Shown here: in pieces, positions 1 to 64,000 of the stretch | Position numbering within the stretch: the stretch's first letter is position 1 | Layout of the letters: each line of letters opens with the position of its first letter | Origin: Candidatus Planktophila versatilis | Lineage (GTDB): Bacteria > Actinomycetota > Actinomycetes > Nanopelagicales > Nanopelagicaceae | Length of the DNA stretch: 64,000 bases | Direction: 5' to 3' | Assembly: GCF_002288105.1 (NCBI RefSeq) | Contig: NZ_CP016774.1 | Location: 372,001-436,000 of the forward strand | Made by a program: the position numbers and the translations under genes | Notes under the pieces: generated by a model | Told to the model about the DNA's origin: nothing | The model's input: the letters and a program-made list of their open reading frames with translations, nothing else | The model's database searches: none

Positions 1-129
1 TGAAGGCATGCCGAAATTATTACAGCCACCTACCCGACTTCTTGGGAAAAAGGGCAACATGGCTTACTAATATTTCCTGAGAATCCCTTTTCCACGAGAA
101 ACCATGCTCACTCTGCCGTCGAAAGCTAA

Positions 130-477
130 CTACGGCAGTTGCACCACCTTCTCCACTATCTCTTCGGCAGTTGCCGCAGCACCTAACTCAACGCTGACGT
201 TGGTAGCAAAGCCGCGCAGTGTGGCCTCTGATAACAAGACCATCTGCGCTGCTATATCTGTCATCCAATAAAAAGCGCCCGGACCCACTTGTTCAATCAG
301 CTCGGCTGCTCGCTCAAGTGCCTCATCACTAAACTTTTCAGAGTCATTGCGATTATCAGCTAGAACTCGTAAGAGATATTCACGAATATCGGTGGCATCA
401 CGGCGCACCTGTTGATGTCTATCCAGGATCTGCGTTAACTCACGATCCATCGCCTTATGTCGAAACCAGTTGAACAT
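130..477 (-). CDS. Conserved-looking hypothetical protein, 115 aa
   Basis: I do not recognise this protein. It is soluble and mostly helical, with an acidic, Arg-rich N-terminal half (FRHKAMDRELTQILDRHQQV) and a C-terminal half rich in Ala, Val and Glu. No signal peptide, membrane segment or metal motif is visible. The ATG start faces the DoxX-like gene on the other strand, with about 50 bp between the two starts, so the two probably share a divergent promoter region. Codon use looks like the surrounding core genes, which supports it being real. Function unknown. Confidence 0.6.
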   Translation of the reverse strand: MFNWFRHKAMDRELTQILDRHQQVRRDATDIREYLLRVLADNRNDSEKFSDEALERAAELIEQVGPGAFYWMTDIAAQMVLLSEATLRGFATNVSVELGAAATAEEIVEKVVQLP

Positions 478-529
478 GAGCTGACTCTAGATCTGGGCAC
501 TGACATCAGGTCAGAACTATGCTCTGCCC

Positions 530-919
530 ATGACCCTGGCAACCCGCGCCCTGGCAGCGATGCTGCTCATCGCTGGTATTGCCCACTTCATCGCTCCTAA
601 ATCACTTGATGCCATCGTTCCGGCATTCCTACCTGGCGGCCCACGCCTTTGGACATACTTAAGTGGCGCGGCAGAGATTGCAATTGGCCTGGCACTGCTA
701 GCGCCACTATCAATGAAGATCGGCACAATATCTATTCGACTGCTTGCTGTCTATGCCGCACTCTTTCTCTTTATCGCCGTCTATCCTGCAAATATCAAGA
801 TGGCTATCGATTGGCGTGATCGCCCGATGCCATATCCACTCATCGCTTTCGCACGGCTACCTCTGCAATTTGGATTGTTCTATTGGGCTTGGTCAATTAT
901 TAAAGCGTTAAAGCGGTAG
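530..919 (+). CDS. DoxX-like small integral membrane protein
   Basis: A 129-aa protein with four predicted membrane helices at about residues 5-22, 42-62, 70-88 and 103-125. The pattern of an N-terminal helix ending in AGIAHFIAP, then a loop, then [12 protein letters not shown], matches the DoxX/MauE-like quinol-oxidase-related membrane family. Members are often linked to thiol redox balance or oxidative stress; the substrate here cannot be told. The DUF2256 gene starts 8 bp downstream, so the two are probably co-transcribed. The ATG at 530 is the first usable start after stops in this frame; the ribosome binding site is weak. Confidence 0.7.
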
Positions 920-927
920 CTAAAGAT

Positions 928-1065
928 ATGAAAGCAAAGACCAAGAACGGATTTGCCCCCAAAGTCTGCCTTCGATGCAATTTGGAGTTTGAATGGCGAA
1001 AGAAGTGGGCCCGTGATTGGGAGAATGTGAAATATTGTTCCGAGAAATGTAAAGCAGGCAAGTAG
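928..1065 (+). CDS. DUF2256 small zinc-ribbon-like protein, 45 aa
   Basis: This 45-aa gene encodes a protein with Cys14-x2-Cys17 and Cys37-x3-Cys41 flanking a basic aromatic core ([11 protein letters not shown]). That is the DUF2256 pattern: CxxC, WRKKW, then YCSxxC. The four cysteines probably bind one metal ion. DUF2256 genes are commonly found next to cryptochrome/photolyase-family genes, and a photolyase homologue lies 1.1 kb downstream, so the context fits. The molecular function of the family is not known. The start is the ATG 8 bp after the DoxX-like stop codon. Confidence 0.8.
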
Positions 1066-1120
1066 CTGTAGTATCGGCCAGTAGTGAATCAGGAAAGACT
1101 AATTAGGAAAGAAGGAAATC

Positions 1121-1270
1121 ATGGGCGCTTGTCAGTGCGGTCACACCAGAGATGAAGAGAAGAATTGCGATGGAACACATAAGGTCGTAAAGGCCGTCAA
1201 AGAAGATTTAGCTGTGAAGTTAGAGGCTGCTGGCTTTCCACATGCCTCTGAATTTGTGAAGAATAACTAA
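1121..1270 (+). CDS. Mini CDGSH-type iron-sulfur protein, 49 aa
   Basis: A 49-aa protein that begins with Cys4-x-Cys6 and continues to Cys16-Asp-Gly-Thr-His20. This is the 3Cys:1His ligand set of CDGSH (mitoNEET-type) proteins, which hold a redox-active [2Fe-2S] cluster, with Thr in place of Ser in the CDGSH name motif. The protein is unusually short: the cluster loop takes up the first 20 residues and the rest is one probable helix. A good Shine-Dalgarno (GAAGGA) sits just before the ATG. Its 3' end overlaps by 4 bp the convergent DoxX-family gene. Probably an electron-transfer or redox-sensing protein; the exact role is inferred. Confidence 0.75.
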   Translation: MGACQCGHTRDEEKNCDGTHKVVKAVKEDLAVKLEAAGFPHASEFVKNN

Positions 1271-1731
1271 GTACTTTTCTTCGCATTTAATATGGGGGTA
1301 AGTCTGCCTCCCACTGCCATCGCTGCTCCAATCAGAACCAAGTTCTTGACGATGTACTGACCTTCGAGAGTTAAGTTAAAAGGTATTTCTATAAAACAGA
1401 CCTCGGGGAGCAGTACCAGCGGTAAGAAGGTGCCGGGCATTTGTAGGGCAAGCAGAAATAGCCCAACTCGGATAAATGAAGGCACCAGCAGACAGAGGCC
1501 GATTGCGGCCTCCCAAATACCCAAAATGGGAATGAAAATATCTGGGTTAAACCAGTAGACGGTTTTTGTAATGAGATCATTAGCCGGGCTATCACCGAAA
1601 ACTTTCAGCACGCCAAACCAAATGAAGACAATACCAAGTGAGATTCGAAGCGCGGGCAAACTCACCTTATTCAAAAATGTAATCAGATTAAGGTCAAACT
1701 TTTTAATATCGCTTAATTCACGTAATTGCAT
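1267..1731 (-). CDS. DoxX family membrane protein
   Basis: A 154-aa protein with a cytoplasmic N-terminal stretch and four membrane helices at about residues 25-45, 65-85, 88-108 and 128-145. The motif RISLGIVFIWFGVLKVFG followed by GIWEAAIGLCLL is typical of DoxX/DoxD-like proteins. It is the second DoxX-type gene within 1 kb, here on the opposite strand, convergent with the CDGSH gene and divergent from the DCC-family gene. The family is tied to quinone or thiol redox chemistry in the membrane; no substrate can be assigned. Confidence 0.75.
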   Translation of the reverse strand: MQLRELSDIKKFDLNLITFLNKVSLPALRISLGIVFIWFGVLKVFGDSPANDLITKTVYWFNPDIFIPILGIWEAAIGLCLLVPSFIRVGLFLLALQMPGTFLPLVLLPEVCFIEIPFNLTLEGQYIVKNLVLIGAAMAVGGRLTPILNAKKST

Positions 1732-1827
1732 TTTCAGTTCTCCATTCGCACTGATTAGATTCTACTCGCCTTGAACTCACTAGGTGAGTTAGAATTCTGG
1801 AGCGTGAAGATATGGGGTGACTCAAAG

Positions 1828-2175
1828 ATGGTTGAGATAACAGTCATTTATGATGGCCAGTGCCAGTTATGTAAAAACTCCATTTCTTGGGTAAGTAAGA
1901 AATTAACCATTACCGCGCTAGATTTTCACACCGCAGACCTCGCTCAATTCCAGTTGAGCACAGAGCAATGTTCGCGTGAGGTCTTTGTGATCACCGAAGT
2001 CAAGCGCTATAGCGGTGCGCAAGCAGTTGCCTTCTTACTTAAAGTGCGAGGTAACAGAGTTCTTTCAGCGCTGCTTACTCTTTCTGGCCCCATTGGTCGC
2101 ACTGGCTATCGCTGGGTGGCCGGACATAGAAACTCATGGCCGGTCAAGGCTCTTTCCAGGATTTTAGAAAACTAA
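1828..2175 (+). CDS. DCC-family thiol-disulfide oxidoreductase (DUF393)
   Basis: The protein opens with a beta strand and then YDGQCQLCKNS, the DxxCxxC signature (here DGQCQLC) of the DCC thiol-disulfide oxidoreductase family, a thioredoxin-fold group. The C-terminal part holds GAQAVAFLL and the W/R-rich GYRWVAGHR stretch usual for the family. I chose the ATG at 1828 because the family motif normally begins about 7 residues after the start; an in-frame ATG at 1771 or GTG at 1804 would add up to 19 atypical residues. It ends with a 4-bp overlap with the convergent photolyase gene, and DCC genes are frequent photolyase neighbours. Confidence 0.8.
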   Translation: MVEITVIYDGQCQLCKNSISWVSKKLTITALDFHTADLAQFQLSTEQCSREVFVITEVKRYSGAQAVAFLLKVRGNRVLSALLTLSGPIGRTGYRWVAGHRNSWPVKALSRILEN

Positions 2176-3662
2176 ATCCTTCCTTGCTCTAACCCTTTAA
2201 GTACTTCCTTCGCCCGCATTTTCAGCTCTGGCAGATCACTTAAGCGATTGAGTCCATACACCTGTTGGCTCATGCGATGGTTTTTAGCAAAAGTTTCTTT
2301 ATGACGATCGAGAAAATCCCAATACAAAGTCGTAAAGGGACAGGCCTTAGCGCCGACTCGTAACTTTGGGTCATAGACGCATGGTTTGCAGTAGTTAGAC
2401 ATACGAGAGATATAGGCACCACCTGCGGCATAGGGCTTAGTCATCATCGCCCCGCCATCGGCATGCACTCCCATACCAATCACATTGGGCACCATCACCC
2501 ACTCGGTGGCATCGATAAAAACTTCGCGCATCCAATCAAGGAATTCCTGCGGGTTTGTGCCAGTAACTAGCGCTAAGTTTGAGATCACCATCAGCCGTGG
2601 AATGTGATGCACCCAGGCGCGATCTTGGATATCGCCCACAATCTCTTTCATGCAATTCATCTGCGTGGCAGACGGGTCAGAAAAGAGCGGCAGTAGTTTT
2701 CTGGTGGCAGCTAACTGATTGTTATTGCGGTAATCAGGGCCAAGAAACCAATACATACCATTGACATACTCGCGCCAGCCAATGAGCTGGCGGATGAAAC
2801 CTTCAGCTGATGCAATTGGAATAGCACCTGTCTTAAATGCCTTCATCGCAGCGTGAATGACTTCACTGGGATGCAAGAGGCCATTGTTCAGATAAGGAGA
2901 GAGAAGTGAATGATGCAGCGCCCAGTTATCAGTTGTCATGGCATCTTCGAGCGGACCGAATTCAGCGAAGTGGTTGTCAATAAAGTTTTGCAGCACCTTC
3001 AGTGCGCCCTTGCGAGTAGTGGCCCAGGTTGGGGTGACGGTAAATGAAAGTTCACTCGCTACTTCAAGATCAATCTTATCTCGCTTGTGTTCTAGATATG
3101 CCGGTCCCTCATATTTCTTAGGCGGTGGCAGCCGATTCTCTTTATCAAAATTCCACGCACCACCTTCGGGCTCTTTGCCATCCATCAGAACATTTAGCCG
3201 GGTGCGCTGCTTGCGATAGAAGTTCTCCATCAAATAAGACTTTTGCTCATCAGCCCATTGAGTAAAGAGCGGGCGAGGAGTTAAGAAGAAATCATTGTCA
3301 ACAAATTCTGCGCCATAGCTTTGAAGCGCTTCATAATGCCTAAAAGAGCTTGGCTCGGCGCAGATGACGGGAAGTGCTGCATATTTCTTTGCAATCTCTT
3401 TCAAGCCAGCGATCGTGGTCGGCGCTTTAACGTATTCCACTGTGAAGCCTTCGGTCTCTAATGATTGTGCGAAGTGGCGAGCACTAGAGATGAGAAAGAA
3501 GAGCCGCTCTTGATGCCAATTGCGCCCAGTTGTCATGCGGGCACTTTCGACCATGGCAATCAGATCAGTGGCTGGGTTGGCCTCTTTTAAGGCGCCAAAG
3601 TTGCGATGCAGGTGGTCGAATGGGATATAGATAATCCGCTTGAGTGCATCTTTCTTGGACAT
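2172..3662 (-). CDS. Cryptochrome/photolyase family protein, iron-sulfur (6-4) photolyase type
   Basis: A 496-aa homologue of the bacterial iron-sulfur cryptochrome/photolyase class (PhrB type), formerly annotated deoxyribodipyrimidine photolyase-related protein. These enzymes use FAD and light to repair (6-4) photoproducts in DNA. The N-terminal half is the Rossmann-like antenna domain. The C-terminal helical FAD domain carries the [4Fe-4S] ligands Cys337, Cys425, Cys428 and Cys441; the spacings 88, 3 and 13 equal those I recall for Agrobacterium PhrB (350/438/441/454). NVIGMGVHADGG and TKPYAAGGAYISRMSNYC are family motifs. DUF2256 and DCC-family neighbours fit a light-stress cluster. Repair versus signalling cannot be decided from sequence alone. 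Confidence 0.88.
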   Translation of the reverse strand: MSKKDALKRIIYIPFDHLHRNFGALKEANPATDLIAMVESARMTTGRNWHQERLFFLISSARHFAQSLETEGFTVEYVKAPTTIAGLKEIAKKYAALPVICAEPSSFRHYEALQSYGAEFVDNDFFLTPRPLFTQWADEQKSYLMENFYRKQRTRLNVLMDGKEPEGGAWNFDKENRLPPPKKYEGPAYLEHKRDKIDLEVASELSFTVTPTWATTRKGALKVLQNFIDNHFAEFGPLEDAMTTDNWALHHSLLSPYLNNGLLHPSEVIHAAMKAFKTGAIPIASAEGFIRQLIGWREYVNGMYWFLGPDYRNNNQLAATRKLLPLFSDPSATQMNCMKEIVGDIQDRAWVHHIPRLMVISNLALVTGTNPQEFLDWMREVFIDATEWVMVPNVIGMGVHADGGAMMTKPYAAGGAYISRMSNYCKPCVYDPKLRVGAKACPFTTLYWDFLDRHKETFAKNHRMSQQVYGLNRLSDLPELKMRAKEVLKGLEQGRI

Positions 3663-3889
3663 GAGGGCAATGGTAGGTCACTGCGCTCGAGGTCACAGCG
3701 TGGAGGAGGCCTTTGAATTAGAGGGGAAGGATTGATTCGCAGAGGTTTCACAGGCCGGGGGTAGCCATGATTTAACCTCATTTGTCACTAAGAGTTCAAA
3801 TTCTGTTCACCAAAGTCACCGGAAAGCAATCATGCTTGAAAGTTAGCCTCTCACTTGCTAAAAACCACTTAAATCTCATGGAGGATACT

Positions 3890-5875
3890 TTGAAAATCAA
3901 GAATGCCATTGCGGCATTAGCAGTGACTGCACTAGTTGCTCCGATGTCACTTGCAGATGCAAGCACGTTTACAGATACCGGAAGCCCTGTAACTCTGACT
4001 ATTTTACATAATAACGATGGTGAGTCCGCACTCCTACCTGAGCAGTCATACACACTGCCCCAAGGTAAATTGATTTACGGCAGTGCGGCAGCATTTTCAA
4101 CTGTGATGAAACGAGAAATTAGCTCAGCTAAGAATAGAGGCAACGCCGTGGTCTCACTCTATGCCGGAGACTCTTTTCTTGCTAGTAAAAATCTAATTTG
4201 TTCAGATCCAGCAAACAGTGCTTCAACTATCCCTGTTTATGACGGACTGGCGCAATCAATGATGCCGTATGACGCGCACATCTTGGGAAATCATGAATTT
4301 GATTACGGAACCGGATTTCTTAACCGTTACATCAATTCCTTCACCCAAAAACTTCGCTACCAGTTCCTTTCTGGTAACTTAGATTTTTCTAAGAACGCTG
4401 ATCTTTCACCCATGACCTCAAAGTCAGGACAGATTATTCGGGCACGGCACACTGGCAAGAAAGTCGGACAGTCATATATACACAAGGATTACACAACTGG
4501 AGCCATTTTTGGAGTAGTAAGCGCGGTGACTCCAACTCTTCGCACAATCTCCTCACCAGGAACAACTAAAGTCACAACGATAGACATTCCAGCCACAGCG
4601 GCACTACTAAACAAGCAGGTAGAGGCGCTAGAAGCACAGGGTGTCAATAAGATTATCTTGGTGAGCCATCTGCAGGGCGTTGCCTATGACAAGGAGCTAG
4701 TAGCGCTACTAAAGAATGTAGATGTTGCGGTCGCCGGCGGTGGCGATGACCTTCTCACCAGCCCAGATGTTGCTGAGAGTATTCAGCTCATTCCAGGTGA
4801 AGGTAAGCCTGTTGGTAAGTACCCAGAGATGGTTAAGGATGCTAATGGTGTCGATGTTCCACTTATCACCACCAAGGGCAACTACAACTACCTCGGTCGC
4901 TTTGATATCTCATTCGATGCCGATGGCAAGCTGTCCTCATATAACAAGACCACTTCATATCCACGAAGAGTTATCCCTTATTCATCAGTTGCGGGCGCAC
5001 TTGGCGTGACTGATGCAGTCGCTCCAGATAAGCGCATCGTGGAAGCAGTGGAAAAGCCACTCAACACCTGCCTAACCGGATTTGCTAAGCCAATTGCCTC
5101 AAGTCAGATTGTTCTGGCCACAGATCGCGGCAGTGCAACTGTCTTGGGTGTCAGAACTGCTGAGACCAATGGTGGCAATCTAGTTGCTGACTCATTCGTG
5201 CAGGCTTACTCCAGTAGAGCTGCGGCAGCTGGTTTGCCTGCTGCTGGAACTGCTAATCCACTTGTTGCTGTGCAAAACGGTGGCGGAATCAGACAAGGTG
5301 GTGGAACCACACTGCCTACTACAGGTGTAGTCGGGGCAATTAACCGAGGCAATACCTTTGATCTACTTCCATTCGATAATCGCCTGGTCGCGGTGACAAA
5401 TGTCAGCGCAACAGATATGAAAGAGATATTCGAAAGATCATGTTCGGTCAGCACCTCAGGTGGCGGACAGTTCCTTCAATTTAGTGGCATGAAGGTATCG
5501 TGCTCAAGAACTGAGAGTGCAACTGTGATCTCAACTCCAACCGGAGATGCATATGCCGGAACAATTACTACACCTGGCAAGCGAGTAAAGGAGATCACAC
5601 TCAGTGATGGCCGCGCTCTTGTGAAAGATGGAGCAGTTGTTGCGGGTGCGCCGGCGGTCACAATTGTCACCAATCAGTTCACTGCCGATGGTGGAGATAA
5701 CTATCCAACATTCCAGAAATTGACCAAGGTCGGATTCGGAATCTCCTATGAGCAGGCACTCTATGACTATCTCTTAAGCTTTGCTAAGAACAGCGCAGGG
5801 TTACCAGAGATACCAGCAAGTGATGCACGCTATAGCAAGACAACCGGAGAAGGTCGCTTTACCTGGTTGCCATAA
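3890..5875 (+). CDS. Exported bifunctional metallophosphatase/5'-nucleotidase
   Basis: A secreted nucleotidase that hydrolyses nucleoside monophosphates, and possibly 2',3'-cyclic nucleotides, outside the membrane. A signal peptide (KIKNAIAALAVTALVAPMSL, then ADA) precedes the calcineurin-like metallophosphoesterase domain, which has the metal motif GNHEFDYG. The C-terminal substrate domain has NGGGIRQG and the stacking region NQFTADGGDNYPTF. The first metal motif reads LHNNDGES instead of the common LHTNDxHG. I chose TTG at 3890 because GGAGG lies 5 bp upstream and the product then starts as a clean signal peptide; ATG at 3878 lacks a binding site. The mature protein is about 640 aa, within family range. 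A strong terminator follows. Confidence 0.85.
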   Translation: MKIKNAIAALAVTALVAPMSLADASTFTDTGSPVTLTILHNNDGESALLPEQSYTLPQGKLIYGSAAAFSTVMKREISSAKNRGNAVVSLYAGDSFLASKNLICSDPANSASTIPVYDGLAQSMMPYDAHILGNHEFDYGTGFLNRYINSFTQKLRYQFLSGNLDFSKNADLSPMTSKSGQIIRARHTGKKVGQSYIHKDYTTGAIFGVVSAVTPTLRTISSPGTTKVTTIDIPATAALLNKQVEALEAQGVNKIILVSHLQGVAYDKELVALLKNVDVAVAGGGDDLLTSPDVAESIQLIPGEGKPVGKYPEMVKDANGVDVPLITTKGNYNYLGRFDISFDADGKLSSYNKTTSYPRRVIPYSSVAGALGVTDAVAPDKRIVEAVEKPLNTCLTGFAKPIASSQIVLATDRGSATVLGVRTAETNGGNLVADSFVQAYSSRAAAAGLPAAGTANPLVAVQNGGGIRQGGGTTLPTTGVVGAINRGNTFDLLPFDNRLVAVTNVSATDMKEIFERSCSVSTSGGGQFLQFSGMKVSCSRTESATVISTPTGDAYAGTITTPGKRVKEITLSDGRALVKDGAVVAGAPAVTIVTNQFTADGGDNYPTFQKLTKVGFGISYEQALYDYLLSFAKNSAGLPEIPASDARYSKTTGEGRFTWLP

Positions 5876-5888
5876 TCTAAAGCAGTAG

Positions 5889-5943
5889 AAAATCCCCGCT
5901 CATTCTTGGTGCAATCGGGCCACAGAGTGAGTGGGGATTTTTT
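5889..5943 (+). terminator. Rho-independent terminator after the 5'-nucleotidase
   Basis: AAATCCCCGCTCA pairs with TGAGTGGGGATTT (one G-T pair) across a loop of about 23 nt, followed by a run of six T. It lies 14 bp after the nucleotidase stop codon. Confidence 0.85.
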
Positions 5944-6009
5944 GCGCTCCACTGGCAGAGCCAATAATTTGAACCAGTAAAGGCGAGAATCTTCAGGTAT
6001 CGTCTTCCC

Positions 6010-6846
6010 ATGCGCAAACTGCTCATCACAGTGCTGGTATTAGCCTTCATGGCAAGTGCACCCGCCTATGCGCATCAACCCGTTGATTTACTTAAAACAG
6101 ATACCACTGCTGCCAAAGGTCCACTCCTAGTTGATGGAACTATTTCATATGCAGTTCGCGCAGCCTTTAGCAAGGCAGGAGAGAAGAAAGGCTTTCGGGC
6201 AGCTTTTGCCCAAGGAGATGGCCTAAGCGTTGAATATCTCATTGTTGATAAGAAACCAGAGAACTCTCTTCGCCCAACTCAACTACCTACTCTTGTGATG
6301 ACTAGTCCCAAAGGAACATCGCTCACGATCAAGTTCACTGAGCGGACAAAGTTCCCCTACAGTGGAGTTAATTACCTCTACCTTGCCAGATATCAGGCGG
6401 TAGCAGAAGCCGGTGAATATAGCTTTCTAGTGACAGCCAAAAGAAAAGCTTCCATCATTCTGTCTGTGGGAGTAAAAGAGATACCTGGTGAAGTATTGCG
6501 TGGGGCTAAACCAACACCTTCCCTAACTCCGGCTCCTGCTACAACACCAACACCAACGCCAAGTGCAGCTGCAACATCAACTCCAGCACCAGCACCAGCA
6601 CCAACAAAGGTCGGATACACCATGGCACAAGTACGTGCCAATAACTCTGCCAGCAACTGCTGGTCTGTTATCGATGACTCTGTCTATGACTTAACAAAAT
6701 GGATTAATTCCCACCCAGGTGGATCGGGTGCAATCGTTGGTCTATGTGGCACTGATGGAAGTAGCGCATTTTCAGCAAAGCATGGCAATCAGTCACGTCC
6801 TGCAGCCCAGCTCAGTTCCTATCGTTTGGGACCACTAGAGAAGTAA
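6010..6846 (+). CDS. Exported protein with C-terminal cytochrome b5-like heme domain
   Basis: A 278-aa exported protein. Residues 1-22 form a signal peptide ending at AYA. The next ~150 residues form a beta-rich domain I do not recognise. A low-complexity Thr/Pro/Ala linker (about residues 172-200) leads to a C-terminal cytochrome b5 fold of about 75 residues, with heme ligand motif HPGG after WINS and a second His in SAKHGNQ. The domain likely binds heme on the outer face of the membrane and takes part in electron transfer; the partner is unknown. A single Cys pair (SNCWSV and GLCGTD) could form a disulfide, which suits an exported domain. Confidence 0.82.
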   Translation: MRKLLITVLVLAFMASAPAYAHQPVDLLKTDTTAAKGPLLVDGTISYAVRAAFSKAGEKKGFRAAFAQGDGLSVEYLIVDKKPENSLRPTQLPTLVMTSPKGTSLTIKFTERTKFPYSGVNYLYLARYQAVAEAGEYSFLVTAKRKASIILSVGVKEIPGEVLRGAKPTPSLTPAPATTPTPTPSAAATSTPAPAPAPTKVGYTMAQVRANNSASNCWSVIDDSVYDLTKWINSHPGGSGAIVGLCGTDGSSAFSAKHGNQSRPAAQLSSYRLGPLEK

Positions 6847-6891
6847 TCTTTCTTTTATCCCTTCTCACCAAGACTCTAAGCAAACAAAGGA

Positions 6892-6923
6892 AAAAGACCC
6901 CACCATTTCTGATGAGGTCTTTA
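6892..6923 (+). terminator. Probable terminator between the cytochrome b5 gene and fpg
   Basis: AAAAGACC pairs with GGTCTTT across a loop of about 16 nt and is followed by a T-rich stretch. It lies about 45 bp after the cytochrome b5 stop. The stem is short, so confidence is moderate. Confidence 0.5.
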
Positions 6924-7039
6924 TCTTGTAGTTCAGTGTTTGAAACAGCCCCTTAACGCAATTGCAGGCTATCAGGCTTACCTGACGAATAGCCCTCCAG
7001 AAATTGCACCACGACACAATCTGTAATTGGATTACCCAC

Positions 7040-7876
7040 ATGCCAGAGCTGCCTGAGGTTGAAACAGTACGCAGAGGATTGGCTCATTTTCTGATCGGCT
7101 ACCGATTCAAAAGTGCCGAAGGCCTTCATCCCCGAGTAGTAAAGCCAGCATCGCTGCAACCACTTTCAGCTGTTGTTGGCGCGCATATTAAGGGCATTAA
7201 TCGCCGCGGTAAGTTCTTATGGTTTGAACTCGATCGCGAGCTCGCACTGGTTGCCCACTTAGGAATGTCGGGTCAGTTTCTAGTAGCACGCAAGGATCGC
7301 CCAGCACCAGGCCATGTGCGGGCGCACTTTGAGTTAAGTAAAGGATTTAAAAAGCAGGAGCTGCTCTTTAGAGATCAGCGCACCTTTGGTTGGTTATCGG
7401 TAGAGCAGTTAACCGATGGCATCCCACAATCTGCCCGCCACATCGCACTAGATCCCTTTGATGCAGCCTTTGATCGCAGCGCGGTGATAGCCAGAATGAA
7501 AGCTCGCAAAGCAGCGATTAAGAGTGTGATCCTGAATCAAGAGATTATGAGTGGGGTCGGCAATATCTATGCTGATGAATCCTTATGGCGAGCAAAGATT
7601 CACCCAGAGATCCCCGCATGTGAGTTAAGTGTGAAGAAGATTGGCTCACTCGTAGATGCGGCCGTGCAAGTGATGGCAGAGGCGGTAGAAGTAGGCGGCA
7701 CCTCATTTGATGCCATGTATATCAACGTCAATGGCGAGAGCGGATTCTTTGAAACATCCTTAGCTGCCTACGGCCAAGAAGGTGAGCCATGTCCACGGTG
7801 TGGTCGGGGGATTAGAAGAATTGCCTTTGGTAACAGGTCCTCACATTATTGTCCGAAGTGTCAGGTGCGGACCTAG
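7040..7876 (+). CDS. mutM: Formamidopyrimidine-DNA glycosylase (Fpg/MutM)
   Basis: Base-excision repair enzyme that removes 8-oxoguanine and formamidopyrimidines and nicks the abasic site. The ATG at 7040 gives the required N-terminus PELPEVETV, in which Pro2 is the catalytic nucleophile after Met removal, with Glu3 next to it; the longer frame starting at 7004 would bury this residue. The central H2TH region contains NQEIMSGVGNIYADE, and the C-terminus has the zinc finger CPRCG...CPKC. Length 278 aa is normal. The last ~169 bp recur at 19350-19517 with about 8 mismatches, and the present C-terminus (QVRT) differs from that of the remnant ([13 protein letters not shown]). The 3' end may therefore have been swapped when the adjacent island arrived. 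Confidence 0.93.
   Translation: MPELPEVETVRRGLAHFLIGYRFKSAEGLHPRVVKPASLQPLSAVVGAHIKGINRRGKFLWFELDRELALVAHLGMSGQFLVARKDRPAPGHVRAHFELSKGFKKQELLFRDQRTFGWLSVEQLTDGIPQSARHIALDPFDAAFDRSAVIARMKARKAAIKSVILNQEIMSGVGNIYADESLWRAKIHPEIPACELSVKKIGSLVDAAVQVMAEAVEVGGTSFDAMYINVNGESGFFETSLAAYGQEGEPCPRCGRGIRRIAFGNRSSHYCPKCQVRT
7699..7866 (+). repeat. Left copy of the fpg 3'-end direct repeat
   Basis: This part of fpg (from the codons for TSFDAMY through CPKCQV) is repeated at 19350-19517 in the same orientation with about 95% identity. Of roughly eight mismatches, all but the Met-Leu codon change are synonymous. Confidence 0.9.
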
Positions 7877-8032
7877 CCTTAGAGCGCACCCCCTTGATTT
7901 ATAGCGCCCAGGCACCACGAGTAGCGCTACGGCGCCTGCCCTACATGCCAAATCCGAACCTGCTTCTATCCTGACCAAATACCCGTAGTCTTTCGAAAAT
8001 AGTAGATAGTTGATAAAAAAGTTGGAAATCTC

Positions 8033-8063
8033 TTGACTCATACGCAGAGCCGAGGGTTAGAGT
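8033..8063 (+). promoter_or_regulatory. Possible promoter of the sugar ABC operon
   Basis: TTGACT (8033) and TAGAGT (8058) are separated by 19 bp, 33 bp before the GTG start of the binding-protein gene. The spacing is a little long. The surrounding 7877-8032 contains no gene I can see; it includes a GC-rich imperfect hairpin around 7900-7940 that could terminate fpg transcription. Confidence 0.35.
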
Positions 8064-8095
8064 AACGATTCCACGAGTCGGAAAGGGTCGTATCT

Positions 8096-9235
8096 GTGAA
8101 AAAATATAAATCTATAGTTGGTATTGGGGTTGTGCTAACACTATTGGCGCTAACCGGTTGCGGTTCAGGTTCGTCAGATGAAAATGCAGGTTCTACAGAA
8201 GAGGCTGGAGCGTATACCCCGGTTCTTACCGGTGGAATTCCGGGAGCACTCCTTCCTGAGGAACTTAAGCTCTGGAAATATGATTTTGCAACAGCTAAGT
8301 ACACACCTACAGAAGGCGATGCTCAGTCCTATGTAGTTAATCTAGTGAAGCCAGATAAGACTTTTACCCTTGCACACATGGATGGTTGGGCAACTAATCC
8401 ATTTGCCATTCCGATTGCCAAAGGTATTGCCAAGCTCTCCAAAGATCTTGGTTTGAAACTCATCTATTGTGATGCAGAGTTCAAGCCTGAGAAAGCAATT
8501 TCATGTGCTGAGATTCTTGCAAGTCAAAAGCCTGATTTTGTAATTGCCGGAAACTGGCAAGGCGGCGCGGCTGCAGCGATCATGGCTATTTTTGATAAGG
8601 CCAAGATTCCAGCAGCTTCTATCGATGTTTCCCATCCAAATGCAGTTTTCTTCGGTGCTAGTAACTATGCCTCTGGAGTTGTTGGAGGAAAAGCAGCAGG
8701 AGAGTATGCAAAAGCAAACTGGGACTGTAAGGATGTTTGGGTCTTCATGGGAGAGAACCTAGAAGAGGGCGAAGCGGCAGATTTGCGACTCGTCGGATTC
8801 GCTGATGGAGTACAAGAAGTTTGCGGTGCATTGCCTGCTGATCGGATAGACCGTATGCGACTATCTGCTGGAACAGCAGATCAAGCAATCACAGTGACGA
8901 CAGACTGGTTAACTGCACACCCAGAAGCTAAACATATTCTCTCAGGGACAATCGACGATGAGCGAGCAAACGGAATGGCTAAAGCATTCGTTGCTACAAA
9001 GAGAGATGGAATGGTCGTCGGTCAAGGTTGCGACTCTGTTGGCATTGCTGTCGTAAAGATGGCTCCTGCATCAGAGAATAGATTCTTAGGATGCGCGGCC
9101 TATTACCCTGAAAAATATGGTGACTATTTAGTCAGCATTGCACTAGATGTTATGGCTGGAAAAGCTGTTCCACAGGAAATACATATGGAACACACATTCC
9201 TAGACCATGACACGATTGGCACTGTATACAAGTGA
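8096..9235 (+). CDS. Sugar-type ABC transporter substrate-binding lipoprotein
   Basis: A 379-aa periplasmic-binding-protein type 1 (ribose/xylose class) that captures a sugar or sugar-like compound outside the membrane. The N-terminus is a lipoprotein signal with lipobox LALTGC, so the mature protein is lipid-anchored at Cys22. The body has the usual two-lobe pattern (DFVIAGNWQGGAAAAI, then a hinge region). GTG at 8096 is the only start that keeps the whole signal sequence. Its stop overlaps the next start (GTGA), and six genes in all run from here to 13491 with overlaps or no gaps. The ligand cannot be named; the downstream sugar-acid and deoxysugar enzymes suggest a deoxyhexose, aldonate or similar. 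Confidence 0.88.
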   Translation: MKKYKSIVGIGVVLTLLALTGCGSGSSDENAGSTEEAGAYTPVLTGGIPGALLPEELKLWKYDFATAKYTPTEGDAQSYVVNLVKPDKTFTLAHMDGWATNPFAIPIAKGIAKLSKDLGLKLIYCDAEFKPEKAISCAEILASQKPDFVIAGNWQGGAAAAIMAIFDKAKIPAASIDVSHPNAVFFGASNYASGVVGGKAAGEYAKANWDCKDVWVFMGENLEEGEAADLRLVGFADGVQEVCGALPADRIDRMRLSAGTADQAITVTTDWLTAHPEAKHILSGTIDDERANGMAKAFVATKRDGMVVGQGCDSVGIAVVKMAPASENRFLGCAAYYPEKYGDYLVSIALDVMAGKAVPQEIHMEHTFLDHDTIGTVYK

Positions 9236-9990
9236 CAGAACACCCGATACTCAGGACTGCTAACCTCTCAAAAAGTTTTGGGAGTGTTAGCGTCCTGAGT
9301 TCAATCGACTTCCACGTTGACCCCAATGAATCTTTAGGATTGATTGGGGACAACGGGGCGGGCAAATCCACCCTTATGAAAATTCTTGCCGGTGTTTATG
9401 CACCTTCTGGGGGAGAAATCTTCTTCAATGGCGCTCCGGTAACATTTAAAAATCCACAAGATGCCCGAGCTGCAGGAATAGAAATTATCTACCAAGATTT
9501 GGCCCTATGTAATGATCTTGATGTTGCTTCAAACATTTTCCTTGGCAGAGAATCTACGAAAAACATAGGCATTGCTCGATTGCTAGATCGTCACGGCATG
9601 ATGCAAGAAGCGAGAGCGGCTCTGGCAGAGCTAGGGGCTGATATCGCTCCAGATCAGCTAGTTGGATCGATGTCGGGTGGACAGCGGCAACTTATTTCAG
9701 TGGCTAGAGCCCTACAGTTCTCACCAAAACTCCTTCTTATGGATGAACCGACAGCAGCGCTATCAAATACAAAGATCCATCTTTTATTGGATCTAGTGAA
9801 GAATCTGAAGAAAAAGGGAATTTCGGTCGTCTTTATTAGTCACAGATTTACAGATCTGATAGCTGTTTGTGACCGCATTGTTGCAATGAGAGAAGGCAAA
9901 ATTAGCGCTGAGATTAAGCCCGCTGATACTAAACCCTCTGATTTGATGTCAATTATGCAAACGGCTTTGAGTGGCGAGGAGATCTTGTGA
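9232..9990 (+). CDS. Sugar ABC transporter ATP-binding protein (single domain)
   Basis: Cytoplasmic ATPase that powers the importer. Walker A is GDNGAGKST (residues 39-47), the signature is MSGGQRQ, Walker B is LLLMDEPTAALS and the switch His lies in FISHRF. At 252 aa it has one ATPase domain only. Many carbohydrate importers of this class (RbsA, XylG) have two fused domains, while FrcA-type systems have one, so this system is of the short kind and should form a homodimer. GTG start overlaps the upstream TGA. Confidence 0.9.
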   Translation: MTEHPILRTANLSKSFGSVSVLSSIDFHVDPNESLGLIGDNGAGKSTLMKILAGVYAPSGGEIFFNGAPVTFKNPQDARAAGIEIIYQDLALCNDLDVASNIFLGRESTKNIGIARLLDRHGMMQEARAALAELGADIAPDQLVGSMSGGQRQLISVARALQFSPKLLLMDEPTAALSNTKIHLLLDLVKNLKKKGISVVFISHRFTDLIAVCDRIVAMREGKISAEIKPADTKPSDLMSIMQTALSGEEIL

Positions 9991-10988
9991 GGATGAACAC
10001 TGCAGCGCTCAATAGATTTGAGAAGTCTCCAAAAATTTTGCGGTCAATTAAGAAGTTCTTAGGCCCAACAGGCTTTGGTCTCCTTGTTGCGCTAATCCTG
10101 GAGCTGATTATTTTTGCGAGCCTATCTCCATATTTCTTTAGTTCAACTAATTTTTCCAATATCGGCCGGGCAATGGTCATTATTGGTATCGGATCTATTG
10201 GCGCCACAATTGTAATTATTTCTGGCGGCTTTGACCTTTCCGTTGGTTCAGTGATGGCAGCTTCTGGAATGTTGGCCGCTTTTGTCATCAACCAAGGTCA
10301 ATCCAACCTAGTTGGTGTAGTGCTAGCCCTGATGCTTGGCTGCGTCATTGGATTACTCAATGGTTTTGTCATCGGCTACCTCCGAATCAATCCCTTAATC
10401 GCAACGCTAGCGATGCTCTCTATCGTAAGGGGCTTGGCATACATCATCAGTGGTGGAGATGCTGTGATTGTTTCTAACTCTTCCTTCCTAGCAATTGGCA
10501 CAGATTCTCTATTTGGTGTTCCCTTGACGGTCTGGATATTTGTCACTCTCTTTTTAAGTGTCGGATTCCTCATGCCGCGAACACACTTTGGCAGGTATGT
10601 GTACGCCATCGGATCTAATTCTAGGGCGGCTCGACTAGCAGGTATTTTTGTTAATCGATGGACCCTGGTTTTTTATGCATTCTCTGGCACTACCGCCGCA
10701 TTGGCCGGATACGTCACGGTAGCTCGCACCGGACAGGCTGAGCCAAGTGCAAATATCGGAGCAGAACTAGACATGATAACTGCGGTAATTCTTGGCGGAG
10801 CAAGTCTCAGTGGTGGCAAAGGAAGGCTTGTTGGAACCTTTTTAGCGATAGTCGTTCTAGCAATTTTAGCTAATGGACTTATCCTGATCGGTGTACCTTC
10901 TTATTGGCAACTCCCAGTGAAAGGTTGCGTTCTCATGGGCGCAATCATCTGGGGAGAACTGCATAATTCCTCTCGTGATAAGTCGTAA
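9987..10988 (+). CDS. Sugar ABC transporter permease
   Basis: A 333-aa inner-membrane permease of the BPD_transp_2 (RbsC/XylH/FrcC) family with about 8-10 helices. Family landmarks are GFDLSVGSVMA (residues about 75-86), GFVIGYLRINPLIATLAMLS and the C-terminal GGASLSGGKG loop that contacts the ATPase. GTG at 9987 overlaps the ATPase stop; an ATG six bases later is equally possible. It stands in the same transcription unit as the binding protein and ATPase, so it is the channel of that importer. Confidence 0.9.
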   Translation: MRMNTAALNRFEKSPKILRSIKKFLGPTGFGLLVALILELIIFASLSPYFFSSTNFSNIGRAMVIIGIGSIGATIVIISGGFDLSVGSVMAASGMLAAFVINQGQSNLVGVVLALMLGCVIGLLNGFVIGYLRINPLIATLAMLSIVRGLAYIISGGDAVIVSNSSFLAIGTDSLFGVPLTVWIFVTLFLSVGFLMPRTHFGRYVYAIGSNSRAARLAGIFVNRWTLVFYAFSGTTAALAGYVTVARTGQAEPSANIGAELDMITAVILGGASLSGGKGRLVGTFLAIVVLAILANGLILIGVPSYWQLPVKGCVLMGAIIWGELHNSSRDKS

Positions 10989-11324
10989 ATGATGGAAAGA
11001 TTATGTTTCCTTATTCATTTGTTTGAAGATGCTGGGTCAGAATACGACCAAAGGCACGATGATATTTGGCCAGAAATGGAGGAAGCTGTGGCAGCCGCTG
11101 GCTTTAGAAATTACTCACTATTTAGGCTGGGAGAGCTTGCTGTGGGCTATGCCGAATGCGAACCGGATATAGAGACGGTTTTAGAAAAGATGGCTACCTT
11201 CGATGTTGAACATAAGTGGAATGCATCCCTAATACATGTCATTAAAAATGCTGCTGGTGAAAATGGTGGCTTGATCAATGTCCCTGAGGTATGGCATCTT
11301 AAAATGAAGAATTCAAGAGAGTGA
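10989..11324 (+). CDS. L-rhamnose mutarotase family protein (RhaM-like)
   Basis: A 111-aa protein of the RhaM/DUF718 ferredoxin-like fold family, which speeds up interconversion of alpha and beta anomers of 6-deoxyhexoses such as L-rhamnose or L-fucose. The pattern YDQRHDDIWPEMEEAVAAAG (His in RHD, then WPE) near the N-terminus and the C-terminal WHL are family hallmarks. The start codon follows the permease stop directly. Its presence suggests the imported compound is a deoxyhexose or similar aldose that needs anomer equilibration before oxidation. Exact sugar is not known. Confidence 0.82.
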   Translation: MMERLCFLIHLFEDAGSEYDQRHDDIWPEMEEAVAAAGFRNYSLFRLGELAVGYAECEPDIETVLEKMATFDVEHKWNASLIHVIKNAAGENGGLINVPEVWHLKMKNSRE

Positions 11325-12388
11325 GCAAGATTCGAGCAGGCGTCATCGGTGCTGGCTCTTGGGCAGCAGTGGCTCATCTGCCTGCTTTGCGGGATCGAGA
11401 TGATGTTGAGATAGTCGCAGTGTGTCGAAAAGGTGACCAATTGCTCGCCAGCCTAAAGCAGGAATTTTCGGTAGGCATTGCCTCTGAAGATTATATGGAT
11501 GTAGTAAATCAAGAGCTGGATGTAATCATCGTCGCTTCCCCGCCCAACCTTCATCATGAGCATGCAGCGGCCGCCCTTCGTTCCGGAGCCCACGTACTAT
11601 GCGAAAAACCAATGACAATTTCTGCAGCGCAGAGCTGGGATCTAGTAAAGATTGCGAAGGAAGTGAAGCGAGAGTTGCTCGTAGGATTTAGCTGGAACTA
11701 CATGCCAATGGTTCAGCAAGCATATGAACAGCTCCAACGTAAGGGCATCGGCGAACTAGAACAAATGAGTATGCAAATGGCAACACAAACTCGGGAGTTG
11801 TTGGCCAACCTCGGACCATATCCGGGAGCTTCTACTGAACAAGTTCCTGAGCAAGATACCTGGACCAATCCAAAGAACTCCGGCGGCGGCTATGGTCAGG
11901 CACAGTTATCTCATGCACTCGGTTTAGCTTTTCGCCTGCAACCGCAACGAGTCGCTGAAGCCTTTGCCTTTATGAGTTCACCACGGAATGCACCCGTTGA
12001 ACTCCATGATGCAATTTCCTATAAGTTTTCAAATGGTGCCATTGGCACACTCTCGGGCGGATCTAGCCATATGGGTGCATGGCAGAACAAGGACGAATTA
12101 CAGGTACGAGCCATTGGCGATCAAGGACAATTCTTAATTGATCTCCATCGCGAATGTGCCTATTTTTGGTACGTCGATGGAACAGAGATAAATATGAAAC
12201 TACCTCCTAATGCTGGAGCAGTAGATAACTTTGCCGCCGCAAATGCGCTAGTTGATGTCGCGCTAGGTAATCTGCAAGCTAATCGAGCACCCGGTGAGCT
12301 GGGTGCGCTGACAGTAGAAGCGTTAGAACTTGCCTACCAAAGTGCATCACTTGGGAAAATTGCCGTCTCTCAAGTAAAAAACTTATGA
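11321..12388 (+). CDS. Gfo/Idh/MocA family sugar oxidoreductase
   Basis: A 355-aa NAD(P)-dependent dehydrogenase, cytoplasmic. The N-terminal Rossmann domain has GVIGAGSWAAVAHLP (residues 5-19), and the CEKPM motif (residues about 93-97) carries the catalytic Lys. The C-terminal alpha/beta domain is usual for the family. It probably oxidises C1 or another carbon of the sugar supplied by the upstream transporter. The GTG start overlaps the mutarotase stop (GTGA), and its own TGA overlaps the next ATG, so expression is translationally coupled. Confidence 0.85.
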   Translation: MSKIRAGVIGAGSWAAVAHLPALRDRDDVEIVAVCRKGDQLLASLKQEFSVGIASEDYMDVVNQELDVIIVASPPNLHHEHAAAALRSGAHVLCEKPMTISAAQSWDLVKIAKEVKRELLVGFSWNYMPMVQQAYEQLQRKGIGELEQMSMQMATQTRELLANLGPYPGASTEQVPEQDTWTNPKNSGGGYGQAQLSHALGLAFRLQPQRVAEAFAFMSSPRNAPVELHDAISYKFSNGAIGTLSGGSSHMGAWQNKDELQVRAIGDQGQFLIDLHRECAYFWYVDGTEINMKLPPNAGAVDNFAAANALVDVALGNLQANRAPGELGALTVEALELAYQSASLGKIAVSQVKNL

Positions 12389-13491
12389 AAATTACTGAGA
12401 TCAAAAGTGCCATCTATGAGATGGCACCATCTAACTCGGCTGATTATCGTTACACCCGCATTCGCATTACCCAAGTCTTAACTGACGAAGGAGTTACTGG
12501 GTATGGATTTTGTGATGTTGATAATGAATCGCTCATCAAAGAAATCAAACCCGGTTTAATTGGCAAAGATCCTCGAAATATCATTGAAATTCTTGGCGCC
12601 GGCCTGCTTAAAGGATTTGCTAGCTTAGAAAATGCACTGTGGGATATCTCTGGCAAAGTCGCGGGAGTTCCCGTGCGCAATCTTTTAGGTTCGACAAAAG
12701 AATCAATGGATTATTACCTTACCTGTGTGTGGCCGGGTAAAGATGATCAGTCACACCTTTCACCTGATCAACAGGCAGAGCAAATTGCCATCTATTACGC
12801 AATGGGGCATCGAAAGTTTAAGTTCCGTAGCTGGCGGCAAAATCCATTAATTGATGTCGAAGTAGTAAGAAAAATTCGCGAATTGGTGGGTGGTCGCGAC
12901 AAAATAGAATTGATGATTGACCGCACCGCTCATTACCCCGGATGGGTTTGGAGTTATAAAGAGGCACTTGATGCTGCAATGAGATTCCAAGAATTAGATG
13001 TAACTTGGCTGGAAGAGCCATTTGCTCAAGATGATCTAGATTCCTACCGGCGCTTGGCTAAGGAGGTCGAGATACCTATCACCGGTGGTGAGTGGACATA
13101 TGATTTATCAATTTTTCTCGAATACATCTCCACTAGAGCAGTGGACATCATTCAGCCTGATGTCTGTATTGCTGGTGGCATCTGGCCAACTCGGTTGGTG
13201 GGAGCGCTGGCACAGGCTTACGGTACTGACTGCATCCTGCATGGCACCAACGGCCCAGATTTAGCGGCATCTTTACAAGTTGCTGCAACTATTCCAAGTT
13301 GTCGGATGATGGAAGTTGCACTTGTTTTTCCGCCTCTCACACCAGAAGAGATGTACTCACCCCTGAAACGGATTCTAAATAGCGATTATCTGTTTAAGTT
13401 TGATCAGGGCAAAATTATCTTGCCAACAGCGCCCGGTCTTGGTGTTGAGATTAACGAGGATGCACTCGCAAAATGCACAATTGTTGGTTAG
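12385..13491 (+). CDS. Enolase-superfamily enzyme (mandelate racemase/muconate lactonizing group)
   Basis: A 368-aa acid-sugar dehydratase or related enzyme. It has the two-domain enolase layout: capping domain with VTGYGFCDVDNESLI, barrel Lys motif KFKFRSW, metal ligands in MIDRTA, WLEEPF and TGGEW, and the C-terminal ILHGTNGPDL in place of the common His-Asp region. These enzymes abstract a proton next to a carboxylate and usually dehydrate an aldonate. The last gene of the plus-strand operon, joined by an ATGA overlap. It is only distantly similar by eye to the second enolase-type gene at 14358, so the two probably act on different intermediates. Confidence 0.84.
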   Translation: MKITEIKSAIYEMAPSNSADYRYTRIRITQVLTDEGVTGYGFCDVDNESLIKEIKPGLIGKDPRNIIEILGAGLLKGFASLENALWDISGKVAGVPVRNLLGSTKESMDYYLTCVWPGKDDQSHLSPDQQAEQIAIYYAMGHRKFKFRSWRQNPLIDVEVVRKIRELVGGRDKIELMIDRTAHYPGWVWSYKEALDAAMRFQELDVTWLEEPFAQDDLDSYRRLAKEVEIPITGGEWTYDLSIFLEYISTRAVDIIQPDVCIAGGIWPTRLVGALAQAYGTDCILHGTNGPDLAASLQVAATIPSCRMMEVALVFPPLTPEEMYSPLKRILNSDYLFKFDQGKIILPTAPGLGVEINEDALAKCTIVG

Positions 13492-13538
13492 ATCAGTAGA
13501 CCATTTAGTAATGTCGCGAGTCTTAGCCCCAGTTTGTG

Positions 13539-14336
13539 CTAATTCTTAGCGACTGCCGGCATATAACCTAAATGAGCTCCACCATCTACATCTAGCGCGC
13601 AGCCGGTAAGAAATGCTGCTTCATCTGAAATAAAGAAAGTAACAGTCTTTGTGACATCAGCTTCAGTGGGATTGCGCCCCAATGGAAAGGCAGCAGCTGC
13701 CGCAGATTTAACTTGCTCTACAGATATATTCCCAGTTTGAGATTTCCAATTTGCTACTTGTTGGCCCATTCCTGTGGTTGGAACTCCCACGGGGCAGACG
13801 CAATTGACCGTGACTTGAGTAGGCGCCAATTCGATTGCAGATGATTCAATCAAACCAATAAGCCCAAATTTTGAGGCACAGTAGGCTTGAACTTGAGCAT
13901 AGCCTCGTTTGCCGGCATCTGAAGAGATTGCAACTATTCGTCCTCGACCGCTATCAATGAGGTGTTTAGATGCGGCTTGAATGGCAAAAAAAGCACCTTT
14001 TAGGTTTACATCAAGGGTGAGATCCCAATCTGCTTCACTGACTTCATTCATTGGCTTGATATGTATAACGCCAGCGGAAATCACCAAGGTGTCCAATCCC
14101 TTGAACTCCTTATTTACACGCTCGACTGCAGCTATGAGCTCTGCCTGATTCCTGACATCAGCTTCAATAGAGATTGCATTGGAGCCTAACTCCTTTACCG
14201 CTAAGGCTAGATTCGGAGCCGAGTTATCAACCAGGGCAACTTTGGCACCCGCAGAGATCATTTCCCGAGCGATATCAAGCCCGAAGCCGGAAGCGCCCCC
14301 AGTGATGAGAACCTTTCGGTTTGTTGCGATGGTCAT
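13539..14336 (-). CDS. Short-chain dehydrogenase/reductase (SDR)
   Basis: A 265-aa classical SDR using NAD(P). The N-terminal TGGASGFGLDIA gives the TGxxxGxG cofactor motif, Asp in VALVDNS suggests NAD preference, and the active site has SS...YCASKFG (YxxxK). The C-terminus DVDGGAHLGY is typical. Transcribed leftward together with the enolase-type gene upstream (22-bp gap). Likely oxidises or reduces a sugar or sugar-acid hydroxyl in the island's pathway; the substrate is unknown. Confidence 0.86.
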   Translation of the reverse strand: MTIATNRKVLITGGASGFGLDIAREMISAGAKVALVDNSAPNLALAVKELGSNAISIEADVRNQAELIAAVERVNKEFKGLDTLVISAGVIHIKPMNEVSEADWDLTLDVNLKGAFFAIQAASKHLIDSGRGRIVAISSDAGKRGYAQVQAYCASKFGLIGLIESSAIELAPTQVTVNCVCPVGVPTTGMGQQVANWKSQTGNISVEQVKSAAAAAFPLGRNPTEADVTKTVTFFISDEAAFLTGCALDVDGGAHLGYMPAVAKN

Positions 14337-14357
14337 GTTGTGATCCCCTTTGTGGAG

Positions 14358-15488
14358 TTAGCCTTGGTAGAGATACTTCTTTACTGCTTTTTCATCGATG
14401 GTTATACCCAAACCAGGAGTGTTGGGTACAGCAATCCAGCCATCTTTTTGTTCAATGGGGTTCTCAACTAATTCATGTTGCATAGGAGATGGTGCTGGCT
14501 TTAGCTCAAAGACCTCTCCATTTGTGGAGGCCGCATAGACGTGAAGTGAGGCGGCAGTATTGATGGCACTGGACCAAGAATGAGGCACAAAACGCACTCT
14601 TTGGGTGAGGGCATCATCAACGATGGCTTTCATTCCGCTGATTCCTTCAACGCGTCCAGGATCAACCAAAATGATATCAATGGCCTTACTACGCACTAAG
14701 CGTTGATAGTCATGCAAGGTCCAGCAGCGTTCTCCAGTGGCAAGGGCAGTGGGAACTCTTGACTTCATTTGTCGATAGCCGTCATGATCGTCGTGATGTA
14801 GCGCATCTTCAAACCAGGTCAGATTTACTTCTAGTAAATCTTCCGCCATTGTGGCAGCGTGACTTGCACTCCATTTTGCAAGAGCAGAGACATCTATCGC
14901 CATTCCCATATCTGGGCCAATTGCCTCGCGGACAGTACGGGCAACTTTCATATCTCGAACTCGGTTTGTGCCAAATCCCGCTTCCGGAACTTGCCCCCAA
15001 CCACCCTTAACGGCAGAGAAACCACGTTCGCGATAGCTAGTGAACTCTTCTTGTAAGGCTCCTAAATCCAGAGTATTCAGAATCACTGAAGCACAAGAGG
15101 GAACTTTCTCCATTAACGTTCCACCCAGCATTGCTGAAACCGGCAGCCCGGCGGCTTTGCCCGCAATATCCCAGAGAGCTATATCTAGGGCTGAGATTGC
15201 AAAAGAGACAATGCCCCCATGTCCATGCCAATATGCATGATTTCGCATTTTTTGCCAGAGACGACCTACTTGAGTTCCATCTTCTCCCATTAAGAGTTTG
15301 GCAAAGCCTGCATCAATAATTGTTTTTACGGCCAGTGCGGCTTCAGGCCACTGCGAAATACACTCTCCCCATCCAACGATTCCGTCAGAGGTTTCAATGC
15401 GAGTCAGCGTGACATATCTGATCTTGTTGTCATTGTTTGGCTCCGGGTATTGCATCGGAAATGCCTCAACTCGAACTATCTTATTCAT
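14358..15488 (-). CDS. Enolase-superfamily sugar-acid dehydratase or cycloisomerase
   Basis: A 376-aa member of the mandelate racemase/muconate lactonizing group. Features in order: WGECISQWPEA in the capping domain, SAVKGGWGQ on the second barrel strand, metal ligands in MAIDVSA, WFEDALHHDD and TGERCW, and VPHSWSS near the end. The K-x-G-type strand instead of K-x-K resembles cycloisomerase or galactarate-type members, but that subtype is a guess. First gene of a leftward pair with the SDR; the likely Shine-Dalgarno (GGAGG) lies 7-8 bp before the ATG. Confidence 0.84.
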   Translation of the reverse strand: MNKIVRVEAFPMQYPEPNNDNKIRYVTLTRIETSDGIVGWGECISQWPEAALAVKTIIDAGFAKLLMGEDGTQVGRLWQKMRNHAYWHGHGGIVSFAISALDIALWDIAGKAAGLPVSAMLGGTLMEKVPSCASVILNTLDLGALQEEFTSYRERGFSAVKGGWGQVPEAGFGTNRVRDMKVARTVREAIGPDMGMAIDVSALAKWSASHAATMAEDLLEVNLTWFEDALHHDDHDGYRQMKSRVPTALATGERCWTLHDYQRLVRSKAIDIILVDPGRVEGISGMKAIVDDALTQRVRFVPHSWSSAINTAASLHVYAASTNGEVFELKPAPSPMQHELVENPIEQKDGWIAVPNTPGLGITIDEKAVKKYLYQG

Positions 15489-15558
15489 TTACCAACCTCC
15501 ATTCTGAGCCCTTAAGTGCTTTACAAACTTATTTAACGCCTACCTAGATCCACATGCC

Positions 15559-16314
15559 TTAATCAGTGTGCGATAGTACTGAAGCCAAGAATGACTTCGT
15601 CCGTTCGTTTTGAGGATTGTCAAAGAATTCCGCTGGACTATTCTCTTCCACAATTCTACCTGCGTCCATAAAAATCACACGATCTGCAACTTGGCGAACG
15701 AAGCCCATCTCGTGGGTAACGATAAGCATTGTCATTCCTGCTTCAGATAGCTTTCGAAGTACGCCCAAAACTTCTCCCACCAATTCAGGGTCAAGCGCGC
15801 TTGTCACTTCGTCAAATAACATGACATCAGGTTTCATGGCAAGAGCACGAGCAATCGCCACCCTTTGCTGTTGGCCACCGGATAACTGTTCAGGAAATTG
15901 ATCCCGCTTTTCTGCTAATCCAACAGATTCTAGAAGTGCTATAGCTTCCTCACGGAACTCTTTTTCATTCAGACCCAGCACATGTTTTGGACCTGCAACA
16001 ACATTTTGTAAAACGGACATATGTGGGAAAAGGTTGAAATGTTGAAAGACCATCCCGACCTTACTGCGAGTAGCAGATATCTCGGTCTCTGAGAAACCCT
16101 TTCCAGACTCATCTCGGTAAGCCAACTTTCCATTGATACGAATCGTGCCGCTGGTGGGGAATTCCAAGTTATTGATGCAGCGAAGTAAGGTTGATTTACC
16201 ACTACCAGATGGGCCGATAATGCCTAAAACTTGACCTTTATCAATTGTCAAGCAAATATCCTTTAAGACCTCATCTTTTCCGAAACTTTTGCAGAGGTTA
16301 TCTATTTTGATCAT
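15559..16314 (-). CDS. Amino-acid-type ABC transporter ATP-binding protein
   Basis: A 251-aa polar-amino-acid class ATPase (GlnQ/HisP family). Walker [10 protein letters not shown] (residues 34-42), signature QLSGGQQQR, Walker [14 protein letters not shown] and the H-loop TH in IVTHEMGF. The [14 protein letters not shown] stretch is diagnostic of this subfamily. Its ATG overlaps the stop of the permease gene. Despite the amino-acid family name, such importers can take sugar acids and other small polar compounds, which would suit the enzyme neighbours. Confidence 0.9.
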
Positions 16315-17039
16315 CGCTTTTCTCCTCCGGCAATCAGAGTTTCTTCAGAAGATGTCACAACGCCTCTAGAGGCGTAACCCTTTTTCATTCTCTTCTCTAA
16401 GTAGTCAACTAATTTGACTCCAGGAAAACCTACGGCAAAATAAATCAGAAAAACCATTGTATAAATGGTGAAATAATCATAAGTCTCAGCTGCATAAATT
16501 TGACCTCTGAACATCATCTCCTGAACTGTGACGACAGAAAGCAGAGAAGTATCTTTCATTAAGGAGACCATATAATTACAAAGCGCGGGGATGATTGTTC
16601 TAATTGCTTGCGGCATGATGACACGCACCATGATTACTCTATTGCGCATACCTAAGGCCTTTGCAGCATCAGTCTGCCCCTTGGGGACAGCTTCGATAGC
16701 TCCTCTATACACTTCACATAAGTAAGCGGTGTAATGCAGGGTTAAAGCGAGGATACCGGCAGGTAGAGGCGGAATCTCGAGACCAAAAAAAGGCAGTACA
16801 AAGTAGATATAAACTAGCTGAAGCAGAAAAGGCGTTGATCTAAAAACCTGAACATAGGCTCCGAGCGATAGCCGAAGAGCTCTACTCTTTGATTTCCGGC
16901 CAAATGCGACTAGTACCCCAAGAGTTAAACTAAAAATTCCACAAAGTAATGTCACTAAGAGAGTAATAAGCAAACCTGTCAGGATGGTCGGTAGCGCATC
17001 TAAAGCTATTTCAGGTTTTATTAAATCAAAAAATTCCAA
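16311..17039 (-). CDS. Amino-acid-type ABC transporter permease
   Basis: A 242-aa inner-membrane permease of the HisM/GlnP family. It has a helix at residues 17-42, the [16 protein letters not shown] periplasmic segment and the cytoplasmic EAA loop [16 protein letters not shown], which docks with the ATPase. One permease gene only, so it should work as a homodimer. It lies downstream of the binding-protein gene with a strong hairpin between them, so it is likely expressed at a lower level. Confidence 0.9.
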
Positions 17040-17084
17040 GATTTCCCCATCTCTAGATATCGTCAGAATGCGTGAGATTGAAAG

Positions 17085-17116
17085 AACCAGCCACAGGCTT
17101 GCGCCTGTGGCTGGTT
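17085..17116 (-). terminator. Intra-operon hairpin between binding-protein and permease genes
   Basis: AACCAGCCACAGGC and GCCTGTGGCTGGTT form a perfect 14-bp stem with a TTGC loop. It lies just after the binding-protein stop, before the permease start on the same strand. Such hairpins act as partial terminators or 3' stabilisers that raise the level of binding protein over permease. A long T run is missing, so read-through is likely. Confidence 0.8.
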
Positions 17117-17123
17117 ACTATCT

Positions 17124-18089
17124 TTAGAACGCCGGATTGTGCTCTGGTTCGAAGATATTCTCAGATGCTGCGAAGCCATGCTTTTCGAGAATTCGACCAA
17201 TCACACCGTGCATAATCAGTTCACCAAGTGCTCTTGAATATGCCATATTGAGCGTGCAGTCTTGGAAACGGGTACCGTAACGAGCGTAGTTTGCCCACAC
17301 TGCGGACGGAACATCTTTCATTCCCTTAAGTATTTGTACATCCGCTTTAGGGTTTTCAGTGATGAAGACGACGCTTGGTGGTTCGGCCTCAACTACTGCG
17401 TCAATGCGACCAGCTGCAAGTGCGGCAAATTGCAATGCTCCGGTTGTAAACTGACTCACATCGGCAATCTTGGCATCCTTTGCCCATGCTGCGGCTTGTG
17501 TTCCAGCGACAACGCCCAATTTGATACCAGGCTTGGTCAGATCTGCCCAAGCTTTAATACCCTTTGGATTTCCCTTTTGTGCAACAACAACAGTTGCATA
17601 CCACCATGCTGGAGCGGTAAATGCAAAGTTCTTATATCGATCTGGGTTACCGTGGATATTTCCACCAATAATGTCAATCTTCTTTGAAAGAAGACTTGGA
17701 ACCATTTCTGGCCACTGGAGTACCACGGACTTAACATTTTTAATACCGAGGTATTTCGCAACTGCCATGTTTATGTCCCAATCGACACCAGTAGTCTCTT
17801 TGCCTGATTGGATATTAAAGAATGGAATGTCTTGGTAAATTCCAAGTTTTAATCCACGGCTCATCACTCTTTTTAAGGAGGTATCGGAACAAGCCATATC
17901 TGGGCTTGAATTGGCTTCAATATCCCATCCAAGCTTTTTAAAATACTCTTTATCTGGCTGAACTGCGGCTGGAGCATCGGTAGCAGCTTGGGCGATCGTA
18001 GGGGAGAGCCCTACTACCAAACCTATAGTTGCAAATCCGATGATTGCCGTTTTAGCGAATTTATTTTGAGCAAGAAATTTCATTTTCAT
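17124..18089 (-). CDS. Amino-acid-type ABC transporter substrate-binding protein
   Basis: A 321-aa SBP_bac_3 (type 2 periplasmic binding) protein. The signal peptide covers about residues 1-35 and ends AQA; no lipobox is seen. The body has LKLGIYQDIPFFNIQ and the family-typical DWDINMAVAKYLG and DIIGGNIHGNPDR stretches. First gene of the leftward importer operon, followed by a hairpin, permease and ATPase. The ligand cannot be read from sequence. Divergent from the GntR regulator gene, across a 570-bp region. Confidence 0.88.
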   Translation of the reverse strand: MKMKFLAQNKFAKTAIIGFATIGLVVGLSPTIAQAATDAPAAVQPDKEYFKKLGWDIEANSSPDMACSDTSLKRVMSRGLKLGIYQDIPFFNIQSGKETTGVDWDINMAVAKYLGIKNVKSVVLQWPEMVPSLLSKKIDIIGGNIHGNPDRYKNFAFTAPAWWYATVVVAQKGNPKGIKAWADLTKPGIKLGVVAGTQAAAWAKDAKIADVSQFTTGALQFAALAAGRIDAVVEAEPPSVVFITENPKADVQILKGMKDVPSAVWANYARYGTRFQDCTLNMAYSRALGELIMHGVIGRILEKHGFAASENIFEPEHNPAF

Positions 18090-18363
18090 TTTTACCCTTT
18101 CCTTACTTTGAAGTTAGTAGATTCCCGAGAGCAACACATGTGACATCGAGCCAAACCAAGACCGGTGTCACCTCTTCTATCCAAGAGGGGACTCGGATCG
18201 ATAAGTGGAAGGAGATTCGCAGATTATCTATAATCTGTCAATAAGATTTAGCTGGATTTGCCCTACATAATTCTGACGAAAAGCTGCCCAAATACCCGAG
18301 GCCAGGCTCGCGGCTACGCATGGAGCCAGGCACGAAGGGGGCTGGAGGGCAGAACTTGAACCT

Positions 18364-18510
18364 GTAAGCGCTGTCCATACTTTGGTTGCGGTCAAAGCAG
18401 ATACCGGCGTAGTTGGAGTTATTTTCACCCGCTATTTATTCAGTCGCGGGGGATCTGCCACTCAGGCAATTAGCGGAATAGATATCACACACGTTGCTAG
18501 CTATGCGTAA
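18364..18510 (+). pseudogene. Possible decayed N-terminal piece of an enolase-superfamily gene
   Basis: The 18090-18659 gap holds no intact gene. In this frame the reading VHTLVAVKADTGVVGVIFTR, continuing to a stop at 18508, resembles the start of an acid-sugar dehydratase capping domain (pattern: hydrophobic strand, K/T-D-x-G-V-x-G), but there is no start codon, no glycine-acid continuation and no barrel. It would be the third enolase-type sequence in this island. Low confidence; the similarity is by eye. Confidence 0.35.
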
Positions 18511-18659
18511 TGGCTAGGCAACTTGCGCTGGGCAATTAATGCATCCCGAGCGTCGTCAGATTCCAACCCTGTGCCGATAGCAGGCTTGAATTAGATGGAG
18601 GGTGGTCAGAAAAAATTGGCGATAAGTCGTTTCCTTATTCAACCTGGTAGAGTAAAAAG

Positions 18660-19331
18660 GTGTCTACCGATTTCTTCAAATTATCTAGTGGTAACAACCT
18701 ATCCCAGCGCACCCATGTCGCTCATATGTTGCGTGAGGCGATTGTTTCAGGAAAGTTAAAGCCTGGCACGCAACTAAAGCAGAATGAAGTAGGTAAGAAG
18801 TTTGAATGTAGCCCAGGCCCAGTTCGTGAGGCGATGCGCGATCTTGAGAGCGAAGGGCTAATTGAGCATTTTCCGAATCGTGGAGTCTTTGTCACTCAAA
18901 TTACCAAAGAAGAATATCTTGAGATGTTACTGCCAGCCCGTGTTGTTTTGGAAAAGTTTGCCTTGAAACACGCGGCGAAGAAATTCACCCCAGAAGTCAT
19001 TGAGACACTCAATGAGCAAATTGAGATCATGCGTAAAGGTGCCAAAAAGAAGGATATTGACTCGGTAAGTGAAGCTGATATGAAATTCCACATGATCGTG
19101 ATGCAAACTGCAGCTACGCAGCAGACTTTTCATTTATGGAAAAGTGTTATGTCACGGATTCGTTTAGAGCTTTATCGAGTCGGCCCACACCCAGTCCTTG
19201 CCGAACAAGCCCCCAATCACGCCCACTTATTGGCGGCGATACTTAACGGTGATGTGAAGCAGTTATATAAAGAAATTGAATGGCACTGCATAGGCTCTGT
19301 CTCCGATCCATTGAAGAAAGATTTCAAGTAG
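18660..19331 (+). CDS. GntR-family transcriptional regulator (FCD domain)
   Basis: A 223-aa regulator. Residues about 15-80 form the winged helix of the GntR family ([20 protein letters not shown], then [16 protein letters not shown]), and the rest is the helical FCD effector domain with probable metal-binding Asp/His residues ([11 protein letters not shown]). FCD regulators often respond to sugar acids and control adjacent catabolic operons, so this is the likely regulator of the island. GTG start at 18660; the binding site is poor. It is the last intact gene before the fpg remnant. Confidence 0.88.
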
Positions 19332-19350
19332 AAGGCAAGGAATTGGGTTC

Positions 19351-19554
19351 ACCTCATTTGATGCGCTCTATATCAACGTCAATGGCGAGAGTGGATTCTT
19401 TGAAACATCCTTAGCTGCTTACGGCCAAGAAGGTGAGCCATGTCCACGGTGTGGTCGGGGGATTAGAAGGATTGCTTTTGGTAACAGGTCATCACATTAT
19501 TGTCCGAAGTGTCAGGTTAAGTGGGTGTGTTGTCATGAACAGGGATTGGATTAA
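19351..19554 (+). pseudogene. fpg 3'-end remnant (right copy of the direct repeat)
   Basis: In frame, this stretch encodes the last part of an Fpg protein, from [12 protein letters not shown] through the complete zinc finger to [17 protein letters not shown] and a stop. There is no start codon or N-terminal part. It matches 7699-7866 at about 95% nucleotide identity with mostly synonymous changes, so it derives from a related but diverged allele. It marks the right edge of the 8-19 kb island. Confidence 0.9.
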
Positions 19555-19590
19555 ATTGGGGGTGATACCGGGGCTGCCCCATTGAAATAG

Positions 19591-19630
19591 GACTCGGCAT
19601 GGTGGAAAATCCTATTTGCACACCCGAGTC
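19591..19630 (+). promoter_or_regulatory. Hairpin in the leader of the giant repeat protein gene
   Basis: GACTCGG and CCGAGTC pair around a 26-nt loop that contains a second short pairing (GGTG/CACC). It could be the terminator of the former fpg unit or a leader structure; no T run follows. The remaining 19332-19684 region otherwise holds the fpg remnant and a clear AAAAGGAGG ribosome binding site for the next gene. Confidence 0.45.
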
Positions 19631-19684
19631 TGCTCTTACTTGGTGAGTATCTAGCCCTACAGTGGTGACGTTAAAAGGAGGCAT

Positions 19685-22600
19685 ATGAGTTCGAAAGTCT
19701 CTCCTTTCTCCTTCTTCCGAGTCTTGTTCTATTCGATTTTAACCCTATTCGTATCCTTACTATTCGGCCTTTCATCCTCGAACCAGGCCTCCGCCGCACC
19801 AACTGTTGTAACTGGAACAATTAGCGGTATTCCTGATGATTCTTACGGAATTGCTTGGGCCGAGAAATATATTTCTGGTGAATGGGTTGAGATAACTACT
19901 TCCTATACCAAGGATCTTTATAAGGGCCAGGGCTACAAAATCAATTTAGGTGAAGCTAGTGGATCAGATGTCAGAATCTGGGCACAGTTTGGATCGACTG
20001 GTTCTGGATATCTATCAGGAACAGATTCATTTACTGTAACAAGTACCGCTATCACAAAGAATTTCTCATTGACGGCAGCAAACTTTAAGGTCGATGTTTC
20101 CAATCCACTTGCCTGTTCAAGCGGATCTATTAACGTAAAATCTTCGACGATAGGTACGTCCGATAAATTCGGATTATGGGCCCAAATGAATGAAACTGGA
20201 ACCGTGAATTTATCTCTTCCAGTCGGGTATTCCTTCGATCTTGAAGGAAAGTGCAATGGTGATATTTCCTTCTCTTCTGCGGTAACGGCAACGAGTACCT
20301 TGCAAACAGTACCGATAACCATTGCTACACCGAACGTAGTAGGTACTATTTCGGGGATAACATCAAAAGCAGATGTTAACGGACGCGTTCAATCCAGGAT
20401 TTCCGATGGAACATCAACCAATTGGCGAACAGTCAAAGATGGCTTTTCGACAAACAATGCGGGCCAATTCGCAATGAATTTGCCAGTTGGTACTTACCGG
20501 CTTGCAGTAGTACCCAACATGGATGGTAACAATTCAACTGGATTTGTCAGTACTTATTCAGATTCTTTCACGGTCGCCTCCTCACAGCTAACCATCAACT
20601 TTGCGATTTCTACCGATGCCAATGTCATATACACAGTTGAGCCAGCAATAAATGCTCGCGGCAGCTGGGTTAATGTGGAAGAAAAAATGACGCATCCCTT
20701 AAAGGGCACCTATTTCAATTACCTGGACGGAGCCATGGTCGGACCTGACGGCAAAGTAAACCTTTTCCTTGAGCCAGGAACCTACCGATTAAAAATCCAT
20801 CCTAATGAAAACGGAGATGGTTATGTTCTTACGCAAGGCCAAGAGTTCACTGTTACTCAAGGTGGATCCGATGTTGTGCGAACGCTCTCCCTTGAAAAAG
20901 CTAATTTGAAATTTGTTGTTTCTCCCACTGAGAATTCGAAGTGGGGAAATATTTCGCTGACTGATTCAACTGGTAATGAGTATTCTGGCTGGATAAGTGA
21001 ACAAGGAATAGGCTTTGTTTCGGCACCTGCAGGCACGTATAGCGTGACAATCTCACCGGGAGAGTCATCTCCAACAGCAGGGTTAACAGTTTTAGCATCT
21101 TTACTTGTCACTGGCGCTGCGCAGACAGTTAATGTGACGCTCGCTGCAGGCAATGTTTCAGGAACAGTTTCACCGGCGTCAGATTCTGACAATGGTTGGG
21201 TATACCCAGAGCAGAAAATTACAGGCGTTAAGGTCTATTGGAAACGCCTAAATATAGGCGCAAAAATTGACGAGGATGGTAAATACTCACTTGCACTCGC
21301 ACCGGGTACATACCGAATCTGGGCTGAATCGGGGGATGGATCCTTTGTGCGATCTCCAAGCGCTGAATTCGTTGTGGGTAACACCAATGTAGTTGCAGAT
21401 ATAACTCTTAGAACTGCGAATGTCACAGGCACTGTGTCGCCCACAAATCGAGCCGCATACGGCAGCGTCTATGTGGCTTGGCGGGATGCTGAAACTGGAC
21501 AGGACTTCGACGACTGGGCACCCATCCGAGGTGATGGCACTTATTCAATGTTGCTGCCGGCAGGAAAATATAAATTTAAACCCAATCCGGCAGGTCAGTG
21601 GAGTAACTATTTTGGTGTGACCTCTGATGTGGTCACGGTTTCTTCAACTCCGCAAGTCGTGGACCTCACATTGCAAGCCGCAAATGTATCCGGAACTGTA
21701 AATCCCACGAATAAATCGAAGGACGGATACGGAAACATCGAAGTACTCGTCGGTGGCCGATGGGAATATGCCGGTACTACATTCTCAATTAATCAAGCAG
21801 GGCAGTACTCTGTCTACTTACCGCTCGGGACTTACCGAGCTATTGTGCATCCAGGCTGGGAAGCCACGGGAGTTTTCCAACTGCAATCAGATTCATTTAC
21901 CGTAGTCAGCGGATCCAATACTGTTAATTTCACTCTTCCCAATTCAAACTTTTCCGTCACCGTCACCCCTGCCGAATATACGCGTGGGGTTCAAGTCGCA
22001 ATCGAGAAACTGCAGTCTCAAGGTTATTTCCAGCATTACGAATGGACGCAGGTGAATGATGCTGGAATTGTTGAAGCTTATCTACCAAATGGAAAATACC
22101 GATTGCGGTTTGAGCCACACGGAGGGCGATATGTTGAAACAATTTCAAATGCCTTCGACATGCCTTCTTCGGCTGATTTCCCCATCCCTCTTACTTTTGC
22201 ATTAGATACGCCGAATGTTTCGGGATCGGTCACTCCTAGAGCTGATGCGGTGCAGGGCCAAGCGTGTATAGAGAGAAAGGAAGGGGATAATTTCTTCTCC
22301 ATACGCTGTAAGAGACTCGACTACTACGGTGATTATGGATTCAAAGTTGAAAATGGAACCTATCGAGTAGTTGTGACACCTGCGTCAGTCTTGTACGGAG
22401 GCAAGGGTGGGTATATCTCCGATATAAAAATGGATTCTCCTTATACAACAACGACTTCAGATGAATTTGTTATTTCAAGCGACACTAAGATTGTGAATAT
22501 CACTCTTTCTACTGGGAATCTTTCGGGGACAGTCAGTGACATCGCAAAGTCCGCGGGCGGATGGATTCAGGCGCTCAAAACTGACGGCTCTTATACGCAG

Positions 22601-24406
22601 TGGACAAATTATCGTGCAAATATTTCGGATCTCGGAAAATACGCACTTCAGCTGCCGAGTGGTAAATACAGACTGCAAGTTTTCCCTCGAGAAGATGCAA
22701 CCGGGGTGGTTCGAACTGAGACAACTGATTTCACGATTGGTGGCTCTAATGTCGTAGTGGATGTAACTCTCGAAGCACCTAACGTGGCTGGTGTAGTCAG
22801 TCCAGTTGAAAAGTCTGCATTTGGTTGGGTACATGCAGAACAGTACGCATGTAAGTGTGGTTGGTCGGGATGGACTGGAGCGCCTGGTGTTGCCACTAAT
22901 TCGAACATCAAATCTGACGGTAGTTATGCAATGAAAGTTGATCCCGGATTAACAAGAGTTGTTGCCTACCCTCGTTATGACGCAACCGGAGTAACAAAAA
23001 CTGTCTCTGATTCATTCACTGTAGTTACTGGCACCACATCAAACATCAGCTTTAGTTTGAGTGAAGGAAACGTCCGAGGCACCATTTCTTCCATTGCAAA
23101 CTCTGCCGGAGGCTATGTCCGGGTGGAGAAGAAGAATGGAGATTATTGGGATTGGACAACGTTCGGAAGCCAAATTCAAGAAGATGGCACGTATCGACTT
23201 CAGGTTGATCCGGGCACTTATCGACTCATTGTTTCACCGGGATGGCGCTCTAGTGGAGTAGTTGAAACTCCTTCCGAAGACTTCACTTTTGCATCTACGC
23301 AGGTCACTGTGAATGTGACCTTGGCAGCACCAAACCTATCAGGGGTTGTTACCAACTTAGTTGCCGCTGTCGATAACTCAAAACTCAATGGTCAACCACA
23401 GTACTACGGCGCCGCTTACGGTTATATTCTCAAGAAGAACGGTGCGAATTACAATTGGATTAATAAGTACATCACCGTATTCGCAGACGGAAGTTACTCG
23501 ACATACCTGCCAAATGGAACGTACCGAATCGAGATTTATCAGGTCGATTCGTTAATCTCTGGACTTTCAAGAGTTTCAACCTCAGACATTGTGGTCTCTG
23601 GTGCTACAACTTTTAACTTCGCCCTCACTGAATCTAATCTTCGGGGAACTGTGGCACCTTCCAGTGCGGCAATGTGGGGGTCGGTCTGCGCTGAGAAACA
23701 GGATGGGGCCAACTGGGGTTGGAGTGGTTGTGAAACCATTCGCCAAGATGGAACCTTTGGTCTCAATGTAAGTGCTGGTGTCTATCGCGTGATTGCAAAC
23801 CCACGTTGGGACTCCGTTGGCTATTCCAAGGCAACCTCTGAGACAGTAACTGTCGGAGCATCCGGAATAACAACGATAAATATCGCACTGAATACTTCCA
23901 ACGTTAAATTGATCATTAATGACTTAGAGGGACGTCCTAATCACAATGGTTATTTACATGTGAAGGATTCGAATGGAAATTATGTGGATACTGGTAAGGG
24001 TTGGATCTCTCAACTTGGAAAAATCAGTTTCTCGTTAACGCCGGGTACGTACACTTTAGAAATTCAACCAGCCAATGAACGAAGTGGAGTGCGTACGATC
24101 ACGAGTATTACGGTCCCGGCCACGGGTGTTCTGGAATCGACAATCACGCTAGCTGCCGGAAATGTCCAGGGCTTAGCAAAGAATTCCTCGGCTGCCAATA
24201 TTGCCTGCGCCTTTATTACTGCGACTGCCGCAGGTGAAACAACAGTGAAGACGATTTCAAAGAATGACGGCTCATTCACGCTCAACCTTACTTCTGGGGT
24301 GAGCTGGACAATTAACGCCGTAGATCCATCAACTGGCCAACTAGGAACAACAACCCTTACGCCTAACGGAACAAGTAGTAACGCGGTCACGGTCACAACT
24401 GCATGA
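19685..24406 (+). CDS. Giant secreted protein with ~17 tandem beta-sandwich repeats, 1573 aa
   Basis: An exported surface or extracellular protein. A signal peptide (hydrophobic segment about residues 10-36, ending ASAA) is followed by about 17 tandem units of 80-100 residues. Each opens with a strand such as NVSGTVSP, then G-x-V, a Trp-rich strand, D-G-x-Y, and P-G-T-Y-R, and closes with F-x-V and a strand ending in TL. This is the pattern of carboxypeptidase regulatory-like/prealbumin-type beta domains. There is no catalytic motif, LPXTG or membrane anchor. A strong Shine-Dalgarno (AAAAGGAGG) fixes the ATG. The following fibronectin-III gene overlaps its stop (ATGA), so the two are made together. 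Likely adhesion or matrix role; unproven. Confidence 0.8.
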   Translation: MSSKVSPFSFFRVLFYSILTLFVSLLFGLSSSNQASAAPTVVTGTISGIPDDSYGIAWAEKYISGEWVEITTSYTKDLYKGQGYKINLGEASGSDVRIWAQFGSTGSGYLSGTDSFTVTSTAITKNFSLTAANFKVDVSNPLACSSGSINVKSSTIGTSDKFGLWAQMNETGTVNLSLPVGYSFDLEGKCNGDISFSSAVTATSTLQTVPITIATPNVVGTISGITSKADVNGRVQSRISDGTSTNWRTVKDGFSTNNAGQFAMNLPVGTYRLAVVPNMDGNNSTGFVSTYSDSFTVASSQLTINFAISTDANVIYTVEPAINARGSWVNVEEKMTHPLKGTYFNYLDGAMVGPDGKVNLFLEPGTYRLKIHPNENGDGYVLTQGQEFTVTQGGSDVVRTLSLEKANLKFVVSPTENSKWGNISLTDSTGNEYSGWISEQGIGFVSAPAGTYSVTISPGESSPTAGLTVLASLLVTGAAQTVNVTLAAGNVSGTVSPASDSDNGWVYPEQKITGVKVYWKRLNIGAKIDEDGKYSLALAPGTYRIWAESGDGSFVRSPSAEFVVGNTNVVADITLRTANVTGTVSPTNRAAYGSVYVAWRDAETGQDFDDWAPIRGDGTYSMLLPAGKYKFKPNPAGQWSNYFGVTSDVVTVSSTPQVVDLTLQAANVSGTVNPTNKSKDGYGNIEVLVGGRWEYAGTTFSINQAGQYSVYLPLGTYRAIVHPGWEATGVFQLQSDSFTVVSGSNTVNFTLPNSNFSVTVTPAEYTRGVQVAIEKLQSQGYFQHYEWTQVNDAGIVEAYLPNGKYRLRFEPHGGRYVETISNAFDMPSSADFPIPLTFALDTPNVSGSVTPRADAVQGQACIERKEGDNFFSIRCKRLDYYGDYGFKVENGTYRVVVTPASVLYGGKGGYISDIKMDSPYTTTTSDEFVISSDTKIVNITLSTGNLSGTVSDIAKSAGGWIQALKTDGSYTQWTNYRANISDLGKYALQLPSGKYRLQVFPREDATGVVRTETTDFTIGGSNVVVDVTLEAPNVAGVVSPVEKSAFGWVHAEQYACKCGWSGWTGAPGVATNSNIKSDGSYAMKVDPGLTRVVAYPRYDATGVTKTVSDSFTVVTGTTSNISFSLSEGNVRGTISSIANSAGGYVRVEKKNGDYWDWTTFGSQIQEDGTYRLQVDPGTYRLIVSPGWRSSGVVETPSEDFTFASTQVTVNVTLAAPNLSGVVTNLVAAVDNSKLNGQPQYYGAAYGYILKKNGANYNWINKYITVFADGSYSTYLPNGTYRIEIYQVDSLISGLSRVSTSDIVVSGATTFNFALTESNLRGTVAPSSAAMWGSVCAEKQDGANWGWSGCETIRQDGTFGLNVSAGVYRVIANPRWDSVGYSKATSETVTVGASGITTINIALNTSNVKLIINDLEGRPNHNGYLHVKDSNGNYVDTGKGWISQLGKISFSLTPGTYTLEIQPANERSGVRTITSITVPATGVLESTITLAAGNVQGLAKNSSAANIACAFITATAAGETTVKTISKNDGSFTLNLTSGVSWTINAVDPSTGQLGTTTLTPNGTSSNAVTVTTA

Positions 24407-25866
24407 GAGCAAAATTAACCACAACCCTTTCCTTAGTCATTGTTTTCTCGCTCTTCTCTGCCTTACCCAGTGCGGTCGCACTTGATGTTCCTGGTGGGCT
24501 TGCAACGACGGGTAACCGTGGGGGTGATTACAACGAGGGTTCTGTGACAGTCACTTGGTCACCAGTAACTGGTGCAGATAATGGTTATGCAATTCAAACT
24601 ATTTTGAATGGTGTTCAGGTTGGAACTCTGACCGGAGCACTTGGGCAATCAACTGCAAGTTCGGTCGTCAGCGGATTGCAGGGTGGAACCACCTACTCAT
24701 TTAAGATTCGTGCTATTTCCAGTTCAGCGGTCAGCGCATGGTCTAGTGCGGTCACCGCGATGCCGATTACTTCGCCATCCACACCTAACAAACCGACACA
24801 CTCAACGTCATTACTTGATGCGACCGCCAGATGGGCTGCGCCACCTTCTGATGGCGGAGCTGCAATTACGTCATACGTAGTCACTGAAGCAAATTCTGGG
24901 CGCACTCAGACCACGAATGCGACCACATACAGCGCCCAATTCAATGATTTAGCTAGCGGTGCGAAAGTAAAGTTCAATGTACGTGCAATCAATGGAGTAA
25001 CGGCAGAAGGAACAGCGTCAGCTAATTCTGACGAGACAACGCTTCCTAGCGTTCCGAGTCAAGTAAGCGGATTGGTTGTCGCTAAAACATCGACCAAAGA
25101 CCAGCTGCGCGTCACCTGGGATACGCCAGGCAATGGCGGTTCGGTACTCACAGGGTTTGAAGTCTTTCTGCGCCAAAGTGGCGCAGATCTTCAGACGTTA
25201 CAAGTAACCGATGTAGCAGCTACTTCAGCTTTGTTTAATGGTCTCTCTGCTGGAACTTACTCAGCTCAAGTTCTGGCAAAAAACGTTATTGGTTCTGGCG
25301 CACGATCTCTTGAACCTGCTGGAGTAGATATCGAAGGAGTAACACCGGCAGTTCAAGCCTCTAGTCAAGGAAGTAGTGGTTCAGGTGGAGGAGGCGGCGG
25401 AGGAGGCGGCGGAGGCGGCGGAGCCCCGGTTCTTGCCTCGCCCTCACCATCACCAAGTGCGAGTGCATCACCATCACCAAGTGCCAGTGCATCACCATCA
25501 CCAAGTGCGAGTGCATCTGCCTCACCAGCACCTTCATCATCACCGGCAATCGCACCTACGCCAACTCCAAAACCTTTAGTTAGCCCATCACCTAAGCCTT
25601 CAACGGTGCAACCCAAACCAGTTCCGATAACAACCAAATCCACTGTTTCTACATCTCTTCCAAAAAATGTGAAAATTTCTGGTGCCACAGCAAAGGTAGT
25701 AGATTCAAAAGGTCAGGTAATTAAGGGAATCAAAGTAACGATTTCAAGTAAAGGAAAAGTAAGCGTTGAGTTTCCGAAGGGAACCAAGACGGGTAATTAC
25801 CAAATTAAAGTAACAACCAAGAACAAGAAAGTTGTGAGCGTTCCGGTCACTTTGAAGAAAAAGTGA
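24403..25866 (+). CDS. Secreted fibronectin type III protein with Gly and Ser/Pro low-complexity linker
   Basis: A 487-aa exported protein. Signal peptide residues 1-27 (ending AVA), then three fibronectin type III domains (about 28-125, 126-215, 216-310; landmarks TVTWSPV, YSFKIRAIS, LRVTWDTPG). Next come a run of Gly, three repeats of a Ser-Pro-Ala unit and a long Pro/Ser stretch (about 335-400). The C-terminal ~85 residues are Lys-rich and beta-forming. Such layouts are usual for surface-associated carbohydrate-binding or adhesion proteins. Coupled by ATGA overlap to the giant repeat protein upstream and ends directly against the convergent protease gene. Confidence 0.82.
   Translation: MRAKLTTTLSLVIVFSLFSALPSAVALDVPGGLATTGNRGGDYNEGSVTVTWSPVTGADNGYAIQTILNGVQVGTLTGALGQSTASSVVSGLQGGTTYSFKIRAISSSAVSAWSSAVTAMPITSPSTPNKPTHSTSLLDATARWAAPPSDGGAAITSYVVTEANSGRTQTTNATTYSAQFNDLASGAKVKFNVRAINGVTAEGTASANSDETTLPSVPSQVSGLVVAKTSTKDQLRVTWDTPGNGGSVLTGFEVFLRQSGADLQTLQVTDVAATSALFNGLSAGTYSAQVLAKNVIGSGARSLEPAGVDIEGVTPAVQASSQGSSGSGGGGGGGGGGGGGAPVLASPSPSPSASASPSPSASASPSPSASASASPAPSSSPAIAPTPTPKPLVSPSPKPSTVQPKPVPITTKSTVSTSLPKNVKISGATAKVVDSKGQVIKGIKVTISSKGKVSVEFPKGTKTGNYQIKVTTKNKKVVSVPVTLKKK
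25444..25515 (+). repeat. Three tandem 24-bp repeats inside the fibronectin-III gene
   Basis: The unit TCACCATCACCAAGTGCGAG plus TGCA occurs three times with one internal base change, in frame, encoding SPSPSASA. A site prone to slippage, so copy number may vary between strains. Confidence 0.9.
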
Positions 25867-26604
25867 TTACCACTCCCAGTAATACTCACCATCACATTTA
25901 AGAATCTTTGAGCACATGGCATCAATCATCTTCGCCCCGTTGTACTGCTCTACTTTTGAAATCCAGCTGACTGTGCCAATGACAAAGCCCTCGTTATCAA
26001 CAAGTGGTCCTCCGCTATTGCCCTGTGAAACGTTGGCGGTAAAGAGAATCTCACTCTCATTTGTATTCAGGACGGCACCGAAAGTAACCGAACCTTCATA
26101 GGCATCAGCACTTCCGGAAGTCATTACCCAATAGCCCGGAAATGGCGGGTTCTCTGAAATCTTCAGTGATGGCACCTTCAAATCAGAGACAATCACGGCT
26201 AGATCATTCTCTTTATCTAAAGTCACAATGCGCGCAGCAACCGGCTTCTTATATGCCCGGGCAACACTTAAGTACTTCTCTTTACCAATACAGTCCGCCA
26301 CCACATGATGATTGGTGATGTATACCTGCTTGTAATCTTTATAGGCAGCCTCTTTCAGAGTGACCGCCCACGCCGATCCAATATTTCCTTTACCTGGAAC
26401 ATCACATAAGACTGAGACAGTTGACTCACTTGTCTTGCTAACAACCCCACCCACATCTCGCGGCTGCACATATCCATCGTCCTGCGGATTAGTCAATTGA
26501 TACTGACCAGCGGGTCCCCAGGCTAAGAAGAAGGCGCCCATAGCAAAGGGAGCAACAACGATCAGAATTGCGGCAATGAACTTGGTGGCAGGTGATTCAG
26601 TCAT
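25867..26604 (-). CDS. Membrane-anchored trypsin-like serine protease
   Basis: A 245-aa S1-family (HtrA/trypsin-like) protease. An N-terminal membrane helix (about residues 9-30) anchors it, with the protease domain outside. The triad is visible: His in YITNHHVVADC, Asp in KENDLAVIVSD and Ser in SQGNSGGPLVDNEG. A Cys pair (LCDVPG and VADCIG) may form a disulfide. No PDZ domain, so it is shorter than HtrA. It is convergent with the fibronectin-III gene with no gap and could process the secreted proteins next door, but that is only a suggestion from location. Confidence 0.88.
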   Translation of the reverse strand: MTESPATKFIAAILIVVAPFAMGAFFLAWGPAGQYQLTNPQDDGYVQPRDVGGVVSKTSESTVSVLCDVPGKGNIGSAWAVTLKEAAYKDYKQVYITNHHVVADCIGKEKYLSVARAYKKPVAARIVTLDKENDLAVIVSDLKVPSLKISENPPFPGYWVMTSGSADAYEGSVTFGAVLNTNESEILFTANVSQGNSGGPLVDNEGFVIGTVSWISKVEQYNGAKMIDAMCSKILKCDGEYYWEW

Positions 26605-26735
26605 GGCCTCAGCCTAGGTGTGGGGACTGACAATCAAGTGCTATCCCTAGGTAATACCAAGATGATTACACCCTGCTGATAAAGACTTGGCAGGCGTGGA
26701 CTGCCATTTTGCACCGCATTGCTACCATTTCGCGT

Positions 26736-27887
26736 ATGAAGCCAATGCTTGCAATCGCTTTAGCTCTCAGCATTGCCATTCCACCCACCTCCGCCTCAGC
26801 TGCTGCTTCGATTAAGCCAGGTGCTGAATGCAAGAAACTGAATCAAGTAGCAACTTCGTCTGGTGTGAACTACATCTGCCTACAAAGCGGTAAGAAGCTC
26901 AGCTGGAGCTCACAAGCAGCCAACTATGAGAAGACTAAGTTAAAGGCGTATGCGCAAATCCGCGCGGGAGCAGATTCTGGAAACCTCGATAACGTCGAGC
27001 TGGTCTATCACATCAGCAGTAGCTTCCCCAAGGATCTAAAGCAGCTCTATACCGCCCAAGTGGAGTATGCCTCCAAACTCTATGGCTCACTCTTTGCTAA
27101 AAAAGAGGTAGTCAATATCTACATGTATACCGAGAAAGATGAAAAATACTTACGCACCCAACCGATCTTGGCTGAATTTCTAGATGAGCATCTTCCTTGG
27201 TTTCAAGCTTGGCGCCAAGGCAAGGATCAAGAACATAACCTCGGACTGGCAGCGTGGTTTAAGGAGGGCCCTCCTGGAGTCCTAGCAGGTCACGCCGGTG
27301 TTCTAGCCTCAAGCAAGGCATCTGCCAAAACGATGCGTAAGTATGCAATTCAAGTGATGCCACATGAGTATTGGCATGTAGTGCAGGATTACTACTTCAG
27401 ACCTACATTTGAAGATAAATTCCAAGCAAGAACCGATAAGAGTTTAGATGGCCTAGATTTCTACACCCTGCACTTCCCAACCACCTTCCGAGAAGGCTCA
27501 GCAAACACCATCTCCTTTGCTATGGCCGCAAATACCAAGAAAGAGTATCTAGAGCTATACCGCTATTTCATAACCGAGTTAAAGAATTACAGCCATTTAA
27601 AACTGATCACAACGCTGACTTCAACGCTGAGCGTTGAAAAAGCCTTGAAGAAGATTGAAGATAGGCGCACATTTTCAGAGGCCCATGAGGCTTCATATCC
27701 ACTTGGTTCACTGCTCTATGAATGGGTAATTGCCGAGTATGGATTTGATGCCTATAAGAAGATTCTAGAAAACCAGATGACTGGTGAAACCTTTGAAGAC
27801 AACATCCAGGCATCTTTAGGCATGTCAGTTGCTAACTTATATAAGAAGGCAGCGCCTCATATCCTGGCGGCGTTTAGCGGGCGGTAG
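26736..27887 (+). CDS. Exported zinc metallopeptidase-like protein (HEXXH)
   Basis: A 383-aa exported protein. The ATG at 26736 gives a clean signal peptide (MKPMLAIALALSIAIP, cleavage near ASA); the frame is open upstream to a TTG at 26709. After an N-terminal region with two Cys (ECKKLN and YICLQSG), the middle holds MPHEYWHVVQDYY, a HEXXH zinc motif, and about 50 residues later REGSANTISFA, whose Glu could be the third ligand of a gluzincin. The C-terminal helices resemble M1/M4-like or DUF-type secreted peptidases, but I cannot name a family. Possible substrates are cell-surface proteins. Confidence 0.72.
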   Translation: MKPMLAIALALSIAIPPTSASAAASIKPGAECKKLNQVATSSGVNYICLQSGKKLSWSSQAANYEKTKLKAYAQIRAGADSGNLDNVELVYHISSSFPKDLKQLYTAQVEYASKLYGSLFAKKEVVNIYMYTEKDEKYLRTQPILAEFLDEHLPWFQAWRQGKDQEHNLGLAAWFKEGPPGVLAGHAGVLASSKASAKTMRKYAIQVMPHEYWHVVQDYYFRPTFEDKFQARTDKSLDGLDFYTLHFPTTFREGSANTISFAMAANTKKEYLELYRYFITELKNYSHLKLITTLTSTLSVEKALKKIEDRRTFSEAHEASYPLGSLLYEWVIAEYGFDAYKKILENQMTGETFEDNIQASLGMSVANLYKKAAPHILAAFSGR

Positions 27888-28012
27888 TTAAGTGTTAGCG
27901 GGAAGTAAGGTCTTACGCACTACTAATCACACACCTCTGTTTGCAATGAGCCTAGCAAACGCTCAATAATCGGATTTCGCACCTAAATGACCCAGTCTTA
28001 AAATCCCTTTTA

Positions 28013-28513
28013 CTAGTCAGTTAAACCTAAAATCTTTGCCTTAGAAGCTTTAAACTCAGCTTCATCAATAAGTTTCCGTTCAAATAAATCACTCAATTTC
28101 TCCAGTTGTTCAATAGTGTCAGGGCCAGAATTATCCAGCTTATTCGATGGCGTACTAGAAATCTTGGATTTGAAAGGTGCAAAAAAGGCCTTAATTTCTG
28201 GCTCTGATTTTTTAGGAAAACGCAAAACAATAGGGTCGTTACTATTTTTAAAGTCAATAAAAGCGAAGGCCTCACCAGTTTTTTTCTTAAACGCAAATGC
28301 AAAAACGCCGGTCAAAAGGAGCCTGCTAGCTGTAATTCTCTTTTGAATTGCGTCAGGTCCCTCTACTGAAAGCTCTGAAACATCAGCCCATGGGTAAAAA
28401 ATTTTCGAACCCCATCCTTCGGCAATCTCAAATCCAGAATCGGTTAATGCAATAACAATTGAGTTTTCAGCATCTCCATGAATTTTTTCTGCTTTCATTA
28501 CACTTTTGCTCAT
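28013..28513 (-). CDS. SHOCT-domain protein with PH-like N-terminal region
   Basis: A 166-aa cytoplasmic protein. The N-terminal ~115 residues form alternating beta strands around IFYPWADVSELSVEG and FAFIDFKN, a pleckstrin-homology-like pattern seen in bacterial PH proteins. The last ~32 residues (IEQLEKLSDLFERKLIDEAE, then FKASKAKILGL) are a textbook SHOCT helix pair, a short oligomerisation domain. The gene is isolated and A+T rich. No function is known for this architecture. Confidence 0.72.
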   Translation of the reverse strand: MSKSVMKAEKIHGDAENSIVIALTDSGFEIAEGWGSKIFYPWADVSELSVEGPDAIQKRITASRLLLTGVFAFAFKKKTGEAFAFIDFKNSNDPIVLRFPKKSEPEIKAFFAPFKSKISSTPSNKLDNSGPDTIEQLEKLSDLFERKLIDEAEFKASKAKILGLTD

Positions 28514-28629
28514 TGGTAATCCATATTCTTAAAGCGAATTTACTACGATTTTTTGGTGGGCTCTGCAAAGGTACTCTAGAAATTACTCTCTGCCTAGGTG
28601 ATAGAACCATAAACTTTCTCAGTTAAGAG

Positions 28630-29181
28630 TCAACTGAGCAGCTCCTTGAAATCATCCACCCGCAGGTAATCCTTAAACATCTGCACCGATCTACTCGTTG
28701 CCTTCACCTTGGAGAGGTGGAACTTCGCCTCCCACCGATCAAGCTTGATGTATGGCTCATTACGCCATGATGGCACTGACTCAAAGAGCACTCGTGCTTG
28801 CAAGGCTCCCCAATCAGAGATGCTGCCGGCAACATCAAGAAAGTGCAGCAGATCCTTTGCTGCCTCTTCCTGAATGCGCTTAGTTGCGCTGATGGGAATC
28901 CCGTATCCATTCATGATTGAGTGCCGCCCCAGTGGCAGGCTCACCCCGTGCTCACTTGCTAACTTACGGTTGAACTTTAAGCACACCTCACAGACATTCC
29001 ATGAGTAACGTCCGGTGCCACCTGCAACTGATGAGGCGCACATGTAACACAGGTGAAATCCACTAGGGCAATCAACTCCTGGATATGGTTTATAGACCTC
29101 ACATCTACAGACTTGCATTCCGTGTCCGGCAGATGTGAGACCAAAACAGGTAGTACAGATAAGTAATCCAATCGGTGACAT
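28630..29181 (-). CDS. Cys-rich hypothetical protein with zinc-ribbon-like N-terminus
   Basis: A 183-aa protein. The first 65 residues contain four closely spaced cysteine pairs (CTTC, CRC, CYMC, CEVC) plus single Cys, most likely two zinc-binding knuckles. The remaining ~115 residues are helical and charged, without Cys. I do not recognise the family. It lies at the left edge of the accessory region and is transcribed away from the Cys-repeat gene at 29448. The 266-bp gap between them holds nothing I can identify. Confidence 0.6.
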   Translation of the reverse strand: MSPIGLLICTTCFGLTSAGHGMQVCRCEVYKPYPGVDCPSGFHLCYMCASSVAGGTGRYSWNVCEVCLKFNRKLASEHGVSLPLGRHSIMNGYGIPISATKRIQEEAAKDLLHFLDVAGSISDWGALQARVLFESVPSWRNEPYIKLDRWEAKFHLSKVKATSRSVQMFKDYLRVDDFKELLS

Positions 29182-29447
29182 AGCAAATAGTCCTTACTGG
29201 ACCTCATAGATAGAGACCCGCTCTTCCAGCGGTGTCTTTCATCGCTGGCAGGTCTTCCTTTAGAACCACCGTGCGCGAGTTATGCGCGGATTGGTACTAA
29301 GCAAGCTAAAGGGCTTAACGCTTAGTTCTTGACCTAGGGAAAGGGTAGCAGGGGGGAGTGACAAATTTTCTGAGCGGTCTACTCTTTTATTGAGATTAGA
29401 GGCAGAATCAAGTCACTCACCCCTATGCCTAAGGTAAGGAAATTCGT

Positions 29448-29975
29448 ATGAGCTTCTACAACACACCTGGAACTCCCACGTGGGAAAAAGTCGTTGAAGG
29501 AACTTGCATCAAAACTGGCTGTGATGAGTACGTGAACGAGTACGGACTTTGTTATTCACATGAATATTCATGTCATGTCCCTGCATGCAATCAAGACTCA
29601 TACAGAACTGATGATGGGGATGGATTTTGCGGGATACACGAAGGTAAGTGCTGGAAACCCAATTGCCCGAATGCCTGCTACGAGAATGGCATTTGCTTCC
29701 AGCATGAAAAACAATGCCAAAAATTGGAATGTGATGCTCCAATTCAAGCTGGCAAATTTTGCCCATATCACGTCAATTCTTGCTGGAAACCTTATTGCCA
29801 AGACATGGTCGCTGAGCGAGGGCTTTGCTTAACGCATTCAATCCAATGCATTAAACCTTACTGTGATGGAATCCCATATGAATACGGGATCTGTATTTCT
29901 CACAGCCTCGAATGTGCCTATCCATTCTGCGATGGGATTATCTATGAGAATGGCCGATGTATGTCGCATGAGTGA
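29448..29975 (+). CDS. Tandem Cys3His repeat protein, 175 aa
   Basis: After a 19-residue lead, the protein is seven consecutive repeats of about 22 residues, each C-x4-C-x(8-12)-C-x2-H. Examples are the unit from CIKTGC to CYSH and the unit from CIKPYC to CISH. Every unit keeps all four potential zinc ligands, and the later ones carry a conserved Y-x-Y/E-N/Y-G before the third Cys. No signal peptide. The architecture suggests a string of small zinc knuckles for binding protein or nucleic acid. ATG at 29448 follows a TAAGGA-type binding site. I know no family with this exact layout. Confidence 0.8.
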   Translation: MSFYNTPGTPTWEKVVEGTCIKTGCDEYVNEYGLCYSHEYSCHVPACNQDSYRTDDGDGFCGIHEGKCWKPNCPNACYENGICFQHEKQCQKLECDAPIQAGKFCPYHVNSCWKPYCQDMVAERGLCLTHSIQCIKPYCDGIPYEYGICISHSLECAYPFCDGIIYENGRCMSHE

Positions 29976-30075
29976 GATATGTAAGTTTCCGCTTAAAGGG
30001 CAGTTCACCATGCCCTTTCGGGAATAAGAGGCGCGTCCAGGGCGTTTAAATCACCACATCTATAGAACAGGACTT

Positions 30076-31125
30076 ATGGCTACTGCAGCAGGCGAGATTT
30101 ACTTTATTGGGGAAAAAGATCTCCGTACCAAGGAAATCACTCCTTACTTCAAGGTTGGAATCGTTCGGGAGAATCCTGAAAACGCCGATCGGGATTCCAC
30201 TCAACGCTTACTTGAGCATCAAACTGGTAATCCACGTGAGCTCTACATTGAGAGCGTCGTCAAGACTGACCTTGTTGAGTTGGTAGAAACCCTGCTCCAT
30301 AAGAAGTTCGCACCCCTTGGTGTCCGCGGCGAGTGGATGAAGCTCACTGACGCAGAGCTCGAGCAGGTTAAAGTAGAAGCGAACGCATTAGCTGCAGAAG
30401 CAAAAGGGATCATTTCTGACCTGCAAAAAGCAGAGAAGCTTGCCAAAGAAAAATCAGACGAGGTCACAATCCCTGCGACGGACGAATTGATTGCCTTAAA
30501 TGAGATATATCTAGAGTCAAATGCAAAGCTCAAGGCATCTGATGAGATGTTTGATGTGATTAAGGAAGTCCTCTCTGATGCACTTGAAGATGAAGATGAG
30601 GAAGAAGAAGTTGAGGCTTTTGTCAAGGTTCAGGAGAAAAAAGGCAAGTCCGTCTTTGATGAAACTGCTTTTAAAGAGAAGTACGAGGCTATTTATAAGA
30701 AGTACATAATTACTAAATCAACAATCAAAGGAACAGCTAGTTACTCAGGCTCGCGCACCTTTAAGAAAGAATTTGCAGAATTTGATCCTGGCTTTGCCAA
30801 GATTGTTGAAAGTTTCGATCCTCTAGTTGAAAAGATTGCTGCAGGTAAGGAGAAGAAGGAGGCACTTCATGCATTGAGCCTTGACCTGCGCCGTGCCTCA
30901 GCTGAAGCAGAGTGGTCAAAGATGAAAGCCGAGAGCAAAATAAAGGTAGCTTGTGGAACTCATGCTGGAATTGAAGGCGTCTTCAAGTGGGTTCGCACAG
31001 AGAAGATCATTGAAAGTCTGGATAGGAAAGCACTGAAGGAAGCTCATCCCGATTTGGTTGAAGAGTTCACCGCCGCTGGGGAGGCGATAAAGGCAGTTAT
31101 CGTCGATCCGAAGAAGGGCTACTAA
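30076..31125 (+). CDS. GIY-YIG/T5orf172-like protein with coiled-coil C-terminus
   Basis: A 349-aa protein. The N-terminal ~95 residues fit the T5orf172 branch of the GIY-YIG nuclease superfamily: GEIYFIG, YFKVGI, an Arg in the QRLLEHQTGNP helix, Glu in LVETLLHKKF and a closing GEWMKL. The rest (about 100-349) is charged helix with a very acidic stretch (LEDEDEEEEVEAF, about residue 175). Such domains occur in phage and mobile proteins and in some defence loci. Whether it cuts DNA is unknown; the Arg/Glu pair expected for catalysis appears present. Single gene, flanked by gaps of 100 and 280 bp. Confidence 0.7.
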   Translation: MATAAGEIYFIGEKDLRTKEITPYFKVGIVRENPENADRDSTQRLLEHQTGNPRELYIESVVKTDLVELVETLLHKKFAPLGVRGEWMKLTDAELEQVKVEANALAAEAKGIISDLQKAEKLAKEKSDEVTIPATDELIALNEIYLESNAKLKASDEMFDVIKEVLSDALEDEDEEEEVEAFVKVQEKKGKSVFDETAFKEKYEAIYKKYIITKSTIKGTASYSGSRTFKKEFAEFDPGFAKIVESFDPLVEKIAAGKEKKEALHALSLDLRRASAEAEWSKMKAESKIKVACGTHAGIEGVFKWVRTEKIIESLDRKALKEAHPDLVEEFTAAGEAIKAVIVDPKKGY

Positions 31126-31171
31126 GCCGAACTCCAGGCTTAAGCCTTGTTTGGATTCCTAACGGACTCGT

Positions 31172-31208
31172 GTTCGGAATCCGAACGGCTTGTCGGGATA
31201 TCCCGACA
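31172..31208. repeat. Two adjacent perfect palindromes
   Basis: GTTCGGA-A-TCCGAAC (31172-31186) and the 18-bp TGTCGGGATATCCCGACA (31191-31208) stand side by side, in the gap between the GIY-YIG gene and the TPR gene. They could be a terminator pair without a T run, or a site for a dimeric binding protein. Confidence 0.7.
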
Positions 31209-31254
31209 GTTTGAACCCTGACCCCCTTTTTACGCTCAACCGTATGATTATCGT

Positions 31255-31270
31255 ACGAACACCTGTTCGA
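31255..31270. promoter_or_regulatory. Candidate LexA (SOS) box upstream of the TPR cassette
   Basis: ACGAACACCTGTTCGA differs in one base from the actinobacterial LexA consensus TCGAAC-N4-GTTCGA, which occurs perfectly near lexA in this same window (53751). It lies 134 bp before the GTG start at 31404. Confidence 0.55.
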
Positions 31271-31403
31271 AATCTATGTTACTCTCCGCTTCCCCCTAAA
31301 ACTCCGCTCCAAGCAGTAACCCCCGGCCCAACGCGAAGATGTCAGTGACGGCCAGTAACTTCTCCATACGTCAGAAGCTCCAGTGTCTATAAGAAGGGTA
31401 ACG

Positions 31404-32333
31404 GTGAGTACCGAACCAAATAATGGAAAAGCCCAAGAGCAAGAACTCTGGGATCGCATTAGCACGACAGAAGGTGCAGAGCGAGCTGAAGTCTTAGATG
31501 AACTCAGCCACATTGCATACAAGAAAGATAACTTCATCGAGTGCTTGAATTTAGTAGATACCTCTATTGATATCTACTTTAAACAAGGCGGCTTAGATAT
31601 TTATCTCACAGAGTTAATTCATCTCTATCACGGAAAAGTGCACTGCTTTGAAAACCTCAAGCGGTATGAAGATGCCGCTAGAACTCACGAGGAGTTAGCA
31701 GTCATGAAGTTCGTTGAAAACGACTTCGAAGCACAAGCTGAAGAACTACGTGCGGCAGGACGTGCGTGGTATCGCACTGAAGAGTGGCGAAAGTCGCTTG
31801 ACAATCACCTAGCTGCAAAAGCAGTACTTGATCCAAGTATCACAACGCTCACGATGGGGGTAGACCTACTCAACATTGGAATGGCGCTAGCGAAGCTAGG
31901 CAGTTATCAAGATGCAGTTGATAATTACTTAAGCGCTCGCTCCCTCTGTAAAGAGGCAAAGAATCCAGAATTTGTTGGATGGTGTGATAACTATCTAGCA
32001 CTGTCATATATCGCCCTTAACAACGGCCCAGAAGCAAAATTCCACGCACTTCACTACTTCAACTACACCAAGGTAACTGAAGATCTAGGAATGGAAGCGT
32101 ATTCACGCTACCGACTAGGGGCAGCCCTTCTCCTCTGTGAAGAGTACGAAGAAGCAGAGAAGCACTTAGTTCGCTCTCTTGAACTACTTACCCTCGATGA
32201 GGATAAGGATTGGGAAGATATCGTCGCGGTAAATAAGCAGCTGGCCCAGGCTCTCACAGCGCTAAACCGTGAGGCTGAAGCCCAAAAGCGTCTTGATCGC
32301 ATCAAGACCATCGAAGAGACCATCGCAGCGTGA
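31404..32333 (+). CDS. Tetratricopeptide-repeat protein
   Basis: A 309-aa all-helical cytoplasmic protein made of about seven TPR-like helix pairs (for example AARTHEELAVM, LLNIGMALAKLGSYQDAVDN, LLLCEEYEEAEKHL). GTG at 31404 is chosen over GTG at 31383 because AGAAGG lies 6 bp before it. TPR proteins are scaffolds for protein contacts. Its stop overlaps the next start (GTGA), so it is coupled to the small membrane protein and probably to the Ntn-like gene. A candidate LexA box upstream would place the cassette under DNA-damage control. Confidence 0.78.
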   Translation: MSTEPNNGKAQEQELWDRISTTEGAERAEVLDELSHIAYKKDNFIECLNLVDTSIDIYFKQGGLDIYLTELIHLYHGKVHCFENLKRYEDAARTHEELAVMKFVENDFEAQAEELRAAGRAWYRTEEWRKSLDNHLAAKAVLDPSITTLTMGVDLLNIGMALAKLGSYQDAVDNYLSARSLCKEAKNPEFVGWCDNYLALSYIALNNGPEAKFHALHYFNYTKVTEDLGMEAYSRYRLGAALLLCEEYEEAEKHLVRSLELLTLDEDKDWEDIVAVNKQLAQALTALNREAEAQKRLDRIKTIEETIAA

Positions 32334-32818
32334 TCAAGTCTCGAGCAGTATTCGCAGCAGGTGCGGGGTTCCTATCCGCCGCACTTGCTGTGACTTACTT
32401 TCAGGTGCAAGAACCCACCGGGCCCAGAGCAATTGCGATCCCTACCACCCTTGCAGATGAAGAAGTCCTTACCTGGAACTGCGAGATCCCCGAATACAAG
32501 CCAGAGTCAATAATGCTCACTTGTGCAGATGGGGGGTGGATGGTTCACACCATCACCTGGAGTAAGTGGGGAAAAGGTGGCGCTGAAGGCATGGGCATTT
32601 TCCGAGAGAAGCTATGTGAACCGAGTTGCGCAGAAGGAGAGATTGCGAAAGAGAAGGTCAAGGTGACGCTCTCAGACTTAACAGAGCGCAAAGGAAAGTA
32701 TTACTTGAGAACGCTAGACATTCGTACAGCATCAGGTAAGGATTTCATGTCTGGCAGGGGCGATGAGCTGAAGTGGGATGTGATGGAATTTATTGAGATG
32801 ATGGGTTGGGATGAGTGA
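32330..32818 (+). CDS. Small membrane-anchored or secreted hypothetical protein
   Basis: A 162-aa protein with an N-terminal hydrophobic segment (residues about 7-24) that could be a signal peptide or anchor. The exterior part has four Cys (NCEIP, LTCAD, KLCEPSCAEG), likely two disulfides, and is otherwise polar. I do not recognise it. It starts with GTG inside the TPR stop codon and ends 9 bp before the Ntn-like gene, so it belongs to the same unit. Confidence 0.68.
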   Translation: MIKSRAVFAAGAGFLSAALAVTYFQVQEPTGPRAIAIPTTLADEEVLTWNCEIPEYKPESIMLTCADGGWMVHTITWSKWGKGGAEGMGIFREKLCEPSCAEGEIAKEKVKVTLSDLTERKGKYYLRTLDIRTASGKDFMSGRGDELKWDVMEFIEMMGWDE

Positions 32819-32827
32819 GGATTTAAG

Positions 32828-34054
32828 ATGACGGCAATTTTTGCTCTTTGGAATACTAGCGGCTTTTCTCTTGCTGCAGATTCGAATCAAAGAATTAATG
32901 AACCTGGACAGATTTGGATTGACCCAATTCAAAAGATATTTTCTCTCCCAAATCACCAAGTTGCTTTCGGTGGAGCAGGTGATTCGCTTATTGACATGGT
33001 TGACGTCAATGTGCTGGTTTCAACCTGGTCAAAAAAGTTAAAGGAACCGCTACCCACCATAGAAGATTATGCAATTAGTTTTTTGAATTGGTTTAACGAT
33101 CAAGAGTTGCCTGACACATCTGCCGAACTTAATCTAGATGAATTTGATTCTACAATTAGAGAAAACTTTGAAATTCTAAAGACTGAGTATCCGCGATTTA
33201 TGGAGGCTAATGCAGAGGAAATCGCAGACTTTCTTGCCAGTAAAATGGTAAAACAACCGATAGCTGCCCTGAATGTATACGGTAACAGGTATCTTGATTT
33301 GGAAATAAATAAATTTGAGTACGAATCTGATGCTGAGATTTTGAGTTACGAAAGTATTTTTCGGATACATAATGAAGTTTCTGCTTATCGAATAAGTTCA
33401 GAATCCTATAAAAACTATTGGGCTAATTGCTACACTCGCTGTTTTTCGCGAGCTTCAGAAATATTTCCCAGCATTGCAGGTGAAGAATTCGATTCAGATC
33501 GGGATTGGCATATTGGGTTAATTGACTCCTTGATTGAAGTGCATGAAAATTTATTTTTCCCGGATGCGACTTATGCACGATGCATGCTTATTGGGTATGG
33601 AGAGAATGATTGGATTCCCAGAGCTGTAGTTTTTCGTATCTATGATTCTGAATGGGGGGTTCGACAGGTCGCAGTTGAGCAAGTTTTAGACCCCAAATTT
33701 CAGTGGTACGTGACAATTGGAATCTCATCTGGTGTCGGTGATCTAGCGAGAGGTTACTCAAGCGACTTCCATGAAAGTCTCATAGAAGTTTCTTCTGAAT
33801 CTCTTGACGAATCAACTAATAGCGAATTAATGTCTAAGTTATATGAGTTGGGTACCCAACGAATACAAAAAAGTCTCAACAGAATCGACTCGCTTACAGT
33901 GAGAAGACTAGAATTCGTTGCACGCTTATTCGTGGAACTAGAGGCGTTAAAATCATATCTGAATGAACCGTTACCTGGCGTCGGTGGAGATGTCCAATAC
34001 ATTACAATGACAAAGGATTCTACAAAAAGTGGCGTTTATCATGAGTACAACTAG
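32828..34054 (+). CDS. Candidate proteasome-like Ntn-hydrolase, 408 aa
   Basis: The N-terminus Met-Thr-AIFALWNTSGFSLAAD, then KIF and VAFGGAG, follows the proteasome/HslV beta-subunit pattern. After Met removal Thr becomes residue 1, Asp of AAD is residue 17 as in proteasome beta subunits, and the Lys of QKIF is residue 35 (33 in the proteasome), followed by a GGAG loop. The downstream ~340 residues are much longer than in HslV and include an acidic helical middle and a C-terminal helical tail that I do not recognise. If real, it is an autoprocessed threonine hydrolase or a peptidase-like sensor. The gene is A+T-rich like its neighbours. Identification is by motif only. Confidence 0.55.
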   Translation: MTAIFALWNTSGFSLAADSNQRINEPGQIWIDPIQKIFSLPNHQVAFGGAGDSLIDMVDVNVLVSTWSKKLKEPLPTIEDYAISFLNWFNDQELPDTSAELNLDEFDSTIRENFEILKTEYPRFMEANAEEIADFLASKMVKQPIAALNVYGNRYLDLEINKFEYESDAEILSYESIFRIHNEVSAYRISSESYKNYWANCYTRCFSRASEIFPSIAGEEFDSDRDWHIGLIDSLIEVHENLFFPDATYARCMLIGYGENDWIPRAVVFRIYDSEWGVRQVAVEQVLDPKFQWYVTIGISSGVGDLARGYSSDFHESLIEVSSESLDESTNSELMSKLYELGTQRIQKSLNRIDSLTVRRLEFVARLFVELEALKSYLNEPLPGVGGDVQYITMTKDSTKSGVYHEYN

Positions 34055-34107
34055 ATGACTAGAAATCACTTCTATTTGAAGTAGAAAGTCGACTGGAAAA
34101 TCTTGGT

Positions 34108-34185
34108 ATGACTGATGCAGATTCGCTTTCAATCGAATATATCCAGAAGAGATTCAACAAGCGGATTAACGAGGCAAAGAGGTAG
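34108..34185 (+). CDS. Possible 25-aa peptide or remnant between Ntn-like and ART-like genes
   Basis: ATG to TAG gives a 25-aa charged helical peptide (SIEYIQKRFNKRINEAKR at its end). The frame is also open upstream from 34063 with protein-like composition (LLFEVESRLENLG), so it might instead be the tail of an eroded gene. Its stop lies 4 bp before the ART-like ATG. No good ribosome binding site is seen. Confidence 0.3.
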   Translation: MTDADSLSIEYIQKRFNKRINEAKR

Positions 34186-34189
34186 ACAA

Positions 34190-34792
34190 ATGCAAAGTGA
34201 GAATCAAAGTAGAATAGAGCAGGCTAGGCTCGAGAAAAAGTATGAAGGATTAAAACTTCTGTATCACGGTACAAGCCTATTTAACGCTCAGTCCATGGCT
34301 ACGAGTTCAGCAAAGAGACCAGCAAATACTCGACTCGCAGAGGAACTCTGCAGTTCATTCAACAGTACGCTTGCTGAAGTTGTGGCTGACAAAAGTAGCC
34401 ACGGCTTCTTTGATCAATTTGTCTTTGCCAATTCTCCTGCGCAAAGCCGGGATAAAGAGATTTATACCTCTACGGGCTTTGTCCTTGCCGCGAATTACGC
34501 TTCCAGAGGTCCTGAGTGGAGATATCACCTATTAATGTACTTTGCGAGCAAAGCCTTAAATACTTCATTTAACCCTATGGCCCACAATGAAGAAATCGAA
34601 ACTTGGATAAAGAGATATGCAGAACCTGCCGCAATTGTGATACTCGATGCGTCTAACTATCCTAAGTACCCAGAAATTAATGAATTTATCAAGAAGCTCA
34701 GCAAGGGCGATACTGTAAGAATTCCCTATCCACTTCCAGATACAGTGAGAGTGATTGAGTTTATACAGTGGGGAAACGAGATTAACTCTTGA
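34190..34792 (+). CDS. ADP-ribosyltransferase-like (PARP/ART fold) protein, 200 aa
   Basis: The N-terminal LLYHGTSLFNAQSM has the H-G-T motif (His26) that binds NAD in ART-fold enzymes, and the middle DKEIYTSTGFVLAANYASRG fits the second motif (Y-x-T/S...A-x-x-Y-A). A clear third-motif Glu is not obvious; candidates are in YPEINEF and VIEFIQWG. It could therefore be an active transferase, a 2'-phosphotransferase-like enzyme or an inactive binder. ATG at 34190 is chosen because AGAGGT lies 6-7 bp before it; a longer frame begins at 34115. It ends overlapping the convergent YbjN-like gene by 11 bp. ART proteins in such regions are often toxins or defence effectors. Confidence 0.6.
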   Translation: MQSENQSRIEQARLEKKYEGLKLLYHGTSLFNAQSMATSSAKRPANTRLAEELCSSFNSTLAEVVADKSSHGFFDQFVFANSPAQSRDKEIYTSTGFVLAANYASRGPEWRYHLLMYFASKALNTSFNPMAHNEEIETWIKRYAEPAAIVILDASNYPKYPEINEFIKKLSKGDTVRIPYPLPDTVRVIEFIQWGNEINS

Positions 34793-35261
34793 TTTCAGTC
34801 CAGCGCTTGCCACCGAATTTCTCCTGAACTTCATCATCGAGTTGGTCCGCCATGGCGGCAACAATAAATGCAGCGTGCTTGAGCTCTCCAGGAGAAATCT
34901 GATCACCCGCCAATGCATAGACGAAAAATAGATCGCAGGTTCCCTCATCATCGAGTATGACCTTGATTGAACCAAGGTTTCTCCGTGAATCCGTTGCAAC
35001 CCATTGGAAGAGTGCGGGAGATCTGGGTACATCCATAGCTAGGAGGGCTCGCACTCGAATCAACGTGTTAGGAAGCTGGTGTGTGTTCACAAATTCTTTG
35101 ATTTTGGCGGTATCTGGACGAGACATGGTGACAACGTCAATCCAGACCTTAGTAGATTGGTATTCAAAGGTAGTATCCCCATCAGGGTCAATTTCAGCAT
35201 TCGAGAAAATTGCCTTGGTGTACTCAAAAACCTTCTCTTTGACCTCTTTAACTAGAGTCAT
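34782..35261 (-). CDS. YbjN/T3SS-chaperone-like (TY-Chap) protein
   Basis: A 159-aa cytoplasmic protein with the alpha-beta pattern of the YbjN/CesT-type peptide-binding chaperone fold: an N-terminal helix, a middle strand region and LFQWVATDSRRNLGSIKVIL, then LFFVYALAGDQISPGELKHA and ADQLDDEVQEKFGG. Proteins of this type bind peptides of a partner. The adjacent divergent kinase carries a related domain at its C-terminus, so the two genes probably act together or interact. The divergent gap holds two inverted repeats. Confidence 0.72.
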   Translation of the reverse strand: MTLVKEVKEKVFEYTKAIFSNAEIDPDGDTTFEYQSTKVWIDVVTMSRPDTAKIKEFVNTHQLPNTLIRVRALLAMDVPRSPALFQWVATDSRRNLGSIKVILDDEGTCDLFFVYALAGDQISPGELKHAAFIVAAMADQLDDEVQEKFGGKRWTEIKS

Positions 35262-35284
35262 TGTCTTAACCTATTTCCTCGGAC

Positions 35285-35335
35285 GTACCGAAATGGTACC
35301 TAATTGGCGCTTTACATGTTAAAAAAAGTGCCAAT
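35285..35335. promoter_or_regulatory. Two inverted repeats in the divergent promoter region
   Basis: GTACC-GAAAT-GGTAC (35285-35299, perfect) and ATTGGCGCTTT / AAAGTGCCAAT (35303-35313 and 35325-35335, one mismatch) lie between the YbjN-like gene and the kinase gene. They are likely operator sites for divergent control. No regulator gene is next to them. Confidence 0.5.
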
Positions 35336-35381
35336 ATGAAAGACTTCGGCCAGGTCAGTTGAGGCGTGCGAAGGGGATGAA

Positions 35382-37766
35382 GTGACGTTTACTCCACCCG
35401 AGCAACTTGGGAAATGGTTGCGACAGCATCGTCTTGGCAACGGGGCGTTCGGTGACGCCTGGGTCTTTGAGGACTCCAGTGCCAAAAATGAGTACGCGGT
35501 GATTAAATTCTTAACCCAGTCACAAGAGTCGATTACCGTGACAAAGAAACGATTTAAAAAAGAGAGAGATATTCTTTCTAAATTGAATAACCCGCGGGTA
35601 TGTCGACTTCTGGACGATGATTTGGATTCAAATCCGCCGTGGATTGCGACAGAATTATTTGGAGGTCGTCCTCTCAAATCTGAGATTACTGAGAGTTATC
35701 AGTTAGATGAATTCACCTGGGTCAGATTAGCCAACGATGTACTTGAAGGGTTAACTTACGTCCACTCACTAAAAATTAAGCATCGCGACTTAAATCCAGG
35801 CAATATCGTATCTACCGCCGCGGGCTACAGAATCATTGATTTTGGAATTTCTTCCCAGGGTCAGGCCCAAGGAACTTATTCTGGGAACCAGAGAATATTT
35901 CATCGGCTTTATGGATCACCTGAGCTTTATGATGAGAATCAGGTGATAGATGAGAAGTCAGATGTTTTTTCACTCGCCACCCTTCTTGTCTTTGCGGCGA
36001 CACACAGATCTCCTTGGACAACAGATACACGAGTTTCATCAGATAGAGAAGTAACTCAAGGAATTTTTGAAGAGGTTGCCTACAACATTATAAAGTCGGA
36101 ACCGCAGTACTACGGCATGAGTTCAAATCAGAAAATACTGCTGCGCAAGATGCACGAAAAAAATCCTAAAAACCGTCCCTCTGCCGAGGAAGCACTGAAG
36201 GAGCTGAAGAAGTTATCGGATAAAGAGTTTGTGAATTACTTGGCGGCAGGAGCTCCCAAGAGACCTAGTAAATCGGCTCCGGTAAAGGTAGCTCAACAAA
36301 ATATAAAGGATGCAGATCCAAAAAAGAGCCCGAAAATTGTCATTTCACCACGCGTAAACCTCTCCAAAGAAGAGAGTAAGGCACTAAAGAAAGAGAGCAG
36401 TCATCGTCAGCAGATGCTGATTAAAATAATCGATTCAGAATTCGGCCATGATGCACTTGCATCTGATTTTCCTCAACGGGCTGCTGTCAAGAAAATGCTT
36501 ACTGTCTTAGATCTTCTGACAACGGAAGAGATGGAAGATGTGAGCCGTCAAGTCAATGCGAAACTGGGCTGGGAGTTTATTAAGAATTTACCAGATCCAT
36601 CACAGGCCGGCGCCCCCATCAAAACAAAACCGACCAAACTCGCGATATCAACTAATCGGGTGCAAGTTGTCGAGGGATGGGCTTCAGTGGATCCAGCTAA
36701 CTTATCAATCTCCGGAAATTCTGTACAAGTGGATGCAGAGGCTTGGCCGGCCCCTAAACCCAAAGAGACTGGTCCCAGAAATCCTGGCAACATCGCGAGT
36801 TTCCTTCAAATTTATTGGAAAGACCTCTTAATCGGTTGGCTGACGACGCCGATTGGCTGGCTTATTTACCGAGCTTACAAAAAGCGAAATGCACCTTCCC
36901 AAGGTAGTTCTGAAAACGCTGCAATTAGCTTAAAGGGTTGGAAAATTGGGTATTTAGTAACGCACGGTATTTCATTCGGATTTTTAGGTCCGGTAGCTGG
37001 AATCCCCTTTGCCTTCCAACTCAAATCCAAGCCCGTGTCTGTATTCATGGCGATTAATTCCATTGCAGTCTTCATATTTTTCGGTGCAATTGTCTCAACT
37101 CCTTCGGGGAGTGAGGTTGCCACCTACGCAACCGCAGTCTGGGTGATGAATTACATTTTCGGTTTCTTCCTTCCTCTTGCAATGCGCCGAGGAAAAGTTG
37201 AAGACCAAGTACAGTCACCGGAAGTTTCAAATCAGCTCCCCTCCACATACTTAGCCGAGGGCGAGAAGATAGATCCTTTTGATGATGAAGAGTATTTTGC
37301 CAATGCTCAAGCCAAGCTCAAGAAGGAGCCGGTCAAGCAGACCTGGCTACATCTCGGTGATGAAGTCACCAAGATACTGAACCACTCGGGTATTGAGAAT
37401 TTCAATATTGCTTTTGCTCAACTAGATATAGAAGGAATTTACTTCCAAGGGTTCAGAGAAAAAAGTGGATGCATAACGATTGAGGCTGCTTCAAGCTTGA
37501 GTGTTCGTCCAGAAGTCACTAGTGAACAGAATCGAAACATTATTCGCTCCGGATGGGAGCCGCCAGCTGGTGAGAACCCAAACTACGTCAAGTTCCTAGA
37601 TTTGACCCAGAGCAATCTTGAATTCATTTCGAGTCTGATCATTTCAACACTTCGCGATGGATATGGTGTTGGCTTGGAAGGACTGCAGCCCGTATTTAGC
37701 GTAAGCATGGATGGAGAGATCATCTATGTAGATTTCGAAGAATTTAAGCGACTTACTTCTCAGTGA
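35382..37766 (+). CDS. Membrane Ser/Thr protein kinase with C-terminal YbjN-like domain
   Basis: A 794-aa transmembrane kinase. The Gly loop GNGAFGDAWV and Lys42 (VIKF), the catalytic loop HRDLNPGN (Asp136; Asn138 replaces the usual Lys of HRDLK) and DFG (Asp153) lie in residues 1-280. A charged linker (about 290-460) leads to about four membrane helices (475-610). The last ~150 residues hold LDIEGIYFQGF, IIRSGWEPPAGENPNYVKF and LRDGYGV, the mark of the TY-Chap peptide-binding fold. GTG at 35382 has AAGGGGATG upstream. The 3' end overlaps a convergent gene by 7 bp. Transfer to Ser/Thr is expected, but the HRDLN change makes activity uncertain. Confidence 0.82.
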   Translation: MTFTPPEQLGKWLRQHRLGNGAFGDAWVFEDSSAKNEYAVIKFLTQSQESITVTKKRFKKERDILSKLNNPRVCRLLDDDLDSNPPWIATELFGGRPLKSEITESYQLDEFTWVRLANDVLEGLTYVHSLKIKHRDLNPGNIVSTAAGYRIIDFGISSQGQAQGTYSGNQRIFHRLYGSPELYDENQVIDEKSDVFSLATLLVFAATHRSPWTTDTRVSSDREVTQGIFEEVAYNIIKSEPQYYGMSSNQKILLRKMHEKNPKNRPSAEEALKELKKLSDKEFVNYLAAGAPKRPSKSAPVKVAQQNIKDADPKKSPKIVISPRVNLSKEESKALKKESSHRQQMLIKIIDSEFGHDALASDFPQRAAVKKMLTVLDLLTTEEMEDVSRQVNAKLGWEFIKNLPDPSQAGAPIKTKPTKLAISTNRVQVVEGWASVDPANLSISGNSVQVDAEAWPAPKPKETGPRNPGNIASFLQIYWKDLLIGWLTTPIGWLIYRAYKKRNAPSQGSSENAAISLKGWKIGYLVTHGISFGFLGPVAGIPFAFQLKSKPVSVFMAINSIAVFIFFGAIVSTPSGSEVATYATAVWVMNYIFGFFLPLAMRRGKVEDQVQSPEVSNQLPSTYLAEGEKIDPFDDEEYFANAQAKLKKEPVKQTWLHLGDEVTKILNHSGIENFNIAFAQLDIEGIYFQGFREKSGCITIEAASSLSVRPEVTSEQNRNIIRSGWEPPAGENPNYVKFLDLTQSNLEFISSLIISTLRDGYGVGLEGLQPVFSVSMDGEIIYVDFEEFKRLTSQ

Positions 37767-38830
37767 AGCGCCTTACTAACGAATTTTTCAAAGTCTTTGA
37801 TGGTCTGAGCGCTGGGCTTACCTAAACACTTAATGACCAGCAGTAAGCCGGGCTTACTCACAATCTGAGTGCCGATATCAGGCAAGTTCTCTTCATCAAA
37901 AGATGCTGCAAGAACTTGAGCCTCAAGATCCTTGAGAGCTTGCATGTTCTCCTTCTTGGGCTTGTAATAGGCAAATAAACCTTCACCCTTTACCGCCTTG
38001 AACTCGACTGCGCCATGATCTAACACTAAATCGATGCGGGAAGTATCTGTTTTTACTTCAACAGCTTTCTCATAGTATGAAGATAGTTGCTGATAAGCAC
38101 GATTTAGTTGGGGTGATTGATCGAATCTTTCTTCTGTTGGCGAGATTGCAGACATAACTCGGTAGTTAAATGATTTGTCAGGATCAATTGTTCCTGATGA
38201 GGCATAGAGAATATGGGCATCATGGAGAAAGACTTCAAACTCGGAGAGATAACTATTTCTTGTAAATTTCTCGCCTAGTTCAAGATTTGTGAATCTTACT
38301 TTAATTTTATCTAGCCAACCCGGAATGGCTTCTTTTGAAACTATCTTGGTGCGTAATAGATCTGCACCTTCTTCAGATTCTAGAAAGTTGATGATGGCCT
38401 TCACCGAGCGATTTCTATAATAATAAGCCTGCTTCAGTCCTCTAATCTTTTTGAACTCACGCTCTAGGAGAAAGAGCATTTCTTCACTTATTTCCTTTAG
38501 GTCTTGTGCTCCGATTGTGTCAGAATATGTGCGAGTTAAATACTCTTGGACACGAATCCTTTTATCCTTCTCGAATGCAACACTTGACATTATTTCTGAA
38601 AGCCACTGAAAATCAAAGCTAGTTCTTTGCGTGCGCAAGACTGACACATGAAAGGTTCTAAAGAAATTATTTAACTCGTTTTGAATAAAGCTATTTGCGT
38701 TAACTTCGACTACTGCCTGAATTTCTTTTTTTCGCACTTTGCGATCCACTTCAAAGAGACCCTTGATGTGTTCGAGAACATCTTTACCCGTTGTTGTCTC
38801 GGTAAAGGCCACCGCATTGGACTTGGACAT
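37760..38830 (-). CDS. Hypothetical protein with PD-(D/E)XK-like nuclease motif
   Basis: A 356-aa mostly helical protein. Near residue 265 the segment SRIDLVLDHGAVEFKAVKGE places Asp267, Glu276 and Lys278 as in the PD-(D/E)XK nuclease core (strand, D, short turn, strand with E-x-K). The first 260 residues are charged helices with Tyr/Arg-rich parts (QAYYYRNRSVKAI) that may bind nucleic acid. I know no named family. It lies between the kinase and the Cys-containing small gene and is transcribed leftward, convergent with the kinase. Nuclease activity is a motif-based guess. Confidence 0.6.
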   Translation of the reverse strand: MSKSNAVAFTETTTGKDVLEHIKGLFEVDRKVRKKEIQAVVEVNANSFIQNELNNFFRTFHVSVLRTQRTSFDFQWLSEIMSSVAFEKDKRIRVQEYLTRTYSDTIGAQDLKEISEEMLFLLEREFKKIRGLKQAYYYRNRSVKAIINFLESEEGADLLRTKIVSKEAIPGWLDKIKVRFTNLELGEKFTRNSYLSEFEVFLHDAHILYASSGTIDPDKSFNYRVMSAISPTEERFDQSPQLNRAYQQLSSYYEKAVEVKTDTSRIDLVLDHGAVEFKAVKGEGLFAYYKPKKENMQALKDLEAQVLAASFDEENLPDIGTQIVSKPGLLLVIKCLGKPSAQTIKDFEKFVSKALH

Positions 38831-38960
38831 GGATCTCGATTCTGGGTAGAGGAGGGGCCCTGGGACCCCTCGAGGGATCTAATATTACCGAAATATCCGA
38901 TTTTTTGGAAATATTTTTAGGTATTTTTTGAAATTACGCTCAGTAACGGCGTGTCTCGAT

Positions 38961-38990
38961 TTGCAATATTTAGTAATGTTTGCTTATAAT
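38961..38990 (+). promoter_or_regulatory. Promoter upstream of the 39057 gene
   Basis: TTGCAA and a perfect TATAAT are separated by 18 bp, 67 bp before the GTG start of the small basic protein. It likely drives 39057 and, by read-through, the following rightward genes to 46635. Confidence 0.65.
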
Positions 38991-39056
38991 AGGACCCTAG
39001 CCACACCGGCTATACCAAGTAAGGCTCAGAAGGCCTTAAGAAGTAGGAGTTAAACA

Positions 39057-39428
39057 GTGAGTGCTGACAAGTTCTCTAAGGGTGCTTTTGCAGTGTGCAA
39101 GGATCGCAGCTGCCAACGCCCAGCAGGAAAGTATGCAAACCGTGCCAAGGGCCAAAAGCCTGAAAACCGCCTAGTCAAGGTTCTAGAAGAGCGTTGTGAG
39201 AAGAAGTGCTTCCGCTCGATAGACCGTGTGAAATACGCCGTGCAAAGGGCGGAGAACGCCCGCATGCGCGCTGAGGCAGATGGGCTCTCGTCCAAGCGCC
39301 GCGAGCTTCGTTGGTTTGAGTGCCACAGCCATGGCGTAAAGATGTACCACCTCACCAGCGTGGATGAGGCCGTATACATCGCCCGCTTTGAGGCCTCCAA
39401 GCGTGGGGAGTACAGCCTTGCAGCCTAA
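39057..39428 (+). CDS. Small basic Cys-containing hypothetical protein, 123 aa
   Basis: A 123-aa highly basic protein with Cys14-x4-Cys19 and a later CEKKC pair (ERCEKKCF), so it may bind one metal ion, and a C-terminal SVDEAVYIARFEA helix. Unrecognised. GTG at 39057 has a GTAGGAG binding site. A consensus promoter lies upstream, and the gene overlaps the next one by 11 bp if that gene starts at TTG 39418. Confidence 0.65.
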   Translation: MSADKFSKGAFAVCKDRSCQRPAGKYANRAKGQKPENRLVKVLEERCEKKCFRSIDRVKYAVQRAENARMRAEADGLSSKRRELRWFECHSHGVKMYHLTSVDEAVYIARFEASKRGEYSLAA

Positions 39429-39945
39429 TACCAATGATGCATTCCAAGAGTTGGTATCAGCCAACACTGATCTATCGGTATCTATGCACGCGATGTACAT
39501 GCTTCGTCGATTCCGCAGTTTGGGAATCCTCGCTGAGTACATCCAAAAAGACGGCGCCTTTGCTTACCTTCGCATCCCAGCTAGTGATGGAGCGCGGCTT
39601 GAAATTCGCCCTCTTTCTACACGGGTCAACGATGTTGTCACAGTTCAGCCACTCATGGAGTGGAATGAATATCCAGAGCCACTGCGCTCAGCTTTGCAGA
39701 AGGCTAACAAGCCAACTGGCTTCTATCGATACAACGCACACATTGAACTAATCGTCGATGACTATGAACCGGAGTATCCAGATCGTCAATGTTTGGCCTC
39801 TGAAGATGGTCCTTGCGAGCTAGCCGACTTCAATTTCTCAGCCAGAGATTTCCAACAGTTCATCTTTGGCGCCATCTTCCATATCAAGGAAGAGACAGGT
39901 TTTGAGGTCTACCCAGACTTTCGCAGATCGCGAGTTGCACTCTGA
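39418..39945 (+). CDS. Hypothetical protein, 175 aa
   Basis: A soluble acidic alpha/beta protein with a helical N-terminus (HAMYMLRRFRSLGILAEYI) and a tail of alternating strands (HIELIVDDYEPEYPD, then FIFGAIFHIKEETGFEVYPD). Family unknown. I place the start at TTG 39418 because GGGGAG lies 7 bp before it, inside the end of the previous gene; a GTG at 39403 or the longer frame from 39364 lack such a site. The overlap implies translational coupling with 39057. Confidence 0.6.
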   Translation: MQPNTNDAFQELVSANTDLSVSMHAMYMLRRFRSLGILAEYIQKDGAFAYLRIPASDGARLEIRPLSTRVNDVVTVQPLMEWNEYPEPLRSALQKANKPTGFYRYNAHIELIVDDYEPEYPDRQCLASEDGPCELADFNFSARDFQQFIFGAIFHIKEETGFEVYPDFRRSRVAL

Positions 39946-40035
39946 AAATGGAATCAACCACGAAAAAGAAAAAGTTAATTGCACACATAGTAATAACCAC
40001 GGTGAAAATCACCACTGTTCGAAAGGAGAACGCCA

Positions 40036-41346
40036 GTGCGCACAAAGTTCATTCTTGATACCGATTTAGTGGCAAACCAGCAGGATGAGAACCTCACGCT
40101 GCTCGTTGAAATTAAGGCCCCCACTGCAGCACTTCAGGGATCTCGCCCAGCACAGGGAGTAATCCTTGCAATCGACAACAGCGGGTCCATGGCTGGAAGC
40201 CCACTTGATGCGGCTAAAGAATCCGCCCTCAAGCTCCTTTCGCAACTTGATAAGAAAGACTGGTTTGGTCTCATCACCTTCGATGACACCGCTCGAGTTA
40301 TTGTGCCGATGCGTCGCATGGGTGAGCACGATCTGCTTGCAGTCAAGCAAGCGATCCGCAATATTGAAGATGGCGGATCTACCGATATCGCAGCCGGCTA
40401 CACAATGGCGTTACGCCAAGCTCGCACATGCACAGCTGAAGCGGGAACGACTGTTCTACTAATCAGTGATGGCCATGCCAATACCGGAGAAACCGATCCG
40501 GCATTCTTTACCGCCGTCGCATCCAAGGCTGCGACCGAGAAAATCTCGTGCAGCACCATCGGACTATCTAATGGATATGACGAAAAGATTCTTGAGGCTA
40601 TTGCTCAAGGTGGGGGAGGCGGACACCGCTTTGCTCACGGTGTCGATGAAGCGATTGGCGCCTTTGCTGCTGAGTTCAATGACTTGCTGGAAAAAGTTGC
40701 GGTCAACGTAGTTATGAAGTTAACACCCACCGCACTTGCTGAGGGCATCCCTTCCATTGAGATTATCCAGCGACTACCATTTTGGAGAGAAGGTAACGAT
40801 TACTTCGTTCAACTTGGAGATTTTTATGGTGGAGAAGAACGCCGATTTGTCATGGATCTATCCATCCCTGGAATCGCTGCACTTGGCCTTTGCAAAGTCG
40901 CAGAAATCTCCATTGAATATTTGGACTTGCAGCAGCAATGTGAAGTACAGGTAGTGCTTCCCGTGCATGTCAATGTGGTGCCAGCAGATGTCGCAGCTGG
41001 CCGGGTCGAGGATCCGATTGTAAAAGCCGAGCGATTAATCTTGTCTGCGCAAGTAGAGAAGGCAATTGCGACCGACGAATTGAGGGCAGGAAATACAAAG
41101 CAAGCTTCTTCACGCCTTAAAGGCACTGCTGAAAATCTACGTCGTATCGCAGCAGAGATCCGGGTTGTTGATGAACGCACCGCCGAATCCCTCGCAATCA
41201 TCTTGGAAGAAGCACAAGATATGGAAAACCTCGCACAAGTTGCAGAAGTCGAAGATGCCGCTTTTTCACAGAAACTTCTTCACGAGAATTATTCTCGCAA
41301 GACCCGTTCACGTAATGAACGCCAAACACCAGAATCTTCAAACTAA
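40036..41346 (+). CDS. von Willebrand factor type A (vWA) domain protein
   Basis: A 436-aa cytoplasmic vWA protein. The MIDAS metal motif DNSGSM (about residues 47-52) follows GVILAI, with further metal contacts expected in GGSTDI and LLISDGHANTGE. The C-terminal half has a beta region and a helical tail (TAESLAIILEEAQDMENLAQ). No signal peptide. vWA proteins of this type act as metal-dependent adaptors, for instance in TerY-P modules with a kinase and a phosphatase. GTG at 40036 is preceded by AAGGAG. The phosphatase gene starts 14 bp after it. Confidence 0.85.
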   Translation: MRTKFILDTDLVANQQDENLTLLVEIKAPTAALQGSRPAQGVILAIDNSGSMAGSPLDAAKESALKLLSQLDKKDWFGLITFDDTARVIVPMRRMGEHDLLAVKQAIRNIEDGGSTDIAAGYTMALRQARTCTAEAGTTVLLISDGHANTGETDPAFFTAVASKAATEKISCSTIGLSNGYDEKILEAIAQGGGGGHRFAHGVDEAIGAFAAEFNDLLEKVAVNVVMKLTPTALAEGIPSIEIIQRLPFWREGNDYFVQLGDFYGGEERRFVMDLSIPGIAALGLCKVAEISIEYLDLQQQCEVQVVLPVHVNVVPADVAAGRVEDPIVKAERLILSAQVEKAIATDELRAGNTKQASSRLKGTAENLRRIAAEIRVVDERTAESLAIILEEAQDMENLAQVAEVEDAAFSQKLLHENYSRKTRSRNERQTPESSN

Positions 41347-41360
41347 GAGAAAGAGAGACC

Positions 41361-41855
41361 ATGTACCCACTACCACCACTATTTTCTGAAATCTTGCCTA
41401 ACTTGTTTATGGGAGGGACAGATGACGATGACGTCATTCATATTCCGGCCCGTATTTACAACCGCAGAAATGAACTCCCTTTTGATGCGATAGTGACGAT
41501 GTATGAGTTAGCTCGACCAGCTTTTGGGGGCGTCCTAGAATTCCGCTACGGAATCCCTGATGCCGCCATGACAGATATCGATCTAGATCGCCTACGCGAT
41601 GCGGTTGAATTCGCACACGCCCGCTGGAAGGAAGGCGATCGAGTTCTTATCCGTTGCCAGGCAGGCTTAAACCGATCTGGCTTGGTCACGGCATTAGTGC
41701 TGATCAAGGAAGGGCACGACCCAGCAATGGCAATCGAGCTTCTGCGCACCAAGCGCGATCGCGATGCTCTCTGCAATCTGGACTTTGCAACCTGGATCGG
41801 GGAGAACGCACTGGCCTTTCTCGCCCCTGCTGAAGGCGTGGTTGGCCATGCATGA
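41361..41855 (+). CDS. Dual-specificity/tyrosine phosphatase-like protein
   Basis: A 164-aa protein with the Cys-based phosphatase loop RCQAGLNRSG (Cys99-x5-Arg105) and Asp-containing turn before it (PDAAMTDIDLDR) as general acid candidate. The residue before Cys is Arg instead of the usual His, an unusual feature that may change the Cys acidity. The fold and length fit DSP-type phosphatases. It probably removes phosphate from targets of the kinase at 35382, or from a nucleotide or RNA substrate. It ends 25 bp before the PLD-helicase start. Confidence 0.8.
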   Translation: MYPLPPLFSEILPNLFMGGTDDDDVIHIPARIYNRRNELPFDAIVTMYELARPAFGGVLEFRYGIPDAAMTDIDLDRLRDAVEFAHARWKEGDRVLIRCQAGLNRSGLVTALVLIKEGHDPAMAIELLRTKRDRDALCNLDFATWIGENALAFLAPAEGVVGHA

Positions 41856-41880
41856 AGTTGAGGATGCGGGGGGAACGAAA

Positions 41881-44025
41881 ATGAAATGCAACTCAGAAGA
41901 TTGTTCCTCCTTCCAGATTCATAACTCTCGCCATAGACTTCATTTCATGCCGTTCTCGGATATCGAATTTCTTTCTACATATGATTCTGGTTTTGGCGAT
42001 ATTGACGTAGTCGAGAACTTCTATGTTCCCTTACTAGAACAATCCATTCGATACGATCGCGTGGCTGGCTACTTTTCTTCAAGAGTTTTTGCGAGTGCAG
42101 CGAGAGGCGTGGCTGGCCTCGTACGTAATGGTGGAAAAATGCGACTCGTTACCAGTCACGCATTTACACCGTCAGACACGGTGATTTTTCAAAATCATTT
42201 CGAGTCTGATGAATTTTCAAATAAACTAATTGCAGATTTTATTAGCAGCTTCAATGAGCTAGGTGGCCTAAAAGAATCGATAGCCAAGAGTCACGTTGCG
42301 GCTATGTGTTGGATGCTTCGAGAAGGGTTTCTAGAAATCAAGGTAGTTGTGCCAAATAGTGCAGATTTGACCATGGTGACCCCCGAAGACTTTGATAAGT
42401 TCCATCCTAAATTTGGAATATGTGTTGATTCATCCGGCAATCAAGTGGCATTTTCGGGCTCCGTTAATGAGACTGAGGGCGCGTGGAGAAGAAATATTGA
42501 GAATTTCGATGTTTATCAAAGTTGGCTAGACGGAGAAAGCAAATGGATTGATCCGAAGATAAAGCAGTTTGAAAAATTGTGGACTAATAACTTGTTTGGC
42601 CAATGGAGAACGATAGATCTTCCATCCGCCGTGAAAAATAAAATTATTTCAGACTTTGCTCCTGACGATTTCCCAAAGGAAATTGAAAATCAGGCACCAG
42701 AATTTCCTTGGGGGCTTAGGTCGTACCAGAATGAAGCTTTAGAAAAATGGATTTCGGCAGGGCGCAGAGGAATGCTAGAAATGGCCACAGGAACGGGCAA
42801 GACACGAACCGCCAGAGCGTGTATTTCATCTTCTGCTGAACTTGGAAAACTACTGACAATCATTGTTGTTCCTTACCAACATATTGGCGATCAGTGGTCA
42901 AAAGAGCTTAGTGAATTTTCCCCAGTAAACGTGGGAGGAGATTGGCGTACCAAGCTCGAGAAAATCAAACATGAAGTTATTTTAGGACGCCGTAGCTCAC
43001 TCACCTTAATTGTTGTCAAGAATACAGCTTCAAAAGATGATTTTGTGAAAGTTATAGGAGAAATGGCCACCGCATTCGATAACACACTTTTTGTAGGAGA
43101 TGAAGTTCATTGGTTGGGTGCACCTGAATTTAAGCCTTCACTGGTTGAGGTCGCAAATTTTCGTCTGGGACTCAGTGCAACTCCCAGAAGATACTTTGAC
43201 GAAGAAGGCACCGACTTCCTGATTGAGTATTTTAACGGAACAGTTTATGAGTTATCAATCAAGAAAGCACTCGGAATCCTCGACGAAAACGGTAATCCCA
43301 TTCTTTGTCCTTACGAATATTTCCCTCAATTTGTAGAGTTATCTGATGATGAGTTAGCCAAATATCGAGAACTAACAGCGAAAATTGGAAAACTAAAAGC
43401 AATCAAAGAAAAGGTTGACACAATTCAATTGGAATACTTGTATAATCAAAGATCATCAATTGTGAAATCCGCAGGCAGTAAGCTCCCAGGAGTAAAAAAG
43501 CTCCTGGAGGAACTACCTAAACCGCTAAATCAGTGCCTGATTTATTGTTCAGATTTTGAGCAATTGCGCCTTGTTGCCGAAATACTTCATGAGATGAAAA
43601 TTGATTCACAACAGATTACTGGCGCTGAAGGAACCGCTCCGTCAGATGAATTTGGGGGAATATCCGAGCGTGAGTACATTATTCAGAAATTTGCACAGGG
43701 TCACATAGGGGTTTTATTGGCGATTAAATGTCTTGATGAAGGTGTCGACATTCCTTCAGCAAAGATGGGAATCATCCTGGCTAGTTCTGGAAATACAAAG
43801 GAATTTATCCAGAGACGAGGGCGTTTAATGCGACCGTTCCCGGGTAAGGAAATCGCAAAGATATATGATTTCTGCGTACTTCCTAAAAATGTAGATGACC
43901 CAGTTAACGGACTAGCCCTAGTGACTGTTGAGCTGGCTCGGATTCTCGAGTTTGCAGAAGACGCTGCAAACTATGACGAAGTTCATGAGATTATTGCATC
44001 CAGAGGAGTGATTACGAATGTCTGA
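41881..44025 (+). CDS. PLD-nuclease/SF2 helicase fusion protein
   Basis: A 714-aa two-part enzyme. The N-terminal third is a phospholipase-D-type nuclease half-site: His175-x-Lys177, Asp183 and GSVN about 17 residues later. From about residue 280 it is an SF2 helicase: Q-motif-like RSYQNEAL, Walker A ATGTGKT (302-308), Walker B DEVH (407-410), SATPR, and the C-terminal QRRGRLMRP. Such fusions occur in restriction and anti-phage loci. ATG at 41881 is preceded by GGGGGAACG; an alternative ATG lies at 41947. It overlaps the 50-aa gene by 8 bp. It likely moves along and cleaves foreign nucleic acid as the effector of the four-gene cassette. Confidence 0.85.
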   Translation: MKCNSEDCSSFQIHNSRHRLHFMPFSDIEFLSTYDSGFGDIDVVENFYVPLLEQSIRYDRVAGYFSSRVFASAARGVAGLVRNGGKMRLVTSHAFTPSDTVIFQNHFESDEFSNKLIADFISSFNELGGLKESIAKSHVAAMCWMLREGFLEIKVVVPNSADLTMVTPEDFDKFHPKFGICVDSSGNQVAFSGSVNETEGAWRRNIENFDVYQSWLDGESKWIDPKIKQFEKLWTNNLFGQWRTIDLPSAVKNKIISDFAPDDFPKEIENQAPEFPWGLRSYQNEALEKWISAGRRGMLEMATGTGKTRTARACISSSAELGKLLTIIVVPYQHIGDQWSKELSEFSPVNVGGDWRTKLEKIKHEVILGRRSSLTLIVVKNTASKDDFVKVIGEMATAFDNTLFVGDEVHWLGAPEFKPSLVEVANFRLGLSATPRRYFDEEGTDFLIEYFNGTVYELSIKKALGILDENGNPILCPYEYFPQFVELSDDELAKYRELTAKIGKLKAIKEKVDTIQLEYLYNQRSSIVKSAGSKLPGVKKLLEELPKPLNQCLIYCSDFEQLRLVAEILHEMKIDSQQITGAEGTAPSDEFGGISEREYIIQKFAQGHIGVLLAIKCLDEGVDIPSAKMGIILASSGNTKEFIQRRGRLMRPFPGKEIAKIYDFCVLPKNVDDPVNGLALVTVELARILEFAEDAANYDEVHEIIASRGVITNV

Positions 44026-44170
44026 TTTTGAAGTAATTAGATCTTTTGTTTCAAATTCTGATTTTTCAGAGGAGATAAAGGAAGCCCTAATGCAGTGCAT
44101 AGCACTTGAAATTCAGGACGCCGGACCTACCGAGTACCTTAATCTGGTCAAGAAATTGAGCAGCGAGTAA
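44018..44170 (+). CDS. 50-aa acidic helical protein of the PLD-helicase cassette
   Basis: ATG at 44018 lies inside the end of the helicase gene, and the TAA at 44168 is directly followed by the ATG of the SMC-like ATPase. The product is 50 aa, acidic, likely two or three helices (SEEIKEALMQCIALEIQDAG), with no known motif. AGAGGAG sits about 9 bp before the ATG. The tight overlaps on both sides and the strong binding site argue for a real gene, probably a small subunit or linker of the complex. Confidence 0.7.
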   Translation: MSDFEVIRSFVSNSDFSEEIKEALMQCIALEIQDAGPTEYLNLVKKLSSE

Positions 44171-46192
44171 ATGAAAATCAATAAAATTGATATCGCAAAT
44201 TTTGGAATTATCTCAGAAATTTCTATGGACATTTCTTCTAAGGCCGGAAGTCTTGTATTCCTAAATGGCCGTAACGGTCGCGGAAAGACTACTTTTCAGT
44301 CAGCTTTGAAGTGGTGTATTTATGGAGACGAGCCAGAAGCGACAAAATTCTTGTCAAGCTTTGCTCTTAATGAGGCTAAATCCGGCCAGACAATCACGAC
44401 GGGTGTCACAACTGAAATAGTTATGGACAAAACTGGTTTAACCGCTCACATCCAGCGCTCACAGGTCTTCCAAAAGACTGAGTCGGGAGGCGCAAAACGA
44501 GTTGGTCAGTCACAACTTATAGTCAAAACGCGCAAATCCGAAAAGGGATCTTTTACAGACGTTCTTGCAAATCCAGACGCCTGGCTAGGGAACTATTTTC
44601 CACGCAGGCTAATGGACTTTTTCCTCTTTGACGGCGAGAAAATGAAAAATTTCTTCGATTTGAAAGTTAAAGGTGCGGTGGAGAGTGCGGTCAGAGAGAT
44701 TGCCAATGTCGACAGATTTGAAAATATTGCAAACCAAATGTCGTCCGCGGAAGCGACTTTAAATAGAAAAATCTCCAAACTTACTGGCGCGAAAGCCGAA
44801 AAGATAAATATGCAGCTAGAAGCCCAGCAAAAACTGTTAGTTGATTTGTATCTGGAGTATCAGCAAGGTGAAGGGGAACTCAGCACCAAAAAAGATAGAA
44901 AAGAAGAAATATCTCATATTCTCTCAGAGCGAGAGGGTCTTACTGACGCCGCTGAGCGACTTAAGTTTATGGAACTCGAATTGGTGTCACACCGTGAGGC
45001 GAACTCGCAAGCAACACAAGATTTCCAAACGGAGATTCTAACCAATGGAATACACGGCCTACTAGTCGCGTCCTTCCCTGAACTAAGGAAGCAAGTTGAA
45101 CTCGCTAAAACTGAAGATCGTCTCCCACCTCCCTTCGAGCCTGACAGAATTTTAAAATTGCTCGACGAGCAATCATGTATATGCGGTACAGACCTGTCTC
45201 CTGGTAGCAAGGAAGCTGACTCCTTGAAGAGATTGATTGAAAAGTTTCAGGTCTCAAGCATTCTAGGAAAAGTCTTGGACACTACTTCGAAGCAAGTAGA
45301 TTTACTAGAACAAAAAATGGCAATAGGATGGAAAGTCATTGAGGACAAAAATCGTGCAATAGAGAAATCAACGAAAGATATCGAACGAGTGGAGGCAGAA
45401 AGAGATCGATTGCTCGAGAAATTGCAAGATCATGATGCTTCAGAAATACGTTTACTAGCTGATGAGAGAAGAACTCTTGATAAAAGTATAGAAAAATTGG
45501 TATCTCAAAATGCAACCATGCTTGCTCAAAGCGAGGCCGCTACCCATAAGCTTGAAACTCTCAAGAAAGAATTTGAATTGGCTTCAAAAGGAAATGCCGA
45601 GGCCGAGACACTTAAAGTTCAGGCTGCATTTGCTGCTGAAGTTGCAAAATCGGCAAGACAGATTCACAAGATTGCAATCAGTCAGGTCCGAACTCGAATT
45701 CAGGAATCCTTTACTGAAAAATTCTCGCACATTAAGGATGGTAAGTTCCGGACTGAAATCACAGAAAATTTTGAAGTTCGAACTCTGAATGAATTTGGTG
45801 AAGAAACGGAATTATCAGAGGGTGAAAAAATGATGAAAGCATACATTTTTTCGATTGTGCTTCGTGAAGTGATTAATCTAGGATTTCCACTTATTGTTGA
45901 CACACCATTTGGGCGCTTAGATTCTCCAAATCGAGCACAGTTGGCGAAAATGCTCACGGTGTTCTTAAAGGAAGAGATTGCTGGATCGGATCGACAAGCA
46001 TTCTTCCTAATGCAGGACACTGAGTACACTCCGTATACAAAGAAATATTTTGAGACGCTTAAACCTATTGAGGCGTATCTTGCGATGGACCCAAAGTTCA
46101 AGAATATTAGATCGTCATTAGAGTTTGGTATAGATCCTGATTGGTTGTTACATGAAGCCTGGAAAGACTGGGCGGATAGGAAAATCGGATGA
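44171..46192 (+). CDS. DndD-like SMC/Rad50-type ATPase
   Basis: A 673-aa ABC-class ATPase of the SMC/RecN/DndD kind. Walker A GRNGRGKT (residues 33-40); coiled coils on both sides of a hinge-like Cys336-Ile-Cys338-Gly; signature LSEGEKMMKAYIFSIVLREV region; and Walker B LIVDTPFGRLDSP (Asp577). The Cys motif is C-x-C, not the C-x2-C of a Rad50 zinc hook. DndD proteins act in DNA phosphorothioation or its surveillance, but DndB/C partners (sulfur transfer) are absent here, so this is not a Dnd system. Its stop overlaps the next start (ATGA). Confidence 0.85.
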   Translation: MKINKIDIANFGIISEISMDISSKAGSLVFLNGRNGRGKTTFQSALKWCIYGDEPEATKFLSSFALNEAKSGQTITTGVTTEIVMDKTGLTAHIQRSQVFQKTESGGAKRVGQSQLIVKTRKSEKGSFTDVLANPDAWLGNYFPRRLMDFFLFDGEKMKNFFDLKVKGAVESAVREIANVDRFENIANQMSSAEATLNRKISKLTGAKAEKINMQLEAQQKLLVDLYLEYQQGEGELSTKKDRKEEISHILSEREGLTDAAERLKFMELELVSHREANSQATQDFQTEILTNGIHGLLVASFPELRKQVELAKTEDRLPPPFEPDRILKLLDEQSCICGTDLSPGSKEADSLKRLIEKFQVSSILGKVLDTTSKQVDLLEQKMAIGWKVIEDKNRAIEKSTKDIERVEAERDRLLEKLQDHDASEIRLLADERRTLDKSIEKLVSQNATMLAQSEAATHKLETLKKEFELASKGNAEAETLKVQAAFAAEVAKSARQIHKIAISQVRTRIQESFTEKFSHIKDGKFRTEITENFEVRTLNEFGEETELSEGEKMMKAYIFSIVLREVINLGFPLIVDTPFGRLDSPNRAQLAKMLTVFLKEEIAGSDRQAFFLMQDTEYTPYTKKYFETLKPIEAYLAMDPKFKNIRSSLEFGIDPDWLLHEAWKDWADRKIG

Positions 46193-46635
46193 GTGAAGTA
46201 ATCAAAAAAACGAGAAGACAAGCATTCAGCTGGGATCCGGAGTTTAAGCCGGTGCTAAAAGATTTAGAGTATTACCTCTTAAAGAATTCAGGAAAGACTT
46301 CGATATCCAACCTGAATCTTTTCATGCTTTGTCTTGGAATTGGGTTCGAAGCAAAGATGAAGAGAGACGTTCCACCACGCAAAACAGACTCAGCAAGACT
46401 AGAGCATATCCCGGATCAGCAAATGGCTGTCATCAAATCAATAGCGATAGCAGACACTAAAGGTTATCTTGTGTTGCAGGATGAGGATGCTGTTTACGAC
46501 ATAGTAGAGCAGTACGCTGCTGGAGGTCTTATGATTCTTGCAAATGAAATCGCTCAGCAGAAAGACTTCGGTGGTTGGCTAAGCGCGAAGCTGTACACTC
46601 AATCAAAGAATATAATTAATCATCTTGTTGAATAA
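46189..46635 (+). CDS. Hypothetical protein, 148 aa, last gene of the PLD-helicase cassette
   Basis: A 148-aa basic N-terminus (KKTRRQAF) is followed by a helical domain with NLNLFMLCLGIGFEAKMKRD and a C-terminal ILANEIAQQKDFGGWLSAKL. Unrecognised; a ribbon-helix-like or DndE-like DNA-binding role is possible by position and charge but I see no firm motif. It is coupled to the ATPase by ATGA overlap and ends 2 bp from the convergent restriction-modification gene. Confidence 0.65.
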   Translation: MSEVIKKTRRQAFSWDPEFKPVLKDLEYYLLKNSGKTSISNLNLFMLCLGIGFEAKMKRDVPPRKTDSARLEHIPDQQMAVIKSIAIADTKGYLVLQDEDAVYDIVEQYAAGGLMILANEIAQQKDFGGWLSAKLYTQSKNIINHLVE

Positions 46636-46637
46636 AA

Positions 46638-47207
46638 CTAGATTAGGTGAATTTGCAGTGATAACACATTTGACTTAATCAAACTCTTGTAAGCGTGCTT
46701 GTATGCAAAACTGTATTCAGAAGAATTTGCATAGGCCTTGTCCCAGCCACCTAACTGCAATACATTTTCATCAATTGTAATCAGCAACCCAAGTATATTG
46801 GAATCGTAGATTGGAAATGCTGGGTGATTTCTAATTGATTCGATTGCCGAAACTTCCAACTTCAGAAAATTCGTCCCAATAACCTCACGATTATTCAAAC
46901 AAGTGACGACATTTATCTGGTGATAGCTCCCACATCGCTGATCACACTGGGCAGTCCCATCTAATCTAAATATAGCTGGTGCATTTGCAAGATCGGGAGA
47001 TTCGAAAAGACTTTTCTTCTGCCAATTTACCGTCCTTACATTTTCGGTCAAAGCCCCTTTCAAGGACTCACTTCTATTCTTTATTGACTTATGCCCATCC
47101 ATCGCCTGAATCTCGTAGCGAATTTTATGAACGAGTTCAGTAAGGCAAGTTTCGAGTTCCTCAGCAACTGCAGATAGAGCGTCTTCGACTACCCTGAAAT
47201 TAGCCAC
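46638..47207 (-). CDS. Restriction-modification-associated protein, candidate endonuclease
   Basis: A 189-aa protein made from a GTG start that overlaps the methyltransferase stop, with GGAGG 9 bp upstream of the start. N-terminal half helical; then YHQINVVTCLNNREVIGTNF with a Glu and Asn-rich strand pair, and LGLLITIDENVLQLGGWDKA, which could be nuclease strands. No clear PD-(D/E)XK triad. Its coupling to a C5-methyltransferase gene suggests it is the restriction partner or a specificity/controller protein. Unrecognised otherwise. Confidence 0.55.
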   Translation of the reverse strand: MANFRVVEDALSAVAEELETCLTELVHKIRYEIQAMDGHKSIKNRSESLKGALTENVRTVNWQKKSLFESPDLANAPAIFRLDGTAQCDQRCGSYHQINVVTCLNNREVIGTNFLKLEVSAIESIRNHPAFPIYDSNILGLLITIDENVLQLGGWDKAYANSSEYSFAYKHAYKSLIKSNVLSLQIHLI

Positions 47208-48459
47208 TCTGTTTTACCTCCGAAGCGATAACTTTTCCAACCTTCTCAATCAAGCCAATTACGAGGGCATTTCCCATGAAGAACGCACGCTTCCCATCGC
47301 TAATGAGTCTTCCATGTTGATTGAACTTAGTCCAATCATCAGGAAATCCATTTAGTCTCTCTAGCTCAATTGGAGTCAGTCGGCGCCATCTGTCTTTAAT
47401 TTTTATGATGTGCTTAAATCTAGATGGAGTAGTGCCTCCTTCGCCGGTCAGGATGGTACGGCTTGGGTTACTTAATTGATCTGGAAATGCCATCTTGCCT
47501 TCAGCATATTTGTAGGTCACTCCACTGCCTTTGTGTGTTCTTGCTATGCTCTTTGCACCCTTTAGATATTCCCAGGCTGGAAGTCTTTCCTCATCAATCC
47601 AATACTCGTCTGAAACTAGTGAATCAGGAACCAAAATATCTCTAAGAACCATAGCTGATGTAGTCAATTTAGCTCGAGTTCGAACGGTGTACGCAACCCC
47701 ATCAAAATATACGCCTGCACTCAAGAATGGACTCTTGTCTTCACCTTTATTGAAACGGGCGCTAATTCTTTCCACTCTGTCGCTCAAATCAATTTCCTGG
47801 ATACCAACCGTTAGTTTCTCAATTGGTAAAGCGCGAGCCAGGATTCCGGATTTGTATATCAATGTTTCTGGATTCGGGATCTTTGAGGTTTTTTTTCGGG
47901 TTGCAACGATAAATACTCGAATTCGTCGCTGCGGGAATCCATACTCTGCAGCGTTAACCACACGCCACTCAACTAGATATCCTTGAGCTCCGAGAGTTTT
48001 GAGCATGACAGCGAAATCACGGCCTCGTTGATTCGATGGCGATTTCAAAAGGCGGTCAACATTCTCCAAGAATATAAATTTTGGTTTCTGGTGCTTAACC
48101 AATCTAAGAATTTCCCACCAAAGCACACCCTTCTTACCTTTAAGCCCCTTGGACGAGTTTAGAGATTTAGCTACGGAATAGTCTTGGCAAGGAAACCCGC
48201 CCACGAGGAGATCAATATTCCTTGGAATGGATTTAATCTTAGCGAGGTCAATATTAGTGTGACCTTTTTCGCCGAACTGTGCGACATAAACATCAGAAGC
48301 ATGTTGAACTTTGGTTGACGGTTCCCATTGATTTGAGAACGTGGTTTTCCATCCAGCACGTGCAAGGCCAATACGAAAGCCACCCACGCCAGCAAAGAGC
48401 TCAGCTACATTGCCGACAGGGTTGGTGGGTTCTTTATAACTTTTAGATTTATATACCAC
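47200..48459 (-). CDS. DNA (cytosine-5) methyltransferase
   Basis: Transfers methyl from S-adenosylmethionine to cytosine C5 in DNA. Motif I is AELFAGVGGFRIGL, motif IV GGFPCQDYS (catalytic Cys), motif VI LENV, motif VIII QRRIRVF and motif X GNALVIGL. The target-recognition domain lies between VIII and the end. GTG at 48459 gives a 419-aa product and has GGAGG exactly 6 bp upstream; a TTG at 48552 also opens the frame but has no binding site and would leave 9 bp before the divergent endonuclease gene. It is the modification half of a type II system; the target sequence is unknown. Confidence 0.92.
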   Translation of the reverse strand: MVYKSKSYKEPTNPVGNVAELFAGVGGFRIGLARAGWKTTFSNQWEPSTKVQHASDVYVAQFGEKGHTNIDLAKIKSIPRNIDLLVGGFPCQDYSVAKSLNSSKGLKGKKGVLWWEILRLVKHQKPKFIFLENVDRLLKSPSNQRGRDFAVMLKTLGAQGYLVEWRVVNAAEYGFPQRRIRVFIVATRKKTSKIPNPETLIYKSGILARALPIEKLTVGIQEIDLSDRVERISARFNKGEDKSPFLSAGVYFDGVAYTVRTRAKLTTSAMVLRDILVPDSLVSDEYWIDEERLPAWEYLKGAKSIARTHKGSGVTYKYAEGKMAFPDQLSNPSRTILTGEGGTTPSRFKHIIKIKDRWRRLTPIELERLNGFPDDWTKFNQHGRLISDGKRAFFMGNALVIGLIEKVGKVIASEVKQSG

Positions 48460-48561
48460 GTATTGCCTCCGGGCTGAAGCATAGGAAGTAGGACTGACAA
48501 GGTGTGGGATCGACGCGCCTTCGCTATAGCTCTTTTTGGTATTCACTGACAAGCTGAGGGC

Positions 48562-49026
48562 ATGACTGAATTTGTCCAGGTCAGGGCATTTGAGAGACCA
48601 GGGCTTGAAGACTCGGCGAATTTAGCCGCCGTACGAAAGCTCGGATTGCAGGTCTCGAGCATGTTTTCAATCCCAGAGATTGCTGAGGGAATCAGCGAGG
48701 CACATGTATTCGGTGCGTCAAGTGCAAAGGTGCAATCCGTGATTCTGAAGAAAATGACTGAGCTGGGATTTCAGAGCGAAAGAAAGGGATTGTTCAAAAA
48801 TATGACCGCAGCTGGAATTAGGCCAGATCATTTCAAACCACTTGAAGGTGGCGGCATCTTGTTTGAAGTTGAACGAGGAAAGACGATTGCAAATAACATG
48901 GATTTGCCTGATGTTTGGAAGACGCATATTTGTTCAGAGGCAAAACACTTGTTCCTTATGATTCCAAGAATCAGAGTTACTGGAAATCATCGAGAGCAGA
49001 AGATTTTTCAATCTGTAGAAAAGTGA
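48562..49026 (+). CDS. PD-(D/E)XK restriction endonuclease, C-terminally truncated
   Basis: A 154-aa protein resembling type II endonucleases of the BglII-like kind. The core is RPDHF (Pro88-Asp89) and ILFEVERGK (Glu102-x-Glu104; the third residue is Glu where most have Lys and BglII has Gln), then HLFLMIP. It ends at a TGA (49024), but the same frame stays open and protein-like for 22 more codons (FFDEQAHDIDVETVHLFGY) to TGA 49093, as if CGA mutated to TGA. Divergent from the methyltransferase gene; the promoters must lie in the ~100 bp between starts. Activity is uncertain because the last strand may be lost. Confidence 0.72.
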   Translation: MTEFVQVRAFERPGLEDSANLAAVRKLGLQVSSMFSIPEIAEGISEAHVFGASSAKVQSVILKKMTELGFQSERKGLFKNMTAAGIRPDHFKPLEGGGILFEVERGKTIANNMDLPDVWKTHICSEAKHLFLMIPRIRVTGNHREQKIFQSVEK

Positions 49027-49101
49027 ATTGGCACATTTTTTGATGAACAAGCCCACGACATAGATGTTGAAACCGTGCATCTATTCGGTTATTGAAGCTT
49101 T

Positions 49102-49233
49102 CCCACCCAACCCCGGCTCCCGCACCAACGCATCATTTTCATCACCTTGAATTCTCGACCTATCTTTCCCCCCAAGCCGACTCCTGAAAGTCTTTTGTCG
49201 ATTAGAGGCACTGATGAAGTAATCAGATTTATC
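49102..49233 (-). pseudogene. Decayed fragment of a gene related to 51448-52125
   Basis: Two blocks match the 3' part of the 225-aa gene on the same strand: the CCCACCCAACCCCGGCTCC region (against 51472 on) and the stretch from TTGAATTCTCG through CTTTTGTCG to GTAATCAGA (against about 51575-51669), with about 70 bp deleted between them. Identity is roughly 75-80% by eye. No reading frame survives. Confidence 0.65.
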
Positions 49234-49248
49234 TAGGGTAGGCAAGGT

Positions 49249-49276
49249 CATGGGTGAAGGCTAACCTTCACCCATG
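49249..49276. promoter_or_regulatory. Perfect 12-bp inverted repeat enclosing the DUF2075 start codon
   Basis: CATGGGTGAAGG-CTAA-CCTTCACCCATG is a perfect palindrome with a 4-nt centre. The ATG start of the DUF2075 gene forms the end of its right arm. No Shine-Dalgarno precedes the ATG, so the transcript may be leaderless or the hairpin may hide the start. Confidence 0.8.
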
Positions 49277-51127
49277 CTTGCTTATTTGGCCAACAAGGCT
49301 CAATTTCTCGAAGATGCTCACATCATCGAAGACTTGGTCCGCGATTCCGTCAAGGAAAATCTTGGCATCGGAGTGAGTCAGAATGAATACGCCTCTTGGC
49401 GTAATTCACTAGGGAATGGCATGTCCCACATTATTGCCAGCCCTGAAATTCCCGATGATGCAGGAATTGCAATCGAGTACCAGATCAATAAGTTGAAAAA
49501 TAGAATCGACTTTATTGTCTCCGGCAAGGACGCTCAAGGAGAAGAATCGATTGTCATTGTTGAACTAAAGCAGTGGACCGAGGTTGATTACTCAGAATTA
49601 CCTGAACATGTAAATACATTTGTGGGTCAAAAAAAGCGAGATGTAGTCCATCCTTCATATCAGGCTCGCAGTTATGCCAGTTTGCTTGAGATGTATAACG
49701 TATATGTCTATGAGACGCCGGTAAATGTGACCTCATGTGCTTACTTGCATAACTGCCCAGAGCTGGAAGTCGTCAATGATTCTAGGTATGAAGAGGCGCT
49801 GAGAAACACGCCTGTATTTATCAAGGGGCAGAAGAGTGAGATTGTCAGCTTGATAGCGAGCCAGATAAAGACTGGCGATGGCGTTGAGCTATTGCGAAAG
49901 ATTGACGCTGCGCCGACCAGACCGTCACTACAGCTTGCGGAAGCCGTGTCGAGAATGCTGCAGGGTAAAGAAGCATTTGTATTAATTGATGATCAGAAAA
50001 CTGTATTGGAATCAATCGTAAAAGCTGCCCATGATGGTCTTGATGGGAAGAAGCAAGTGCTCATCGTGAGGGGTGGACCGGGAACCGGTAAATCAGTTGT
50101 GGCCATTAATGCGCTCTCTCGTTTGATGGGACAACGACTAATCGCTCGATATGTGACGCCGAATGCTGCACCTCGTGCTGTATTCGAAGTGAACCTCAAG
50201 GGAGCGTTTAAAGGCGGAGAGATTAAGGAGCTTTTTAGTGGCTCAGGTAGTTTCACGGGAATTGAGGAAAGTGATTTTGACATCCTGATTGTGGATGAAG
50301 CTCATCGGCTGAAGTTAAGAACACAGTATTCAAAAGGTGGCGATAACCAGATTCGTGAAGTAATCCACGCTGCAAAGACTTCTGTATTTTTCATTGACGA
50401 GGCTCAGAAAGTGACCTGGAAAGATATCGGTGAAGTTTCAGAAATTGAGAAATTTGCCAAGTCCATGAATGCTGAAGTGAAGCACCTGGAGCTCAAATCT
50501 CAGTTCCGATGCAATGGATCAGATGGATACATGACCTGGATTGATGAAGTTTTAGGTGTTATTGCAGATGAAGAAACGACTTATCCAGAGTCAAGTTATG
50601 ACTTCAAGATCTTCACTAATCCATCAGAGTTGTATAAGGAGATTAGAAGCAAGAATGAGATCAACAACAAGTCCAGAATGCTTGCCGGATACTGCTGGGA
50701 TTGGGTAAGCAAAAACAATCCCAAACTCGACGACATTACCTTCCCTGAGTTTGATTTCTCAGCTAAGTGGAACTTGGAATCTCGGGGAAGTGCTTGGATT
50801 ATCGACCCAAACTCCATTGAAGATATCGGCTGTATTCACACTTCACAGGGCCTAGAACTGGATTATGTCGGAGTGATCGTGGGCCCTGATTTCAAGATCG
50901 AAGGTGGCGAGCTAGTTTCGGATCCAGAAGGACGGGCGAGCACGGATGTCTCACTTCATGGATACAAAAAGGAAATGAAGGAAGACCCAATAAGTGCGGG
51001 TGCCAAAGCCGACCAAATAATTAGGAATACCTACAGAACCCTCATGACTCGCGGAATGAAGGGTTGCTATATTTACTGCACTGATCCAGAGGTTGCTAAG
51101 TATTTCCAAAATCGACTGAGTAGATAG
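49274..51127 (+). CDS. DUF2075 family ATPase/helicase-like protein
   Basis: A 617-aa protein. The N-terminal ~200 residues resemble a nuclease-like domain (EYQINKLKNRIDFIVSG, then IVIVELKQW, a possible D...E-x-K). The middle and C-terminal part is the DUF2075 P-loop domain: Walker A RGGPGTGKSV, Walker B DILIVDEAHR, then FFIDEAQKV, and helicase-like LKSQFRCNGSD, CIHTSQGLELDYVGV and YRTLMTRGMKG. It is related to superfamily 1 helicases. Paired 8 bp upstream of a MazG-like gene, an arrangement seen in other bacteria. Likely a nucleic-acid-acting defence or repair protein. Confidence 0.85.
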   Translation: MLAYLANKAQFLEDAHIIEDLVRDSVKENLGIGVSQNEYASWRNSLGNGMSHIIASPEIPDDAGIAIEYQINKLKNRIDFIVSGKDAQGEESIVIVELKQWTEVDYSELPEHVNTFVGQKKRDVVHPSYQARSYASLLEMYNVYVYETPVNVTSCAYLHNCPELEVVNDSRYEEALRNTPVFIKGQKSEIVSLIASQIKTGDGVELLRKIDAAPTRPSLQLAEAVSRMLQGKEAFVLIDDQKTVLESIVKAAHDGLDGKKQVLIVRGGPGTGKSVVAINALSRLMGQRLIARYVTPNAAPRAVFEVNLKGAFKGGEIKELFSGSGSFTGIEESDFDILIVDEAHRLKLRTQYSKGGDNQIREVIHAAKTSVFFIDEAQKVTWKDIGEVSEIEKFAKSMNAEVKHLELKSQFRCNGSDGYMTWIDEVLGVIADEETTYPESSYDFKIFTNPSELYKEIRSKNEINNKSRMLAGYCWDWVSKNNPKLDDITFPEFDFSAKWNLESRGSAWIIDPNSIEDIGCIHTSQGLELDYVGVIVGPDFKIEGGELVSDPEGRASTDVSLHGYKKEMKEDPISAGAKADQIIRNTYRTLMTRGMKGCYIYCTDPEVAKYFQNRLSR

Positions 51128-51135
51128 GTTCTCTC

Positions 51136-51444
51136 GTGAGTGAAATAAATGAATTGAAATCAGAAATTCGCGCTTTTGCAGATGCGCGCGATTGGGCGAT
51201 CTTTCACACCCCGAAGAATTTATCAATGGCGGTAGCGGGTGAGGCTGGAGAACTCGTATCTGAATTTCAATGGCTGACCGCCGAAGAATCCAAGAAAGAA
51301 AACCTGGACGCGGAGAAGTTAAACGATATAAAGATGGAGATTGCTGATGTGGCGCTCTATCTATTCAGACTAAGTGACGTTTTAGATGTTGATCTTGCTG
51401 AAGTGATGCGCGAAAAAATGAAAATCAATGAGGAACGTTTCTAA
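51136..51444 (+). CDS. MazG-like nucleotide pyrophosphohydrolase
   Basis: A 102-aa all-alpha NTP pyrophosphohydrolase of the MazG/dCTPase (RS21-C6-like) group, which hydrolyses (d)NTPs to monophosphate and pyrophosphate. The metal-binding motifs are visible: AGEAGELVSEFQW (E-x2-E) and EIADVALYLFRLSD (E-x2-D). GTG start 8 bp after the DUF2075 stop, so it belongs to the same unit. Nucleotide-pool control is a known defence theme, but the natural substrate is unknown. Confidence 0.88.
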   Translation: MSEINELKSEIRAFADARDWAIFHTPKNLSMAVAGEAGELVSEFQWLTAEESKKENLDAEKLNDIKMEIADVALYLFRLSDVLDVDLAEVMREKMKINEERF

Positions 51445-51447
51445 CTG

Positions 51448-52125
51448 TTACTGACCAATTTCGGCAACAACCCCACCCAACACCGGCCGCACCGCATCCG
51501 CCTCTTTCTCCAGCTTATGCAACTCATCTAAGAGCGCTCCATAGCCTTTTTCATTGACTACCGTTGCCGAGCCTAGGAATCTATTGAATTCTCGCCCGGT
51601 TCTCACACTAAAGCGCACTCCTGATGTCTTTTGTCGGTTTGAAACGCTTAGGAAGTAATCAGATTCATCATCTGTGGTGGAGGCCATCAGGAGTTTGTCG
51701 AAGTCCCATTCCCGAGTGTGGTTGGGGCCAGTGAAGATGAGCCGTTCGGTGGTGAGCATGACAACGCCTTGATCCTTATCCATCTGTTGCTCTTCACCAG
51801 GTACTACTTGTCCGCGCATCGCACCCACGCGAAAGCGAATGCCAGCACCTACCGGGATGCTGACCCCGGTGGAGCCACCAACGTATTGAGATGGTGTGCG
51901 ACCTGTTTCATGAAAGATGCCTGTGGCAGACCAGAGTGTGTGTTCACCAGGTTTTTGCATCAGTGAGTTAGGTACTGAGTCTTCACCTTTGGATGCTGCA
52001 GTAAAGACGGTGATGAGTTTGGTTAGCGTTGCGCGATCATCTTCCCAGTCGGCAAGTGCTGCGCTGTGTGCTTTAGCGGCAGCTGTTGCTGCCCGCTTTG
52101 CTTTGAAATCTGCGAAGAAGCCCAT
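51448..52125 (-). CDS. Hypothetical protein, 225 aa, PH-like beta domain
   Basis: A helical N-terminus (about 1-45, Ala/Lys-rich) is followed by a beta domain with GVVMLTTERLIFTGPNHTREWDF, a strand pattern typical of bacterial PH/GRAM-like domains, and a C-terminal helix. No signal peptide or catalytic motif. The gene converges on the MazG-like gene with 3 bp between stops. A decayed related fragment lies at 49102-49233 on the other side of the DUF2075/MazG pair. Confidence 0.68.
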   Translation of the reverse strand: MGFFADFKAKRAATAAAKAHSAALADWEDDRATLTKLITVFTAASKGEDSVPNSLMQKPGEHTLWSATGIFHETGRTPSQYVGGSTGVSIPVGAGIRFRVGAMRGQVVPGEEQQMDKDQGVVMLTTERLIFTGPNHTREWDFDKLLMASTTDDESDYFLSVSNRQKTSGVRFSVRTGREFNRFLGSATVVNEKGYGALLDELHKLEKEADAVRPVLGGVVAEIGQ

Positions 52126-52171
52126 GGGGTAAGGGTAGTCACTGGCAGTGACATTTAGGGTTTGTGGGAAT

Positions 52172-52203
52172 AAAAAACCCGCAGATCACTCTGCGGGTTT
52201 TTC
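52172..52203. terminator. Bidirectional Rho-independent terminator
   Basis: AAAAACCCGCAGA-TCAC-TCTGCGGGTTTTT is a near-perfect hairpin with T runs on both strands. It lies between the 225-aa gene start (leftward) and the small membrane protein genes (leftward), so it ends the transcript of 52405-52783. Confidence 0.9.
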
Positions 52204-52282
52204 TCTGTAGCTCGCGCTAGAGAGCACCACTCTGACGTTACAGAAAATATAGCGCACTAGATACTACTTAGCGAAGGTCCTT

Positions 52283-52405
52283 CTATTCGAAATCTCCACC
52301 ACGACCAGTTAAGCGCTCACGCTTTTTAGAAGGTCTATCTGCTCGCGTGACAAGAAAGAGAACTGCCACGGAGTAGATAGCAATGAGCGCTAGACCAATA
52401 CGCAT
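52283..52405 (-). CDS. 40-aa single-span membrane protein
   Basis: ATG at 52405 encodes one hydrophobic helix (IGLALIAIYSVAVLFLV) followed by a basic, hydrophilic tail (RADRPSKKRERLTGRGG). The start lies 3 bp after the stop of the 124-aa membrane protein, so the pair forms a unit that ends at the strong terminator. Function unknown. Confidence 0.62.
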   Translation of the reverse strand: MRIGLALIAIYSVAVLFLVTRADRPSKKRERLTGRGGDFE

Positions 52406-52408
52406 AAT

Positions 52409-52783
52409 TTAGCCTAGAACTGCCCAGACAACGAGGGCGAAGGTGGCAATGCCAATTCCAACGATGGCGATAGCTGATAGTGAGAGCAGACCACGTGAGT
52501 CGGCAATTTTCTTGGTGAGCGCGTTCTGCTCTGATGCTGCTCTGATGTCAATGATGAGTGCTTCGCCTTCGCGCACGGCGGCGTATTGCGAAATGATGGC
52601 CAGGATTCCAGTTGCTGCTGCAACTCCGATGGCAAGGAATTTAGCGCCATCTGTGGCGTTTTCAAAGGCGCCGATTGCAGCTAAGACAAAGATGCCGATC
52701 AGAACTAGTGCTGGTGCTACCTGTGCCTGAATGATCTGTGAGCGCATCTGATTCCACTGATAAATTAAATCTTGTGCTTTCAT
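52409..52783 (-). CDS. Small membrane protein, 124 aa
   Basis: Three predicted membrane helices at about residues 21-41, 46-64 and 100-122, with a soluble helix between the second and third (REGEALIIDIRAASEQNALT). A Shine-Dalgarno-like GGGAATT precedes the ATG at 52783. Unrecognised family; conserved-looking small genes like this often sit near lexA in actinobacteria, but I cannot assign a role. Confidence 0.68.
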   Translation of the reverse strand: MKAQDLIYQWNQMRSQIIQAQVAPALVLIGIFVLAAIGAFENATDGAKFLAIGVAAATGILAIISQYAAVREGEALIIDIRAASEQNALTKKIADSRGLLSLSAIAIVGIGIATFALVVWAVLG

Positions 52784-52901
52784 GGGTAATTCCCTCTCTT
52801 TAGGCAGCCAGTACTGCTGCAGGTATCCACGGCGGACAGGGCAAAGGCTAAGGGATGGCCAGCGTGGGCGCTATCTCAAAACGGTGAACGGCAGCGGAAA
52901 A

Positions 52902-53020
52902 TTAAGCCTCAATCAGCGGCTGCGCCGCATCTGAGAGGCGAAAGCCGACACTTCGAATAACGGAGATGACTTCTGGGCCGCCGCCTTCGCGTAAGTAAGT
53001 GAACAACCTAGGAAGAAGTT
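52902..53020 (-). pseudogene. Possible C-terminal fragment of an OmpR-family response regulator
   Basis: Leftward, this frame reads LFTYLREGGGPEVISVIRSV, then GFRLSDAAQPLIEA and a stop. The Y-L-R ... I-R-S-V-G-F-R-L pattern is the recognition-helix end and wing of an OmpR/PhoB winged helix. No start, receiver domain or upstream frame is present; it lies immediately downstream of lexA. Similarity judged by eye. Confidence 0.45.
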
Positions 53021-53030
53021 GAGAGCTCTT

Positions 53031-53660
53031 TTATAAAGAACGCAGTACCGCTGTGACTATTCCTAATACTTCACACGCGTCACCATCGATAGGAGCAAAG
53101 TCGCTATTGGCAGGAAGTAACCAGATGTGGCCACCCTTGCGCGAGAAGGTCTTAACGGTGGCTTCGCCATCAATCATCGCTGCCACGATCTCGCCATTGT
53201 TGGCATCTTTTTGTTGGCGAATAACAACATAGTCACCATCGCAGATGGCGGCATCGATCATTGATTCACCTTTGACTTGCAACATGAAGAGATCACCTTT
53301 GCCGACAAGTGATTCAGGTAGTGGCATGGTGGCCTCTACTTGTTGATCTGCAGTAATGGGAATACCGGCAGCGATTGCGCCAACCAGTGGAATAAAGCGG
53401 GTCTTATCTGTGTGGGCGCCGGCGCCGGTGAGGTGCTCCGGTAGGACAACTTCCATGGCCCGGCCGCGGTTCTCATCGCGGCGGATGAATCCCTTCTCTT
53501 CCAAGATATCGAGCTGGTATTTCACCGATGCGGGGGAGTTAAGGCCGGCGGCATCGCCAATTTCTCGCATAGAGGGGGCATAGCCCTGGGATTCGGATGA
53601 GGTCTTGATGAATTCAAGGATGGTGATCTGGCGAGCTGAGAGCTCGGGCTTTGTGGTCAT
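53031..53660 (-). CDS. lexA: LexA repressor (SOS regulator)
   Basis: Represses SOS genes and self-cleaves when RecA is activated. ATG at 53660 gives 209 aa starting [19 protein letters not shown]; the frame is open further upstream but those residues are not LexA-like. The N-terminal winged helix ([20 protein letters not shown]) is followed by the cleavage region ([10 protein letters not shown], Ala-Gly bond) and the Ser/Lys protease dyad (Ser in QVKGESM, Lys in ATVKTFSR). Two LexA boxes lie in its divergent promoter region, so it represses itself. Confidence 0.95.
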
Positions 53661-53691
53661 ACACATATTCTTCCACAGGTTGGGGATAAAT

Positions 53692-53707
53692 TCAAACAAA
53701 TGTTCGA
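53692..53707. promoter_or_regulatory. LexA box 1 (near lexA)
   Basis: TCAAACAAATGTTCGA matches the TCGAAC-N4-GTTCGA consensus with one mismatch, 32 bp before the lexA start codon. Confidence 0.75.
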
Positions 53708-53750
53708 AAATAACTTGCAGGTGTCGGTGGGGGCAGGTATGGTTTACCCA

Positions 53751-53766
53751 TCGAACAAGTGTTCGA
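53751..53766. promoter_or_regulatory. LexA box 2 (near the LysM gene), perfect consensus
   Basis: TCGAACAAGTGTTCGA is a perfect match to TCGAAC-N4-GTTCGA, 43 bp before the LysM start and 91 bp before the lexA start. It can control both divergent genes. Confidence 0.9.
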
Positions 53767-53808
53767 AAACCTTCCCCAAGGTTTAAGCAGTAGCAGGAGC
53801 TGAGAACC

Positions 53809-54168
53809 ATGAGCGCTATAACCCTTACAAATCAAGGAGTTTACGCAAGTAACGCTAACTTCCGTCCGTCCGGCACCCAGTTAAATCGCCGTGGTCGTCT
53901 AGCTCGAACCCTCGTGGTGCTCTCTCTTGCCATCGTTTTAGCATCCCTTGTCAGCGCCAAAGCTGGGGCTGGCACCGAGGTAGTTCCGGCCGCTGCCGGC
54001 TCATTTATCACAATCACTGTGGCTCCCGGTGAGACCTTGTGGTCACTAGCCGCCCGCGTTGAGCATGATGGAGATCTGCGCTCGCTCGTCTCAGAGATTG
54101 TTTCAGTCAACTCACTGGCATCAGTTGATCTCACAGCTGGCCAGAAGATCCGCATCCCGCTGAAGTAG
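53809..54168 (+). CDS. LysM-domain membrane protein, probable SOS cell-division inhibitor
   Basis: A 119-aa protein with a short cytoplasmic N-terminus, one membrane helix (about residues 33-53) and an external C-terminal LysM domain ([17 protein letters not shown], ending AGQKIRIPL) that binds peptidoglycan. The divergent position next to lexA and the perfect LexA box fit the SOS-induced division inhibitors of this layout, such as ChiZ/Rv2719c in mycobacteria and YneA in Bacillus. Function is inferred from family and context; no catalytic hydrolase motif is visible. Confidence 0.82.
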
Positions 54169-54184
54169 GTGCTAACCTTTACCT

Positions 54185-54475
54185 ATGGCTTCTAAGGTAA
54201 AGAGTAAGAAGAAAGTTTCTGCACCGAAAACTCGAGCCGGTCGTACATCCACAAGTCGTATTAGTTCCAAGAACCAAGTGACCATACCCGTAGATATCCT
54301 ACGAACAGTTGGATTACAGGCAGGAGATGATGTGGAATTTGCATTCAATGACGCTGGTTTTATCGAGGTACGCAAAGTGGAAGAGAAGAATTTATTTCTT
54401 GAGCTCTCTCGCGTTGCGGGGGATACCTATCGCGGCTTTAACCTGGAAGAAGAGAGAAAACTTAATTGGGATTAG
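54185..54475 (+). CDS. AbrB/SpoVT-type antitoxin
   Basis: A 96-aa protein. After a basic Lys-rich lead, residues 28-62 form a SpoVT-AbrB swapped-hairpin DNA-binding domain (RISSKNQVTIPVDILRTVGL, then GDDVEF). The acidic C-terminal part is the likely toxin-binding arm. It overlaps the start of the PIN gene by 10 bp, the usual antitoxin-toxin order, and it probably represses its own operon. Confidence 0.85.
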   Translation: MASKVKSKKKVSAPKTRAGRTSTSRISSKNQVTIPVDILRTVGLQAGDDVEFAFNDAGFIEVRKVEEKNLFLELSRVAGDTYRGFNLEEERKLNWD

Positions 54476-54843
54476 TGCTTCTGGACTCATCAGTTTTGAT
54501 TGCAATTCTTAATCCGGAAGATAAACATCATCAGATTGCAGTGGATAGCTTTTCAGAGTCACATCGCTATCAATTCTCGGCCCTATCCATCACTGAAGTT
54601 CTACCCGCTGCCTTTAAGGCAGGTACCTCCCAGGCCGTCATGGGAAAACTGCTGCAGATAGCCACCGAGATCATCGCCCTCGATAGCCAGATTGCCGAGC
54701 TGGCAGCCTCGATCCGCGTGAGCCAAGGACTAAAAACTCCCGATGCGATTATTAGCGCCAGTGCCACCCAGACCAAAGCCCAGCTCTGGACCCTAGATGC
54801 CAAGCTCGCCAAGGCTCACAAAGGCGCTCGCCTGCTGGCATAA
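54466..54843 (+). CDS. PIN-domain ribonuclease toxin (VapC-like)
   Basis: A 125-aa PIN domain with acidic residues in LLDSSVLIAIL, SITEVLP and KTPDAIISASA, the metal-binding set of VapC-type RNases. TTG at 54466 overlaps the antitoxin gene; GTG at 54475 would also fit and shortens the product by three residues. Likely cleaves specific RNAs when freed from the antitoxin. Confidence 0.85.
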   Translation: MGLVLLDSSVLIAILNPEDKHHQIAVDSFSESHRYQFSALSITEVLPAAFKAGTSQAVMGKLLQIATEIIALDSQIAELAASIRVSQGLKTPDAIISASATQTKAQLWTLDAKLAKAHKGARLLA

Positions 54844-54916
54844 GGCTCATCCAGTTGCGACACGCGAAAGAGATCAGCGCTTCATCCTGCAGAGTCTCAA
54901 GAAATACTTTATAGTT

Positions 54917-54966
54917 CCCACTAGATGTAGGGGTCGAAAGCAATAAAACTTCCATAAGTAGTGTTT
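54917..54966. promoter_or_regulatory. Possible NrdR boxes upstream of nrdR
   Basis: CCCACTAGATGTAGGG (54917) and TCCATAAGTAGTGTTT (54951) each resemble the NrdR box (ACACWATATSTAGTGT-like) and lie 34 bp apart, about three helical turns. Matches are imperfect. Confidence 0.3.
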
Positions 54967-55042
54967 TTACGGTAGTTTTACCAATTCACCAATACATGCA
55001 TTTATTGGAAATTCTAGGTATTTCGAAGGGAGACACGCCGAG

Positions 55043-55582
55043 ATGATTTGCCCGTTCTGCAGACACGATGATTCCAGAGTCGTTGACTCTCGTCCGGTCG
55101 TTGATGGCACAGAAATCCGCCGCCGCCGGGAATGCCCTAAGTGTGGTCAGCGCTTTTCCACCCAAGAGGTGGCACTGCTTAACATCATCAAGCGATCAGG
55201 GGCCACTGAGCCATTTAGCCGCGAGAAGGTTCTTGTCGGCGTGCGCAAGGCGTGCCAAGGTCGCCCAGTAGATGAAGATGATTTGGTTTTACTTGCCCAG
55301 CGAGTTGAAGAGACCCTTCGCGGAACCGGGCAAGCAGAAATCGAAGCTCAAGAAGTAGGAATGGCAATTCTTGCGCCACTACGCGAACTCGATGAGGTGG
55401 CCTACCTCCGATACGCATCCGTGTACCGTAACTTTGCCTCCCTTGAAGATTTTGAAGGTGAGATAGCACTTCTCCGCGCGCTACCTTCAAATGTAAATCA
55501 GGTAACACCAGCAGCACAAGTGCGACAAGTACAAACACCAGAAAAATCAACAGCAACACTTAATCAGAAGACGGGGAAATAA
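55043..55582 (+). CDS. nrdR: Transcriptional repressor NrdR
   Basis: Controls ribonucleotide reductase genes by sensing dATP/ATP. It has the N-terminal zinc ribbon ([17 protein letters not shown], then CPKCGQRF) and the ATP-cone domain from about residue 46 ([20 protein letters not shown]). The usual length is about 150 aa; this one has 179 with a Thr/Gln-rich tail that may be disordered. The nrdJ gene starts 3 bp after its stop, so it is co-transcribed with its target. Confidence 0.94.
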
Positions 55583-55585
55583 CAC

Positions 55586-58426
55586 ATGTCAGAGACGGTC
55601 ATCAACCGACCAGCATCGAAGTTTAAGACAGGCAAAGGTCTTACTATCGATCGTATTTACACAACAGAAGGCCTTCACCCATATGACCAGGTCACATGGG
55701 ATCGCCGCGATGTTGTTCAACAGAATTGGAAGACAGGCGAAGTTGTTTTCGAACAACGCGGTGTTGAGTTTGCAGACTTCTGGTCAGTAAATGCTTCAAC
55801 TATCGTAACGACCAAGTACTTCCGCGGAGCAGTCGGTGCTGAGAATCGTGAATGGTCTCTTAAGCAAGTTATTGATCGCGTAGTTTTAACATATACAAAA
55901 GCTGGAAAAGAGTACGGATACTTTGCAACTGAGAAAGATGCAACAATTTTCGAGCACGAACTTACCTACATGCTCTTGCATCAGATCTTCTCATTTAACT
56001 CCCCAGTCTGGTTTAACGTAGGAACTGCCTCCCCGCAGCAAGTTTCTGCCTGCTTTATCTTGTCTGTTGATGACACGATGGAATCAATTCTTAACTGGTA
56101 TCGCGAAGAAGGAATGATCTTTAAGGGTGGCTCTGGTGCTGGTCTTAACCTTTCCCGTATTCGTTCATCAAAGGAACTATTGAAGTCAGGTGGAACCGCA
56201 TCTGGTCCCGTCTCATTTATGCGCGGTGCTGATGCCTCTGCTGGAACAATCAAATCTGGTGGCGCTACCCGTCGTGCAGCCAAGATGGTTGTCCTAGATG
56301 TGGATCACCCAGATATCGAAGAATTTATCGAGACCAAGGTTTCAGAAGAGCAGAAGATTCGCGCCCTACGCGATGCCGGCTTTGATATGGACTTGGGTGG
56401 AAAAGACATCATCTCGGTTCAATATCAGAATGCAAATAACTCAGTGCGCCTTTCCGATAAATTCATGAGCGCTGTAGAAAAGGGCGAGCAGTTTGGTTTA
56501 GTTGGCCGCTCCACTGGTGAAGTAATTGAAACCGTAGATGCGCGCGCACTCTTTACCAAGATTGCCGAAGCCGCATGGGCATGTGCTGATCCGGGAATTC
56601 AATTTGATGACACCATCAATGATTGGCATACCAACCCAGAGACAGGTCGCATTAACGCGTCAAACCCTTGCTCTGAGTACATGTCACTAGATAACTCATC
56701 ATGTAACTTGGCTTCCCTGAACTTGATGAAGTTCCTTAAATCAGATGGTTCATTTGATGCTAAGACATTTGGAAAAGCTTCCGAGATGATCATCACTGCG
56801 ATGGATATTTCAATTTGTTTCGCAGACTTCCCAACAGCGCCAATTGGTGAGACCACTCGCGCCTACCGCCAGCTCGGAATCGGTTATGCAAACCTTGGCG
56901 CGCTTCTTATGGCATCAGGTCTTGCCTATGACTCAGAAGGTGGCCGCGCACTTGCTGGTTCCATCACTTCACTTCTAACTGGTATTACCTACAAGCGTTC
57001 AGCAGAACTTGCTGGCATTGTTGGGCCATACGATGGCTTTGCCCGTAATGCATCTGCCCACACTCGCGTCATGCGCAAGCATGCTGCAGCATCATCTGCA
57101 GCTAAGCAAGAGACCACACTCGATATCGATGTCTGGACCGAAGCGAACAAAGCATGGGATGCATGTCTTGCAACCGGTGATAAGAACGGATGGCGCAATG
57201 CGCAGATCTCAGTTCTTGCACCAACTGGAACAATTGGTCTGATGATGGATTGCGATACAACAGGTATCGAACCTGACTTCTCACTGGTTAAGTTTAAGAA
57301 GCTCGTTGGCGGCGGTTCCATGCAGATTGTGAACCAGACCGTTCCAGCAGCACTTCGCAAGCTTGGCTACACAGATGAGACGATCGAAGCGATCGTTGAA
57401 TTCATTGCCGCAAATGGTCACGTCATTGATGCACCAGGGCTTAAGCCGGAGCACTATGAAGTATTTGACTGCGCACTCGGTGCGCGCTCAATTGCTCCAA
57501 TGGGCCACGTGCGCATGATGGCTGCCTGCCAGCCATTCCTATCAGGTGCTATCTCAAAGACAGTGAACCTGCCAGAGGAAGCAACTGTGGAAGAAGTGGA
57601 AGAAGTTCACTTCCAAGCATGGAAGATGGGCATTAAAGCACTCGCCATCTATCGCGATAACTGCAAAGTCGGTCAGCCACTTTCTGATGGCAAGGCGAAG
57701 AAGAAGGATGCACCACTGGAGGCAGTTGCTGAACCAGTTCGTAAGCGTCTTCCTAAGTCACGTCCATCAACAACAACATCGTTCTCAGTCGGAGGCGCCG
57801 AGGGTTACATGACCGCTGGTGCATACGCCGATGGCGCACTCGGTGAGGTATTCCTCAAGCTCGGTAAGCAAGGATCAACTCTTGCCGGTGTCATGGATGC
57901 ATTCTCAATCGCAGTATCTATCGGACTTCAATACGGAGTTCCACTAGAGACATTCGTTGAGAAGTTCACCAACCTTCGCTTCGAGCCAGCTGGCATGACA
58001 GATGATGCAGATATTCGCATGGCGCAATCCATGATGGATTACATCTTCCGTCGCTTGGCACTTGATTACCTGCCATTTGAACAACGTTCAGCAATGGGTC
58101 TCTACACCGCATCAGAGCGGGCAGCAGCCCTTGATAACGGTGGCGAATACGCACCAATTGCGAGTGCTGATACCCCAAAAGCACCTGCGGCTGTGGCGGC
58201 TCCTGCGGCTGTAAAAGCTGAAGCGCCAAAGCCGGTAGCGGTAAAGATTGAAGCAGCACCAGTTGCCTCAACACCTGTTCAAACAATCGGTTCATCATCT
58301 GATCTCCTAGAGTCAATGGGAATCAAATCTGATGCACCGCTCTGTATGACATGTGGAGTCAAGATGCGTATGTCAGGTGCTTGCTTTGTATGCGAAGGAT
58401 GCGGAAACACATCTGGTTGCAGTTAA
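55586..58426 (+). CDS. nrdJ: Vitamin B12-dependent ribonucleoside-diphosphate reductase (class II)
   Basis: A 946-aa adenosylcobalamin-dependent enzyme that makes deoxyribonucleotides and needs no oxygen-derived radical. Landmarks are SPVWFNVG, FKGGSGAGLNLSRIRSSKE, NPCSEYMSLDNSSCNLASLN (active-site Cys region), PTGTIGLMMDCDTTGIEPD and the C-terminal redox Cys motifs CMTCGVKMRMSG and CEGCG. A Pro/Ala linker (about 850-890) connects the tail. The length fits the actinobacterial NrdJ group. No cobalamin riboswitch is seen upstream; control is expected through NrdR. Confidence 0.95.
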   Translation: MSETVINRPASKFKTGKGLTIDRIYTTEGLHPYDQVTWDRRDVVQQNWKTGEVVFEQRGVEFADFWSVNASTIVTTKYFRGAVGAENREWSLKQVIDRVVLTYTKAGKEYGYFATEKDATIFEHELTYMLLHQIFSFNSPVWFNVGTASPQQVSACFILSVDDTMESILNWYREEGMIFKGGSGAGLNLSRIRSSKELLKSGGTASGPVSFMRGADASAGTIKSGGATRRAAKMVVLDVDHPDIEEFIETKVSEEQKIRALRDAGFDMDLGGKDIISVQYQNANNSVRLSDKFMSAVEKGEQFGLVGRSTGEVIETVDARALFTKIAEAAWACADPGIQFDDTINDWHTNPETGRINASNPCSEYMSLDNSSCNLASLNLMKFLKSDGSFDAKTFGKASEMIITAMDISICFADFPTAPIGETTRAYRQLGIGYANLGALLMASGLAYDSEGGRALAGSITSLLTGITYKRSAELAGIVGPYDGFARNASAHTRVMRKHAAASSAAKQETTLDIDVWTEANKAWDACLATGDKNGWRNAQISVLAPTGTIGLMMDCDTTGIEPDFSLVKFKKLVGGGSMQIVNQTVPAALRKLGYTDETIEAIVEFIAANGHVIDAPGLKPEHYEVFDCALGARSIAPMGHVRMMAACQPFLSGAISKTVNLPEEATVEEVEEVHFQAWKMGIKALAIYRDNCKVGQPLSDGKAKKKDAPLEAVAEPVRKRLPKSRPSTTTSFSVGGAEGYMTAGAYADGALGEVFLKLGKQGSTLAGVMDAFSIAVSIGLQYGVPLETFVEKFTNLRFEPAGMTDDADIRMAQSMMDYIFRRLALDYLPFEQRSAMGLYTASERAAALDNGGEYAPIASADTPKAPAAVAAPAAVKAEAPKPVAVKIEAAPVASTPVQTIGSSSDLLESMGIKSDAPLCMTCGVKMRMSGACFVCEGCGNTSGCS

Positions 58427-58445
58427 TTCTTGTCCAACCCCGTTC

Positions 58446-58477
58446 AAAAGCCCCGTTGAGAAATCAGCGGGGCTTTT
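58446..58477 (+). terminator. Rho-independent terminator of nrdR-nrdJ
   Basis: AAAAGCCCCG-TTGAGAAATCAG-CGGGGCTTTT, a perfect 10-bp stem, 20 bp after the nrdJ stop. A second weaker hairpin (AAATCCC / GGGATTT, 58498-58531) follows. Confidence 0.88.
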
Positions 58478-58646
58478 GCATTACGCAGAGTAAGAAAATC
58501 CCTCGACTTGGTTACAGGTTGGGGGATTTCTCTTTGAAAACCCAATTCTTCTTCACCAGATAATTCATCAATCTCTCTTACAGTCTTACTATGAGAAACG
58601 AAGAAACCGCTAAGGAAAATATCCAAAGCGGCTCTTCGGCTTCGGA

Positions 58647-58760
58647 CTACGAAGTATCGAAGGGCTCGTCGCCGTCACGTCGAGCCCTCTGATATTCCAA
58701 TAATTGGAGCATCAGATCGCAAGCCGCAATCAGCACCGAGAGCAGTTCAATTACTTTCAT
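58647..58760 (-). CDS. 37-aa hydrophobic small protein
   Basis: The leftward ATG at 58760 is preceded 2-5 bp upstream by AGGAGGTT, the strongest ribosome binding site in this region. It encodes MKVIELLSVLIAACDLMLQL and continues with a charged tail (EYQRARRDGDEPFDTS). The amphipathic/hydrophobic N-terminal helix followed by a basic-acidic tail resembles small membrane peptides. It stands alone in the 665-bp space between nrdJ and ribD; the rest of that space holds terminators, a small hairpin at 58890-58915 and the FMN riboswitch. Confidence 0.55.
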   Translation of the reverse strand: MKVIELLSVLIAACDLMLQLLEYQRARRDGDEPFDTS

Positions 58761-58960
58761 AGAACCTCCTTTCTCACCCGCTCATCGCGGGAAACTCTGT
58801 TGGGGAAGTCATAAATGACGGATCCGAACAGAGCGAAAGAAGTTGAAGCGTGCGCAAGGTAGTGATTTGTGGCTCGAGCAAATGCGGTTCCCCAGGGGTC
58901 TGTGGATTCCTGGGGTTCTGTGTAAAAGTCGAAAGGCGCTAGAATTACGGTGTTGTTATC

Positions 58961-59072
58961 GGGGTCGATGTAATTTCGAACCGGCGGTTATAGTCCGCGA
59001 CCCGCACACATCCAGTGGGCGGTTGACTCAGTGAAACTCTGAGACCGACGGTTAAAGTCCGGATGAGAGATA
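58961..59072 (+). ncRNA. FMN riboswitch (RFN element)
   Basis: The conserved blocks are all present: GGGGTCGATGTAA, then GAACCGGCGGTTATAGTCCG, GTGGGCGGTTGACTCAGTGA, GACCGACGGTTAAAGTCCGG and ATGAGAGA. It ends about 20 bp before the ribD start, so FMN binding most likely blocks translation initiation or ends transcription of the rib operon. Confidence 0.95.
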
Positions 59073-59091
59073 ACAGCGGAATCGGTGCACC

Positions 59092-60090
59092 ATGTTTATC
59101 GATGACGCCTACGCGCATCTATGCTCGCTCAGCCATGCTGGCTTGGGTGGCACATACCCCAACCCAAATGTTGCAGCTGCTATTTATAGCGCTGACGGAA
59201 AACTCATTGCCGATGGTTTTCATAACCGCGCGCAATCTGCCGATCACGCCGAAGTTGTTGCACTCAAAAAAGCAGGGGCTGCAGCGCGCGGTGCCACGAT
59301 GGTTATTTCACTTGAGCCATGTGCTCATACCGGAACAACTCCGCCCTGTGCGCAGGCAATTATTGATGCCGGAATCTCACAAGTTATTTATGCCATTACT
59401 GATCCCAACCCGATTGCGGCCGGGGGAGCGCAGCTTCTCACCGCTGCCGGTATCACGGTGAAACATCAAAAGAGTGCCGAACTGGAATTCATCCAACGAG
59501 CATGGCTGACTAAGCAATTACTAGGTCGCCCGCTGATGATCTGGAAAGTTGCTATGACACTTGATAGCAAAGTGGCGGCAAGTGATGGCACATCACAATG
59601 GATTAGTGGGCCAGAGTCTAGGGATGACGTGCAGGTGATGCGCGCGCAATCTGATGCCATTGTGATTGGAACAAATACCGCAATCATTGATAACCCTCAT
59701 TTAGTTCCTCGCGGCCACACCGCTCGTCCAGTGCGCATTGTGTGCGGAGAACAAGTGGTGCCACCTACCCACAATGTTTTTGATGAGCAAGCACGCACCA
59801 TTACTGTGAAATCAAAGTCGATTCCAGAGCTGATGAAGGTGTTAAGCGATGAAGGATTTAACCAAGTATTAGTTGAAGCAGGTCCCACACTGGGCTCTGC
59901 CCTGATGGCAACTGGAAATATCGATGAACTCATTATCTATCAGGCACCTAAGCTACTTGGCGCTGGCAAAGAATTTGTCAACCATCTCGGTATTTCCACG
60001 CTGGCAGATCACATCGGCCTGGAGCTGATATCAGCTGCGCAATTTGGTGGCGATACTAAATCCCATTACCGAATTGTGAAGGGGCGCTAA
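59092..60090 (+). CDS. ribD: Bifunctional riboflavin deaminase/reductase RibD
   Basis: A 332-aa enzyme of two steps of riboflavin synthesis. The N-terminal deaminase has the zinc motif HAEVVAL and [11 protein letters not shown]. The C-terminal reductase (from about residue 150) binds NADPH ([14 protein letters not shown]). First gene of the rib operon, directly behind the FMN riboswitch. The stop is followed at once by the ribE ATG. Confidence 0.94.
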
Positions 60091-60702
60091 ATGTTTACTG
60101 GACTTATTACAGAACTTGGCACCGTGCAAGGCATTACTCGCGGTGAAAGCTCTGCCATCTTTACTATCACCGCACCACAGTCAGTAGCCGGCCTTGGCCT
60201 TGGCGACTCAATTTCCGTAAACGGTGTGTGTCTGACCGCTACTTCAATCACCGGTGATAGCTTCACCGCAGATGTCATGGTGCAGACACTGAAGCTGACA
60301 TCACTTTCGCAAGTACAAGTGGGTTCACCTGTGAACCTAGAGCTGGCGGCCCGGCTTGATATGCGCATAGGCGGACATATTGTGCAGGGGCATGTCGATG
60401 GTGTGGCCACCGTCGTTGCGCTGACTCCTGGTGAAAAATGGGCACAGTTAGATCTCACGGTGCCAGCAGAATTAATGAAGTATGTAGTTGCCCAAGGCTC
60501 GATCACACTCGATGGTGTGTCACTGACGGTGGGTGCACTCGATGATGCAACTAATGGCGTGAGCGTCTGGCTGATTCCAGAGACGCTAGCCAAGACAAAC
60601 TTGTCCGCAAAGAAAGCTGGCGGACTTGTAAACGTGGAAGTAGATGTTTTGGCCAAGTATGTCGAGCGACTACTGAAGAAAGGTGTTGCCGGTGGAAATT
60701 AA
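60091..60702 (+). CDS. ribE: Riboflavin synthase alpha subunit RibE
   Basis: A 203-aa protein with two similar lumazine-binding domains: MFTGLITELG and later RIGGHIVQGHVDGVATV, the family fingerprints. It catalyses dismutation of two 6,7-dimethyl-8-ribityllumazine to riboflavin. The start directly follows the ribD stop; its end overlaps the start of ribBA. Confidence 0.94.
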   Translation: MFTGLITELGTVQGITRGESSAIFTITAPQSVAGLGLGDSISVNGVCLTATSITGDSFTADVMVQTLKLTSLSQVQVGSPVNLELAARLDMRIGGHIVQGHVDGVATVVALTPGEKWAQLDLTVPAELMKYVVAQGSITLDGVSLTVGALDDATNGVSVWLIPETLAKTNLSAKKAGGLVNVEVDVLAKYVERLLKKGVAGGN

Positions 60703-61909
60703 CTTTGCCGATAGCCTAGATCGATTTAGACGCGGTGAGATGATCATTGTTGTAGATGATCACGAGCGCGAAAATGAAGGCGACCTCATTATGTTGGCCG
60801 AGTATGCAACGGCTGAGAAAACTGCCTTCATGGTGCGCCACACAACCGGCATTCTCTGTGTTGCAATTACTAGCGAGCAAGCGCGTCGTTTGCACCTTCC
60901 TTATATGGTCGAACAGAACCAAGATGTGCGAAAGACCGCCTTTACCGTCTCAGTTGATCTGGCCCAAGGAATCACTACTGGAGTCAGCGCGCAAGAGCGC
61001 ACCGCAACAATTCGCGCACTGGGTAGCGCCAGATCACTACCAACAGATTTCATTCGCCCCGGACATATTTTTCCACTGATTGCACATAGCGAAGGGCTAG
61101 CTGCGCGTAAGGGACATACCGAAGCCGGTGTGGCACTTGCCGAACTCACCGGCTCCTATCCGGCGGCGCTACTTTCAGAAATTGTGGCAGCAGATGGTTC
61201 GATGGCGCGCGGACAAGAGCTACTTGATTTTGCACACGAGCACCAGATTCCAATCGTCTCAATAGCCGATATCTATGAATACCAGATCAAGTTAGAGCAT
61301 GTGCCAACGCTAGTGAACTATCCGGCTTATGATTTTGAATGGGTCAAGGTTCAGTTGCGAAACGCTGAGTGGGAGATTGCAACTTATCCATCACTCAAGC
61401 ACCGCGAACAAGTAGTGATGCGCTATGGCCGAGAAGTTAAAGTGCCGATGGTGCGCATTCACTCGGAATGTTTCACCGGCGATGTGGTGCACTCACAGCG
61501 CTGTGATTGTGGACAACAGCTAGATGCCGCAATTGCCGCCATTGAAGCCTATGGCTGCGGATACATTATCTATATGCGCGATCACGAAGGTCGTGGCATT
61601 GGGCTGACTGAAAAACTTAAGTCCTATACCTTGCAAGATCAGGGGCTGGACACAGTCGATGCCAATTTAGAGCTGGGCCATGTCATCGATTCTCGTGATT
61701 GGTCTGAGGCGATTGCAATCTTAAAAAACCTCAAGGTGAGCTCAGTGAAGTTACTCACCAATAACCCAGAGAAGATAGCTGCGGTCACAGAATGTGGAAT
61801 CACCTGCGAGCAGGTCTCCCTTGCTATTGAAAGTAATGAATATAACGAGAAGTACCTATCTACTAAGCGCGATCGCCTTGGACATAGGCGCACCCAAGGG
61901 AGTAAATAA
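60692..61909 (+). CDS. ribBA: Bifunctional DHBP synthase/GTP cyclohydrolase II RibBA
   Basis: A 405-aa fusion. The N-terminal RibB domain (HERENEGDLIMLAEYAT and TEAGVALAEL) makes 3,4-dihydroxy-2-butanone 4-phosphate; the C-terminal RibA domain opens GTP and has the zinc cysteines CFTGDVVHSQRCDCG and the GRGIGL loop. I place the start at GTG 60692, with AAGAAAGG about 8 bp upstream; a GTG at 60683 is too close to the binding site. It overlaps ribE by 11 bp. Confidence 0.94.
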   Translation: MEINFADSLDRFRRGEMIIVVDDHERENEGDLIMLAEYATAEKTAFMVRHTTGILCVAITSEQARRLHLPYMVEQNQDVRKTAFTVSVDLAQGITTGVSAQERTATIRALGSARSLPTDFIRPGHIFPLIAHSEGLAARKGHTEAGVALAELTGSYPAALLSEIVAADGSMARGQELLDFAHEHQIPIVSIADIYEYQIKLEHVPTLVNYPAYDFEWVKVQLRNAEWEIATYPSLKHREQVVMRYGREVKVPMVRIHSECFTGDVVHSQRCDCGQQLDAAIAAIEAYGCGYIIYMRDHEGRGIGLTEKLKSYTLQDQGLDTVDANLELGHVIDSRDWSEAIAILKNLKVSSVKLLTNNPEKIAAVTECGITCEQVSLAIESNEYNEKYLSTKRDRLGHRRTQGSK

Positions 61910-62365
61910 ATGGCCGGTAACGCACCTGCAATCACAGTTCCACAACTACCCAAGGCAAAGGTGGCCATCATCTCTTCCTCCTGGCATCTAGATATTTGTA
62001 ATGATCTAATCGCCGGTGCCACCCGTGCGCTGGAAGCGGCCCAGGTGAAGAAGATTAAGACCATCTATGTCCCAGGTTCTTTTGAGATTCCGTTGGCCGC
62101 CCAGAAGATGCTTGAAAAGGGATATGACGCAGTCGTTGCGGTGGGGCTAGTACTTAAAGGTGAAACCCCACACTTTGATTATGTCTGCCAAGGTGTCACC
62201 CAAGGTGTGATTGATGTGCAATTAAAATGGTCAAAGCCGATTGGTTACGGTGTGCTCATGTGTGAAAACCTCGAGCAAGCTATTGCGCGCTCGGGGCGCC
62301 CAGGCAGCAAAGAAGATAAGGGATACGACAGCGCTATTGCAGCGCTGACACTGCTTACGCTCTAG
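61910..62365 (+). CDS. ribH: 6,7-dimethyl-8-ribityllumazine synthase RibH
   Basis: A 151-aa lumazine synthase. Family motifs are SSWHLDICNDLIAGA, YVPGSFEIPLAAQKM, VGLVLKGETPHFDYVC and GYGVLMCENLEQA. Starts on the base after the ribBA stop and closes the rib operon. No convincing terminator is visible before the next gene. Confidence 0.95.
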   Translation: MAGNAPAITVPQLPKAKVAIISSSWHLDICNDLIAGATRALEAAQVKKIKTIYVPGSFEIPLAAQKMLEKGYDAVVAVGLVLKGETPHFDYVCQGVTQGVIDVQLKWSKPIGYGVLMCENLEQAIARSGRPGSKEDKGYDSAIAALTLLTL

Positions 62366-62457
62366 CGCAAAAGGCGTCACCGCTTGAAATTTCTTCGTGC
62401 GGAGCCTACATTTGCGTCCCCACGGCGGGAAAACTTTTAGGAAAAGGAAAAGGAACA

Positions 62458-63510
62458 ATGAAAGCATCAGTACTTCATAAATACGACGAGTCTCTTACTG
62501 CAAGTAACTGGGTCACATATGAGGATGTTCCAGATCCAAAGATTACTAAGCCAACAGATGTGCTGGTAAAGATTGGTGGCGCTGGCGTCTGCCGCACCGA
62601 CTTGCACGTGATTGAAGGTCAATGGCGTTCACGTATGGATCCAGATGGCAAGACCCTACTTCCATACATCATGGGCCATGAGAACGCTGGCTGGGTGGAA
62701 GAAGTTGGTTCCGAAGTTGTTGGCCTTAAAAAAGGTGATCCAGTAATTTTGCACCCACGGCTATCTTCTGGTTTTGAAATTGAGCACCGCCGCGGTGAAG
62801 ATATGCACGGCACTGGAACATTTCCTGGCGTAAGTGAGAACGGTGGCTACGCTGAAGCACTAGTCACCAGCGTTCGTAACATTGTCGCCCTTCCTAAGTC
62901 ACTCGCTCCTAAGGCAGTTGCAGCGTACGCAGATGCTGGACTTACCGCCTATCACGTTGCTAAGAAAGCATCTCGCACACTTTTGCCAGGCCAGTTTGTT
63001 GTGGCCATCGGCGCAGGTGGACTTGGACATATTGGTATTCAATGCTTGAAGGCAATGTGCGCCGCCGAAATTATTGTGGTCGACATGTCAGATATGGCGC
63101 TGAAGTTGGCAAAAGAGAGCGGTGCCGATCACGTCATTAAGGCTGATGGCAATGAAGTGGAAGCTGTTCTGCAGCTGACAAAGGGCTTCGGCGCGGAAGC
63201 GGTCATCGACTTCGTGGGCGAGAAGGGTTCAATCAAGAAGGGTCTAGCAATGACTCGCGCACTTGGTAACTACTACATCGTTGGTTACGGTGAAGATATC
63301 CAGATTTCAGCGCTCGATCTCATTACAACTGAGCGCAATATCGTCGGTAACTTGGTCGGAACATGGGCTGATCTCAACGAGCTCATGTCCTTGGCTGAGC
63401 GTGGATTAGTTCACCTATCAACCGTGGAGTATGCGCTCAAGGATGCCGATCAGGCGCTACATGATCTCAACGCTGGCAAGGTTAAGGGTCGCGCAATTCT
63501 GGTTCCTTAA
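62458..63510 (+). CDS. Zinc-type NAD(P)-dependent alcohol dehydrogenase
   Basis: A 350-aa medium-chain dehydrogenase. Catalytic zinc ligands are Cys in GVCRTDLH and His-Glu in GHENAGWVEEVGSEV; the coenzyme motif is AIGAGGLGHIGIQ. The structural-zinc lobe lacks the usual four Cys (the region reads HPRLSSGFEIEHRRGEDMHG), so this is a zinc-one-site member. AGGAAAAGGA precedes the ATG. Substrate unknown; an isolated gene beyond the rib operon. Confidence 0.85.
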   Translation: MKASVLHKYDESLTASNWVTYEDVPDPKITKPTDVLVKIGGAGVCRTDLHVIEGQWRSRMDPDGKTLLPYIMGHENAGWVEEVGSEVVGLKKGDPVILHPRLSSGFEIEHRRGEDMHGTGTFPGVSENGGYAEALVTSVRNIVALPKSLAPKAVAAYADAGLTAYHVAKKASRTLLPGQFVVAIGAGGLGHIGIQCLKAMCAAEIIVVDMSDMALKLAKESGADHVIKADGNEVEAVLQLTKGFGAEAVIDFVGEKGSIKKGLAMTRALGNYYIVGYGEDIQISALDLITTERNIVGNLVGTWADLNELMSLAERGLVHLSTVEYALKDADQALHDLNAGKVKGRAILVP

Positions 63511-63597
63511 TATCAAAGTTAAGAAACCCTAAAGAAGTTCTAAGTAATACCTTGTAAAGTCTCGGAAGACCACCTCATCGAAGGAGATGAACTGCCA

Positions 63598-64000
63598 GTG
63601 AAAAAGATTGAAATCGCGCAGTTCGGTGGCTCCGAGACTTTGCAATTGGTAGATGCACCTACCCCTACCCCTACAGGTACCCAGCTATTGGTTAAGGTGG
63701 CAGCCGCTGGAGTTAATTTCGTAGATATCTATCAACGAAATGGAAATCCCGTTTATGGCATGAAGGTGCCTTACACCCCAGGTATGGAAGGCGCTGGAGT
63801 TGTCGAAGCAGTAGGTAGCGATGTTAGGACAATCAAAGTTGGCGATCGCGTTGCCTGGACCTGGGCGCTGGGAAGTTACGCCGAATATGCAATCGTGGAG
63901 GAGGCGAAAGCGGCAATCGTTCCGTCGGGCCTTGAGTTAGAAGAGGTTGCGGCATTTATGTTGCAGGGAATTACTGGCCATTACCTCACCAACTCCACTT
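63598..64000 (+). CDS. NADPH:quinone oxidoreductase (partial, runs off the window)
   Basis: The reading frame starts with GTG at 63598 and continues to the window edge. The visible 134 residues include VAAAGVNFVDIYQRNG and TPGMEGAGVVEAVG, and MLQGITGHYL just before the edge, all typical of QOR-type zinc-less medium-chain reductases. AAGGAG lies 12 bp upstream. The C-terminal two thirds are outside this window. Confidence 0.88.
   Translation, partial: MKKIEIAQFGGSETLQLVDAPTPTPTGTQLLVKVAAAGVNFVDIYQRNGNPVYGMKVPYTPGMEGAGVVEAVGSDVRTIKVGDRVAWTWALGSYAEYAIVEEAKAAIVPSGLELEEVAAFMLQGITGHYLTNST

What the first reader, a model, noticed from the sequence alone, without database searches (positions are those of the whole stretch)
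32828..34054. Proteasome beta-subunit-like Ntn-hydrolase candidate in an accessory cassette
The N-terminus has Thr directly after Met, Asp 16 residues later in an AAD-S setting, a Lys in KIF and a GGAG loop, the same order as in proteasome and HslV catalytic subunits. The rest of the protein is far longer than HslV and unlike it. Coupled neighbours are a TPR scaffold and a small exported protein. A stand-alone Thr hydrolase next to an ART-like protein would be unusual.
Basis: partly seen in the sequence, partly recalled or inferred. Interest (0 to 1): 0.6.

Follow-up and report, generated by a model that had tools for sequence, protein, structure and literature searches.

The report
Divergent proteasome-like enzyme in defence island
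This gene encodes an odd, enlarged relative of the proteasome's cutting subunit with the expected active-site residues, belonging to a widespread uncharacterised family that mostly travels with a second, tiny gene.

Summary
In detail: ORF 32828-34054 (408 aa) starts Met-Thr, with Asp18, Lys36 and a GGAG loop at proteasome-like spacing. It is not chance. It joins a large family (phrog_5990, no assigned function) found in bacteria, archaea, phages, satellites and plasmids; in 111 aligned proteins Thr2 is kept in 110 (one Ser), Asp18 and Lys36 in all. The predicted structure matches 20S beta subunits and Anbu (Z 12.5-12.7; a family representative, pLDDT 93, reaches Z 16.0), with residue 2 on Thr1.

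The family is very probably PMI-4 of Fuchs, Alva & Lupas 2021, so the kind is known; its function is not. It lies in a ~19 kb strain-specific island with PbeA/PbeC-like defence genes.

New here: 94 of 104 family genes tested have a 40-80 aa ORF starting at their stop codon, against 94 of 767 control genes. It looks like a dedicated partner, unmentioned in that paper. The window gene and its closest relative lack it and the conserved C-terminal tail: a divergent branch. Activity, partner role and defence function are inferred.

The parts
32828..34054 (+). proteasome-like Ntn-hydrolase candidate, 408 aa (PMI-4-like, phrog_5990)
32831..32833 (+). codon of Thr2, candidate nucleophile (Thr1 after Met removal)
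   Evidence: sequence; conserved in 110 of 111 rows; model residue 2 aligned to chain residue 1 of 20S beta
32879..32881 (+). codon of Asp18 (proteasome Asp17 equivalent)
   Evidence: 111 of 111 rows
32933..32935 (+). codon of Lys36 (proteasome Lys33 equivalent)
   Evidence: 111 of 111 rows
32969..32980 (+). GGAG loop, residues 48-51; residue 48 (mature 47) is Gly here but Met in 104 of 111 rows
33134..33565 (+). long helical insertion, residues 103-246, after H1/H2; its middle is poorly predicted
   Evidence: window model; L054 model, 101-209 well predicted
33593..33601 (+). GYG motif, residues 256-258, at the start of the second half of the Ntn core
   Evidence: the two Gly are in 111 of 111 rows, the middle residue is Tyr or Phe
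33980..33988 (+). VGG motif, residues 385-387, last core strand (SGG in 20S beta)
   Evidence: 111 of 111 rows; profile alignment to 20S beta
34108..34185 (+). 25-aa ORF at the place where most relatives have the 40-80 aa partner ORF; too short and too far (+53 nt) to count as a partner
32330..32818 (+). 162-aa protein with a hydrophobic N-terminus; its start overlaps the TPR stop and it ends 9 nt before the finding: same transcription unit likely, function not specifically coupled
31383..32333 (+). TPR protein, likely first gene of the transcription unit
   Evidence: PF13424 E=1e-12
27898..47218 (.). strain-specific island (about 19.3 kb) absent from the same-species genome G652, which has about 1.35 kb there
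41764..44025 (+). PbeA-like PLD/helicase defence gene in the same island
   Evidence: PADLOC PbeA E=2.9e-199
44171..46192 (+). PbeC-like (DndD-related) ATPase in the same island
   Evidence: PADLOC PbeC E=3e-55

Best explanation
The gene encodes a stand-alone proteasome-type N-terminal-nucleophile enzyme: a divergent branch of the PMI-4 kind of proteasome homologue. Shown: conserved active-site residues, predicted Ntn core, two helical insertions, no propeptide, strain-specific island location. Inferred: methionine aminopeptidase removes Met1 so that Thr2 becomes the nucleophile, with Asp18 and Lys36 completing the triad; the long insertion after H1/H2 keeps it from stacking into 20S- or HslV-type barrels, so it acts as a monomer or small oligomer without an AAA+ unfoldase, cleaving or ligating specific protein substrates. 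Inferred: in most of the family a 40-80 aa protein encoded directly downstream controls it (inhibitor, assembly factor or specificity adaptor), and the pair is cargo of prophages, satellites and plasmids with a defence-like role. The window branch has lost, or never had, the partner and the conserved C-terminal tail, and sits in a defence island.
For: Full-length homologue at 33% identity in a related genome. phrog_5990 matches 111 of 111 family members, the window protein at 1.8e-6. The family profile finds archaeal 20S beta as its best PDB sequences, E about 0.001, with family Thr2 on Thr1 and VGG on SGG. Window model: pLDDT 73.1, pTM 0.71; best Foldseek rows are 20S beta, Anbu and HslV (E 4e-3 at best); VIA Z 12.7, 3.4 A over 192 residues (Anbu), Z 12.5, 3.5 A over 179 (T. 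acidophilum beta), residue 2 on residue 1. Representative L054: pLDDT 93.2, pTM 0.89, Foldseek E 9.1e-6, Z 16.0. No propeptide: in 158 of 160 loci the match begins at the start position, and Thr follows in 157 of these. Partner ORF: 94 of 104 against 94 of 767 controls, Fisher p 1.4e-60; codon-position differences 296/215/661. Island and Pbe genes.
Against: No activity data. The window protein alone hits no Pfam or NCBIfam model and no meaningful PDB sequence. Foldseek E-values for its model are weak (none at or below 0.001) and its insertion is poorly predicted. It diverges at otherwise fixed C-terminal positions (Asp388 for Pro, Gln390 for Asp) and lacks the IWIKRKHYF tail, so activity or substrate could differ. 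It lacks the partner ORF. Defence-gene proximity in one island is weak evidence of a defence role.
Confidence: 0.7

Rival explanations
1. It is a protein ligase or transpeptidase rather than a protease, working like archaeal connectase: Thr1 forms an acyl-enzyme with one specific substrate, possibly the small partner protein.
For: Connectase is a monomeric proteasome homologue that ligates (PMC8665760, parts 1-4 of 6 read). The insertions look incompatible with barrel packing in that paper's models. The family mostly has one dedicated small neighbour, which could be a substrate.
Against: The signature connectase insertion is between S3 and S4; here the long insertions lie after H1/H2 and between H3/H4. 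The window member has no partner.
Confidence: 0.15
2. The window copy is a catalytically dead or decaying relative of the family.
For: It lacks the C-terminal tail and partner, and differs at positions fixed in the other 110 rows (Asp388, Gln390). It has only one close homologue among 296 family genomes.
Against: Thr2, Asp18, Lys36, both GYG glycines and VGG are all kept; the frame is intact over 408 codons; the 33% identical homologue keeps the same residues.
Confidence: 0.12
3. The small downstream ORF is not a partner but a leader, antisense artefact or loosely linked gene.
For: The sequences are very divergent (mean column identity 9% in A6) and match no Pfam family that recurs. The window locus and L002 lack it.
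Against: 94 of 104 against 94 of 767; third-codon-position excess; depositors annotated it as CDS in four records.
Confidence: 0.1
4. The gene is part of the neighbouring kinase/TY-Chap system (35382-37766, 34782-35261) as its protease effector.
For: Same island within 4 kb.
Against: A different transcription unit on the gene order seen; not tested in other genomes; the closest homologue L002 has different neighbours.
Confidence: 0.1

Closest known systems
PMI-4 (Proteasome homolog with Multiple Insertions 4), Fuchs, Alva & Lupas 2021, PMC8665760 (parts 1-4 of 6 of the text read, plus passages)
   Same: Proteasome beta core with Thr/Asp/Lys, no propeptide, long insertion after H1/H2 and another between H3/H4, broad occurrence in bacterial phyla, Euryarchaeota and phages.
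   Different: The representative HDY66466.1 could not be fetched, so identity to the cluster is inferred. The window branch lacks the conserved C-terminal tail and has Gly at the Gly47 position. The paper reports no suggestive gene context; the downstream partner ORF is added here.
PHROG family phrog_5990 (unknown function, 427 positions)
   Same: Matches 111 of 111 family members; window protein residues 1-92 at E=1.8e-6.
   Different: The window protein matches only the first 95 profile positions significantly.
20S proteasome beta subunit / HslV (peptidase family T1; family name recalled)
   Same: Fold and catalytic residue order.
   Different: Twice the length, two insertions, no propeptide, no PF00227 hit for the window protein, no adjacent AAA+ unfoldase recognised among the neighbours scanned.
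Anbu
   Same: Highest structural Z for the window model (12.7, tied with 20S beta); no unfoldase known (PMC8665760).
   Different: Anbu has a C-terminal coiled-coil helix and is not among the homologues listed with a long H1/H2 insertion (PMC8665760).
Connectase
   Same: A proteasome homologue with insertions that does not form rings (PMC8665760).
   Different: Different insertion site; found only in some methanogenic archaea (PMC8665760).

Membership tests
proteasome-like (Ntn, beta-type) family | N-terminal Thr/Ser nucleophile, Asp17, Lys33 | tested here: met
   Window Thr2, Asp18, Lys36; 110/111 Thr plus one Ser, 111/111, 111/111
proteasome-like (Ntn, beta-type) family | alpha-beta-beta-alpha core matching solved members | tested here: met
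   Z 12.7 and 12.5 for the window model, Z 16.0 for the representative; predictions, not solved structures
proteasome-like (Ntn, beta-type) family | Oxyanion-hole Gly47 | tested here: inconclusive
   Window has Gly at the aligned position; 104 of 111 rows have Met. The alignment to Gly47 was made by eye from recalled numbering
PMI-4 | Sequence cluster membership (CLANS) with HDY66466.1 | not testable with these tools
   The sequence and cluster file are not held
PMI-4 | Long insertion after H1/H2 and an insertion between H3/H4 | tested here: met
   L054: helices 101-209 after H62-73/H81-93, and 316-359 before the last core helix 362-382; window: 103-246 and 328-354
PMI-4 | No propeptide | tested here: met
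   Match begins at the start position in 158 of 160 loci; L091 begins at a non-start codon 5 residues after an ATG
PMI-4 | Broad phyla including Firmicutes, Bacteroidetes, Proteobacteria, Euryarchaeota and phages | tested here: met
PF00227 Proteasome (Pfam) | Score above the curated cut-off | tested here: not met
   No match for the window protein; 0 of 1 own genome; 25 of 111 family members at E<=1, scores against the cut-off not shown
HslV / 20S core particle | Barrel assembly with an AAA+ partner | not testable with these tools
   No complex prediction available
connectase | Two-helix insertion between S3 and S4 | tested here: not met
   No helix between the strands of residues 21-52 in either model

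The most novel reading that the evidence does not exclude
The PMI-4-like proteins are the enzymatic half of an unrecognised two-gene conflict module: a barrel-less Thr hydrolase without propeptide, held in check or aimed by a rapidly evolving 40-80 aa protein encoded at its stop codon (a propeptide in trans, an adaptor or a sacrificial substrate). It is spread by prophages, satellites and plasmids through bacteria and archaea, and in some rhizobial plasmids sits beside a multiubiquitin-ThiF system. The window gene is a partner-free, tail-less offshoot recruited into an actinobacterial defence island.
Probability: 0.35. Interest if true: 0.78.

Novelty: new variant of a known kind. Interest (0 to 1): 0.55.

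Why it matters
Most proteasome homologues outside the 20S, HslV, Anbu, BPH and connectase groups are known only from sequence; Fuchs et al. 2021 found no gene context that hinted at function for theirs. A conserved, immediately downstream partner ORF in 94 of 104 tested loci gives a direct handle: co-expression, pull-down and inhibitor labelling can now be designed around a defined pair. If the pair acts in phage competition, the proteasome fold would join the known protease effectors of bacterial immunity. The window branch, which lacks partner and tail, is a natural contrast for what those parts do.

Tried and rejected
Single-sequence searches with the window protein in genome contigs, viral contigs, plasmids, phages and 396 phylum genomes found no relative but itself; the two-row alignment A1 in viral contigs found none. 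The way in was one homologue in 296 family genomes (L002), then tblastn with that protein.

The PDB hit to phosphoserine aminotransferase (E 0.067) is taken as chance: it lies in the insertion and no other call supports it.

Ubiquitin link: exciting in Rhizobium/Mesorhizobium plasmids (four of the seven plasmid records opened, out of ten found; H22, H24 and H27 were not opened), but with phmmer queries from two of these only 1 of 110 non-redundant loci (L084, Shinella) has it. It is a rhizobial local association, not a family rule.

Coupling to the 162-aa exported protein: rejected, 90 of 296 genomes have it, two of them with the finding's gene. Other recurrent neighbours: none beyond small sets of mostly prophage genes. 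The BFVD structure search of the window model was uninformative.

Partner ORF: a motif that I devised (hydrophobic residues then F-x-P) fits only 29 of 94, so common ancestry of all partners is not shown. The 10 loci without an ATG partner are L035, L051, L052, L062, L066, L067, L072, L086, L118, L140; L062, L072 and L118 have a GTG-start candidate. Six loci with under 290 nt downstream were left out. Control genes are mechanical ORFs of at least 150 aa from the same loci; loci are not fully independent.

Literature: seven searches answered (listings only, except PMC8665760, of which parts 1-4 of 6 and passages were read); no paper on PMI-4 function or partner was listed. Supplementary files were not read.

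Full report
What is there. ORF 32828-34054 (+) is intact, 408 aa, ATG start. It begins MTAIFALWNTSGFSLAADS; Thr is residue 2, Asp18 follows 16 residues later, Lys36 is in KIF and GGAG is at 48-51. It lies 9 nt after a 162-aa ORF whose start overlaps the stop of a TPR gene (PF13424 E=1e-12), so one transcription unit is likely.

Finding relatives. The window protein alone matches no Pfam, PADLOC or NCBIfam model and no meaningful PDB sequence, but PHROG phrog_5990 (unknown function) at E=1.8e-6 over residues 1-92. In 296 genomes of its family only one other full-length homologue was found with the single sequence, L002 in G421, E=1.6e-55, 33%; five further rows at E 0.03-0.08 are short and probably chance. 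With alignment A4, 4 of 296 genomes match: own, G421, a shorter 279-aa homologue in G637, and a 23-position fragment in G659. The same-species genome G652 has none.

The homologue in L002 led to a Streptococcus satellite phage, two Streptococcus prophages and an Enterococcus plasmid, and from Javan85 to 13 phage and 10 plasmid records. The 14-row alignment A4 then found 441 relatives among 500 candidate stretches in genome contigs (80 kept, L022-L101, bacteria and archaea) and 143 of 158 in viral contigs (80 kept, L102-L181). All records whose annotation I opened call it a hypothetical protein.

Active site. In one search all 160 loci gave a match; in 158 it begins at query residue 1, and in 157 of those Thr follows the start residue (L078 has Ser). 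L070 and L172 begin later. L091 begins at a TTA codon five residues after an ATG. After dropping L070, L172 and two more without a stop codon inside the locus or with an ambiguous residue, 156 remained, 110 at 80% non-redundancy. In A5 (window + 110): Thr2 110 of 111, Asp18, Ser19 and Lys36 111 of 111, both GYG glycines 111, VGG 111. L002 has Glu at position 19 and is not in A5. At position 48, which I align by eye with proteasome Gly47, the window has Gly and 104 of 111 rows have Met. Pfam PF00227 appears in 25 of 111 members at E<=1, best 1.7e-4, not in the window protein; phrog_5990 matches 111 of 111. A profile of A5 finds archaeal 20S beta subunits first in the PDB (E 0.0012-0.0014), aligning Thr2 with mature Thr1 and VGGPIDV with SGGMIDV; designed-helix and cullin rows follow at E 0.005 and above and match the helical insertion.

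Structure. The window model (111 sequences) has mean pLDDT 73.1 and pTM 0.71, with poor regions at 147-163, 291-301 and 400-408. Foldseek gives E 4e-3 at best, none at or below 0.001, and the rows shown are 20S subunits, Anbu and HslV. VIA-align gives Z 12.7 (Anbu, 192 residues, 3.4 A) and 12.5 (T. acidophilum beta, 179 residues, 3.5 A), model residue 2 on chain residue 1. Rows are tied within 1, and Z 12-13 alone can arise for helical models, but the aligned range runs from residue 2 to the last strand and all 50 rows shown are proteasome or Anbu. The representative L054 (89 sequences) has pLDDT 93.2, pTM 0.89, Foldseek E 9.1e-6 and Z 16.0 to yeast beta5. Both models show the N-terminal strands, two helices (H1/H2), a long helical insertion (window 103-246, L054 101-209), further strands, helices with a second insertion, and the last strand.

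Known kind. Fuchs, Alva & Lupas 2021 (PMC8665760; parts 1-4 of 6 and passages read) describe 22 new proteasome homologues. PMI-4 has 501 sequences at nr90, occurs in many bacterial phyla, Euryarchaeota and phages, and has long insertions after H1/H2 and between H3/H4 and no propeptide. This matches the family found here. They state that no genomic context or co-occurrence suggested a function; the words operon, downstream and small protein do not occur in the main text. Later papers listed by my searches (listings only) show none on PMI-4 function.

A partner gene. Directly downstream of most family genes is a small ORF. Test: ATG ORF of 40-80 aa starting from -30 to +40 nt of the stop codon. 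Of 110 non-redundant loci, 104 had at least 290 nt downstream: 60 of 68 genome loci and 34 of 36 viral loci have it, together 94 of 104, against 54 of 528 and 40 of 239 control genes, together 94 of 767. With a Shine-Dalgarno-like motif required: 74 of 104 against 40 of 767 (Fisher p 1.4e-60 and 5.2e-53). Many Bacteroidetes loci pass only without the motif requirement, which I attribute from general knowledge to their weak use of it. Median length is 59 aa. In 28 pairs of related partners differences at codon positions 1, 2, 3 are 296, 215, 661; many pairs are redundant, and the 12 distinct ones sum by hand to 136, 103, 274. So it is coding and under purifying selection. Four records annotate it: L009, L011, L012, L013; the E. 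coli record L195 has no feature between the gene and the next one, where one search finds the ORF in the near-identical L157. No Pfam family recurs; one member matches a PHROG of unknown function.

The window branch. L002 has a convergent gene about 70 nt downstream and no small ORF that meets the test; the window has only a 25-aa ORF at +53 nt. Both proteins lack the DGFIWIKRKHYF-type tail present in the other 12 rows of A4. Loss of tail and partner together, in two sequences, is suggestive only.

Setting. In G652 the window matches at 25869-27897 and again from 47219, with about 1.35 kb between: a strain-specific island of about 19.3 kb. It holds a PbeA-like PLD/helicase (PADLOC 2.9e-199) and a PbeC-like ATPase (3e-55), VWA and dual-specificity phosphatase genes, a Ser/Thr kinase with TY-Chap3 and a TY-Chap1 gene. 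A C5 methyltransferase spans its right edge and has a 75% identical counterpart in G652. No tRNA lies in the window. The genome has no PF00227 hit, while the control search finds it in 10 of 14 reference genomes, so this may be its only proteasome-type protein.

Elsewhere the gene sits at cargo positions: last gene after the lysin in Javan85, last or next to last in two satellites, between a methylase and the lysis genes in a Providencia phage, opposite in direction to antiterminator Q and the neighbouring prophage genes in E. coli H3 (9 of 5426 E. coli genomes carry this type); but within the structural gene block in a Porphyromonas phage.

Verdict. The kind is known from sequence; the branch is new in detail, and the partner ORF is the most useful addition. 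Proteolysis, lack of barrel assembly, partner role and defence are inferences.

Noticed in passing
L015, L019, L020, L021, L084: In Rhizobium, Mesorhizobium and Shinella the proteasome-like gene lies beside multiubiquitin and ThiF (E1) genes, and in the Rhizobium and Shinella cases also a ClpP-like gene and mostly a DUF6527 gene.
   Followed up: partly
window 41764-46635: PbeA-like and PbeC-like genes followed by a 148-aa ORF without a known family, in the same strain-specific island.
   Followed up: partly
window 34782-35261 (-) and 35382-37766 (+): TY-Chap1 gene and a 794-aa Ser/Thr kinase with a C-terminal TY-Chap3 domain just above the Pfam cut-off.
   Followed up: no
L184 817-1656 and 1640-1795: A shorter (279 aa) proteasome-like protein in a same-genus genome, also followed by an overlapping 51-aa ORF with a GTG start.
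   Followed up: no
window 32330-32818: The 162-aa protein with a hydrophobic N-terminus has relatives in 90 of 296 genomes of the family but no known domain.
   Followed up: partly
window 29448-29975: A 175-aa Cys-rich ORF made of repeated C...C...H-type units (sequence).
   Followed up: no
L002 3079-3927: A gene with a trypsin-like GNSGGP motif (motif recalled) close to the closest homologue of the finding, on the opposite strand.
   Followed up: no
   Followed up: partly

Follow-up and report, generated by a model that had tools for sequence, protein, structure and literature searches.

A membrane Ser/Thr kinase, a vWA protein and a Cys-based phosphatase are encoded within 6.5 kb of the genome of Candidatus Planktophila versatilis, directly upstream of a nuclease-helicase cassette. 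The TerY-P triad consists of a vWA protein, a Ser/Thr kinase (fused to a zinc ribbon or OB-fold) and a PP2C phosphatase (PMC11090510), and the original prediction saw here a grouping of that kind which could control the nuclease by phosphorylation. Here we ask which of these genes belong together. The vWA gene and the phosphatase gene (DSP) form a genuine conserved operon and are real partners in a small mobile gene set of freshwater bacteria. A histone-deacetylase-like hydrolase is the second partner of vWA and is often present in the set. In our best explanation, this pair shares a variable island with two independent neighbours, the kinase gene 2.3 kb upstream of it and the PbeABCD cassette downstream. 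The loose three-gene story is replaced by a tested two-gene unit with a further partner from the HDAC family, for which the literature searched has no description in this setting.

Gene content and setting of the locus

The window, that is, the whole analysed stretch of 64,000 nucleotides, corresponds to C1:372001-436000 of a complete 1.33-Mb genome. The genes considered are as follows.

35382..37766, + strand: membrane Ser/Thr kinase with a marginal C-terminal TY-Chap3 domain; a neighbour of the vWA-DSP pair, candidate partner at most
37760..38830, - strand: uncharacterised 356-aa protein, between the kinase and vWA genes
40036..41346, + strand: ArnB-like vWA protein, 436 aa; vWA domain with intact MIDAS, beta-sandwich, C-terminal helices, basic tail
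41361..41855, + strand: Cys-based dual-specificity phosphatase (DSP) of the rhodanese-phosphatase superfamily, 164 aa, signature RCQAGLNRS
41881..44025, + strand: PbeA, PLD/HKD nuclease fused to an SF2 helicase (PADLOC PbeA 2.9e-199; TIGR04095 1.4e-109, below the curated cut-off)
44018..44170, + strand: candidate PbeB, small ORF of 50 aa between PbeA and PbeC, assigned by position; small genes are likewise placed in other PbeA loci
44171..46192, + strand: PbeC, DndD/CxC-type ABC ATPase (PADLOC PbeC 3e-55; TIGR03185 3e-25, below the curated cut-off)
46189..46635, + strand: PbeD, DndE-like 'phosphorothioation-associated protein 4' (TIGR04062 6.9e-6, a weak match below the curated cut-off)

By its vWA gene, the genome is closest to freshwater MAGs of Candidatus Planktophila / Nanopelagicaceae. 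In another genome of the same species (G013), core DNA is kept up to window position 27.9 kb and again from 51.5 kb. It has no DNA match to 27.9-47.2 kb, and thus the vWA-DSP region sits in an accessory island. The sole match between the core flanks is a cytosine methylase (47.2-48.5 kb, 75% nucleotide identity). Beside this methylase, the island carries genes for a GIY-YIG protein, a Schlafen-group helicase and, by eye, a MazG-like protein.

The kinase, vWA and phosphatase reading frames were correctly predicted, and all three proteins appear catalytically intact. The vWA protein matches Pfam VWA (2e-19), and its MIDAS residues, D47-x-S49-x-S51 with T116 and D145, are invariant in 13 homologues. 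The best fold match of its predicted model (pLDDT 74) is Catenulispora 4fx5 (Z 25.5, 296 residues). The match to archaeal ArnB, 8s05_B (Z 23.7, rmsd 3.1, 285 residues), covers residues 1-320, that is, the vWA domain and the beta-sandwich, and the helices predicted at 327-429 lie outside it. The likeness rests on the fold, with 16-18% identity; by sequence, ArnA/B is reached by the vWA core only. The model supports the assignment to the window protein of the fold of ArnB, a kinase/phosphatase-switched vWA protein. A search of viral contigs for vWA gave 97 pattern matches, none of which was confirmed.

The phosphatase matches Pfam DSPc (1.2e-8), and its model (pLDDT 87) has the DSP/PTP fold, with structural matches to DUSP22, DUSP28 and Tk-PTP. 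Thus it is of the dual-specificity type and not PP2C, as had been proposed. Its Cys99, Arg105 and Asp67 are invariant in 17 homologues. The vWA and DSP genes are separated by 14 bp, and both retain intact reading frames and Shine-Dalgarno-like sites.

Conservation of the vWA-DSP operon

Of 251 genomes from the order, 22 contain the vWA gene. The close DSP subfamily (at least 56% identity) occurs in seven genomes, six of which also hold vWA (expected 0.61, p = 1.5e-6). The histone-deacetylase-like hydrolase occurs in 11, and vWA accompanies it in ten (expected 0.96, p = 3e-11). Neither p-value allows for the relatedness of the genomes or for joint transfer of islands. DSP lineages of lower identity (33-45%) were examined as possible members of the same pair and rejected, since their co-occurrence with vWA is at the level of chance (1 of 12, expected 1.05).

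The vWA and DSP genes are adjacent and in conserved order in five genomes (G076, G037, G096, G230, G246). The operon order is vWA-DSP-deacetylase at L044, L045 and L049, and vWA-DSP-TY-Chap3-other-deacetylase at L047. At three further loci (L065, L067, L068) vWA is followed by the deacetylase, and at L048 the deacetylase and DSP genes lie, in that order, at the end of a contig. In a distant uncultured bacterium (L114), whose vWA protein is 36% identical, a DSP frame, read directly, ends just upstream of vWA. All eight linked DSPs fall on one side of a branch of the DSP tree (support 88/82, 91% of bootstrap trees), the L114 protein forming a long branch. No adjacent DSP of the close subfamily is seen in 16 of the 22 vWA genomes, some contigs ending too early to tell, and thus the DSP is optional. 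Hence the part of the predicted grouping that joins vWA to the phosphatase stands, on conserved operon order, co-occurrence and a single DSP subclade. No description of the combination of vWA, DSP and deacetylase was found in the literature search, and the deacetylase link appears to be unreported.

The window genome itself contains no deacetylase detectable at E <= 1e-20. In the relatives the deacetylase often occupies the position held here by PbeA (L044, L045, L049). One possibility is that the window pair is an orphan remnant: the inserted PbeABCD genes would have taken the place of a lost deacetylase, leaving a pair under no selected function. This seems unlikely: the MIDAS and the phosphatase catalytic residues are intact, as are both frames and their Shine-Dalgarno-like sites, and a vWA-DSP pair without an adjacent deacetylase also occurs at L046, where a deacetylase lies on another contig.

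The kinase and the PbeABCD cassette

The kinase is intact (Pfam Pkinase 7e-37; catalytic motifs AVIK, HRDLNPGN and DFG) and has a single hydrophobic stretch, at 549-567, predicted as a possible transmembrane segment. Its C-terminal TY-Chap3 domain is barely above the Pfam cut-off (27.1 vs 27 bits). The same region resembles a free-standing TY-Chap3 gene inside the vWA-DSP-deacetylase operon of G076 (30% identity over 82 aa), and thus a recent fusion of TY-Chap3 to the window kinase may have occurred, as judged from this sequence likeness. A whole-genome TY-Chap3 search matched the window copy only; as it failed to recover the G076 copy, its negative results were not used.

The three genes do lie within 6.5 kb, as had been noted. 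However, they do not form one operon: between the kinase and vWA lie the opposite-strand gene (37760-38830) and a further stretch of about 1.2 kb. The full-length kinase is found in its own genome only. A kinase-domain search (E 1e-3) of all fetched vWA loci, with flanks of varying length and some contigs ending near vWA, found none. The sole match of the locus search is in G057, beside a DSP that is not linked to vWA (L058); it was rejected as a case of conserved linkage, as this kinase has a different C-terminus (Sel1-like repeats by eye) and lies about 1 kb from the DSP with a gene between them.

The downstream cassette (41881-46635) is, by family matches and gene order A-B-C-D, a PbeABCD (CxC-DndE) system, described in PMC6459918 and PMC10853773. 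The known components are an HKD nuclease-SF2 helicase, a small protein, a CxC ABC ATPase and DndE (PMC10853773). The candidate PbeB was absent from the gene list of the original prediction. The NCBIfam scores of PbeA, PbeC and PbeD are below the curated cut-offs and thus indicate kinship rather than equivalence, and the PbeD candidate has no phmmer match in PDB. The window genome differs from the described systems in having no match to DndC (TIGR03183), and so the cassette here is not evidently tied to phosphorothioation.

The distance from DSP to the cassette is 25 bp, as reported originally, if PbeA starts at 41881, where it is preceded by the Shine-Dalgarno-like sequence GGGGGGA. PbeA may be transcribed together with DSP, given this gap, the Shine-Dalgarno-like site and the absence of a predicted terminator between the two codirectional genes. 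Among the 251 genomes of the order, only the window genome has a full-length PbeA, and G203 gives a weak match to part of it; the 326 genomes of the phylum contain one further full-length copy. In the flanks fetched around seven further PbeA loci (one in G457, six on plasmids), neither vWA nor DSP nor a kinase was detected, and no PbeA was detected at the other vWA-DSP loci.

These data bear on the TerY-P-like triad, in which the membrane kinase would phosphorylate the vWA protein or the Pbe ATPase or helicase, the DSP would reverse this, and the module would gate the PLD-helicase nuclease. There is some likeness to TerY-P: vWA, Ser/Thr kinase and phosphatase, all catalytically intact by appearance, lie in one region beside a restriction-type system; DSP and PbeA are close and codirectional; and the kinase C-terminus resembles the G076 gene. 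However, no PP2C was found among the Pfam-scanned window proteins, the kinase is unlinked in relatives and carries no visible zinc ribbon or OB-fold, and the 436-aa vWA protein appears to be of another architecture, judged by its fold match to ArnB and 4fx5. As the fetched flanks showed no kinase at other vWA loci, and none of the three genes at the seven PbeA loci, a triad controlling the nuclease is unsupported, and we regard it as highly improbable. In relatives the kinase and the cassette occur apart from the pair, while vWA and DSP stay together; membership of the kinase in the proposed grouping is thus not supported, nor is phosphorylation control of the cassette.

Relation to known systems and a possible function

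The ARG-centric conflict systems are predicted to reverse phage ADP-ribosylation and contain vWA and TY-Chap proteins as chaperones, plus a phosphatase of the rhodanese superfamily (Iyer et al. 2022, PMC9503650). The window locus resembles them in its pair of vWA chaperone and rhodanese-phosphatase and in its TY-Chap domains. Moreover, relatives of the vWA gene lie beside the genes characteristic of such systems. A Nudix regulator adjoins them at L071 within the order and at L117, L120, L122 and L149 in the outgroup. More distant ones have an ADP-ribosylglycohydrolase (ARG) gene next to them at L120, L122, L149 and L125. In contrast, the window genome has no ADP-ribosylglycohydrolase (PF03747), and the Nanopelagicales copies are accompanied by the histone-deacetylase-like gene, which is absent from the text of PMC9503650. 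No Nudix or WYL regulator was recognised among the Pfam-scanned window proteins.

The second known system is the ArnA/ArnB archaellum regulatory complex (PMC6509490, PMC7472852, PMC12852372). ArnC phosphorylates the C-terminal helices of ArnB and PP2A removes the phosphate, which alters the assembly of the complex (PMC6509490, PMC7472852). The window protein shares the ArnB-type fold, with vWA inserted in a beta-sandwich, and has C-terminal helices; control of ArnA/ArnB by a kinase and a phosphatase is a further likeness to the window pair. The differences are the low identity given above and the phosphatase, which is Cys-based here rather than PP2A; nor was a counterpart of the FHA protein ArnA seen at the locus. 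Arguably, the coupling of vWA with the phosphatase is phospho-regulatory.

The region 40036-41855 may be an accessory operon of two genes, whose products, an ArnB-like vWA protein and a DSP dedicated to it, act together; it would then be a reduced copy of a mobile vWA-DSP-deacetylase module related to the ARG conflict systems. We put the chances of this reading, which builds on the observed gene order, co-occurrence, intact active sites and fold, at about even. Alternatively, the pair may have a regulatory role in housekeeping, for instance in the stress response or in surface structures, like archaeal ArnA/ArnB, rather than act in phage defence. The fold match to ArnB and the ECF-sigma-like genes upstream in three relatives are consistent with this. 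However, vWA is patchy in the order, was not detected in the same-species genome G013, and is found beside restriction and helicase genes. Thus a housekeeping role is rather doubtful.

A wider proposal would unite operons of the vWA-DSP-deacetylase and the vWA-ADP-ribosylglycohydrolase type as versions of a single modular 'eraser' defence. Phages would put phosphate, acetyl or ADP-ribose groups on host proteins, and the ArnB-like vWA protein, as a scaffold, would recruit interchangeable enzymes to remove them. We offer this proposal as speculation with a rather low chance of being correct. If the eraser reading is true, there are mobile operons in bacteria whose products reverse protein modifications imposed by phages. 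Such a defence logic has been proposed for ADP-ribosylation; its extension to phosphorylation and acetylation was not found in the literature searched.

Returning to the two-gene operon, with moderate confidence we read the vWA-DSP pair, by analogy, as a reduced eraser module, given the phospho-switch of ArnB, the Nudix and ARG context of vWA relatives, and the deacetylase partner. The MIDAS site of vWA would capture client proteins, possibly modified ones. The DSP would strip phosphate from these putative substrates or from the vWA C-terminal region, and thus reset the complex. Sister modules would contribute the deacetylase or ADP-ribose erasers, and the putative role of the pair would be an anti-phage one. 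The basic C-terminal tail is conserved in the family of the window vWA protein and contains an invariant serine, Ser420, which would be the obvious candidate phosphosite of such a switch.

Genes adjoining the vWA operons

The operons of the vWA gene, which in the window consist of this gene and a dual-specificity phosphatase gene (DSP), have an ECF-sigma-like gene a short distance upstream in three relatives, where it is perhaps the regulator of the operon:
L044:8239-8781, ECF-sigma-like gene
L045:1574-2107, ECF-sigma-like gene
L049:4001-4525, ECF-sigma-like gene

HD-domain genes repeatedly adjoin the vWA gene in other genomes; the Pfam assignment was run for the L046 gene only among the five:
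L046:8693-9295, Pfam HD_4
L065:2-472
L066:4439-5038
L070:123-839
L155:10834-11775, identified by eye
HD phosphatases are mentioned for the ADP-ribosylglycohydrolase-centred conflict systems (PMC9503650).

The window region 30076-32818 contains GIY-YIG, TPR and small-protein genes, and this order is repeated upstream of the vWA gene in L074. In L071, a GIY-YIG gene sits between the vWA and deacetylase genes.

The PbeABCD cassette and the cytosine methylase

The original prediction of a PLD-helicase cassette left out a 50-aa ORF:
44018-44170, candidate PbeB, its end abutting the PbeC start
Other PbeA loci have a small gene, PbeB, at the equivalent position.

The cytosine methylases of the window (46638-48552 region) and of the same-species genome G013 have 75% nucleotide identity. 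The G013 methylase is adjoined by a 442-aa gene that by eye resembles a Sau3AI/MutH-type restriction enzyme. In the window its place is taken by a 189-aa gene, for which the Pfam scan gave no match.

Kinases and the 34115-34792 protein

In another genome, G057, a distant DSP homologue has a kinase gene roughly 1 kb away, and the architecture of this kinase differs from that of the window kinase:
L058:11175-13325, Ser/Thr kinase with apparent Sel1-like repeats

Two further window genes adjoin each other on opposite strands:
34115-34792, 225-aa protein, N-terminal region with LLYHGTSLFNAQSM
34782-35261, TY-Chap1 gene
In the former, no Pfam families scored over the cut-off; the motif near its N-terminus is reminiscent of ADP-ribosyltransferase folds.
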